In this document: one piece after another, positions 1 to 36,635 of the stretch | Numbering within the stretch: position 1 is the stretch's first letter | Layout of the letters: each line of letters opens with the position of its first letter | Assembly (NCBI GenBank): GCA_021298195.1 | Contig: JAJTEQ010000024.1 | Span: forward strand, 1 to 36,635 | Reading direction: 5' to 3' | DNA length: 36,635 nt | Source of the DNA: Ilumatobacteraceae bacterium | Lineage (GTDB): Bacteria; Actinomycetota; Acidimicrobiia; Acidimicrobiales; Ilumatobacteraceae | Position numbers and translations under genes: made by a program | The notes under the pieces: model-generated | What the model saw: only the letters and a program-made list of their open reading frames with translations | Database searches by the model: none | What the model was told of the DNA's origin: nothing

Positions 1-879
1 ATCCCGGTCATCCGCGCTCTGCGCGAGAGTCTGCGCGGCGAGCCGGTGAGCCGCGTCATGGGCATCATCAACGGCACGACCAACTACATCCTCACCAAGA
101 TGACCGAGGAGGGCGCCGACTACGGAGTCGCGCTCGCCGAGGCACAACATCTCGGTTTCGCCGAGCGCGATCCAACGGCCGACGTCGAGGGTTTCGACGC
201 CGGAGCCAAGGCCGCGATCCTGGCGTCCATCGCGTTCGGGGCCAAGGTGGTGGCCGGCGACGTGTATCACGAGGGAATCAGTCGTATCACCGCGGACGAC
301 ATCGCCGTGGCCAAGCGCCTCGGGTACGTCGTGAAGTTGCTAGGTATCGCCGAGCGCGACGCGGCGTCCGGTGAGATCGCGGTGCGTGTTCATCCGGCGA
401 TGGTCCCGCTGAATCATCCGCTGGCCAGCGTGCGCGAGAGCTACAACGCGGTTTTCGTCGAGGGCGGAGCGGTGGGTTCGCTGATGTTCTACGGCCGCGG
501 CGCCGGTGGGGGACCCACGGCCAGCGCGGTGCTCGGTGACGTGATCGACGCGGCCGTGAACCTGGCCAAGGGTACGCACGGAACCATCGGCACCTTCGCC
601 AAGGCCGTCGTACGACCGATCGACGAGACCAGCGCGGAGTATTTGCTGTCGATGGAAGTCTCCGACAAGCCGGGTGTGTTGCACGCGGTCACCGGTGTGT
701 TCGCCCGTCACGGCGTCAGCATTCGCGCCGCGGAACAAGAGGGCATTGGCGCCGATGCCCGCCTCGTGTTCATCACCCACGACGCCAAGGAGTCCGCGGT
801 GCAAGCCACGGTGCGCGAACTGCGCGAGCTCGACGCGGTCAGTCGCGTCGGTGGGTTGTTGCGCGTGGTCGGTTCCTGA
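1..879 (+). CDS. hom: Homoserine dehydrogenase, 5' end missing
   Basis: NAD(P)H-dependent reduction of aspartate semialdehyde to homoserine, the branch point to threonine and methionine. The frame is open from base 1 and begins I-P-V-I-R-A-L-R, an internal homoserine dehydrogenase segment, so the N-terminal nucleotide-binding part lies outside the window; the GTG at 46 is not the true start. The segment G-I-I-N-G-T-T-N-Y-I-L-T is the family signature. The last ~75 residues (from L-L-S-M-E-V-S-D-K-P-G-V-L) form an ACT domain, the usual site of threonine feedback inhibition in Gram-positive enzymes. The stop is 7 bp before thrC, which implies one operon. Confidence 0.95.
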   Translation: MPVIRALRESLRGEPVSRVMGIINGTTNYILTKMTEEGADYGVALAEAQHLGFAERDPTADVEGFDAGAKAAILASIAFGAKVVAGDVYHEGISRITADDIAVAKRLGYVVKLLGIAERDAASGEIAVRVHPAMVPLNHPLASVRESYNAVFVEGGAVGSLMFYGRGAGGGPTASAVLGDVIDAAVNLAKGTHGTIGTFAKAVVRPIDETSAEYLLSMEVSDKPGVLHAVTGVFARHGVSIRAAEQEGIGADARLVFITHDAKESAVQATVRELRELDAVSRVGGLLRVVGS

Positions 880-886
880 CGAGGCG

Positions 887-2266
887 ATGACCGTGCGTTA
901 CGTCTCGACACGCGGGCAGGCGCCCGAACTCGGATTCGCCGACGTTTTGTTGGCCGGACTCGCCACCGATGGTGGTCTGTACGTGCCGTCGCAATGGCCG
1001 ACCCTGCCGTCGTTGCCCACCGGCTCGTACGCCGATCTGGCGGCGGCTGTGATGGCACCATTCGTCGACGGCGAGATCGACGAGGCCGCCTTCGCGGCGA
1101 TGTGTCGTGACGCTTATTCCACGTTCCGTCATCCGGCCACCGTTCCCTTGGTGCAGATCGGCCCCGACGAATGGGTGATGGAGCTCTTCCACGGGCCCAC
1201 GCTGGCGTTCAAGGACGTGGCCTTGCAGTTGGTCGGTCGACTTTTCGATCACGTTCTCTCGTCGCGCGGCGAGCGCGTGATGATCGTGGGTGCCACCAGT
1301 GGCGACACGGGCTCGGCGGCCATCGACGGTGTGAAGAGTTGCGACAACGTCGACATCGTGATCCTGTACCCGCAGGGTCGGGTCAGTGACGTTCAGCGTC
1401 GACAGATGACCACCGTCGACGCACCGAACGTGCACACCGTGGCCATCGACGGCACGTTCGACGATTGCCAGGACCTGGTGAAGGCCATGTTCAACGACGC
1501 CGCGTTCCGGGGCGACATGAACCTCTCCGCGGTGAACAGCATCAACTGGGCTCGAGTGATGGCCCAGGTCGTCTACTACGTGGCAGCGTCGGACGCGTTG
1601 GGGGACCAGCCACTGTCGTTCAGCGTTCCCACCGGAAACTTCGGCAACGTGTTGGCCGGCTGGATCGCGCGCGAGATGGGCGTTCCCGCGCACTCGCTCA
1701 TCGTCGGCAGCAACACGAACGACATCCTCACGCGGTTCTTCGAATCGCAGGCGATGGTGGCCGACGGTGTGGTGCCCACTCTCAGCCCGTCGATGGACAT
1801 CCAGGTGTCGTCGAACTTCGAGCGACTGTTGTTCGAGATGAACGATCGTGACGGGGGAGCGACCGCCGAGCAGATGGCCTTGTTCCGTTCGAGCGGTCGC
1901 ATGAGTGTGGAAGCCGATCAATACGCGAACTGGATCGAGCCGGTGTTCCGCGCCGCGCGCAGTGACGACGCCGACACGCTGGCCACCATGGACGCGGTGT
2001 ACCGCGAATCCGGGATGCTGATCGACCCGCACACCGCGGTCGGGGTGTCGGCGGCGCGCCGTCAGCGCGAAGCCGGCGTGCCGGTGGTGACCATGGCCAC
2101 GGCCCATCCGGCCAAGTTCCCCGACGCGGTGAAGAAGGCCACCGGTGTGCATCCCGCACTGCCCGAACATCTCTCTGACCTGCTGGAACGCCCGGAACGC
2201 ACCACGCCGCTGCCGAACGATCTGGCCCGGGTGCAGGCGTTCGTGCGCTCGGTCGCCCGTCGCTGA
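887..2266 (+). CDS. thrC: Threonine synthase
   Basis: PLP enzyme converting O-phosphohomoserine to threonine. ATG at 887 gives 459 residues starting M-T-V-R-Y-V-S-T-R-G, the typical threonine synthase N-terminus; the frame stays open upstream but that part overlaps hom and is not family-like. The PLP lysine lies in H-G-P-T-L-A-F-K-D-V, and G-A-T-S-G-D-T-G-S-A-A is the phosphate-binding loop. The length and the N-F-E-R-L-L-F-E segment fit the longer, yeast/E. coli-like type. It follows hom by 7 bp. Homoserine kinase (thrB), often the next gene in actinobacteria, is absent; rho comes next. Confidence 0.95.
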   Translation: MTVRYVSTRGQAPELGFADVLLAGLATDGGLYVPSQWPTLPSLPTGSYADLAAAVMAPFVDGEIDEAAFAAMCRDAYSTFRHPATVPLVQIGPDEWVMELFHGPTLAFKDVALQLVGRLFDHVLSSRGERVMIVGATSGDTGSAAIDGVKSCDNVDIVILYPQGRVSDVQRRQMTTVDAPNVHTVAIDGTFDDCQDLVKAMFNDAAFRGDMNLSAVNSINWARVMAQVVYYVAASDALGDQPLSFSVPTGNFGNVLAGWIAREMGVPAHSLIVGSNTNDILTRFFESQAMVADGVVPTLSPSMDIQVSSNFERLLFEMNDRDGGATAEQMALFRSSGRMSVEADQYANWIEPVFRAARSDDADTLATMDAVYRESGMLIDPHTAVGVSAARRQREAGVPVVTMATAHPAKFPDAVKKATGVHPALPEHLSDLLERPERTTPLPNDLARVQAFVRSVARR

Positions 2267-2277
2267 AACGGTCGATT

Positions 2278-2309
2278 CGGCGGGGATACGTTGCCAACCA
2301 CCCCCGCCG
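2278..2309 (+). terminator. GC-rich hairpin after thrC
   Basis: Perfect 8-bp stem CGGCGGGG/CCCCGCCG with a 16-nt loop, starting 11 bp after the thrC stop. There is no U-tract. It could end the hom-thrC transcript or be part of the rho leader. Confidence 0.45.
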
Positions 2310-2325
2310 TGGCTATGGTCTGACT

Positions 2326-2341
2326 GTCTGGAATCCCAGAC
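2326..2341 (+). promoter_or_regulatory. Hairpin in the rho leader
   Basis: Perfect 6-bp stem GTCTGG/CCAGAC closing an AATC tetraloop, 130 bp before the rho start. The 204-bp thrC-rho gap holds this and the preceding hairpin and no convincing ORF. Autoregulated rho leaders are known in other bacteria; a regulatory role here is inference. Confidence 0.3.
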
Positions 2342-2470
2342 CGCACGAGTCTCCGCCTGGTGACAGAACCTGGGTTGGTCCGTGTGTGTTCCCCTCACTG
2401 GCGTTGGGATCGCCGGTGGTCGTGCCCTCACCGCACATCGCCGCATACCCCCGCCTGAAAGCAGGTTCTC

Positions 2471-4282
2471 GTGGCCGCAGACGCACTCGAAAAGTCGGTG
2501 CTCGAATCGAAGGACAAGGAGCAGTTGGTCGCCATCGCGACCGCGCTCGGCATCAAGGCCGGTCCTCGGGCGAAGAAGGAAGACATCATCACCAAGATCC
2601 TCGACACTGTCGGTGGACCCGGTGAGGCCGAGGCTCCGGCCGAGAAGCCCAAGCGGGGCCCGGGGCGGCCGCCCAAGGCGCGCCCCGCCGAGGATGCGAC
2701 GTCCGTGGAGACATCGGATGGCGAGTCCTCCGCCGACAAGAAGGCTCCGGCTCCTGCAGCCGCACCAGCGGTGATCCTCGGACCCGACGGCGAGCCGTTG
2801 GCCGAATGGGAAGCCGAGTTGGTGCGCCAGGGCGTGTCCACCGTGGCCGACCTCACCGGCGGCGAGTCCGCACCGTCGGGCGAGCAGCGTCAACCCCGCG
2901 ACGGAAACCGTGACGGAAACCGCGATCGCAACCGTGATCGCAACGGCGATCGCAACGGCAACGGCCAGCGCGACGGCAACCGTGACTCCAACAACCGTGA
3001 CGGCAACCGTGATCGCTTCGAGGGTGAGGGACGCAATCGTCGTCGTCGCCGTCGGGGCAAGGGCGGCCGTGACGAGGGCCCGCAGGGCGAGGATCGTGAC
3101 GGCAACTACGACCAGGGTGGCTACCAAGGTGGCGAGCCCGTGGTCCAGGAGTCGGTGCCGGTCGAGGGGTATCTCGACCTGCGCGACGAGGGCTACGGAT
3201 TCCTGCGCGTGCGCGGGTTCCTGCCCAGCCGCGACGACGCCTACATCTCGGTGAAGCAGACCCGTCAGTACGGATTGCGCAAGGGTGACCACGTCACCGG
3301 AATCGCCCGCACGGCCGGCCGCAACGAGAAGAACCCGGCTCTGCTCGAGATCAACACCGTCAACGGTGGTTCGCCCGACAAGGCCAAGGATCGTCCGCGC
3401 TTCGAGGATCTCACCGCTCTGTTCCCCGACGAGAAGCTGCGTCTGGAGAGTCCGCTCGACCCGGGCAACATGACCGCGCGCATCATCGACCTCATCTCGC
3501 CGATCGGAAAGGGTCAGCGCGGCATCATCGTGTCGCCGCCCAAGGCCGGCAAGACCACCATCATGAAGGAGATCGCCACCGCGATCGAGCGCAACAATCC
3601 GGAAGTGCAGTTGATGGTGTTGCTCATCGACGAGCGTCCCGAGGAAGTCACCGACATGCGCCGCACCGTGCGGGGCGAGGTGATCTCCAGCACCTTCGAC
3701 CGTCCCTCCGAGGAGCACACGCACGTGGCCGAGTTGGCCATCGAGAAGGCCAAGCGCCAAGTCGAGATGGGTCGCGACGTGGTGGTCATCCTCGACGGCA
3801 TCACCCGTCTCAGTCGCGCCTACAACCTCGCGGCGCCGGCCAGCGGTCGCATCCTGTCCGGTGGTATCGATGCCGGCGCGTTGTACCCGCCCAAGAAGTT
3901 CTTCGGCGCGGCCCGCAACGTGGAGGAGGGTGGCTCGCTCACCATCCTGGCCACCGCGCTGGTCGAGACGAACAGCCGCATGGACGAGGCCATCTTCGAG
4001 GAGTTCAAGGGAACGGGCAACATGGAGTTGCGTCTCGACCGTCGTCTGGCCGAGAAGCGCATCTATCCGGCCATCGACGTGGACGGATCCAGCACCCGCC
4101 ACGAGGAGTTGTTGTTCGATCGCAAGCAGTTGCAGATGGTCTGGAAGCTGCGTCGCGTTCTGTCGGGTCTGGCGTCCGACGGCAACCCGGCGCCCGGCCT
4201 CGAACTCTTGATCGACCGCCTGAAGCAGTTCAAGAACAACGACGATTTCCTGTCCGAGATCGGCAAAACCCCCACGATGTGA
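2471..4282 (+). CDS. rho: Transcription termination factor Rho
   Basis: Hexameric RNA-dependent ATPase/translocase that ends transcription. GTG at 2471 gives 603 residues. Order: a SAP/Rho-N-like segment (~residues 5-45), an acidic/Pro-Ala linker, a low-complexity basic insert (~140-213, D-G-N-R repeats then a run of six Arg), the cold-shock-like RNA-binding domain (~230-290, [13 protein letters not shown]), and the ATPase core with Walker A P-K-A-G-K-T-T (Lys ~361) and Walker B-type [12 protein letters not shown]. Such N-terminal inserts are typical of actinobacterial Rho and increase RNA binding. The start has only a weak Shine-Dalgarno sequence, but the protein is beyond doubt. Confidence 0.97.
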
Positions 4283-4289
4283 CCCGGAT

Positions 4290-4321
4290 CCCCCTCGTCG
4301 CCCGGCCGGGTGGCGTGGGGG
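4290..4321 (+). terminator. Strong hairpin after rho
   Basis: Outer CCCCC/GGGGG stem and inner CGCC/GGCG stem around a CGGCCGGGT loop, starting 8 bp after the rho stop. A U-tract is lacking, as is common in high-GC actinobacteria. Confidence 0.5.
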
Positions 4322-4332
4322 AGGGTCGCAGG

Positions 4333-4338
4333 TACACT
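4333..4338 (+). promoter_or_regulatory. Candidate -10 box for rpmE
   Basis: TACACT fits the actinobacterial -10 pattern TANNNT and lies just after the rho hairpin, 39 nt before the rpmE ATG. No clear -35 is seen. Confidence 0.35.
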
Positions 4339-4377
4339 TTCCGAGCCCACGTGGCGCAGCACAGAGGACGAAGACAC

Positions 4378-4593
4378 ATGAAGGCCGAAATCCACCCGAA
4401 CTACACCCTCACCACGGTGCGTTGCTCCTGTGGCAACACGTTCGAGACCCGCTCCACCCGTGGCGGCGACCTCAACATCGAACTCTGCAACGAATGCCAC
4501 CCGTACTTCACGGGCAAGCAGAAGCTGGTCGACACCGGCGGACGCGTCGAGCGCTTCAACAAGCGTTACGGCCAGCGCAAGACCAAGTCCTGA
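4378..4593 (+). CDS. rpmE: 50S ribosomal protein L31, zinc-binding form
   Basis: Large-subunit ribosomal protein. ATG at 4378 gives 71 residues beginning M-K-A-E-I-H-P-N-Y, the canonical L31 start, with GAGG-like Shine-Dalgarno about 9 nt upstream. Cys16, Cys18, Cys37 and Cys40 form the zinc site of the C+ type, so this is the zinc-replete paralogue rather than the Cys-free ykgM type. Position between rho and prfA is the usual actinobacterial order. Confidence 0.97.
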
Positions 4594-4641
4594 CGCGCCG
4601 GTTCCGGCTCGCGTTCCATCCACCTTGGTTCCCACGAGTAG

Positions 4642-5649
4642 GTGACGGTCGTGTCCGCACCGATGGATCCCGAGGTTCGCGCCCGACTGCTCGGTCTCAA
4701 ACTTCACGCCCTCGTGCGCGAGCACTTCGGCGACATGGAGCCCGACGCGCAGGCCGGGTTGAGTGTCGGTGCCGCCTCCAGCCACGGTGACACCGCGTGG
4801 GTGCTCGTCGAGGAGCGCACCGAACGCGCTTTGGGCGTGGCTTTGGCCTGGGCGTCCAAGCGCGGGTCGAAGGTCGTTCACATCCTCGCCTCCGATCACA
4901 CCGGAACGTTGGCTCGGCGCGCCACGCACTTCGTCACCGACCTGAAGGTGTGGAAAGTCGACGGCATCGCCATCGCGCCGTCGGCCCCTGATTCTTTGTC
5001 AGCCGAACCGGCTCCGTCGCCCGATCATCTGGTGTTCGTGGACACCATTCGGAAGAGTGGTGCCGACGTCGTGATCGAGCACGGTGTGATCACCGGCGAG
5101 GTGGTGGGGCTGGAAGTGTGTCGGGTGGTCGACGATCCGGTCACCGGCGCGCACCGACTCGAGGTGGGAGTCGGCGAACACGATCGTGAGGCGTTCGCGA
5201 TGATGCACGGCGACACGCCCACCGCGGCGTCGTTGAAGCGCATCGTCGACGTCGTCGCGCGCCATCGCTCCACCGGAGCCGATCCGCATCCGTTGAATCG
5301 ACTGGGTGCCGAACGCGCGTTGCGCCATCGCGTGATCGCCGATCCGGCCGCGATCGGAGCGTCGGACTTGCGCGCGGTGGCGTCGCCCACGCCACGTCCG
5401 AATCTGAAGGACCCGATTCCGTGCGTGGCCGTGGGAACCACGAGTGCCGGCACACCACTGGTCGCGGTCTTCTCCACGGGCATCGACCTCGACGTCGTTC
5501 CGTTCGCCGCCGACGCCCGTGCGTTTCACGAGCCGACAATCGGCGAACCCGCCGAACTCGTGATCGTCGTGCCGCTCCGCGACGTGTCACCGGTGACCGT
5601 GCGCATGGCCGATCTCCTGCTTCGCCCGGCGCGCATCATCGGTCTGTAA
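4642..5649 (+). CDS. Conserved protein of unknown function
   Basis: 335 residues from GTG at 4642; in-frame GTG at 4651 and ATG at 4663 are alternative starts. I do not recognise a named family. No signal peptide or membrane segment is visible. Residues ~35-105 alternate hydrophobic strands with charged turns (A-W-V-L-V-E-E, K-V-V-H-I-L-A-S-D-H-T-G), suggesting an alpha/beta fold; the middle contains D-T-I-R-K-S-G-A-D-V-V-I-E-H-G-V. The last ~80 residues are a separate beta-rich part with C-V-A-V-G-T-T-S-A-G-T-P-L. It sits between rpmE and prfA in the same direction, so co-expression with translation genes is plausible. Base use matches its neighbours. Confidence 0.8.
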   Translation: MTVVSAPMDPEVRARLLGLKLHALVREHFGDMEPDAQAGLSVGAASSHGDTAWVLVEERTERALGVALAWASKRGSKVVHILASDHTGTLARRATHFVTDLKVWKVDGIAIAPSAPDSLSAEPAPSPDHLVFVDTIRKSGADVVIEHGVITGEVVGLEVCRVVDDPVTGAHRLEVGVGEHDREAFAMMHGDTPTAASLKRIVDVVARHRSTGADPHPLNRLGAERALRHRVIADPAAIGASDLRAVASPTPRPNLKDPIPCVAVGTTSAGTPLVAVFSTGIDLDVVPFAADARAFHEPTIGEPAELVIVVPLRDVSPVTVRMADLLLRPARIIGL

Positions 5650-5665
5650 GCAGTCGAACCGGGCC

Positions 5666-5671
5666 TAGCCT
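5666..5671 (+). promoter_or_regulatory. Leaderless-type -10 box for prfA
   Basis: TAGCCT (TANNNT) ends 8 nt before the prfA ATG, placing the predicted transcription start at or next to the start codon. No Shine-Dalgarno sequence lies between them. Confidence 0.45.
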
Positions 5672-5679
5672 GAGTCGGT

Positions 5680-6750
5680 ATGCACGACCGTTGGGACTCA
5701 CTGCTCTCCGAGCACGTCACATTGGAATCGTTGCTCTCCGACCCGGCCGTGTTGGGCGACCAGTCCCGGTTGCGCGAGGTCTCGCGTCGTTACAAGGAAC
5801 TCACGCCGGTCGTCGAATGCATCCGCAACATCGAAGCGCGCACGTCCGACGCCGAGGCGGCCCGTGAGCTGATCGCGATGTCCGCCGACGCCACGGAACG
5901 CGAACAATTGAAGGCCGAGCGGGAATCGGCCGAGGCCGACGTGGCCCGGTTGGAGGAGGAGCTGCGCATGTTGCTGCTTCCCAAAGATCCCAACGACGGT
6001 CGCCCGGTCATCATGGAGATTCGCGGCGCCGAAGGCGGCGAAGAGGCGAACCTCTTCGCCCGTGATCTGTACGAGATGTACCTCGGCTACGCGACGCGAC
6101 GGGGTTGGAAGGTGGAGACGCTCTCGGTGGACCCCAGCGATCTCGGTGGCGTCAATCAGGCCACGTTCGTGGTGCGCGGCGACGACGCCTGGTCGCGATT
6201 GAAGTTCGAGGGCGGACCGCATCGTGTGCAGCGTGTTCCCGTCACCGAGAGTCAAGGCCGTATCCACACCTCGTCGGCCACGGTGATGGTGTTGCCCGAG
6301 GCCGAAGAGGTCGACGTGCACGTCGACGACAAGGACCTGCAGATCGACGTGTACCGCGCGAGCGGTCCGGGTGGTCAGGGTGTGAACACCACCGACTCGG
6401 CGGTGCGCATCACGCACCTCCCCACGGGTCTGGTGGTCACGATGCAGGACGAGCGCAGCCAGTTGCAGAACCGCGCGCGGGCCATGACGGTGTTGCGGTC
6501 GCGTTTGTTGAAACTGGCCCAGGACGAGATGGACGCCAAGATGTCGGCCGAGCGTCGTTCGCAGGTGGGTGGTGGCGGTCGCGGAGAGAAGATCCGCACC
6601 TACAACTTCAAGGAGAACCGACTCACCGACCATCGCATCGGCTTCACGATCTATTCGCTCGGCGACGTGTTGGCCGGTGATCTCGACGGCGTCGTGGATG
6701 CGTTGGCCACCGACGAACGCTCGCGTCAATTGGCCGGCGATCGGGACTGA
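5680..6750 (+). CDS. prfA: Peptide chain release factor 1
   Basis: Class I release factor that reads UAA/UAG and triggers peptidyl-tRNA hydrolysis in the ribosome. 356 residues, the normal length. The catalytic G-G-Q motif is present in S-G-P-G-G-Q-G-V-N-T-T-D-S-A-V-R, and the anticodon-like tripeptide region lies in T-E-S-Q-G-R-I-H-T-S. An N-terminal coiled-coil-like domain (residues 1-100) is rich in Glu/Arg/Ala. The Gln of G-G-Q is the target of the methyltransferase encoded next (prmC, 4 bp downstream). Start is ATG with a leaderless-type -10. Confidence 0.97.
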   Translation: MHDRWDSLLSEHVTLESLLSDPAVLGDQSRLREVSRRYKELTPVVECIRNIEARTSDAEAARELIAMSADATEREQLKAERESAEADVARLEEELRMLLLPKDPNDGRPVIMEIRGAEGGEEANLFARDLYEMYLGYATRRGWKVETLSVDPSDLGGVNQATFVVRGDDAWSRLKFEGGPHRVQRVPVTESQGRIHTSSATVMVLPEAEEVDVHVDDKDLQIDVYRASGPGGQGVNTTDSAVRITHLPTGLVVTMQDERSQLQNRARAMTVLRSRLLKLAQDEMDAKMSAERRSQVGGGGRGEKIRTYNFKENRLTDHRIGFTIYSLGDVLAGDLDGVVDALATDERSRQLAGDRD

Positions 6751-6754
6751 TCTC

Positions 6755-7627
6755 GTGGCGGACGTCGAACGCCCGATCACCTGGCGCGAACTTCTCGCCG
6801 AGACCACGGTGGTGCTGGGCGAACGCCCCGCGGCGCGGTGGTTGTGCGAGACGGCCTGCGGATTGCACGGCGACGAATTCCTGGCCGCTCTCGACGAGTC
6901 GGCCACCGAACGCATGGTGGGGCATCTGGACGCCATGGTCGCCCGCCATCGATCGGGTGAACCGCTCGCCTACGTCATGGGCAGTTGGTCCTTTCGCACC
7001 ATCGACCTCATGATCGATCGTCGCGTGCTCATCCCGCGACCGGAGACGGAATGGGTCGCCGAGAAGGCGATCGAGATCGCCCGTGCATGCGGGCCGTCCC
7101 GACTGGTGGCCGATCTCGGTACGGGTTCGGGGGCGATCGGATTGTCGATGGCGGTCGAGTTGCCGTTGAGCGGCACGGAGGTGTGGCTCACCGACGCGTC
7201 GGTCGACGCTCTCGACGTCGCCCGCGCCAACGCCGCCGGAATCGGGCGTTCGGCGGCCAACGTTCGTTTCGCCCACGGTTCGTGGCTCGCGGCGTTGCCC
7301 GACGAGTTGCGGGGTCGCTTCGACGTGATCGTCAGCAATCCTCCCTACATCGACGTCGACGATTCCGAGGTGCAGCTGTCGGTGCGCGAATGGGAGCCGG
7401 CATCGGCGTTGTTCGCTCCGTCCGGCGGATTGGGTGACATCGTCGCGATCGTCGCCGAGTCGCCGAAGTGGTTGCGCCCGGGCGGTTGGATCGTCCTGGA
7501 GATCGGGCACCGCCAGGGGGACGACGTGTCGCGCATGATGAACGACTCGGGCTTCGTCGACGTGACCGTCCTGCCGGATCTGGCCGGTCGTCCGCGCGTG
7601 GCTCTCGGTCGAACCGTGCTCTCCTGA
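6755..7627 (+). CDS. prmC: Release factor glutamine methyltransferase
   Basis: SAM-dependent methylation of the G-G-Q glutamine of RF1/RF2. GTG at 6755, 4 bp after the prfA stop, gives 290 residues starting V-A-D-V-E-R-P-I-T-W-R. The helical N-terminal domain (~1-80) is followed by P-R-P-E-T-E, the SAM motif D-L-G-T-G-S-G-A-I-G and the catalytic N-P-P-Y loop (S-N-P-P-Y-I). The frame is open further upstream but overlaps prfA. Tight spacing to its substrate gene is the normal arrangement. Confidence 0.95.
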   Translation: MADVERPITWRELLAETTVVLGERPAARWLCETACGLHGDEFLAALDESATERMVGHLDAMVARHRSGEPLAYVMGSWSFRTIDLMIDRRVLIPRPETEWVAEKAIEIARACGPSRLVADLGTGSGAIGLSMAVELPLSGTEVWLTDASVDALDVARANAAGIGRSAANVRFAHGSWLAALPDELRGRFDVIVSNPPYIDVDDSEVQLSVREWEPASALFAPSGGLGDIVAIVAESPKWLRPGGWIVLEIGHRQGDDVSRMMNDSGFVDVTVLPDLAGRPRVALGRTVLS

Positions 7628-7638
7628 TCGGACGCAAC

Positions 7639-7644
7639 TAGGGT
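7639..7644 (+). promoter_or_regulatory. Leaderless-type -10 box for the PPOX gene
   Basis: TAGGGT ends 7 nt before the ATG at 7652, fitting TANNNT placed for transcription to start at the AUG. Confidence 0.45.
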
Positions 7645-7651
7645 CGCGGGA

Positions 7652-8119
7652 ATGGCGAACAAGCGCTCTTCCATCAACATGACCCCGACCGAGATCGACG
7701 CGTATCTCGAGGAGCAGAAGGTTCTCAACATCGCGTCCATCGGACCGACCGGACATCCGCACTTGGTGGCCATGTGGTACGTCGTCATGGACGGCAAGGT
7801 CACCTTCTGGACGTTCGGCAAGAGTCAGAAGATCGTGAACCTGCGTCGCAACGCCAAGATCACCGGCCTCATCGAGAGCGGTGACACCTACGAGCAGTTG
7901 AAGGGTCTCGAATTGGTGGGCACCGCGCGCCTCATCGAGGACTACGACACGGTGCTGGCCATCGGCAAGGCCGTGGGGCTGAAGTACAACGGAGAGGGAG
8001 CCATCAGCGATGCCGCCCTTCCGTTCCTCGAGGCCCAGGCCAAGAAGCGCATCGGCATCCAGATCGAGGTGGAAAACATCGTGTCCTGGGATCACTCCAA
8101 GATCGGTGGCGGTTACTGA
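7652..8119 (+). CDS. Pyridoxamine-5'-phosphate oxidase-fold protein (PPOX/F420 type)
   Basis: 155 residues forming one split beta-barrel domain of the PPOX superfamily, whose actinobacterial members bind FMN or F420 and reduce varied substrates. Visible family features are N-I-A-S-I-G-P-T-G-H-P-H-L-V-A-M-W-Y, then V-T-F-W-T-F-G-K-S-Q-K-I-V-N-L-R-R-N, the phosphate-contact region of the cofactor, and the dimer-strand segment G-L-E-L-V-G-T-A. Substrate cannot be read. It is convergent with the MocR gene, 19 bp away. It may be functionally linked to F420 chemistry downstream, but this is only inference. Confidence 0.85.
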   Translation: MANKRSSINMTPTEIDAYLEEQKVLNIASIGPTGHPHLVAMWYVVMDGKVTFWTFGKSQKIVNLRRNAKITGLIESGDTYEQLKGLELVGTARLIEDYDTVLAIGKAVGLKYNGEGAISDAALPFLEAQAKKRIGIQIEVENIVSWDHSKIGGGY

Positions 8120-8138
8120 GCGAGCGCTCGGGACGCGA

Positions 8139-9509
8139 CTAACGCTGTCCGCGTCGAGCCTCACCCGACGAGACGGCCGCCGAGGCGATGGCTTCGGCGA
8201 CACCGACGATGTCGGTGCTCGAGCCGAGTAGGCCCACCGTCACGCGCAACGAATCCGGATGATCCAACACGAGGAACGGTTCGCCGGGCGCGGCACCGAT
8301 TCCTTGGGCGGCCAATGCCATCAGGGCCGATCGTTCGTTGGCGACGCGCACCCACAGGTTGATCCCGTCGGTGCCGGTCGTGTGCACGTCGTGCCGTTTC
8401 AGTACCTCGACCACCGTTCGACGTCGCGTGGCGTATTCTTCGCGCGAGCGTGCGAGTGCGTCGAGGGTGCCGCTGTCGTCGAGCAACTCGAGGAGCACGG
8501 CCTGCAGGATGCGGCTGCTCCAACCGGGTCCGAGCAGCCGGCGGTTCGCGGCCCGACTGATGACGTCGCCGGAACCTCCGACCGCCGCCAACCGCAGATC
8601 CGGACCGTGGCTCTTGGAATAACTGCGGATGTGCACCGTTCGGTCGGGGAGATGAGCACCGATGCTGTGCAGCTCGCCCGACGCGATGTCGCCGGCATGG
8701 TCGTCCTCGATGATCGTGAGCGTCGTCGCCACACTCGACGCCGCGATGGTGGCGGCCACGTCGGTGGCTCGCCGAGCCGACATGTTCACGCCCGTCGGGT
8801 TCTGTGCCCGGGGTTGGAGGAACAGCGCCGATGGCACCTGTTCCAGAGCGAGTCGCAAACCCTCGATGTCGATTCCCTCGTCGTCGAGGGGCACCCCGAT
8901 CACCTCGACGCCGATCTGCTCCAGGAGATCGAGCAGCGGTGGGAACGTGGGATGTTCCACCACCACGCGATCGCCCAGACGCACCACGACCTGGGTGATG
9001 CGATCGAGGGCGTCCATGGCTCCGTCGACCACCGTGATCTGGTCGGGCGCGAAGGGCCATCGCTCTCGCAAGGCTTCCTCCAGTTCGGGGAGCACCGGCT
9101 GATCCAGGTAGCTGCTGGTGAGGGTGCGATTGCTGACGTGGGCCAGAGCGGCACTCAGGTCGGGCAGGAGCGACGAATCCGGTGTCCCGGTGGAGAGATC
9201 GAGCGAGAAGTGCCCGCGGTGATCACCGTCGGCGGCGATGCGTCGGTAGCGGCGCGGCCCACCGGGTCCGGTCGGTTGGCGAACGAAGGTGCCATTGCGA
9301 CCCAATGTCTCGATGGCTCCCACGTCGGCCAGCGTTCGCCACGCCTCGCCCACGGTCGTGGGTGACACTCCGAGCCGTCGGGACAGTTGTCGAACGGTCG
9401 GCAGACGTGTGCCGACGTCGAGATCACCGGCCGAGACCATGCGTCCGATGGCGGTGGCGATACCGCGTGCACTGCGGTCGGTGATGTTGGAGCTGATGTC
9501 GTCGAGCAT
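8139..9509 (-). CDS. MocR-type (GntR/aminotransferase) transcription regulator
   Basis: 456 residues: an N-terminal GntR winged helix (~15-80, L-P-T-V-R-Q-L-S-R-R-L-G-V-S-P-T-T-V) fused to a type I aminotransferase-like domain that binds PLP. The PLP lysine lies in H-I-R-S-Y-S-K-S-H-G-P-D-L-R. MocR proteins (GabR, PdxR, TauR) sense an amine or amino-acid substrate through PLP and usually activate a divergent catabolic operon while repressing themselves. It diverges from the beta-ureidopropionase operon, with a palindromic operator between them whose exact copy precedes the aminotransferase at 19.3-20.6 kb. A beta-alanine- or pyrimidine-derived effector is a reasonable inference. Confidence 0.9.
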   Translation of the reverse strand: MLDDISSNITDRSARGIATAIGRMVSAGDLDVGTRLPTVRQLSRRLGVSPTTVGEAWRTLADVGAIETLGRNGTFVRQPTGPGGPRRYRRIAADGDHRGHFSLDLSTGTPDSSLLPDLSAALAHVSNRTLTSSYLDQPVLPELEEALRERWPFAPDQITVVDGAMDALDRITQVVVRLGDRVVVEHPTFPPLLDLLEQIGVEVIGVPLDDEGIDIEGLRLALEQVPSALFLQPRAQNPTGVNMSARRATDVAATIAASSVATTLTIIEDDHAGDIASGELHSIGAHLPDRTVHIRSYSKSHGPDLRLAAVGGSGDVISRAANRRLLGPGWSSRILQAVLLELLDDSGTLDALARSREEYATRRRTVVEVLKRHDVHTTGTDGINLWVRVANERSALMALAAQGIGAAPGEPFLVLDHPDSLRVTVGLLGSSTDIVGVAEAIASAAVSSGEARRGQR

Positions 9510-9528
9510 GTGTTTCGTGACCGTGAAA

Positions 9529-9558
9529 GGATTGTCCGGTCACAATAATGGCATTGTT
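9529..9558 (+). promoter_or_regulatory. MocR operator, catabolic operon
   Basis: GGATTGTCCGGTCACAAT (9529-9546) contains the inverted repeat ATTGT-N6-ACAAT. A third half-site ATTGT (9553-9557) follows, so half-sites start at 9531, 9542 and 9553, an exact 11-bp (one helical turn) period. The 18-mer recurs as its reverse complement at 20672-20689. The regulator's own likely -10 (TATTGT on the minus strand, 9542-9547) lies inside it, which fits autorepression. Confidence 0.8.
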
Positions 9559-9583
9559 CCCTCGATCGTGTGCCAATTACCCT
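9555..9583 (+). promoter_or_regulatory. Promoter of the catabolic operon
   Basis: -35-like TGTTCC (9555-9560), a 17-bp spacer, and -10 TACCCT (9578-9583). The operator's 16-bp core ends 31 bp before the -10, the geometry also found at the aminotransferase promoter. The transcript would have a ~70-nt leader. Confidence 0.6.
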
Positions 9584-9659
9584 GAGGTCACAGAACATTC
9601 GCGATTCATCCGTCGAGCGCGTGCACGACGCCTGATGGCGAGAGCACCGGGGGAGAGAC

Positions 9660-10511
<852 letters not shown>

Positions 10512-10591
10512 GGTAGACACCGGGTACGACACCCACGAACACCAGACAACCGAAATCGACCAACGGGCACACGGAACCAACGGGAGGGGTA

Positions 10592-12040
10592 ATGGCCAAG
10601 GTATTGATCAAGAACGGAAAGGTGATCTCGCCGACCGGAGTGCACGAGAACGACGTGCTCATCGAGGGCGAGAAGATCTCCGCCGTCGGTGCACCGGGCT
10701 ACTTCGCCGGCGCCGAGCAGGGTTGTGACAAGGTCATCGACGCCACGGGCAAGTTCGTGTTGCCCGGTGGCATCGACGTTCACACCCACATGGAACTGCC
10801 CTTCGGTGGCACCTTCGCGTCCGACACCTTCGAGACCGGCACGCGCGCGGCGGCCTGGGGTGGCGTCACCACCATCGTCGACATGGCTGTGCAGCGCTAC
10901 GGCGAGAACGTGTACGACGGATTGGGAGAGTGGCACCGCAAAGCCGAGGGTGAGTGCGCCATCGACTACGCGTTCCACCAGATCATCGGTGGGGTCGACG
11001 AGAACTCCCTGAAGGACATGGTCAGCCTGGTCAAGAACGAGGGCATCACCTCGTTCAAGTTGTTCATGGCGTACCCGGGCGTGTTCTACAGCGACGACGG
11101 TCAGATCCTGCGGGCCATGCAGACCGCCGCGGACTGTGGCGCGATGATCATGATGCACGCCGAGAACGGCATCGCCATCGACGTTCTGGTTCAGCAGGCC
11201 ATCGCCCGCGGCGAGACCGACCCGCGGTATCACTCGTACACGCGCCCGTCGCCACTCGAGGCCGAAGCCACGCATCGCGCCATCGTCTTGTCGCAGATCG
11301 CCGGCAACGTTCCGTTGTACATCGTGCACATGTCGGCCGGTGACGCACTGAACGAAGTGGCGGCCGCGCGCCACAACGGACGCAATGTCTTCGCCGAGAC
11401 CTGCCCGCAGTACCTGTATCTCACCCTCGAAGAGACGCTGGGCAAGCCCGGCTTCGAAGGTGCGAAGTGGGTCTGCAGCACGCCGGTGCGTTCGAAGGAT
11501 CACGACCCGCACTACATCGGGCAGATGGGCCATGGTCACCAGGGTGATCTGTGGAAGGGTCTGCGCATGAACGAGTTGGCGGTTGTCTCCACCGACCATT
11601 GTCCGTTCTGCATGAAGGATCAGAAGGAACTCGGCTTGGGTGACTTCTCCAAGATTCCCAACGGCATCGGAAGCGTCGAGCACCGCATGGAATTGCTGTA
11701 CCAGGGCGTCGTGGCCGGTGAACTGACTCTCGAGCGTTGGGTCGAGACCTGCTGCACCACGCCTGCTCGTATGTTCGGGATGTATCCCCAGAAGGGCATC
11801 ATCGCTCCGGGCAGCGACGCCGACGTGTTGGTGTGGGACCCGAACACCAAGACCAAGATCGGTATCAACGACAAGCATCACATGAACATGGATCACTCCG
11901 CATGGGAGGGATACGTGATCGACGGCAAGGTCGACACCGTTCTGTCGCGCGGAACCGTGGTCGTGGAGAACGATCAGTACATCGGTCGCAAGGGCCATGG
12001 TCGCTACATCAAGCGCGGCCTGTCGCAGTACCTCGTCTGA
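10592..12040 (+). CDS. hydA: Dihydropyrimidinase / hydantoinase
   Basis: Cyclic amidohydrolase opening dihydrouracil (or hydantoin) to the N-carbamoyl acid. 482 residues after a GGGAGGGG Shine-Dalgarno. Binuclear metal ligands are visible: His64-x-His66 (G-I-D-V-H-T-H), the carboxylated Lys156 (F-K-L-F-M-A-Y), His189 (M-M-H-A-E-N-G), His246 (I-V-H-M-S-A-G-D-A) and Asp335 (S-T-D-H-C-P-F). Full length for the family. The product feeds the preceding amidohydrolase, and the next gene handles the later semialdehyde. The exact ring substrate is not readable from sequence alone. Confidence 0.92.
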   Translation: MAKVLIKNGKVISPTGVHENDVLIEGEKISAVGAPGYFAGAEQGCDKVIDATGKFVLPGGIDVHTHMELPFGGTFASDTFETGTRAAAWGGVTTIVDMAVQRYGENVYDGLGEWHRKAEGECAIDYAFHQIIGGVDENSLKDMVSLVKNEGITSFKLFMAYPGVFYSDDGQILRAMQTAADCGAMIMMHAENGIAIDVLVQQAIARGETDPRYHSYTRPSPLEAEATHRAIVLSQIAGNVPLYIVHMSAGDALNEVAAARHNGRNVFAETCPQYLYLTLEETLGKPGFEGAKWVCSTPVRSKDHDPHYIGQMGHGHQGDLWKGLRMNELAVVSTDHCPFCMKDQKELGLGDFSKIPNGIGSVEHRMELLYQGVVAGELTLERWVETCCTTPARMFGMYPQKGIIAPGSDADVLVWDPNTKTKIGINDKHHMNMDHSAWEGYVIDGKVDTVLSRGTVVVENDQYIGRKGHGRYIKRGLSQYLV

Positions 12041-12065
12041 AATCCCCCGTCAACAAGGAGAAACC

Positions 12066-13550
12066 ATGTACCGCATCGATCACTGGATCGACGGACACAC
12101 CGTCAGCAGCACTTCGGGTCGCACGGGAAACGTGTACGACCCGGCCACCGGTCAGGTTCAGGCCACGGTGGCTTTCGCCGACGTGTCGGAAGTCGACAAG
12201 GCCGTGGCCACCGCCAAGGCCGCGTTGCCGGCCTGGCGCGCCACGAACCTGTCGCGACGCGCCGAGATCATGTTCCACGTGCGCGAGCTGGTGGCGGCGA
12301 ATCGCAAGGAGATCGCGGCGTTGCTCACCAAGGAGCACGGCAAGGTCACCTCGGACGCGTTGGGTGAGGTCGCCCGCGGTCTCGAGAACATCGAGTACGC
12401 GTGCGGCATTCCGAATCTCCTGAAGGGTGGATACTCCGAACAAGCCTCGGCCGGTGTCGACGTGTACAACATCCGTCAGCCGTTGGGCGTGGTGGCCGGA
12501 ATCACCCCGTTCAACTTCCCGGCCATGGTCCCCATGTGGATGTTCGCCAACGCCTTGGCGTGTGGCAACACCTTCGTGTTGAAGCCCTCCGAGAAGGATC
12601 CGTCGGCGTCGATGTTCATCGCCGAGTTGTTGAAGCAGGCCGGTCTTCCCGACGGCGTCTTCAACGTGGTGCACGGCGACAAGGTGGCCGTGGATCGTCT
12701 GCTCGACCATCCCGACATCGCGGCGGTGAGCTTCGTGGGTTCCACGCCCATCGCGAAGTACATCTACGAGACCGGAACGAAGAACGGCAAGCGCGTGCAG
12801 GCCCTCGGCGGTGCGAAGAACCACATGCTGGTGCTGCCTGATGCCGATCTCGACATGGCCGCCGATGCGCTGGTGAGTGCCGCCTACGGCTCGGCCGGTG
12901 AACGTTGCATGGCCATCTCGGTCGTCCTCGCCGTCGACACCATCGCCGACGAGTTGGTGGCCAAGGTCAAGGACCGCATCCCGAACGTCGTCGTCGGACC
13001 GGGCAGTGACCCCAGCAGCGAGATGGGCCCGCTCATCAGCGGCGAGCATCGCGACAAGGTGGCCGGCTACGTCGCCGGAGCCGCCGGTGAAGGAGCCACC
13101 GTGGTGGTCGACGGTCGCGACGGTGCGCCGTCGGGCGGTTTCTTCCTGAAGCCCAGCCTCATCGACAACGCCAAGCCCGGCATGAAGTGTTACGACGACG
13201 AGATCTTCGGACCGGTTCTCACGGTGGTGCGCGTCAAGTCCTACGAGGACGGCCTGAAGTTGATCAACGACAATCAGTTCGGTAACGGCACGGCCATTTT
13301 CACTCGTGACGGAGGAGTGGCCCGTCAGTTCCAGTTCGACGTGAACGTGGGCATGGTGGGCATCAACGTGCCGATCCCGGTTCCGGTGTCGTACTACTCG
13401 TTCGGCGGCTGGAAGGCCAGCCTGTTCGGCGACCTGCACATGTACGGCCCCGACGGCATCCAGTTCTACACGCGCTCGAAGGTGGTCACCTCGCGGTGGC
13501 CCGATCCGCGGACCAGCAAAGTCGACCTCGGCTTCCCGCAGAACAGGTGA
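12066..13550 (+). CDS. mmsA: (Methyl)malonate-semialdehyde dehydrogenase, CoA-acylating
   Basis: Aldehyde dehydrogenase of the MmsA type: malonate or methylmalonate semialdehyde + NAD + CoA gives acetyl- or propionyl-CoA, CO2 and NADH. ATG at 12066 with AAGGAG 5 nt upstream gives 494 residues; the frame is open upstream but overlaps the previous gene. Visible are T-P-F-N-F-P-A-M-V-P-M-W-M, a segment special to MmsA, the F-V-G-S-T-P-I-A cofactor region, and the catalytic Cys281 in G-S-A-G-E-R-C-M-A-I-S. In this operon it should take malonate semialdehyde made from beta-alanine. Its stop overlaps the next start by one base (TGATG). Confidence 0.93.
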   Translation: MYRIDHWIDGHTVSSTSGRTGNVYDPATGQVQATVAFADVSEVDKAVATAKAALPAWRATNLSRRAEIMFHVRELVAANRKEIAALLTKEHGKVTSDALGEVARGLENIEYACGIPNLLKGGYSEQASAGVDVYNIRQPLGVVAGITPFNFPAMVPMWMFANALACGNTFVLKPSEKDPSASMFIAELLKQAGLPDGVFNVVHGDKVAVDRLLDHPDIAAVSFVGSTPIAKYIYETGTKNGKRVQALGGAKNHMLVLPDADLDMAADALVSAAYGSAGERCMAISVVLAVDTIADELVAKVKDRIPNVVVGPGSDPSSEMGPLISGEHRDKVAGYVAGAAGEGATVVVDGRDGAPSGGFFLKPSLIDNAKPGMKCYDDEIFGPVLTVVRVKSYEDGLKLINDNQFGNGTAIFTRDGGVARQFQFDVNVGMVGINVPIPVPVSYYSFGGWKASLFGDLHMYGPDGIQFYTRSKVVTSRWPDPRTSKVDLGFPQNR

Positions 13551-14587
13551 TGCGACACATGGACATCGGCGTCGTACTGCAGACAACTCCTCCGGCCGCC
13601 CGGGTGATCGACCTGGCGAAGAAGGCCGAGACCTACGGTTTCTCGCACGTGTGGGCTTTCGACAGCCACATTTTGTGGGAGGAACCGTTCCCGATCTTCA
13701 CGCAGATCCTCGCCGAGACGCGCAACGTGATCGTCGGTCCGATGGTCACGAATCCGGCCACGCGCGACTGGACCGTGACGGCCAGCGCGTTCGCGACGTT
13801 GAACGAGATGTTCGGCAATCGCACGGTCATCGGCATCGGTCGTGGCGACTCCGCGGTTCGTGTCACCAACGGCAAGCCGACCACGCTGGCCACGTTGCGC
13901 GAGAGCATCCACGTCATCCGCGAACTCGTCAACGGGCGCGCGGTCGATTACAAGGGTTCCACGTTGCGTCTTCCCTGGGCCGGCAAGTCCCGCGCCGAGG
14001 TGTGGGTGGCTGCCTACGGACCCAAGGCGCTCGCACTCACCGGCGAGGTGGGCGACGGGTTCATCTTGCAATTGGCCGATCCCAGCATCACCGAGTGGAC
14101 CATCAAGGCGGTTCGTGACGCGGCCGCGGCGGCGGGGCGCGATCCCGAGAGTGTCACCATCTGCGTGGCCGCACCCGCCTACGTCACCGACGGAACCGAA
14201 GCCGGGTTGGCTCACGGTCGTGAGCAGTGCCGTTGGTTCGGTGGCATGGTGGGCAACCACGTGGCGGACATCGTCGAGCGTTACGGTGATTCGGCGCCGG
14301 TGCCGACCGCGTTGACCGATTACATCAAGGGACGCAAGGGATACGACTACAACGAGCACGGCAAGGCGGGCAATTCCCACACCACCTTCGTGCCCGACGA
14401 GATCGTGGATCGTTTCTGCATCGTCGGCCCGGTCGAGGAGCACGTGCGTCGATTGAACGCGTTGCGTGACCTCGGTGTCGATCAGTTCTCCGTCTATTTA
14501 CAACATGATGCGAAAGACGAAACATTGCAGGCGTACGGTGAAAAAGTGATCCCCGCCATCGCCGACTACGTCGCGGCCAAGAGCTGA
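13550..14587 (+). CDS. Luciferase-like F420-type oxidoreductase
   Basis: Luciferase-like monooxygenase superfamily, 345 residues from ATG 13550 (ATG 13559 is possible, 3 residues shorter). The TIM-barrel N-terminus M-D-I-G-V-V-L-Q-T, the segment V-I-G-I-G-R-G-D-S-A and V-W-V-A-A-Y-G-P-K-A-L match the F420-dependent branch (MER-like; I recall TIGR03842 for relatives next to dihydropyrimidinases). It is translationally coupled to mmsA and lies inside the pyrimidine-type operon, which otherwise lacks a dihydropyrimidine dehydrogenase. It may therefore reduce or oxidise the ring; that is inference. A RutA-like oxygenase is the alternative, but a hydrolytic ring-opening enzyme next door argues against it. 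Confidence 0.82.
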   Translation: MRHMDIGVVLQTTPPAARVIDLAKKAETYGFSHVWAFDSHILWEEPFPIFTQILAETRNVIVGPMVTNPATRDWTVTASAFATLNEMFGNRTVIGIGRGDSAVRVTNGKPTTLATLRESIHVIRELVNGRAVDYKGSTLRLPWAGKSRAEVWVAAYGPKALALTGEVGDGFILQLADPSITEWTIKAVRDAAAAAGRDPESVTICVAAPAYVTDGTEAGLAHGREQCRWFGGMVGNHVADIVERYGDSAPVPTALTDYIKGRKGYDYNEHGKAGNSHTTFVPDEIVDRFCIVGPVEEHVRRLNALRDLGVDQFSVYLQHDAKDETLQAYGEKVIPAIADYVAAKS

Positions 14588-14604
14588 TTCGAGTAGACGA
14601 ACCC

Positions 14605-15516
14605 ATGTCCGCCACCATCACCCGACCGACGAGAGCGTCCTTCCTGACACCTCGTCGTCTGCGTCGGGTGGCTCTCTTCTTTGCATCGCTGCTGCTGGTC
14701 GCGGTGGCGTGGGAGTTGTACAAGGTGGTCGGCCCCGAAGCCGGCGGAAAGATCTTCGGCTGGAAGTTGTTGCCCCGCGCCAACGACAACGCCATGCCCC
14801 ACATCTGGGAGATGCTCGAGCGCTACGGCCGGCCCGAGGTGCGAGGATCCGATCGCAAGATCTGGTCGGTCGTTCTGGCCGGCGCGTGGTTCTCGTTCCG
14901 TTTGGCCCTGGTGGGCTTCTTCGTGGGTGCCGCACTCGGCCTGGGTCTGTCCATCCTGATGGCTCGGTTCAAGGTGGCCGAGCGGGGCATCCTGCCCTAC
15001 CTCGTGTTGTCGCAGACCGTGCCGTTGATCGCGTTGGCGCCGTTGGTGGTGTCCTGGGGCGGCAAGTTATCGATCGGGGACTGGACCTGGCCCCGTTGGC
15101 TCTCGGCCTCGGTTCTCGGAGCGTTCCTGGCCTTCTTCCCCGTGGCGGTGGGTGCGTTGAAGGGTCTCACATCTCCGCCGTCGGCGTCGATCGAACTGAT
15201 GGACAGTTACGCCGCTTCGTGGTGGCAGACGTTGCGCAAGTTGCGTTTCCCCGCGGCCGTTCCGTTCATCGTCCCGGCATTGAAATTGGCCGCATCGGCG
15301 TCGGTCATCGGCGTCGTCGTGGCCGAGATCTCCACCGGTCTGAAAGGTGGCATCGGACGTCTCATCATCGAGTACGCCCGCGAGGCCACCAGTGATCCGG
15401 CCAAGGTGTTCACGGCGGTCTTCGGTGCCGCGGCCCTCGGGCTGGCGATGTCGGGATTCGTCACGTTGGCCGACCTGTACATGATGCGCAATCGCCCCAA
15501 GGAGGCCACCGCATGA
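14605..15516 (+). CDS. ABC transporter permease (SsuC/TauC type), first of two
   Basis: 303 residues, somewhat longer than the ~250 usual because of an N-terminal segment of ~90 residues containing one membrane helix (24-40) and an external loop. At least five further hydrophobic stretches follow. The cytoplasmic EAA loop, contacting the ATPase, reads S-Y-A-A-S-W-W-Q-T-L-R-K-L-R-F-P-A-A. The gene overlaps the ATPase gene by 4 bp (ATGA), so they are coupled. With the second permease it should form a heteromeric channel, as in thiamine-precursor and riboflavin importers. Confidence 0.88.
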   Translation: MSATITRPTRASFLTPRRLRRVALFFASLLLVAVAWELYKVVGPEAGGKIFGWKLLPRANDNAMPHIWEMLERYGRPEVRGSDRKIWSVVLAGAWFSFRLALVGFFVGAALGLGLSILMARFKVAERGILPYLVLSQTVPLIALAPLVVSWGGKLSIGDWTWPRWLSASVLGAFLAFFPVAVGALKGLTSPPSASIELMDSYAASWWQTLRKLRFPAAVPFIVPALKLAASASVIGVVVAEISTGLKGGIGRLIIEYAREATSDPAKVFTAVFGAAALGLAMSGFVTLADLYMMRNRPKEATA

Positions 15517-16313
15517 GCGCGATCGAGATCGACAACATCAGCAAGATCTTCAACGCGGGCTCGGGCAACCAGGTGGTGGCGCTCACCGACATCGATCTGT
15601 CCATCGCATCGGGCGAGTTCGTGTCCCTCATCGGCCCGTCGGGTTGCGGTAAGTCGACCCTGTTGCGCCTGATCGCCAACTTGCTCGAGCCGACCGACGG
15701 CAACATCGTGGTCAACGGGAAGTCGCCCAAGCAGGCCCGACTGGACCAGGACTACGGCATGGCCTTTCAACAGTCCGGTTTGTTCGAATGGCGCACGGTG
15801 GCCAAGAACATCGAGCTGCCCCTCGAGTTGAAGGGGTGGGACAAGGCCAAGCGTCACGAGCGGGCCATGGAGATGCTCGAGCTGGTCAAGCTGGCCGATT
15901 TCGCCGGTCACTACCCGTGGCAACTGTCGGGTGGCATGCAACAGCGCGTGGCCATCGCGCGGGCGTTGGCCGTGCACCCCTCCCTGTTGTTGATGGACGA
16001 GCCGTTCGGAGCGCTCGACGAGATGACCCGCGAGCACATGCAGAGCGAGTTGCTGAACATTTGTCGCGCGTCGGGAACGACGGTGGTGTTCGTGACGCAC
16101 TCGATCCCGGAAGCCGTGTACCTCTCGAACCGCGTGGTGGTCATGTCGCCACGGCCGGGTCGCGTCACCGAGATCGTGAACGTGAGCATCGAAGGCGAAC
16201 GCAGCGACGCCACCCGCGACAACGACGCGTTCTTCCGTGGCATCACCGCGGTCCGTGAAGCGTTGCGCGGCGTCGAGATGTCCGATCACGTGCGAGGCAT
16301 CGAGGACCGATGA
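15513..16313 (+). CDS. ABC transporter ATP-binding protein (SsuB/TauB type)
   Basis: 266 residues with a complete nucleotide-binding domain: Walker A G-P-S-G-C-G-K-S-T (~40-48), Q-loop A-F-Q-Q-S-G-L-F-E-W-R, signature L-S-G-G-M-Q-Q-R-V-A-I-A-R, Walker B L-L-L-M-D-E-P, D-loop G-A-L-D and H-loop V-T-H-S. It drives import through the two flanking permeases; ATGA overlaps join it to both. Substrate type cannot be read from this subunit. Confidence 0.93.
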   Translation: MSAIEIDNISKIFNAGSGNQVVALTDIDLSIASGEFVSLIGPSGCGKSTLLRLIANLLEPTDGNIVVNGKSPKQARLDQDYGMAFQQSGLFEWRTVAKNIELPLELKGWDKAKRHERAMEMLELVKLADFAGHYPWQLSGGMQQRVAIARALAVHPSLLLMDEPFGALDEMTREHMQSELLNICRASGTTVVFVTHSIPEAVYLSNRVVVMSPRPGRVTEIVNVSIEGERSDATRDNDAFFRGITAVREALRGVEMSDHVRGIEDR

Positions 16314-17101
16314 GTTCGCGCGTCTCGACTCTCGTCCGCAACGTGTGGCCGCCGGCGTTGTTCGGCGTGCTGTTCGTCGCCCTCTGGGAGTTCGTGGTGA
16401 AGTTCTTCGACCTGAAGCCCTACTTCCTCGCACCTCCGTCGAAGATCTGGCAGAAGTTCACCGAGAACTTCGACCTGGTGTGGGGTGCGGCCACGGTGTC
16501 GGGCACCAACGCGCTCATCGGCCTGTTGGCCGGAGCGTTGTTCGGTATGGCGATGAGTCTGGTGCTCAGTCGGTTCCGCGTGCTCAACGACCTCATCACG
16601 CCGTTGGCCATCGCGTTGAACGCCATCCCCATCTTCGTGTTGGTGGCGGTGCTCAACAACATGTTCGCCATCACCAGCGAGGTTCCCCGTCGCATCATGG
16701 TGACCTTGGTCGTCTACTTCATCGTGCTCGTCAACGTGGCCAAGGGTCTGACCCAGGTCAGTCCCACTCACGTCGAACTGATGCGGTCCTACGCCGCCTC
16801 CGACACCCAGATCCTGAAGAAGGTACGAATTCCCAACGCGGTGCCGTATCTGTTCACGGCTCTCAAGATCGCGGCCCCGGCCTCGGTCATCACCGCGTTC
16901 GTCAGCGAGTACTTCGGAGGTTCGCAGAACGGTTTGGGCAGTCGTATCGCGAGCAATATCGCCAATTCGAAGAATGCCGTGGCGTGGGCGTACGTGCTTG
17001 GCGCGTGTCTGCTCGGCTTGGTGTTCTACGTGATCTCCAGCGTGCTGGAGGGCGTTTCCACACCGGGTGGACGCGCCAAACGTTCCCAAGAAGGTCGCTG
17101 A
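16310..17101 (+). CDS. ABC transporter permease (SsuC/TauC type), second of two
   Basis: 263 residues with about six hydrophobic helices; EAA loop S-Y-A-A-S-D-T-Q-I-L-K-K-V-R-I-P-N-A-V-P. It overlaps the ATPase gene by 4 bp. It is diverged from the first permease, pointing to a heterodimeric channel rather than a recent duplication. The stop is 53 bp before the binding-protein start. Confidence 0.9.
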   Translation: MSSRVSTLVRNVWPPALFGVLFVALWEFVVKFFDLKPYFLAPPSKIWQKFTENFDLVWGAATVSGTNALIGLLAGALFGMAMSLVLSRFRVLNDLITPLAIALNAIPIFVLVAVLNNMFAITSEVPRRIMVTLVVYFIVLVNVAKGLTQVSPTHVELMRSYAASDTQILKKVRIPNAVPYLFTALKIAAPASVITAFVSEYFGGSQNGLGSRIASNIANSKNAVAWAYVLGACLLGLVFYVISSVLEGVSTPGGRAKRSQEGR

Positions 17102-17103
17102 TC

Positions 17104-17109
17104 TACACT
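17104..17109 (+). promoter_or_regulatory. Candidate internal -10 for the binding-protein gene
   Basis: TACACT lies right after the second permease stop and 45 nt before the binding-protein ATG. No clear -35. An extra promoter would fit the higher demand for the binding protein. Confidence 0.3.
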
Positions 17110-17154
17110 GGGAACATGAATCCGCGGGCACGAGCCCAAGGGGAGGAGAAAACA

Positions 17155-18312
17155 ATGAGAAGGAACAAGGGTTGGAAGCTGGCAGCGGGCGTCGTCGCCC
17201 TCTCGCTGGCCGCCGCGGCTTGTGGTGGAGACGACGGAGACTCGGAAGCCCCGAGCACCGAAGCCCCCGCCGAGTGCGCGGAGACCACGGAAGTCAAGCT
17301 GCAGTTGCAGTGGTTCATCCAGGCTCAGTTCGCGGGCTACTTCGCCGCGATCGACCAGGGTTACTACGCCGCTCAGTGTCTCGACGTCACCATCGTCGAG
17401 GGTGGTGTCGACATCGTCCCGCAGCAGCAGTTGGCTGACGGTGCCGTCGACTTCGCGCTCTCGTGGGTGCCCAAGGCACTGGCCAGCCGTGAGGCGGGCG
17501 CCGACATCGTGAACATCGCGCAGGTCTTCCAGCGCTCGGGCACGCTGCAGGTGTCGTTCAAGGACGCCGGCATCACCTCGCCGGCCGACTTCGCCGGCAA
17601 GAAGATCGGTAACTGGGGCTACGGCAACGAGTTCGAGATCTTCGCCGCGCTCACCAAGGCCGGACTCGATCCCGCCGCCGACGTCGAGTTGGTTCAGCAG
17701 CAGTTCGACATGGCCGCCCTTCTGGCCGGTGACATCGACGCCGCCGAGGCCATGACCTACAACGAGTACGCACAGGTGCTCGAGGCCGTGAACCCGGAGA
17801 CCGGTGAGCTGTACACCGCCGATGACTTCAACGTCGTCAGCTACGAAGAAGAGGGCGTCGGCATGTTGCAGGACGCCATCTGGGCTTCGGGCGAGCGTCT
17901 GGCCGATGAGGCCTACCGCGCCACCGCGGTGAAGTTCGTGGCCGCCTCCATCCAGGGTTGGGCCTACTGCCGCGACAATGCTCAGGCCTGCGCCGACATC
18001 GTCGTGTCGAAGGGCTCGAAGCTGGGTGCGTCGCACCAGTTGTGGCAGATGAACGAAGTCAACAAGCTCATCTGGCCCGCCGCTGGTGGCGCCGGCATGA
18101 TCGACTCGGCTGCCTGGGACCGCACCGCCAAGTTGGCGCAGGAGACCAAGAACCTCGAGGGTTCGACCGTTCTCACCGCCGCACCTGACGCGGAGGCGTA
18201 CACCAACGACATCGTCACCGAGGCGCTCGCGCTCCTCGAGGGGCTGGGTGTCGACACCAAGGGTGAGGGCTTCGCCCCCATCGAGGTGACCCTCAACGAG
18301 GGTGGCGCCTGA
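17155..18312 (+). CDS. NMT1/THI5-type substrate-binding lipoprotein
   Basis: Extracytoplasmic binding protein. ATG at 17155 after a strong GGGGAGGAG gives 385 residues; the longer open frame upstream only shadows the permease gene. Signal peptide with K/R N-terminus, hydrophobic core and lipobox A-A-A-A-C, so Cys23 is lipidated. The mature part opens with L-Q-L-Q-W-F-I-Q-A-Q-F-A-G-Y-F-A-A, the family hallmark; relatives bind pyrimidine-like thiamine precursors, riboflavin or taurine-like molecules. Given the operon, a pyrimidine or cyclic-amide ligand is likely but unproven. A palindrome and a textbook terminator follow the stop. Confidence 0.9.
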   Translation: MRRNKGWKLAAGVVALSLAAAACGGDDGDSEAPSTEAPAECAETTEVKLQLQWFIQAQFAGYFAAIDQGYYAAQCLDVTIVEGGVDIVPQQQLADGAVDFALSWVPKALASREAGADIVNIAQVFQRSGTLQVSFKDAGITSPADFAGKKIGNWGYGNEFEIFAALTKAGLDPAADVELVQQQFDMAALLAGDIDAAEAMTYNEYAQVLEAVNPETGELYTADDFNVVSYEEEGVGMLQDAIWASGERLADEAYRATAVKFVAASIQGWAYCRDNAQACADIVVSKGSKLGASHQLWQMNEVNKLIWPAAGGAGMIDSAAWDRTAKLAQETKNLEGSTVLTAAPDAEAYTNDIVTEALALLEGLGVDTKGEGFAPIEVTLNEGGA

Positions 18313-18323
18313 TCGATCAGGCG
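18306..18323. repeat. 18-bp perfect palindrome over the binding-protein stop
   Basis: CGCCTGATCGATCAGGCG spans the TGA at 18310-18312. It may act as an mRNA 3' hairpin ahead of the main terminator or as a protein site. Confidence 0.5.
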
Positions 18324-18342
18324 TCTCCGTCACGGAGTACGG

Positions 18343-18374
18343 ACGGGCGGGCTGCGAAAGCAGCCCGCCCGTTT
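18343..18374 (+). terminator. Intrinsic terminator of the catabolic operon
   Basis: Perfect 13-bp GC-rich stem (18343-18355 with 18360-18372) capped by a GAAA tetraloop (18356-18359) and ending in TTT. It is the best terminator in the window and marks the end of the 9.66-18.3 kb operon. Confidence 0.85.
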
Positions 18375-18410
18375 CGCGTCACCCCATCGGGTCTGGCCGC
18401 GGCCGCCCCG

Positions 18411-19262
18411 GTGATTTTCGTGCTCCTCTGGAGCACCGGGTTCATCGTCGCCCGTTACGGCACGCGAGACGCGGGGCCGATGACGTTCCTGTCCCTGCGG
18501 TTGTTCATCGCCGCCATCGTGCTGATTCTCATCGCGCGGATCACCAATGCTCCGCGTCTGACTCGGGAGCAAATGAAGTGGGCGGCGATCACCGGCGTCG
18601 GATTGCATGCCGTGTACCTGGGTGGTGTGTTCGTCGCCGCGGATCTCGGACTTCCCTCCGGGTTATCGGCTCTGATCTCGGGTCTGCATCCGGTGCTCAC
18701 CTCGGTGGGCGCGTTGCTGTTGCTGGGTGAGACGTTGTCGCGTCGACAGTGGCTCGGAGTGGCGTGTGGCGTGGGTGGTGTGGTGGCCGTGGTGGTGGAT
18801 CGATTGGAGGCCGGTATCAGCGGGATCACCGCCGGTGCGCTGGTCGCCATGGCCGTTTCGGTGGTCGGAATGTCGGCGGGCACGTTGTTGCAACGTTCCC
18901 GCGGGGGAGCGATGCCCTTGCTGCTCGGCACCGCGGTTCAGTATCTGGTGTCGGCGGTGATCCTCGGCGTGGGAGCGGGCACCGTGGAGCATTTCGAGGT
19001 GCGATTCACCGCACGCTTCTGGTGGTCGTTGCTGTGGGCCGTCGTGGTGTTGTCCATCGCGGCCGTGTTGATCATGCTGTGGCTGTTGCAGCGACGGGCC
19101 GCCGCGCGCGTGAGCAGTCTGTTCTTCCTCACACCGGCCTTGAGCACCATCGAGGGTGCGTTGCTTTTCGACGAACGTCTGGGTGTGCTGGCCGTTCTCG
19201 GATTGGTGGTGGCGCTGGCTGGTGTCGCGTTGACGACGCGTCAGCCTCGCACCGCGGGTTGA
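18411..19262 (+). CDS. DMT/EamA-family permease
   Basis: 283 residues, ~10 hydrophobic helices arranged as two EamA repeats; the first repeat has P-S-G-L-S-A-L-I-S-G-L-H-P-V-L-T and the second ends L-F-D-E-R-L-G-V-L-A-V-L-G-L-V-V-A-L-A-G-V. Family members export or import amino acids, nucleobases and other metabolites. The GTG at 18411 is the first usable start and gives a very short N-terminus (M-I-F-V-L-L-W-S-T-G-F); hydrophobic in-frame codons upstream lack a start codon. It lies just after the operon terminator, so it needs its own promoter, and it is convergent with the aminotransferase (10 bp apart). Confidence 0.85.
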   Translation: MIFVLLWSTGFIVARYGTRDAGPMTFLSLRLFIAAIVLILIARITNAPRLTREQMKWAAITGVGLHAVYLGGVFVAADLGLPSGLSALISGLHPVLTSVGALLLLGETLSRRQWLGVACGVGGVVAVVVDRLEAGISGITAGALVAMAVSVVGMSAGTLLQRSRGGAMPLLLGTAVQYLVSAVILGVGAGTVEHFEVRFTARFWWSLLWAVVVLSIAAVLIMLWLLQRRAAARVSSLFFLTPALSTIEGALLFDERLGVLAVLGLVVALAGVALTTRQPRTAG

Positions 19263-19272
19263 ACCCGCCCGA

Positions 19273-20628
19273 TCACTTGCCGGTGTAGCGCTTGTCGGCC
19301 AGTTCCAGCACCTCGTCGATGATGGCGATGCCCTGTCGCATCTCCTCGTCGGTGGTGGTCAACGGCGGCACGACGTGCATGCGGTTGAAGTGGGTGAAGG
19401 GCCACAGGCCGCGGGCCTTGCAGGCGCCGATGAGTTCCACCATCGGGGCGTTGGCCTCGCCGGCCGCGTTGAAGGGCACCAGCGGCTCGCGGGTGGCGCG
19501 ATCCTTCACCAACTCGATGGCCCAGAACACGCCGATGCCGCGCACGTCGCCGACGCTGGGGTGCTTGTCCTTCAACTTCTGCAGCTCGGGTCCGATGACG
19601 TCGCGGCCGAGGTGGCGAGCATGATCGATGATGCCCTCCTCCTCGAAGATGTTGATGCTGGCCACGGCCGATGCGCACGCCAACGGATGTCCGCTGTAGG
19701 TGAGGCCGCCGGGGAACTGGCGCTCGCGGAACGTGTCGGCGATGCGCTGACTGATGATCACACCACCGAGGGGCAGGTAACCGGAGTTCACACCCTTGGC
19801 GAAGCAGATGAGATCGGGGGTGACGTCCCAATTCTGGATGGCGAACCACTCGCCGCAACGTCCGAAGCCCGACATCACCTCGTCGGCGATGAGCACGATG
19901 CCGTACTCGTCGCAGATCGAGCGCACGCCTTCGAGGTATCCGGGCGGTGGCACCAGGATGCCGTTCGTTCCCACGACGCTTTCCAGCATGATGGCCGCCA
20001 CGGTCTGGGGGCCCTCCACCATCAACGTGTCGCGCAGGTGTTGCAACGCGCGCTGCGATTCCTGGATGTCGTCCTCGCTGTGGAACTGCGAGCGGTAGGG
20101 GTACGGGCCCCAGAACTTGACGACGCCGGGGATGCCGGGCTCACTGGGCCAACGACGCGGGTCACCGGTGAGTTGGATCGCACCACCCGTGGCTCCGTGA
20201 TAGCTGCGGTAGGTGGTGAGCACCTTGTGGCGGCCGGTGTGCAAACGCGCCATACGGATGGCGTTCTCGGTGGCCTCGGCGCCACCGTTGGTGAAGAACA
20301 CCATGTTCAGATCACCGGGAGCACGCTCGACGATGAGACGAGCCGCCTCGCTGCGGGCATCGTTCGCGTGGATGGGGGCGATGGTGCACAAGCGCGCGGC
20401 CTGTTCCTGAATGGCCGCCACCAACTTGGGGTGCTGGTGTCCGATGTTGACGTTCACCAATTGGCTGGAGAAGTCGAGATAGCGCTTGCCGTCTTCGTCC
20501 CAGAACCAACTGCCCTCGGCGCCGGCCACCACGATGGGGCTGATGAGGCCTTGGGCCGACCACGAGTGGAAGACGTGGGCGCGGTCGTTGGCGAGGGCTT
20601 GGGAAGCGCGGGTGTCGAGCACGGTCAT
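19273..20628 (-). CDS. Class III aminotransferase, probably beta-alanine:pyruvate type
   Basis: 451 residues, fold-type I PLP enzyme. PLP Lys278 lies in I-C-F-A-K-G-V-N-S-G-Y-L-P-L-G-G-V; V-L-I-A-D-E-V-M-S-G-F-G-R-C-G is the cofactor Asp region, and the N-terminal F-H-S-W-S-A-Q matches the omega-amino acid:pyruvate group. Ascribed role: beta-alanine to malonate semialdehyde, joining beta-ureidopropionase to MmsA. Its promoter carries the same 18-bp operator at the same distance as the catabolic operon 11 kb away, which supports this role. Taurine or 4-aminobutyrate transamination are alternatives. The start has a leaderless-type -10. Confidence 0.9.
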   Translation of the reverse strand: MTVLDTRASQALANDRAHVFHSWSAQGLISPIVVAGAEGSWFWDEDGKRYLDFSSQLVNVNIGHQHPKLVAAIQEQAARLCTIAPIHANDARSEAARLIVERAPGDLNMVFFTNGGAEATENAIRMARLHTGRHKVLTTYRSYHGATGGAIQLTGDPRRWPSEPGIPGVVKFWGPYPYRSQFHSEDDIQESQRALQHLRDTLMVEGPQTVAAIMLESVVGTNGILVPPPGYLEGVRSICDEYGIVLIADEVMSGFGRCGEWFAIQNWDVTPDLICFAKGVNSGYLPLGGVIISQRIADTFRERQFPGGLTYSGHPLACASAVASINIFEEEGIIDHARHLGRDVIGPELQKLKDKHPSVGDVRGIGVFWAIELVKDRATREPLVPFNAAGEANAPMVELIGACKARGLWPFTHFNRMHVVPPLTTTDEEMRQGIAIIDEVLELADKRYTGK

Positions 20629-20634
20629 GAGGTC

Positions 20635-20663
20635 AGCCTATTCGTTACAGGTCCGAGTGAACA
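20635..20663 (-). promoter_or_regulatory. Promoter of the aminotransferase gene
   Basis: On the minus strand: -35-like TGTTCA (20658-20663), 17-bp spacer, -10 TAGGCT (20635-20640), then 6 nt to the ATG, so the mRNA is probably leaderless. The operator core ends 31 bp upstream of the -10. Confidence 0.65.
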
Positions 20664-20671
20664 GAGTGCGA

Positions 20672-20689
20672 ATTGTGACCGGACAATCC
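20672..20689 (-). promoter_or_regulatory. MocR operator, aminotransferase gene
   Basis: ATTGTGACCGGACAATCC is the exact reverse complement of 9529-9546. Relative to the gene it regulates, its orientation and 31-bp distance to the -10 are the same as at the catabolic operon. Its centre falls near -52, fitting an activator. Confidence 0.8.
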
Positions 20690-20723
20690 GTCGCTCGAGG
20701 AGTGTCGAATTCGGTCCGGGTGT

Positions 20724-20729
20724 TACGTT
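20724..20729 (+). promoter_or_regulatory. Leaderless-type -10 box for the lipoprotein gene
   Basis: TACGTT ends 6 nt before the ATG at 20736, with no Shine-Dalgarno between. Confidence 0.45.
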
Positions 20730-20735
20730 TCCTCG

Positions 20736-21989
20736 ATGAAGCCATCGTCCCCTCTTACGTTCGTTTTGGTCGTCACGGTCATCGCCACCGCGAGTTTGGT
20801 TTCCTGCGGGACATCCGACGAGTCGTCCGAGACGTCGGCGAACTCCGAGTCGGTCGCCGACCCGACGACGCCTGAGACCCAGGTGACCACGACGAGCAGC
20901 GTGTCGTCGTCCACGGTGACCGAGCCCGTCCCAAAGCTTGCCTCCGACCCGCGGGTCACTGCCGAGGTGTCGCCGTCCGCTGATTGTCGTATCTCGGACG
21001 TCACCGAGTCGGAGCAGGCATCCTCTGCGTTCCCTCGACCGAGCGATTTGGCCGGGCCGGAGCTCGTCCGCATTCTTGCGGTGCCGGTCAGTACCGCGAA
21101 CCATGTGTTCGGTGAAGCCGATCGAAAGCTGATGGAAGAGTCACTCGTCGCCACGGCGGAGTATTTCTCTGCGGTGTCGTACGGGAGGGGAGAGGTTTCT
21201 TGGTCCGTGTTGGAACCCGAGGACTGGGTGACCCTCGAACAAACGTCGGAGGAGTTGGGACTCGTCGGTGGGGGCCCCATGACGGATCGTGAGGCCATCG
21301 TCGCCCAGGCTCACGGTCGGATTCCCACGACGGCGAATGTCGGCTCATTCGATGTGATCGGGGTGTACCTACCGGCGGTCGATGAGATGTTGTTCGGTCA
21401 AAGTGGGGTGATTCCGAGCGCACCAAAGTCCGACGCCGGCGTCACCCAGAGGTTCATCCTCCTTGGTGGTGGGTACCTGAGGTTCTGGCAGGTCACCGCC
21501 CACGAACTCGGACATGCTTGGATCGGGCTCGAGGATCTGTACTCCTTCGAGACGCAGTCGCTCTACGTCGGTCCCTGGGACATCATGCAGTTGGCGTTGT
21601 TGGCCACGAGCCCCGAACTCACGGCGTGGAATCGTTGGCTAGCCGGGTGGTTGGGCGATTCTCAAGTTCGTTGTGTCGCCCGAACGGGTGAGACGGTCCA
21701 CTTCCTCGCCCCCGTCGAGGGACGATCGTCGTTGCCCCAGATGGTCGTCGTCCCCGTCTCAGAAAGTGCGGCCGTGGTGGTGGAGACGAGGAGGATCACC
21801 GAATTCGACAAAGCGGGCGACAAGGTCGTCGTGTACTCGGTGGACACCTCATTCAGGTCGGGGTTCGGCCCGATCCGTCTTGTCGCCGAACTCGATGTCG
21901 CCGGTGCCACCGCCGAGTCGGGGAACGTCAGGGTCGAAGTCCTCGAACGCAGTGTCGAAGGTGACCTCGTGGGCATCGTCGTCAGTTGA
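20736..21989 (+). CDS. Secreted lipoprotein with metalloprotease motif (M6-like)
   Basis: 417 residues. Signal peptide with lipobox L-V-S-C (Cys24), then a Ser/Thr/Glu-rich linker to ~residue 75, so the protein is tethered outside the membrane. The zinc motif H256-E-L-G-H260-A-W-I-G-L-E-D267 fits HExxHxxGxxD, and the following W-D-I-M-Q ... L-T-A-W-N-R-W-L-A-G-W-L resembles immune-inhibitor-A (M6) peptidases. The C-terminal ~110 residues are beta-rich. Substrate unknown. Codon choice is a little less GC-biased than in neighbours, so recent acquisition is possible but weakly supported. Confidence 0.75.
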   Translation: MKPSSPLTFVLVVTVIATASLVSCGTSDESSETSANSESVADPTTPETQVTTTSSVSSSTVTEPVPKLASDPRVTAEVSPSADCRISDVTESEQASSAFPRPSDLAGPELVRILAVPVSTANHVFGEADRKLMEESLVATAEYFSAVSYGRGEVSWSVLEPEDWVTLEQTSEELGLVGGGPMTDREAIVAQAHGRIPTTANVGSFDVIGVYLPAVDEMLFGQSGVIPSAPKSDAGVTQRFILLGGGYLRFWQVTAHELGHAWIGLEDLYSFETQSLYVGPWDIMQLALLATSPELTAWNRWLAGWLGDSQVRCVARTGETVHFLAPVEGRSSLPQMVVVPVSESAAVVVETRRITEFDKAGDKVVVYSVDTSFRSGFGPIRLVAELDVAGATAESGNVRVEVLERSVEGDLVGIVVS

Positions 21990-22052
21990 CGTTTGATGTC
22001 GGCTGGAAGGAGATCGAGCGAGCCACCTGCCAGTTGCACGACGTTTCCTTGC

Positions 22053-22058
22053 TACGGT
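22053..22058 (+). promoter_or_regulatory. Leaderless-type -10 box for the dienelactone hydrolase gene
   Basis: TACGGT ends 7 nt before the ATG at 22066. Confidence 0.45.
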
Positions 22059-22065
22059 CGTCGTC

Positions 22066-22734
22066 ATGGGCGAGATGATTTCCTTCCAGTCGAACGGATC
22101 CGAATGCGGTGGCTATCTGGCGAACGGTGGTGGCGCCGGCGTGATCGTCATCCAGGAATGGTGGGGTCTCGTCCCGCACATTCAGGATGTCGCCGATCGA
22201 TTCGCCGCCGCCGGCTACACCGCGTTGGCGCCCGACCTGTATCACGGCCAGTCGTCCACCGAACCCGACGGAGCGGGCAAGTTGATGATGGGCCTGAATC
22301 TGGCCCGAGCGGCCAAGGACCTGTCGGGGGCGGTCGACGAGTTGACCAAGCGCACCGGCACGCCCAAGGTCGGAGTGGTCGGGTACTGCATGGGCGGAGC
22401 GCTCACGTTGATGTTGGCGTGCGAACGCCCCGACGCCGTCGTCGCCGCGGCCCCGTACTACGGCGTCATCGGTTGGCCCACGGCGCAGCCGGATTGGAAC
22501 AAGCTGGCGGCCAAAGTTGTTGGTGAATACGCCGAGGAGGACGACTTCGCATCACCCGACAAGGTGTGGGGTCTGGAGGCCGACCTGCGTGCGTTGGGCA
22601 AGGACGTCGCCATGCACGTGCACCCCGGTACGCACCACGCGTTCTTCAACGACACGCGGCCCGACGTGTACAACGAGGGCGCGGCCACGACGGCCTTCGC
22701 GCGCACGCTCGACTTGTTCAAGTCGACGTTGTAA
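22066..22734 (+). CDS. Dienelactone hydrolase family protein
   Basis: 222 residues, single alpha/beta-hydrolase domain of the DLH family, normal length. The nucleophile is Cys108 in V-V-G-Y-C-M-G-G-A; the acid is in the E-Y-A-E-E-D-D-F loop and the base His in H-P-G-T-H-H-A-F-F-N-D. The N-terminal V-I-V-I-Q-E-W-W-G-L is the oxyanion-hole region. Such enzymes open dienelactones in chloroaromatic breakdown, but most actinobacterial paralogues have unknown ester or lactone substrates, and no aromatic pathway gene is nearby. Confidence 0.9.
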   Translation: MGEMISFQSNGSECGGYLANGGGAGVIVIQEWWGLVPHIQDVADRFAAAGYTALAPDLYHGQSSTEPDGAGKLMMGLNLARAAKDLSGAVDELTKRTGTPKVGVVGYCMGGALTLMLACERPDAVVAAAPYYGVIGWPTAQPDWNKLAAKVVGEYAEEDDFASPDKVWGLEADLRALGKDVAMHVHPGTHHAFFNDTRPDVYNEGAATTAFARTLDLFKSTL

Positions 22735-22794
22735 CCGTTCGCGGTTCGGCGTGTCGTCGCCGTGACGGCAACTTTTTCACGACGTGTATCCCTG

Positions 22795-22818
22795 TCACAC
22801 CCCGTGTCTATGGTGTGA
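22795..22818. repeat. Inverted repeat before the HNH gene
   Basis: TCACACC/GGTGTGA, 7-bp arms, 10-nt loop, about 80 bp before the HNH gene start. It could be an operator or a hairpin. Nothing else is evident in the 162-bp gap. Confidence 0.35.
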
Positions 22819-22896
22819 TCGTGGTTGGTCGTTCGTACGGCCATCCAGATCGTGAAGTTCGCTTCACCCGTTGTCCCTTCGTCATCGGAGGATCAC

Positions 22897-24108
22897 ATGA
22901 AATCGGCGACCGCCTGCCTCGTTCTCGAGGCCGTCACCGAGTTGTTGGAGGTGGGTGACACACCCACCACGTCGGCCGACATTCGTCGCGACCTCGATCG
23001 GGTTCGTCGCGTGCGGGCGTGGATCGACGCGGTGGAGGCCCGGCTGTGTTCGGCTCTGCGCGAGGCACCCGCCGTGGTGCCCGCCATCGAGTTGGCGCGC
23101 TCCGGTTTGCGGACCTCCGACGCCCGCCGGGTGATGGCCCGTGCCGACGCGATGGAAACCGCACCCGAATTCGGAGCGGCGTTGGAGGCCGGTGACGTCA
23201 CCGCGGCTCACGTTGACGGTCTGGCCGGGGCGTTGCGCATCTTGGGGGATCGCGCCGACTCGCTGGTGGCCCACAATCCCTCGTTGTTGCGCGACGCCAC
23301 CGTCATGTCGCCCGACGAGTTCGGTCGTCATGCGCGCCGTGAGGCCCAGCGACTGTTGAACGACGGTGGAGTGGCCATCTTCGAGCGCCAGCGACGCAGC
23401 ACCCGACTGCGCACGTGGATCGACGACGAGGGCATGACCGTTGTGCACGGCACGTTCGATCCCGAGCGGGGCACCGCCTTGGTGGGTGCGCTTGATCGGG
23501 CGGTGGAAGCCATGTTCCATCAGGGTGATGTTTCCGGTCACGTGTTCGACCCGGCACCGGGCATCGAACCGAACGATCACCGCCGTGCGTTGGCCCTCGT
23601 GGCGTTGTTGTCGTCGTCCACGTCACCGTCTACGTCACCGTTGGGCGAAGTTACGGCAGCGGGCAACCCGCGACCGGCGCGAGCCGAGATCATGGTGCAC
23701 ATCGATCTGGAAACGCTGGTGAACGCGACGGCAGGTTCGCCTCGAGTCATCGGCGGATCCGAGTTACCCGTCGAGACCGTGCGACGGTTGGCCTGCGATG
23801 CCGACATCGTCCCGGTCGTTCTGAACGGTTCGGGTGTGGCGCTCGACGTGGGGCGGGCGAAACGTTTGGCCACGGTTCACCAACGTCGCGCCTTGGCCGC
23901 TCGGTACGAGACCTGTGGCATTCCGGGTTGCGCGGTCTTGTTCCATCGGTGCGAACCACATCACCTACGACCGTGGGAGGACGGGGGAGGGACCGACCTG
24001 GCGAACCTGTTGCCGTTGTGCGTGAAACACCATCACGCCGTGCACGAAGGTGGGTGGCAGCTCCACGTCGAAACCGAGACCGGCAACGTCCGCGTCACGT
24101 ATCCGTGA
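22897..24108 (+). CDS. DUF222 / HNH endonuclease-domain protein (13E12-like)
   Basis: ATG at 22897, preceded by CGGAGGA, gives 403 residues; the longer frame from a TTG at 22825 lacks a ribosome site. Residues ~1-290 are the helical DUF222 domain. The C-terminal ~60 residues hold an HNH nuclease: C-G-I-P-G-C ... H-R-C-E-P-H-H-L-R-P-W-E-D-G-G-G-T-D-L-A-N-L-L-P-L-C-V (given in part), with the last zinc/metal ligands in K-H-H-H-A-V-H. These are multi-copy in actinobacterial genomes and resemble REP13E12 elements. The function is unknown; a mobile origin is possible, but no terminal repeats were seen. Confidence 0.88.
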   Translation: MKSATACLVLEAVTELLEVGDTPTTSADIRRDLDRVRRVRAWIDAVEARLCSALREAPAVVPAIELARSGLRTSDARRVMARADAMETAPEFGAALEAGDVTAAHVDGLAGALRILGDRADSLVAHNPSLLRDATVMSPDEFGRHARREAQRLLNDGGVAIFERQRRSTRLRTWIDDEGMTVVHGTFDPERGTALVGALDRAVEAMFHQGDVSGHVFDPAPGIEPNDHRRALALVALLSSSTSPSTSPLGEVTAAGNPRPARAEIMVHIDLETLVNATAGSPRVIGGSELPVETVRRLACDADIVPVVLNGSGVALDVGRAKRLATVHQRRALAARYETCGIPGCAVLFHRCEPHHLRPWEDGGGTDLANLLPLCVKHHHAVHEGGWQLHVETETGNVRVTYP

Positions 24109-24115
24109 TGATCGC

Positions 24116-24175
24116 CGGGCCTAGCCCGTGTTGTTCGCCGGGCCTAGCCCGTGTCGTTCGCTGGGCTCAGCCCAG
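24116..24175. terminator. Three tandem hairpins between convergent genes
   Basis: A 23-bp unit repeated three times, each a hairpin: CGGGC-CTA-GCCCG at 24116-24128 and 24139-24151, then CTGGGC-TCA-GCCCAG at 24161-24175. The third is partly diverged and enters the end of the CitE-like gene. As hairpins they read on both strands and probably act as a bidirectional terminator. Confidence 0.65.
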
Positions 24176-25063
24176 TGCCGCGATCGCGGCTTGCACCGCC
24201 AGCACACGACGCGCGTTGTCCACGTGCAGGTTCTCGATCATGCGTCCGTCCACGGTGATCACTCCACGTCCCTCGGCGGTTGCTTCCTCGAACGCGGCGA
24301 TCACGCGCTGGGCGTAATCGACCTCGTCGGCCGACGGGGCCCACACATCGTTGGCGATCTCCACCTGTGAGGGGTGAATGAGAGTCTTGCCGTCGAAGCC
24401 CATCTGGGCACCCTGCACGCACTCGTCGCGGAACGCGTCCAGATCCTTCACGTCGTTGAACACGCCGTCCAGGATCACCTTGCCAGCCTCACGGGCACCC
24501 AACAGAGCCGTGGCCAGATGGGGTGTCAACGGCGCACGACCACGCACCTGCGTGGCCCGCAGTTCCTTGGCCAGATCGTTGGTGCCCATCACCAACGTGG
24601 CCACGCGCGGATGCGAGGCGATGGCCCGCACGTCGAAGATGGCCGTGGGGGTCTCGATCATGGCCCAGATCTTCATGCTCCCGGGCGCACCGGCGGTGGC
24701 CAGCGCCGACGACACGGCTTCCACTTCCTTCAGCGAGTTGATCTTGGGAATGACCACCGCCGAGACACCGGCCACCGCGGCCGCGGCGATGTCGTCGGCG
24801 CCCCACGGTGTGTCGAGTCCGTTGCAACGAATCGTCAATTCCTTCGCGCCGTACTCACCACTACGTGCCGCGGCCACGGCGTTGCGCCGCGCGTCGGGCT
24901 TGGCGTCGGGGGCCACGGCATCTTCCAGATCGAAGATCAGTGCGTCGGCTGGAATGGCCTTGGCCTTGTCGAGGGCGCGCTCGTTGGCGGCCGGCATGTA
25001 CAGAACGGAACGACGGGGACGTAGGTCGTTGATATTCATGGTGTTGCTCATGGTGTTGCTCAT
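24167..25063 (-). CDS. CitE-like CoA-ester lyase
   Basis: HpcH/HpaI aldolase/citrate lyase family, 298 residues from the ATG at 25063, which has AGGGAG 11 nt upstream; in-frame ATGs at 25051 and 25039 are created by a tandem repeat. Family motifs: R-S-V-L-Y-M-P-A, D-L-E-D-A-V-A-P-D-A-K (metal Asp/Glu), R-C-N-G-L-D-T-P-W-G, P-K-I-N-S and M-I-E-T-P. Actinobacterial relatives cleave malyl-, citramalyl- or hydroxymethylglutaryl-like CoA esters, or hydrolyse malyl-CoA. The neighbouring lyase suggests shared C4/C5-CoA metabolism. The exact substrate is not determinable. Confidence 0.87.
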   Translation of the reverse strand: MSNTMSNTMNINDLRPRRSVLYMPAANERALDKAKAIPADALIFDLEDAVAPDAKPDARRNAVAAARSGEYGAKELTIRCNGLDTPWGADDIAAAAVAGVSAVVIPKINSLKEVEAVSSALATAGAPGSMKIWAMIETPTAIFDVRAIASHPRVATLVMGTNDLAKELRATQVRGRAPLTPHLATALLGAREAGKVILDGVFNDVKDLDAFRDECVQGAQMGFDGKTLIHPSQVEIANDVWAPSADEVDYAQRVIAAFEEATAEGRGVITVDGRMIENLHVDNARRVLAVQAAIAALG

Positions 25064-25072
25064 GGTGTTGGC
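25037..25072 (-). repeat. 12-bp tandem repeat multiplying the start codon
   Basis: Plus-strand unit CATGGTGTTGCT starts at 25037, 25049 and 25061 (last unit imperfect). On the coding strand each unit carries an in-frame ATG, giving the N-terminus M-S-N-T-M-S-N-T-M-N. Confidence 0.9.
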
Positions 25073-25112
25073 TTCTCCCTGTGTTCGCGTGAACACGTGA
25101 AACGTGTGTATC

Positions 25113-26210
25113 TCAGAACTGGTAGATCTTGGCGAGCTCGGGGTCGCGGGCCGACAACTCGCGGGCCAGTTGCACCACCACGCGGCACTGCTTCACGGAG
25201 GCATCGTCCTCCATCTTGCCGTCGAGCATGATGGCGCCGGTGCCGTCACCCATGGCCTCGATCACGCGCATGGCGTGGGCCACGTCACTGGCGCGGGGGC
25301 TGAACACGCGACGGGCGATGTCGATCTGGGCCGGGTGCAACGACCACGCGCCCACGCAACCGAGCAGATACGCGTTACGGAACTGGTCTTCGCACGCGAC
25401 GACGTCCTTGATGTCGCCGAACGGACCGTAGAACGGGAGGATGCCGTGCATCACGCAGGCGTCCACCATGCGGGCCATCGTGTAGTGCCACAGATCCTGT
25501 TGGTACGTGGCGCGCGGAGCGTCGGGCTGATCGGCGTCGGGGTCCTGGCGCACGACGTAATCCGGATGGCCGCCACCGACGCGGGTGGTCTTCATGCGAC
25601 GGTTCGCCGCCAGGTCGGCCGGTCCGAGCGACAGACCCTGCATGCGCGGTGACGCACCACAGATCTCTTCCACGTTGGCCACGCCGCGCGCGGTCTCGAG
25701 GATGGCGTGAATCAGCAACGGCTTCTTCAGTCCGGCCTTGGCCTCCAGTTGGGCCAACAAACGGTCGACGTAGTGGATGTCCTCTGGGCCCTCCACCTTG
25801 GGGATCATGATGACGTCGAACTTGTCGCCGACCTCGGTGACGATGGTGGTGAGATCGTCGAGAGCCCACGGCGAGTCGAGGCTGTTCACGCGGGTCCACA
25901 ACTGTGTGGTTCCCATCGGGACCGTCTTGGCCACCTTCACCAAACCGGCGCGGGCCGCCTCTTTGTCGCTGGCCGGCACGCCATCCTCCAGGTTGCCCAG
26001 GATGATGTCGACCGTGGGGACGATGTCACCCAACTTGGCGACCATCTTCTCGTTGGACGGTGGGAAGAAGTGGATCATCCGGCTCGGACGGAAGGGGATC
26101 TCGCGGACCGGCTCGGGGGCTCCGACGGCGAGGGGTTTGAAGAAGTCCTTGGCGCTGCGCACGACGCAAGGGTAGGTCGTGCAGCGGGGTTTGGGGGAGT
26201 TCGGCGCCAT
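25113..26210 (-). CDS. mcl: (S)-malyl-CoA / beta-methylmalyl-CoA lyase, Chloroflexus type
   Basis: 365 residues from ATG 26210. From [15 protein letters not shown] to the end it closely follows my memory of the Chloroflexus aurantiacus trifunctional malyl-CoA/methylmalyl-CoA/citramalyl-CoA lyase: [49 protein letters not shown] and T-R-V-G-G-G-H-P are kept. It condenses or cleaves glyoxylate with acetyl- or propionyl-CoA (Mg2+-dependent), as in the 3-hydroxypropionate bicycle and the ethylmalonyl-CoA pathway. A methylsuccinyl-CoA dehydrogenase-like gene follows 1.4 kb away. An 11-bp repeat array lies just upstream. Confidence 0.9.
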
Positions 26211-26218
26211 CACACCAC

Positions 26219-26273
26219 CTGACCACCACGAGACCACCACGAGACCACCACCTGATCACCACCTGACCACGAC
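26219..26273. repeat. 11-bp direct repeat array (five units) upstream of mcl
   Basis: Units CTGACCACCAC, GAGACCACCAC (twice), CTGATCACCAC and CTGACCACGAC run head to tail between mcl (-) and the HAD remnant (+). The period is about one helical turn. Minus-strand AGGTGG near the mcl start can serve as Shine-Dalgarno. Confidence 0.9.
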
Positions 26274-26283
26274 GGGTCATGGG

Positions 26284-26289
26284 TACCCT
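26284..26289 (+). promoter_or_regulatory. Leaderless-type -10 box for the HAD gene
   Basis: TACCCT ends 8 nt before the GTG at 26298. Confidence 0.4.
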
Positions 26290-26297
26290 TGAGTGTC

Positions 26298-26859
26298 GTG
26301 CCCGACTGCGATTCTCTCCTCACCATCGACTCACGGCCCATCGACGCGGTGCTGTTCGACGCTGGGGGCATCTTCGTGATCCCCGACCCCACGGTGCTGT
26401 CACCGTTGCTCGCCTTCTACGGTGCCACCACCGATGTGGCGGCGTACCACCGTGCTCACTACCGGGGCATGGCGGCCAAGTCGGCGGCCGGTTCGGGCGA
26501 GAGGGACTGGGCCGTCTACAACGAGGCCTACGTTCGTTGCGTGGGGGTGCCCGATCACGACGTGGCCGAGGCGGCCATCGCCCTCGACCGTTCGCGCAGC
26601 GCCTACCTGTGGCGTCACGTGCTGGACGACAGCGTCGTCGCGTTGCGCGCGTTGCACGAGCGCGGTGTGCCCATCGGAGTGGTGAGCAACGCCACCGGCC
26701 AGATCGAGTCGGTGCCGCGTGGCGTACGTGGGTGACTCGGTGACCATGGACGTTCACGGTGCGCGCAACGCCGGCTTGTTTCCGATTTTGCTCGATCCGT
26801 ACGACGATCATGCGGGCGCCGACTTTCATCGCGTGAAGAGCCTGAGTGAACTGTTGTGA
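26298..26859 (+). pseudogene. HAD-superfamily hydrolase, disrupted by internal deletion
   Basis: From GTG 26298 the frame gives a normal HAD start (A-V-L-F-D-A-G-G-I-F, motif I altered to D-A-G) through motif II (G-V-V-S-N-A-T-G-Q-I-E-S-V), then runs into a stop at 26733-26735. In another frame the protein resumes at once with A-Y-V-G-D-S-V-T-M-D-V-H-G-A-R-N-A-G, motif IV and its flank, and continues to 26859. Normal HADs have roughly 40-50 residues between these points, including the motif III lysine, so a stretch is missing and the frame is lost. Either a decaying gene or an assembly collapse. Confidence 0.8.
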
Positions 26860-26862
26860 GAA

Positions 26863-26888
26863 TTTCCCGTGAGTGTTTCCCGTGAGTG
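26863..26888. repeat. 13-bp tandem duplication at the methyltransferase start
   Basis: TTTCCCGTGAGTG occurs twice head to tail, immediately after the HAD stop. Each copy supplies GTG codons; the second contains the chosen start. Confidence 0.85.
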
Positions 26889-27586
26889 ACGTTCCGGGCT
26901 CCGGCGTTTCGCAGCGTTGGGTGGAATGGCGCCGCACCGTGGATTTGGTGAAGTACGACCAACGCTGGGAGGCGATGGCGGCCCGGGGGGAGAACGTTCA
27001 CGGCGAGGCCGATGCCGTGACGCGGTTGATCGAGAAGCATCTGGATGTACCCGGGCACGAACATGCCTTGCGTGTTCTCGACGCGGGCTGTGGCACGGGT
27101 CGCCTGGCGGTCGAGCTCTCGCGCCGCGGACACGTGGTGACGGCGGTCGATCTCGACCCCGACATGATCGACAAGGCTCGCGACAAGTCCACGGCTGTCA
27201 CATGGTTGGTGGGTGACCTGAGCACGGTGGATGTCACGACGCGCGGTGGTCTCTTCGACGTCATGAATTTCGATGTCATCGTGATGGCGGGCAACATCTT
27301 GAACTTCTGTGCACCGGGCACTCAGACCACCATCGTGCACAACATGGTGAACCACCTGGTCGACGGGGGCGTGTTCGTGTGCGGCTGGTCGCAGGAATTA
27401 CGCGACGACGCCTATCTGTGGAGCGATTTCGTGCGCGACGCCCGTGATGCCGGAGCGAACGTGGCCGAGACGTGGACGAACTGGGATGGTGACGCCATGC
27501 CCGCGTCGGACGCCGTCGGTCTTCTGGGCGGTGAACCGGTGCGCAGTAGCGACTACGCGGTGATCACCGTGATCAAGGTCTCGTGA
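26882..27586 (+). CDS. Class I SAM-dependent methyltransferase
   Basis: 234 residues from GTG 26882 (GTG 26873 possible). The Rossmann core starts with motif I R-V-L-D-A-G-C-G-T-G-R-L, then T-A-V-D-L-D-P-D-M-I (ribose-binding Asp) and F-D-V-I-V-M-A-G-N-I (motif IV). It resembles Methyltransf_11/25 small-molecule enzymes; substrate unknown. It directly follows the broken HAD gene. Its stop lies in a 14-bp repeat shared with the convergent dehydrogenase gene. Confidence 0.88.
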   Translation: MSDVPGSGVSQRWVEWRRTVDLVKYDQRWEAMAARGENVHGEADAVTRLIEKHLDVPGHEHALRVLDAGCGTGRLAVELSRRGHVVTAVDLDPDMIDKARDKSTAVTWLVGDLSTVDVTTRGGLFDVMNFDVIVMAGNILNFCAPGTQTTIVHNMVNHLVDGGVFVCGWSQELRDDAYLWSDFVRDARDAGANVAETWTNWDGDAMPASDAVGLLGGEPVRSSDYAVITVIKVS

Positions 27587-27624
27587 TCAAGAACTCGTGA
27601 TCAAGATCTCGTGATCATTTCTCC
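27569..27624. repeat. 14-bp tandem repeat (four units) spanning two convergent stops
   Basis: Units beginning GTGATCA start at 27569, 27583, 27597 and 27611. The palindrome TGATCA in each unit supplies a TGA on both strands: the methyltransferase ends in one copy and the dehydrogenase (-) in the last. Confidence 0.9.
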
Positions 27625-29315
27625 GTGAGTCGGCGGGCGATGACCTTCAGGCACAGGGTCTCGTCGGCGCCTTCGAAGATGCTCAGCACGCGGGCATCCA
27701 CGAACAAGCGACTCACCGAGTACTCCTCGGCGTAGCCGTAGCCACCGTGAATCTGCATGGCCTCGCGACTGACCCATTCGGCGGCCTTGCACACGTAGGC
27801 CTTCACCATGCTGGCCTCGGTGGTGCCCTCGCCCTTGGCCATCAAACGCGCTACCTGGTAGCCGAACTGGCGGCCGGCCTGGATGAGCACGGCCATGCGG
27901 CCCAACTTCACGCGGGTGAGTTGGTACTCGGCGATGTTCTTGCCGAACACGTTGCGGTTGTGGGCGTGGTCGTACGCGGCCTCGTAGGCGGCCTGCATCA
28001 CACCGACAGCGCGCGCAGCGGTCTGCAGACGGCCGTTCTCGAAACCTTCCATCTGGTAGTAGAAGCCCTTGCCCAGGCCACCTTCCTCGCCGATGAGGTT
28101 CGTGGCCGGCACCCACCAGTTGTCGAGGGCGATCTCGTAGGAGTGCATACCGCGGTATCCGATGGTGTCGATCGGGCGGCCTTCCATCTTTCCGGTGGAA
28201 CCATCGGCACGGACGTTCTGGGTGAACTCAAAACCGTGGGCCTCGCCGCGGGGCTTGGGCACGATGAACAGGCTGAGACCCTTGTGGGTCTTGCTGCGGT
28301 CCGGATCGGTGCGCGCCAACAACATCAACACGTCGGCGCGAGCGGCGAACGTGCACCACGTCTTCACGCCGTTGATGACGTAGCCGGGCGTGCCGTCGGG
28401 TCCTTCGGCGGGAGTGGCGGTCACCTTCAGTCCGGCCACGTCGCTGCCGTAGTCGGGTTCGGTCACCGCGACCGCGGCCATCACCTCGGCGGTGGCCAAC
28501 TTGGGCAACCACTCGGCCTTCTGGGCCTCGGTTCCGCCCTTCACCAGAGCGCGCGTGAGGATCTCGGGACGCGTGATGAGCGAACCACCGATGCCCAGGC
28601 TCGCGCGACTCAGTTCCTCGGTGGCCACGACCATGGCCACGTACTCGCCCTCGCCGCCCTCGGAGAAGCCGCCGTACTCGACGGGCACGGACAATCCGAA
28701 GGCACCCATCTCGGCCAGACCACTGATGATCTCCTCGGGGACGTCCTCGTTGAAACGGTGAACGTGCTCGGCGCGAGGCGCGATGACCTTCTCGGCGAAC
28801 GAGCGGAAGGTGTCCTGCACCATCTCGAAGTCGTCGTCGAGGTGACGCGGTCCCTGCACATCGGCCAGCGAGGCCACGAACTCGGGGTCACGGTACGTGG
28901 AGATGAACGGAACGGCGGTGGCCAGGGGGTTGGGCTCCAGTCCCCACAGCGATTCGCGACCGATCAACTTCGACATCAAGTCGTGGGCCATGTCGGCGGT
29001 GTAAGCGCAGGTGATGAGACCCTCATGATCGCCCTTGGCGCCGTAGTCGAGCAAGGAGCGGGCGGTCTCCACGGCTGAAGCAGCGTGAGCCAAGTCGTAG
29101 GCCAGTACCTGATGTACGTCGGCGCCCCCGATGGACGACAGGTGGCGCAAGGCTTTCCCGATGGCGCGCGAGGCGAGATCGATGACCTCGGCGGCGGTCT
29201 GCAGGTCGGGGGAGATCTGGGGGCGGGATGTTCCGGTCACGCCGAGAACGCTACCGATCACCCCCATGGCCACGGGAAGTCGGGACGGTACGACCGGGGC
29301 GCCCACGATGGTCAC
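27615..29315 (-). CDS. mcd: Acyl-CoA dehydrogenase, (2S)-methylsuccinyl-CoA dehydrogenase-like
   Basis: 566 residues, much longer than the ~385 of standard acyl-CoA dehydrogenases. The ~150-residue N-terminal extension with V-L-A-Y-D-L-A-H-A-A-S-A-V-E-T-A-R, L-L-D-Y-G-A-K-G and L-I-G-R-E matches my memory of Mcd from the ethylmalonyl-CoA pathway, which oxidises methylsuccinyl-CoA to mesaconyl-CoA with FAD. The core has A-V-T-E-P-D-Y-G-S-D-V-A-G, W-C-T-F-A-A-R-A, and the C-terminal Q-I-H-G-G-Y-G-Y-A-E-E-Y and F-E-G-A-D-E-T. GTG 29315 has AAAGG upstream; ATG 29267 is an alternative. Divergent from the LOG gene by 27 bp. Confidence 0.85.
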   Translation of the reverse strand: MTIVGAPVVPSRLPVAMGVIGSVLGVTGTSRPQISPDLQTAAEVIDLASRAIGKALRHLSSIGGADVHQVLAYDLAHAASAVETARSLLDYGAKGDHEGLITCAYTADMAHDLMSKLIGRESLWGLEPNPLATAVPFISTYRDPEFVASLADVQGPRHLDDDFEMVQDTFRSFAEKVIAPRAEHVHRFNEDVPEEIISGLAEMGAFGLSVPVEYGGFSEGGEGEYVAMVVATEELSRASLGIGGSLITRPEILTRALVKGGTEAQKAEWLPKLATAEVMAAVAVTEPDYGSDVAGLKVTATPAEGPDGTPGYVINGVKTWCTFAARADVLMLLARTDPDRSKTHKGLSLFIVPKPRGEAHGFEFTQNVRADGSTGKMEGRPIDTIGYRGMHSYEIALDNWWVPATNLIGEEGGLGKGFYYQMEGFENGRLQTAARAVGVMQAAYEAAYDHAHNRNVFGKNIAEYQLTRVKLGRMAVLIQAGRQFGYQVARLMAKGEGTTEASMVKAYVCKAAEWVSREAMQIHGGYGYAEEYSVSRLFVDARVLSIFEGADETLCLKVIARRLTEK

Positions 29316-29342
29316 TGGTCACCTTTGTGCGACGATGTCCGC

Positions 29343-29978
29343 GTGAGTATTTCGGTGAATTCGGGGTCGTCGTCCGGAACGCCGTCACTTTGCGTCTATT
29401 GCGGGTCCAGTTCGGGGAGCGATCCCCGCTTCGCCGCGGCGGCCGCCGACCTCGGTCGCGAACTGGCCGGTCGTGGTGTGGGTCTGGTGTACGGAGGCGG
29501 TCGGATCGGCCTCATGGGGCTGGTGGCCGATGCGGTGCTCGACTCCGGGGGTCGGGTGCACGGTGTCATTCCCGAGCATCTGGTGCGCGCCGAGACCGCC
29601 CACGTGGGCCTCGATCATCTGGACGTGGTGTCGTCGATGCACGAGCGCAAGGCCCGCATGGACGAACTGTCGGATGGGTTCATCGTGTTGCCGGGCGGCT
29701 TCGGCACCCTCGACGAGGTCTTCGAGATTCTCACCTGGAATCAACTGGGGCTCATCGCCAAGCCGGTGGTGTTCCTGAACGTGGCCGGATACTTCTCCCC
29801 GTTGATGACGGCGATCGACCACATGATCGATTCGGGTTTCGTGAAAGAGACGTTCCGAGCGTTGGTGAACGTGACCGACGACGTTGTTCGTGCCGTCGAC
29901 CTTGCGACGGGTCCGGCTCCGGTGGTCGACGGGAAGCTGCGCGATCTGGACGTCACGGCGAAGCGGAGCACGCTGTGA
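29343..29978 (+). CDS. LOG-family protein (cytokinin riboside phosphate phosphoribohydrolase type)
   Basis: 211 residues from GTG 29343. Rossmann-like lysine-decarboxylase-lookalike family: C-V-Y-C-G-S-S-S-G, G-L-V-Y-G-G-G-R-I-G-L-M-G and the hallmark P-G-G-F-G-T-L-D-E at ~117-125, with nearby R-K-A-R-M. Family members release the base from nucleoside 5'-monophosphates, as in cytokinin activation or purine salvage. The stop overlaps the GTG of the next gene (GTGA), so the two are translationally coupled. Confidence 0.92.
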   Translation: MSISVNSGSSSGTPSLCVYCGSSSGSDPRFAAAAADLGRELAGRGVGLVYGGGRIGLMGLVADAVLDSGGRVHGVIPEHLVRAETAHVGLDHLDVVSSMHERKARMDELSDGFIVLPGGFGTLDEVFEILTWNQLGLIAKPVVFLNVAGYFSPLMTAIDHMIDSGFVKETFRALVNVTDDVVRAVDLATGPAPVVDGKLRDLDVTAKRSTL

Positions 29979-30948
29979 ACGATCGAGCCCCGAACGATCG
30001 AGCCCCGAACGATCACGTGTTTCCGGGCGATGACTGGGAGACGGCACCGCCGGACGCGGCGGTGAACGTCGGGGTCATGGACGCGTCCCTCGACGAATTG
30101 TTCGGCGTGCGCGGCGATCCACCCGGAATCTCCCTCGCATGGCCAAGAGCATCACGCACGCACTGGTGGGCATCTTGGTGAACGACGGGCGCATCGAGAG
30201 TCAAATCGACCTCGATTCTCCCGTGAACGTGCCCGAGTGGTCGAACTCTCCGCGAGCGACGATCACGATGGGTGATCTGTTGCGCATGCGCGACGGTCTG
30301 GACTTCGTCGAGGATTACGTGGTCGACGAATCCGGTCATGCCCGATCGGATGTCATCGCGATGTTGTTCGGCGACGGTGCCGCTGACGTTGCCGGATACG
30401 CGCGGTCACGACCGTCGCTGCATGCCCCGGGCTCGACCTGGTCCTATTCGTCGGGCACCACGAACATCATCTGTTCGTTGCTCGGTGAGCTGGTCGGCGG
30501 TCAGGATCAGATGCGGGCCTTCATCGAGGATCGATTGTTCGCTCCCTTGGGCATGACCTCGGCGGTTCCCCGATTCGACGACGCGGGCACCTTCATCGGT
30601 TCGTCGTACGTGTACGCGACCGCGCGCGATTTCGCCCGCTTCGGACATCTGTACCTGTGCGGTGGACGGTGGGGTGATCGTCAGGTCGTCCCCGAGTCGT
30701 GGGTGGACTCGGTTCACGACATGCACGCCGTCGATCCGGAGAATGGCCACGGATACTCGTGGCACTGGTGGAACTGGAACTCTCGACCCGAGACGATGGC
30801 CGCGCTCGGTTACGAGGGTCAGCGCATCATCGTGGATCCGACCCGCGACCTCGTGGTGGTGCACCTCGGCAAGTGGGTCGCTGAGACGCAACCCGAACTC
30901 GATCGTCATCTCACGTCCATCGTCGAGTCGTTCGCCATCAGCAAGTAG
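29975..30948 (+). pseudogene. Serine hydrolase (beta-lactamase family), disrupted by internal deletion
   Basis: GTG 29975 overlaps the LOG stop. The first frame gives M-N-D-R-A-P-N-D-R-A-P-N-D-H then F-P-G-D-D-W-E, the usual N-terminus, and ends at a stop at 30179-30181. In another frame the protein resumes near 30139 with M-A-K-S-I-T-H-A-L-V-G-I-L, the end of the catalytic S-x-x-K motif, but the Ser codon is replaced (CGC, Arg). The remaining part is intact (H-A-P-G-S-T-W-S-Y-S-S-G-T-T-N-I, Y-S-W-H-W-W-N-W). Roughly 35-50 residues before the active site are missing. A decaying gene or an assembly collapse; it cannot make an active enzyme as read. Confidence 0.8.
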
Positions 30949-31034
30949 CTCCCGTGACCGAACAGATCCCGTGACGGAATGGCTCGGGGAGCGATGTTCG
31001 CGGGCTACGACCCCGAAACTGCTAGGAATGGAGC

Positions 31035-32405
31035 ATGTTTGGAGGGGCTGGGGCTGTCGCCGACGACTCCGGATCCCTGCGCCGGCGGGTGCGTCGCACC
31101 GCCATCATTCGCACCCTGAAGGTGCTGGCTTCCCTCGCCGTCGTCTACTTCCTGATCCTCAACATCCCGGGCTTGCGCAACGCGGTCGATCAGCTCAGCG
31201 AAGTTCAGCCGGGATTGTTGGTACTCGGTCTCGCTCTGGAATTGGTCGCGCTCTTTTGCTATTCGGCGATGACCAAGGCCGCGCTCGGTCCGGTCGCCGA
31301 CCACCTACCCACCTGGCGACTGTTCCGCATCCAGTTGTCCACGCGCGCCTTGTCCAGCCTGGTGCCCGGGGGCAGCGCGGCGGGTTCGGCCTTGGGTTAC
31401 CGGCTTCTCACCGTTGCCGGGGTGCCGGGCCCCGACGCCGGATTCGCTCTGGCCACCTCGGGTCTCGCATCGGCCGTGGTGCTCAACCTCATCTTGTGGT
31501 CGGGGCTCATCATCTCCATTCCGATTCGGGGGGTGAACCCGGTGTACGGAACGGCGGCGGTCGCCGGGATCATCCTGATGGGCATCGCGGTGGCCATCAT
31601 CTTCGGTCTGATCGAAGGTCAGGAACGGTCGGAGAAGTTGTTGCGCGCGGTGGCTCGGCGACTGCACCTGAACGAGGATCGTGCCGGTGAGGCGGTGCGC
31701 CACATCGGCGGTCGGATGCAGGAACTTTCGGCGGATCGCGCCATGCTGCGCCGGTTGGTGGGGTGGGCCACCGCGAACTGGTTGATCGATGCGGCCGCGT
31801 TGTGGGTGTTCCTGCGCTCGTTCGGTGGCTCGGTGTCCGTCGACGGACTGATCGTGGCCTTCGGTTTGGCCAACGTTCTGGCGGCCATCCCCATCACCCC
31901 GGGCGGGTTGGGGGTGGTGGAGGCCACCTACGTGCCGGTGCTGGTGGGCTTCGGTCTGCCCCGCGCGACGGTGGTGGTGGGCGTGCTGTCGTATCGCATC
32001 GCTCAGTATTGGTTGCCCATTCTCATCGGTGGCGGCATGTATCTGTCGTTGCGCGTGGGGCCGTGGGCCATCGCTCGTCAACAACTGGAACCCCTGCGTG
32101 ACGTGGTGGCCACCGCGGGCGTGGAGGATGAGAGCATCCTCGACTTCTCCGAGCGGTATCCGGCCAAGGAGCGCACCGGCCAGATCAACTCGCCGTCCAC
32201 CTCGGCACGCGACGAGGCACAAACGGAACGGATGCTGGCCGAGCGTCGCGAGCGAGAGCGACGCGAGCGCGACGAACTGGAAGCCGAGTCGTTGTCTCCG
32301 TGGACGGGCGCGGTCGATCCCGGCATGTTCGACGACGATGCCCCGGTTCACGACGATGCCCCGGTTCATGGCGACGATGACGGAGCGTCGGCGGGTCGGG
32401 GCTAG
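31035..32405 (+). CDS. Flippase-like membrane protein (LPG-synthase TM / UPF0104 family)
   Basis: 456 residues with about eight hydrophobic helices between residues 28 and 350. Family motifs: the conserved R-A-L-S-S-L-V-P-G-G-S-A-A-G region and P-I-T-P-G-G-L-G-V-V-E-A. Related membrane domains move or modify lipid-linked substrates. A hydrophilic cytoplasmic tail (~350-456) carries a charged R-E-R-E-R-R-E-R-D coiled-coil-like stretch and two copies of D-D-A-P-V-H from an 18-bp duplication. A TAGGAA 6 nt before the ATG resembles the leaderless promoters. No lysyltransferase domain follows, so it is not a full MprF. Confidence 0.87.
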   Translation: MFGGAGAVADDSGSLRRRVRRTAIIRTLKVLASLAVVYFLILNIPGLRNAVDQLSEVQPGLLVLGLALELVALFCYSAMTKAALGPVADHLPTWRLFRIQLSTRALSSLVPGGSAAGSALGYRLLTVAGVPGPDAGFALATSGLASAVVLNLILWSGLIISIPIRGVNPVYGTAAVAGIILMGIAVAIIFGLIEGQERSEKLLRAVARRLHLNEDRAGEAVRHIGGRMQELSADRAMLRRLVGWATANWLIDAAALWVFLRSFGGSVSVDGLIVAFGLANVLAAIPITPGGLGVVEATYVPVLVGFGLPRATVVVGVLSYRIAQYWLPILIGGGMYLSLRVGPWAIARQQLEPLRDVVATAGVEDESILDFSERYPAKERTGQINSPSTSARDEAQTERMLAERRERERRERDELEAESLSPWTGAVDPGMFDDDAPVHDDAPVHGDDDGASAGRG

Positions 32406-32408
32406 TTT
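32403..32408 (+). promoter_or_regulatory. Leaderless-type -10 box for the MaoC gene
   Basis: TAGTTT ends 7 nt before the ATG at 32416; its TAG is also the stop codon of the preceding gene. Confidence 0.45.
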
Positions 32409-32415
32409 CGGGTCC

Positions 32416-32934
32416 ATGACCGTTCATGAGCGCCCCTTTGGTCGTCACCTCGAGGATTTCGTCGTCGGCGACGTCTACCGTCACTGGCCCGGCAAGACCA
32501 TCACCGAGTACGACGATCATCTCTTCTGCATGATCACGATGAACCATCACCCGTTGCACACGAACGATTGGTTCGCCGCCAACAGCGTGCAGGGTCGCAA
32601 CGTGGTGGTGGGCAATCTGGTGTACTCGTTGGTGTTGGGTATGAGCGTTCCCGACGTCAGTGGTGCGGCCATTGCCAATCTCGAGGTCGAAACCCTGCAG
32701 CACAAATTCCCCACGTTCCACGGCGACACCATTCACGCCGAGACGCGCGTGCTCGACGTGGCGGAGAGCAAATCGAAGAACGATCGCGGCATCGTGACCG
32801 TCGAGACCAAGGGTTTCAACCAGGACGGCAAGGAAGTGTGTTACTTCCGTCGTCGGGTGATGGTGTGGAAGCGCGAATTCGCGCCGACGCGTCAGCGTCC
32901 GTACGACGGCGACAGCGCCTGGGGCGACGCCTGA
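32416..32934 (+). CDS. MaoC-like hotdog dehydratase, mesaconyl-CoA hydratase-like
   Basis: 172 residues, one hotdog domain: L-E-D-F-V-V-G-D-V-Y-R-H near the start, T-I-T-E-Y-D-D-H-L-F, a N-H-H-P-L-H-T catalytic-type His/Asp region, and F-P-T-F-H-G-D-T-I-H-A-E-T-R-V-L. It resembles the mycobacterial Rv2499c group and the N-terminal domain of mesaconyl-CoA hydratase. With mcl and mcd in the window, hydration of mesaconyl-CoA to methylmalyl-CoA is a reasonable role, but true Mch proteins are about twice as long, so another enoyl-CoA substrate is possible. The start sits just after the flippase stop. Confidence 0.82.
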   Translation: MTVHERPFGRHLEDFVVGDVYRHWPGKTITEYDDHLFCMITMNHHPLHTNDWFAANSVQGRNVVVGNLVYSLVLGMSVPDVSGAAIANLEVETLQHKFPTFHGDTIHAETRVLDVAESKSKNDRGIVTVETKGFNQDGKEVCYFRRRVMVWKREFAPTRQRPYDGDSAWGDA

Positions 32935-32944
32935 GTTCACGTTC

Positions 32945-33028
32945 GTGACGTAAACCGTGACGTGAACCGTGACGTGAACCGTGACGTGATCAGTGACGAA
33001 ATCAGTGACGAAATCAGTGACGAAATCA
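32945..33028. repeat. 12-bp tandem repeat, seven units, of GTG start codons
   Basis: Units starting GTGACG repeat every 12 bp from 32945 to 33028. All GTGs share the frame of the mutY-like gene. Units 1-4 read GTG-ACG-TAA or GTG-ACG-TGA (start-Thr-stop); units 5-7 read GTG-ACG-AAA-TCA and are open into the gene. Confidence 0.95.
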
Positions 33029-33871
33029 GTGACCGGTCTTCACGAGTCCGTCTTTTCGTGGATCACCCCGCGTTTGCGGCAGTTGCCGTGGCGCGACACC
33101 CGTGATCCGTGGCTGGTGCTCGTCAGCGAGGTGATGTTGCAGCAAACCGGCGTCCAACGTGTCCTGCCGAAGTGGCAGGCCTTCGTGGAAGAGTTTCCTC
33201 GTCCTGACGATTGTGCGCGCGCTCCGCTGGGCGACGTGTTACGCCTCTGGCAGGGTCTGGGTTACCCGCGCCGAGCCCGCAATCTGCACGCGGCCGCCAC
33301 GTCGATCGTGAACGAGCACGCCGGTGTCGTGCCGTCGACGCTCGATGCTTTGTTGGACCTGCCGGGTGTGGGGCCGTACACGGCGCGAGCGGTGTTGGCC
33401 TTCGCGTTCGAGGCCGACGCCGCCGTCGTCGACACCAACATCGCCCGGGTCCTCGCGCGATTCCACGGTCGAACGTTGAAGGCCCGCGACGCGCAGTTGT
33501 TGGCGGATGCGTGGGTTCCCTCCGGCGAGGCGTGGTTGTGGAACCAGGCTCTCATGGATCTGGGGGCCACCCTGTGTCGTCCCCGCCCGGCCTGCGATGA
33601 ATGTCCGCTCTCGTCGGATTGTTCGTGGCGGGGCGAAGGTGACGACCCGAGCGTGGGTTCGGCCGGCGTCAGCGTGGCACAGCCGCGCTTCGAGGGCTCG
33701 GACCGTCAAGCGCGCGGACGACTGATGAAGGCGTTGTCGGAACTTCCGGTGTCGTTGGTGGCGGTCCAGATGGTGATGGACCGACCCGTCGACGTGGCGC
33801 ACCGACTCGTCGACGACCTGTTGCGCGACGGATTGATCGTGCGGGACGGCGACGAACTTCGCCTTCCGTGA
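32993..33871 (+). CDS. mutY: A/G-specific adenine glycosylase (MutY-like HhH-GPD)
   Basis: Base-excision repair enzyme removing A mispaired with 8-oxoG. 292 residues from GTG 32993; GTGs at 33005, 33017 and 33029 are equally possible, and the repeat encodes T-K-S-V three times. Core motifs: L-P-W-R-D-T-R-D-P-W, catalytic Glu46 in S-E-V-M-L-Q-Q-T, helix-hairpin-helix L-P-G-V-G-P-Y-T-A and Asp147 in V-V-D-T-N-I-A-R-V. The Fe-S loop is C-x5-C-x2-C-x5-C; E. coli MutY has x6 in the first gap. The C-terminal NUDIX-like 8-oxoG domain is short or absent, as in many actinobacteria. Convergent with the selenoprotein gene (3 bp). Confidence 0.88.
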   Translation: MTKSVTKSVTKSVTGLHESVFSWITPRLRQLPWRDTRDPWLVLVSEVMLQQTGVQRVLPKWQAFVEEFPRPDDCARAPLGDVLRLWQGLGYPRRARNLHAAATSIVNEHAGVVPSTLDALLDLPGVGPYTARAVLAFAFEADAAVVDTNIARVLARFHGRTLKARDAQLLADAWVPSGEAWLWNQALMDLGATLCRPRPACDECPLSSDCSWRGEGDDPSVGSAGVSVAQPRFEGSDRQARGRLMKALSELPVSLVAVQMVMDRPVDVAHRLVDDLLRDGLIVRDGDELRLP

Positions 33872-33874
33872 GGA

Positions 33875-34420
33875 TCAGGCCGAACGGCGTGTCACCGCGG
33901 CGATGATCTCGTCGAGCGCGGCGTCGGCGTAGGCGCGCATCTCGTCGTCGGTGCGATCCTGAATGGGATGGGGCGTGTACACCCGCGCCACGTCGGGGAA
34001 TCCCAACGAGGTCGACTGGGCGTCGGCGGCCGAGACGAACTCGGACGAAGCGACGAACACCCCGGGTATGCCTCGCCTTTCCAGATCCACGATGTCGTGC
34101 ACACTGCACGACGTGCAGCTGCCTCAATCGGCGAGCGCTTCGATGACCACCTGACACTGCGTGGCGATCTCGTGGCGCAGGTCCACCGGGGCCGGCTTGG
34201 TGAAGGTGGGCTTCTTGTAGCGACGAACGTCGGCGCCCATCTCGCTGAGGCGTTCCTCGAGGCGATCGATGAAGACGTCGCCTCGGGCCTTGGAGATGTC
34301 GAGCAACCCGACGGTGAGACCCCGCAGCGATTCGGGACGACCGACCCGCTCCATGGTGGCGACACGGCGCTCGTTGGTGGGATCGAGCAGAACCGTGGTG
34401 TCCGTCGTCGCGGAACTCAT
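33875..34420 (-). CDS. UGSC-motif selenoprotein (Sec at in-frame UGA)
   Basis: 181 residues if the TGA at 34124-34126 is read as selenocysteine (U99); the two halves are one uninterrupted frame. The site reads A-L-A-D-U-G-S-C-T-S-C, i.e. U99-x-x-C102-x-x-C105, like the U-x-x-C-x-x-C site of glycine reductase GrdB, followed by I-V-D-L-E-R-R-G-I-P-G-V, also GrdB-like. Families named for a UGSC motif, with Cys replacing Sec in homologues, are known in marine bacteria and databases. A redox role is likely; the substrate is unknown. A SECIS-like hairpin follows the UGA by 11 nt. It is last of three minus-strand genes, 44 bp after the thioredoxin-fusion gene. Confidence 0.88.
34094..34112 (-). promoter_or_regulatory. 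SECIS-like hairpin for UGA recoding
   Basis: On the mRNA: GTCGTGC-AGTGT-GCACGAC, a perfect 7-bp stem with a 5-nt loop, starting at +12 after the UGA (11-nt spacer) with the loop at +19 to +23 and a G second in the loop. This matches the bacterial SECIS pattern read by SelB. An overlapping stem CTGCAC-GTC-GTGCAG (34104-34118) could compete with it. Confidence 0.75.
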
Positions 34421-34454
34421 CGTCTCACCGTCATCTCGTCCTCGTCCTCGTCAT
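34417..34454 (-). promoter_or_regulatory. Two chained mini-ORFs before the selenoprotein gene
   Basis: On the minus strand, ATG 34454 encodes M-T-R-T-R-T-R and stops at 34431 with TGA overlapping the next ATG (34434). That one encodes M-T-V-R-R and stops at 34417, its TGA overlapping the selenoprotein ATG (34420). Both joints are ATGA. A TGACGG[C/T]GAGACGATGA segment occurs twice, so the leader looks like a duplicated start region. GACGAG repeats may act as ribosome sites. Confidence 0.6.
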
Positions 34455-34464
34455 CGTCTCGCCG

Positions 34465-35919
34465 TCACTTCGTCACGACCTTCGTCACCGGTTGGCTGCC
34501 GACCTCGCCGTTGGCCCATCCACCAATGATGGCAGAGAACAGGCCGGCCCCTCCGCCGGCATGGACCAACAAGATGCCGCCGGGTCGGAACTTGGGCAGG
34601 GTCACCCCGCGCAGTCGCTCCGGAACGCCCTCGGCGATGCCGTGCGCACCGCGCACCAGATCGTCGCCCGGAATCTGCAACCGAGCGTGCAATTCCTCGA
34701 GAACCCGCTCGCGATCCCATCCCGCCTCGGCGTAGACCCGCGCGTGCTCGGGCCCCATCACCACGATCACGTCGAAGGCCAGCACGGATTTCGGATTGTG
34801 CAGCGTGCGCAGACAGGCGGCGAAGGTGTTGGTGAGACTCTCGGGGTCGCGGGCCAGTTGGTCCACCACGCATCGCGGACCCTCGCCCGGGAACACGGTG
34901 AGCGCGTCGGTGTCGGGGGCGATGCCCCGGCTGGTGGCCAGTGAGGTCCAGGGCGAACCGATCTCGTCCTCGGCGAAGCAGAAGGAGATCTTGCCGGGGT
35001 TGCCGTGCGTGGCGCGGTCCACTTCGCCCGGACGACCGCCACCGACGTTGCGAATGACCAACTGGATGGCGCGGCCGATGGTGAGGTTCGCGCGGTTGCC
35101 CTGACCGAACACGTTCATGCCGCTGTTCATGCCGATGGCACGGGTGCCGGGTCCGTTGCACACGATCACCGGGCCCACGGGCATGGTGGTGGCCAACACG
35201 CCGTGGATGTTGAAGGTGTCGTTGCAGACGGCCTCGACTCCGGCGATCACCCACGGGAGGTACTCGGGTTTGCAGCCGGCCATCACCGCGTTGATGGCGA
35301 TCTTCTCGACGGTCACCTCGACGAGGTCCGGAGGCACCACGGCCACCACGTCCGAGGGTGCGCGCGTGGTTCCTTGCAGCATGCGCATCACGCGTTGCTC
35401 GGTGGGCGGTACCACCGGGAGCCCGTCGGTCCAGCCGCGATCGAACATGGCCTCGAACTCGTCCTCGAGATCGGCAACCTCCACGCGTCGGGCACCGAGC
35501 ACGGAGCCTCCGAAGCGGACGCGCAATCGGTCCACGAGATCGGGGTCCACGCTCAGCGAACCGCAACCGGGACGGAACGCCGGCAGATCGGGGCCGAGTC
35601 CCGACACCCCGGTGACGCGTTCCCATTCGTCGCGCACCCAGCCCACCGTGCGCTCGATCTCGACGCCGTTCTTCACCCGCATCACCGTGGGTACTGTTTC
35701 GATGTCGTGGTGCCAACTCACGGCGAGGTCGGCATCGTGAGTGGCGTTCAGGCCCTCGGGAAAGCTCGGATCGTCCTGGACGTACAAGGTGACGGTCGTT
35801 CCCGAACCACGCAGTTGGGTGATGACCGGCACCACCATGCGGCACGTCTCGCATTCGCGCTTCACCACGATGACGAGACCGTCGGGAAGAACGGGCACGG
35901 TGGAGTGGTTCGCGGTCAT
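34465..35919 (-). CDS. Thioredoxin-domain fusion protein linked to the UGSC protein
   Basis: 484 residues. Residues 1-~95 form a thioredoxin-like domain with redox motif C23-E-T-C26 (V-V-K-R-E-C-E-T-C-R-M). The remainder is an unrecognised domain with G-W-T-D-G-L-P-V-V-P-P-T, V-A-V-V-P-P-D, A-G-C-K-P-E-Y-L-P-W, N-I-H-G-V-L-A-T-T and several conserved-looking Gly-rich turns. No signal peptide, so cytoplasmic. One base separates it from the upstream hydrolase stop. The natural inference is that the C-x-x-C reduces the neighbouring Sec protein or forms a complex with it. The large C-terminal part may be the catalytic partner. Confidence 0.82.
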   Translation of the reverse strand: MTANHSTVPVLPDGLVIVVKRECETCRMVVPVITQLRGSGTTVTLYVQDDPSFPEGLNATHDADLAVSWHHDIETVPTVMRVKNGVEIERTVGWVRDEWERVTGVSGLGPDLPAFRPGCGSLSVDPDLVDRLRVRFGGSVLGARRVEVADLEDEFEAMFDRGWTDGLPVVPPTEQRVMRMLQGTTRAPSDVVAVVPPDLVEVTVEKIAINAVMAGCKPEYLPWVIAGVEAVCNDTFNIHGVLATTMPVGPVIVCNGPGTRAIGMNSGMNVFGQGNRANLTIGRAIQLVIRNVGGGRPGEVDRATHGNPGKISFCFAEDEIGSPWTSLATSRGIAPDTDALTVFPGEGPRCVVDQLARDPESLTNTFAACLRTLHNPKSVLAFDVIVVMGPEHARVYAEAGWDRERVLEELHARLQIPGDDLVRGAHGIAEGVPERLRGVTLPKFRPGGILLVHAGGGAGLFSAIIGGWANGEVGSQPVTKVVTK

Positions 35920-35920
35920 G

Positions 35921-36635
35921 TCACTGGCCGAGGAAGTTCATGATGATGTCGTTCACGTGGTCGGGTCGTTCCAGATGCAGGAAGTGCCCGGCACCGTCGA
36001 CGAACTCCGCGCGTGCGGTGGCCGGAAGTTCGGCGGCGGCGAATCGCGCCACCTCCGGTCCCATGCACCCGTCGGTGACACCGTGCAGATACAACAACGG
36101 TTGTGACGGGATCACGGTCGACTTGGCTTGCACATCCTGAAGTTCGGGATCGTTGTACCCGGTGCCGATGGTGGCGCGGTAGTAGCCGAGCGCCGCTTGC
36201 AGGTTGGCCGGATCGCGCAGGCTGGGCTTCAACAGCGCGAGTTCCTCGGTGGCGTCGAAGCCCGGGGACCAGTCGTCCCACAGCATGTCGATGTACGCGA
36301 GGTCGTTCGCTCCGACCACCATGTCGGCCAGGGGATGCTGGAAGAAGAACATGTACCAACTGCGCTTGATCTGCGCGAGATTGGTGACGAAGGCCATGCC
36401 CACCGCGTTGCCCGGTGGTACCGCCGACATGACCACCTTCGACCACAGATCGGGTCGGTGGGCGGCCGCGATGTTGGTGATGATCGAACCCCAGTCGTGC
36501 CCGATGATCACCGCGCGCGAATCGCCACCGAGGTTGGTGTGCAGACCGATGGCGTCGAGCGCCGAAGCCGCGGTCTGGAATCGGCCGTCGGCGGGCACGG
36601 CGGTGGGTGCGTAGCCCCGTAGAAACGGCGCCACC
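35921..36635 (-). CDS. Alpha/beta hydrolase (epoxide hydrolase/haloalkane dehalogenase-like), N-terminus cut
   Basis: The minus-strand frame is open to the right edge, so the ~45 N-terminal residues with the oxyanion H-G-x-P motif are outside; the visible GTG at 36634 is not the true start. Seen: F-L-R-G-Y-A-P-T, a nucleophile Asp in I-G-H-D-W-G-S, an acid in G-V-T-D-G-C-M-G-P-E and the base His in G-A-G-H-F-L-H-L-E-R-P. An Asp nucleophile in G-H-D-W-G is the epoxide hydrolase/dehalogenase form. It leads the operon with the thioredoxin-fusion and selenoprotein genes (one-base gap), hinting at a joint detoxification pathway, which is inference. Confidence 0.88.
   Translation of the reverse strand, partial: VAPFLRGYAPTAVPADGRFQTAASALDAIGLHTNLGGDSRAVIIGHDWGSIITNIAAAHRPDLWSKVVMSAVPPGNAVGMAFVTNLAQIKRSWYMFFFQHPLADMVVGANDLAYIDMLWDDWSPGFDATEELALLKPSLRDPANLQAALGYYRATIGTGYNDPELQDVQAKSTVIPSQPLLYLHGVTDGCMGPEVARFAAAELPATARAEFVDGAGHFLHLERPDHVNDIIMNFLGQ

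Follow-up and report, generated by a model that had tools for sequence, protein, structure and literature searches.

The window analyzed here, a stretch of 36,635 nucleotides from an Ilumatobacteraceae bacterium, carries on its minus strand a gene predicted to encode a selenoprotein of the UGSC family and, upstream of it, the gene for a larger protein, referred to here as the partner (Table 1). A plain ORF caller reports the UGSC gene as two fragments. These ORFs (34420..34124 and 34102..33875) share one minus-strand frame, in which the TGA at 34126-34124 is the sole interruption, and reading through this codon gives a product of 181 residues, with the context ...EALAD-U99-GSCTSC, that ends at another TGA (33877-33875), the terminal stop of the gene. 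That the two ORFs are one gene split by a TGA, and that the codons behind it encode G-S-C-T-S-C, had been claimed in the initial annotation of this DNA, and both claims, coordinates included, were confirmed by the shared frame and the full-length translation. A MutY-like gene (32993-33871) runs on the plus strand toward the UGSC gene, leaving 3 bases between the two stops (33871-33875), and carries at its start (32993-33028) three copies of GTGACGAAATCA (MTKSVTKSVTKS). The 44-base gap between the partner and the UGSC gene (34421-34464) is an imperfect repeat rich in GACGAG/ATGACG.

Table 1. Features of the UGSC locus, with positions in the window and the basis for each assignment
Feature	Position	Strand	Basis or remark
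UGSC-family selenoprotein gene (predicted)	33875..34420	-	Read-through of interior TGA; NF041046 and PF24696 matches
In-frame TGA, predicted to be read as Sec 99	34124..34126	-	Codon comparison across homologues; TAG variants with CTA tRNA-Sec
SECIS-type hairpin	34094..34112	-	Sequence, fold, synonymous freezing, pair conservation, compensatory changes
Partner gene, 484 aa	34465..35919	-	44 bp upstream of UGSC gene, same strand
Codons of partner C23-x-x-C26 thioredoxin-type motif	35842..35853	-	Alignment of partners

The read-through protein matches the NCBIfam model NF041046 ("UGSC family (seleno)protein") with 167.7 bits (cut-off 125) over profile positions 2-146 of 147, and the Pfam model PF24696 ("UGSC") with 165.8 bits (cut-off 25) over positions 2-171 of 172, while the two halves, taken alone, each match their own part of NF041046 with 57.8 and 71.5 bits, below the cut-off. 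In the window's gene, the place of the Sec or Cys in the family's U-G-S-C motif is taken by codon 99, a TGA that precedes GSC. A UGSC-containing selenoprotein family is described in a passage of a 2008 paper (PMC2398784), which also suggests a thioredoxin-like (Trx-like) fold for the UGSC protein and mentions a UGSC/Unknown_1 fusion; Unknown_1 may be the same domain as the one found in the partner at our locus. More recently, UGSC was placed, in a passage of a 2026 paper (PMC13188914), in a group whose functions are largely uncharacterized. Like the family of PMC2398784, the window's gene has Sec in UGSC and a hairpin behind the Sec codon, it passes both cut-offs along its full length, and Cys homologues of it exist; it shows no essential difference from that family. 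The pairing with the partner is detailed further here. It is thus an additional member of a family already described, and of a kind already known; the label "hidden" given to it by the initial annotation was too strong, as NCBIfam and Pfam both already model the UGSC family.

Among the 149 genomes searched (the window's own and its relatives), the family was found in 100, in 92 of them over the cut-off. From 110 loci (the 30 best matches, the window's gene among them, plus 80 stretches picked from the match list) 111 UGSC genes could be read, the window's included, and these carry TGA at the Sec site in 108 cases and a Cys codon in three (TGT, TGT and TGC, in G108, G142 and G101, respectively). 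Six further matches with no stop were also read: one is another Cys form (L292, the second in G142), and the other five miss the site. The total of readable sites, the window's again included, is therefore 112, with 108 TGA and four Cys, so that the comparison of homologues at position 99, a check put forward with the initial annotation, returned solely Sec or Cys; together with the family cut-offs passed, this supports the selenoprotein reading. When named genomes were scanned with the profile of the partner, the best 80 of 582 loci yielded 71 UGSC genes with TGA and two with TAG, whereas the remaining seven have no readable site, either because UGSC was undetectable beside the partner (L172, L224 and L240) or because the locus is cut by a contig end (L167, L180, L199 and L206). 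By record title, these best 80 loci come from Actinomycetota, Proteobacteria, Acidobacteria, Chloroflexi and others, and named strains with the pair include Geodermatophilus obscurus DSM 43162, Pseudonocardia bannensis DSM 45300 and Pseudohongiella sp. O18, the latter two with TGA at the site. In four relatives (L293-L296, in G141, G039, G057 and G107) we also observed UGSC-like pieces that start behind the Sec site, with the first half absent from the frame, which are presumably decayed or frame-shifted copies.

The two TAG loci among the best 80 of 582 belong to Candidatus Blastococcus massiliensis and Geodermatophilus obscurus (L190 and L213). In both, the TAG sits exactly at the Sec codon, after ...EALAD, in a gene downstream of the partner (5001-6383), and the hairpin keeps 7 of 7 pairs. 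Each of these genomes has a gene matching tRNA-Sec (RF01852, 64-65 bits) with anticodon CTA, which ARAGORN names tRNA-Pyl; two Pseudonocardia genomes searched alongside have a tRNA-Sec with anticodon TCA. According to PMC5330540, Mukai et al. (2016) reported Sec encoded by UAG, with a CUA tRNA-Sec, in FDH and UGSC proteins of Geodermatophilaceae. The TAG codon and the CTA tRNA-Sec agree with this report and are strong evidence for Sec. As far as that account goes, the UAG-encoded proteins share with the window's gene the protein, the hairpin and the site, and differ in the codon, as they use UAG with tRNA-Sec(CUA) whereas the window's gene uses UGA.

Counting from +1 at 34123, the message behind the UGA can form a stem with 7 of 7 pairs, +12..+18 (34112-34106) with +24..+30 (34100-34094), that closes a loop AGUGU at +19..+23 (34105-34101) after a spacer of 11 nt. 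The perfect 7-bp hairpin proposed in the initial annotation was, in fact, right in position and spacing alike. The computed fold adds an eighth pair (A-U), which leaves GUG as the loop. Considered by itself, the hairpin of the window is unexceptional (z -1.23; 28 of 200 shuffles fold equally well), and when 76 unique main-clade sequences were compared with random synonymous recoding the mean z was -0.83, with a median p of 0.2. It stands above chance because of its evolutionary conservation, seen in frozen synonymous codons and kept pairs, and not because of the fold of any single sequence. In the 88 genes of the main clade (those scoring above 230, the window's included; 76 are unique over 42 nt), the mean top-codon fraction at the seven codons +4..+10 is 0.975, compared to 0.616 at 43 other conserved codons, and the Ser codon of the loop is AGT in 87 of the 88, whereas at their other positions AGT accounts for 74 of 690 Ser codons. 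When the TGA sequences are reduced to the 103 that are unique over 33 nt, none has lost pair 14-28, 15-27 or 18-24; pairs 16-26 and 17-25 each persist in 98 sequences, and of the two outer pairs 13-29 is present in 83 and 12-30 in 78. Compensatory changes are seen at pair 15-27 (G-C, G-U, A-U and C-G) and at pair 18-24 (C-G, G-C, U-G and U-A), as in paralogues where TGG/GTC replace TGC/GTG. Permuting synonymous codons within alignment columns barely altered the stem, because the columns of the hairpin are nearly invariant: mean pairing was 6.88 of 7 before and 6.81 after, with 6.855 as the highest value in 500 permutations. A 7-bp stem, synonymous freezing and compensatory pairs, as expected for a SelB-decoded selenoprotein, are hence all found behind this UGA. 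The three Cys forms of the 111-gene set keep 4, 3 and 5 of the seven stem pairs, and the five genes of a divergent U-G-S-C-T-P subfamily (one in L148, and L163-L166) have 3 pairs in the usual register; for L163, folding predicted a shifted 6-bp stem instead. An Rfam scan of the window gave no match.

As for the machinery that decoding would need, the initial annotation had called for selA, selB, selD and a tRNA-Sec gene in the genome, and this expectation held for two of the four: a tRNA-Sec (UCA) and selD are present, and selA and selB are absent from the bin. The tRNA-Sec, which sits on another contig than the UGSC gene, matches RF01852 with 67.5 bits (gathering threshold 47) and is called tRNA-Sec (tca) by ARAGORN, and selD scores 323.6 bits (cut-off 125), while selA and selB gave no match over the cut-off in this 91%-complete bin of 107 contigs. 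Two SelB-like matches of 20 residues, at the ends of contigs C28 and C105, were rejected, as their sequence reads as the start of EF-Tu, and so was a weak selA match on C19 (20.6 bits). Of the 149 genomes searched, 103 have a SelB match that passes the cut-off; for SelA the figure is 27 of 41 genomes. In the same-genus genomes G002 and G003 selB and selA adjoin, and the 16-kb stretch of G003 around the pair matches our bin on either side, at positions 387-3972 (on C4) and 11530-15998 (on C47). Between these matches, over about 7.6 kb in G003, there is a single 65% match (8315-8940, on C90), and the selB-selA pair itself (5214-7431) has no match in the bin. Because the flanks match, because C47 (4766 bases) ends exactly at the break, and because C4 (4445 bases, with 859 unaligned bases beyond the match) would, if colinear with G003, end before the selB-selA pair, it is very likely, on this alignment, that the selA-selB operon of the genome fell into an assembly gap. 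More generally, a tRNA-Sec or SelB match accompanies UGSC in 97 of 100 genomes; the SelB set used for this co-occurrence, compiled by hand, holds 105 genomes and includes two below the cut-off (G007 and G030), which leave the combined count unchanged because both have a tRNA-Sec. The genome G142, with no tRNA-Sec match and no SelB over the cut-off, has Cys forms only (L159 and L292), and two genomes 89% and 84% complete (G058 and G091) have a TGA-bearing UGSC gene without tRNA-Sec and SelB matches. Cys forms are also found in G101 and G108 despite a tRNA-Sec in the genome.

The partner consists of an N-terminal thioredoxin-like domain and of a conserved domain of unknown function, at about residues 140-470. 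Its N-terminus matches the thioredoxin model TIGR01068 with an E-value of 5.2e-4 and 20.1 bits, below the cut-off of 96.8, and in 49 aligned partners C26 is invariant and C23 is found in at least 90% (L242 was left out of this alignment due to an internal stop). The predicted model of the partner (pLDDT 89.7) retrieved thioredoxins in Foldseek for the N-terminus, along with poor fumarase matches. Searches with the core gave no informative match, either by sequence against Pfam, NCBIfam and PDB or by fold with Foldseek (best E 1.4e-3, TM about 0.2). In one relative (L128, on contig C35 of G143) the partner gene is itself interrupted by one TGA, its pieces being the thioredoxin-like part and the rest; this interior TGA may be Sec, an error or a sign of decay.

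The partner was found in 103 of the 149 genomes, which divide into 96 with both proteins, four with UGSC only, seven with the partner only and 42 with neither. Within the 80 fetched stretches, the only ones for which partner coordinates were taken (the other 30 of the 110 loci therefore show none), 68 of 81 UGSC genes are preceded on their own strand by a partner match at a distance of 12-295 bases. About 1.0-1.2 kb separates the two in L090, L122 and L150; L136, L149 and L158 have no partner within the fetched stretch; and the order is reversed, with UGSC first, in L148 (two genes) and L162-L166. In the latter five loci, all examined, the UGSC domain and the partner core lie in one reading frame, with a Cys form in L162 and Sec forms in L163-L166, which carry U-G-S-C-T-P and depart from the usual register of the stem behind the UGA. 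A tRNA-Sec gene lies at most 160 bases from the partner gene in at least eight relatives, picked by eye from coordinates (G030, G047, G057, G064, G072, G078, G085 and G089), and all of these except G078 also have selB no more than 4 kb from the partner gene; in G072, the UGSC gene was not seen on the contig with this arrangement. Of the named loci (the best 80 of 582), 20 were scanned for tRNA-Sec and seven contain one, which in four of them sits immediately in front of the partner but on the opposite strand. Clustering of neighboring ORFs in 79 of the best 80 of 582 loci placed the partner in a cluster of 64 loci and gave another of 40 loci, taken as the antisense shadow of the partner; the remaining clusters hold at most 11 loci each, and by eye one is MutY-like (11) and one SelB-like (10).

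The AlphaFold2 model of the UGSC protein (pLDDT 89.7), built on an alignment of 53 sequences (52 of 70 references and the window), alternates beta strands and alpha helices from E36 to H176, and places the Sec between the strand 91-97 and the helix 100-115. Foldseek retrieved flavodoxins and TIR domains as the best small-domain PDB matches, which are weak (TM about 0.4-0.5, rmsd about 6), and a sequence search of the PDB with UGSC gave no match. Similarity to the selenoprotein subunits GrdB and PrdB emerges around the Sec site. With a threshold of E <= 1, TIGR01917 is matched by 40 of these 53 sequences, the best match having an E-value of 8e-6. The GrdB-type matches lie far below the family cut-offs (15.7 vs 602.2 bits for TIGR01917, and 15.4 vs 800 for NF040794), and the Pfam GRDB model PF07355 is absent from the matches of these 53 proteins. 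In profile comparisons with hhalign, which took 21 of 25 GRDB loci, Sec aligned to Sec against both the PrdB-like profile (E 4.5e-4 over 47 columns, probability 33%) and the GrdB-like one (E 6.8e-3 over 29 columns, probability 6%), and five column-shuffled controls against the PrdB-like profile gave E-values of 0.13-0.47, worse than the real profiles. Those 21 loci, from relatives, comprise five GrdB-like proteins with TGA before GTGTRC and 16 short PrdB-like ones, 15 of which have TGA before P-x-C; our own genome has no GRDB match. What UGSC has in common with GrdB, GrdF and PrdB (TIGR01917, NF040794, TIGR04483 and PF07355) is a Sec after a hydrophobic strand, followed by a helix and a G-I-P strand, and a Cys at +3 as in the PrdB-like relatives (C102 in UGSC), while the Cys at +6 of GrdB-like proteins (UGTGTRC) has C105 as its counterpart. 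UGSC differs from these families in lying far below their cut-offs, and in having as its partner a thioredoxin-fused protein of unknown fold. Taken together, the sequence comparisons suggest that UGSC weakly resembles the Sec site of the GrdB/PrdB reductases. The short PrdB-like proteins of relatives (L275-L291, with L287, L289 and L290 from the same genus), with a TGA in U-P-x-C, appear to be further selenoproteins.

Could the interior TGA have a more ordinary origin? An ordinary codon mutated to TGA, in a pseudogene or through a sequencing error, would fit the two fragments given by the ORF caller and the origin of the window in a draft bin of 107 contigs. Such an origin, however, does not explain why genes from independent genomes carry TGA at the same codon, with Cys in the remainder, or why the downstream half is conserved in protein and extra-conserved synonymously right behind the TGA; given a TGA in 108 of the 112 genes with a readable site, we reject it as virtually impossible. 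It could also be argued that the UGA is read through in some other manner than as Sec, by genome-wide reassignment or by a near-cognate tRNA inserting Trp, since with selA and selB absent from the assembly the genome on its own does not prove a Sec pathway. Yet the sense-codon forms have Cys in 4 of 4 cases and never Trp, the genome does have a tRNA-Sec and selD, and in two Geodermatophilaceae a TAG codon goes together with a tRNA-Sec of anticodon CTA, all of which makes read-through of this sort extremely improbable; genome-wide reassignment, in particular, was rejected, as the UGSC gene itself terminates with TGA and its interior TGA gives way to Cys in other members. The gene in the window is thus very probably a UGSC-family selenoprotein whose interior TGA is predicted from sequence to be decoded as selenocysteine, and this high confidence covers its identity as a selenoprotein and excludes the chemistry inferred below. 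The split ORF of a draft bin amounts, then, to one intact-looking selenoprotein gene, and to annotate it as two fragments or as a pseudogene would be wrong.

A different question is whether this selenoprotein acts alone. According to the suggestion made in 2008, it would be a peroxiredoxin- or thioredoxin-like protein with a Trx-like fold, outside any two-component enzyme, and UxxC motifs are indeed common among the thiol oxidoreductases listed in that part of PMC2398784. The AlphaFold2 model, however, does not favor a Trx-like topology for the UGSC protein, as it alternates beta and alpha elements and finds its best, though weak, matches in flavodoxins and TIR domains; the Trx-like domain resides instead in the partner, with which UGSC is constantly paired and, at some loci, naturally fused. 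We consider a stand-alone Trx-like role quite unlikely, and UGSC and the upstream thioredoxin-containing protein probable partners. Their steady pairing and natural fusions provide a concrete, testable two-protein system.

A mechanism for the pair can be outlined. The ribosome is expected to read the UGA at 34126-34124 as Sec by means of SelB and tRNA-Sec, guided by the hairpin, whose first base lies 12 nt behind the codon; this decoding has the support of the sequence comparison. The product and the upstream partner might then form one two-component reductase, a scheme we infer because of the weak similarity to GrdB-type Sec sites, the profile alignment and the Trx-like domain of the partner. 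U99, located where the helix that follows the third beta strand begins, would serve as the nucleophile or reductant and attack a substrate held by the partner's domain of unknown function; a selenenylsulfide would form between U99 and C102, and the partner's own thioredoxin-like domain (C23xxC26) would reduce it. The closest mechanistic model might be the Sec subunit of the glycine, sarcosine and D-proline reductases (GrdB/PrdB), although GrdB-like chemistry for UGSC is, in our opinion, a doubtful proposition. Equally tentative is the broader idea that UGSC and its thioredoxin-fused partner constitute a selenoenzyme of two components that is widespread and falls outside the classical group of anaerobic amino-acid reductases. 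Its Sec half would be a minimal GrdB/PrdB relative, and the enzyme would reductively cleave a carbon-heteroatom bond and be regenerated by the thioredoxin-like domain built into the partner. The partner and the fusions are a lead on function, rather than a new kind of system.

UGSC paralogues are numerous in some genomes of the order, with 10 matches in G101 and five each in G129 and G148, and most of the paralogous UGSC-partner pairs in these three genomes are without the thioredoxin-like part.
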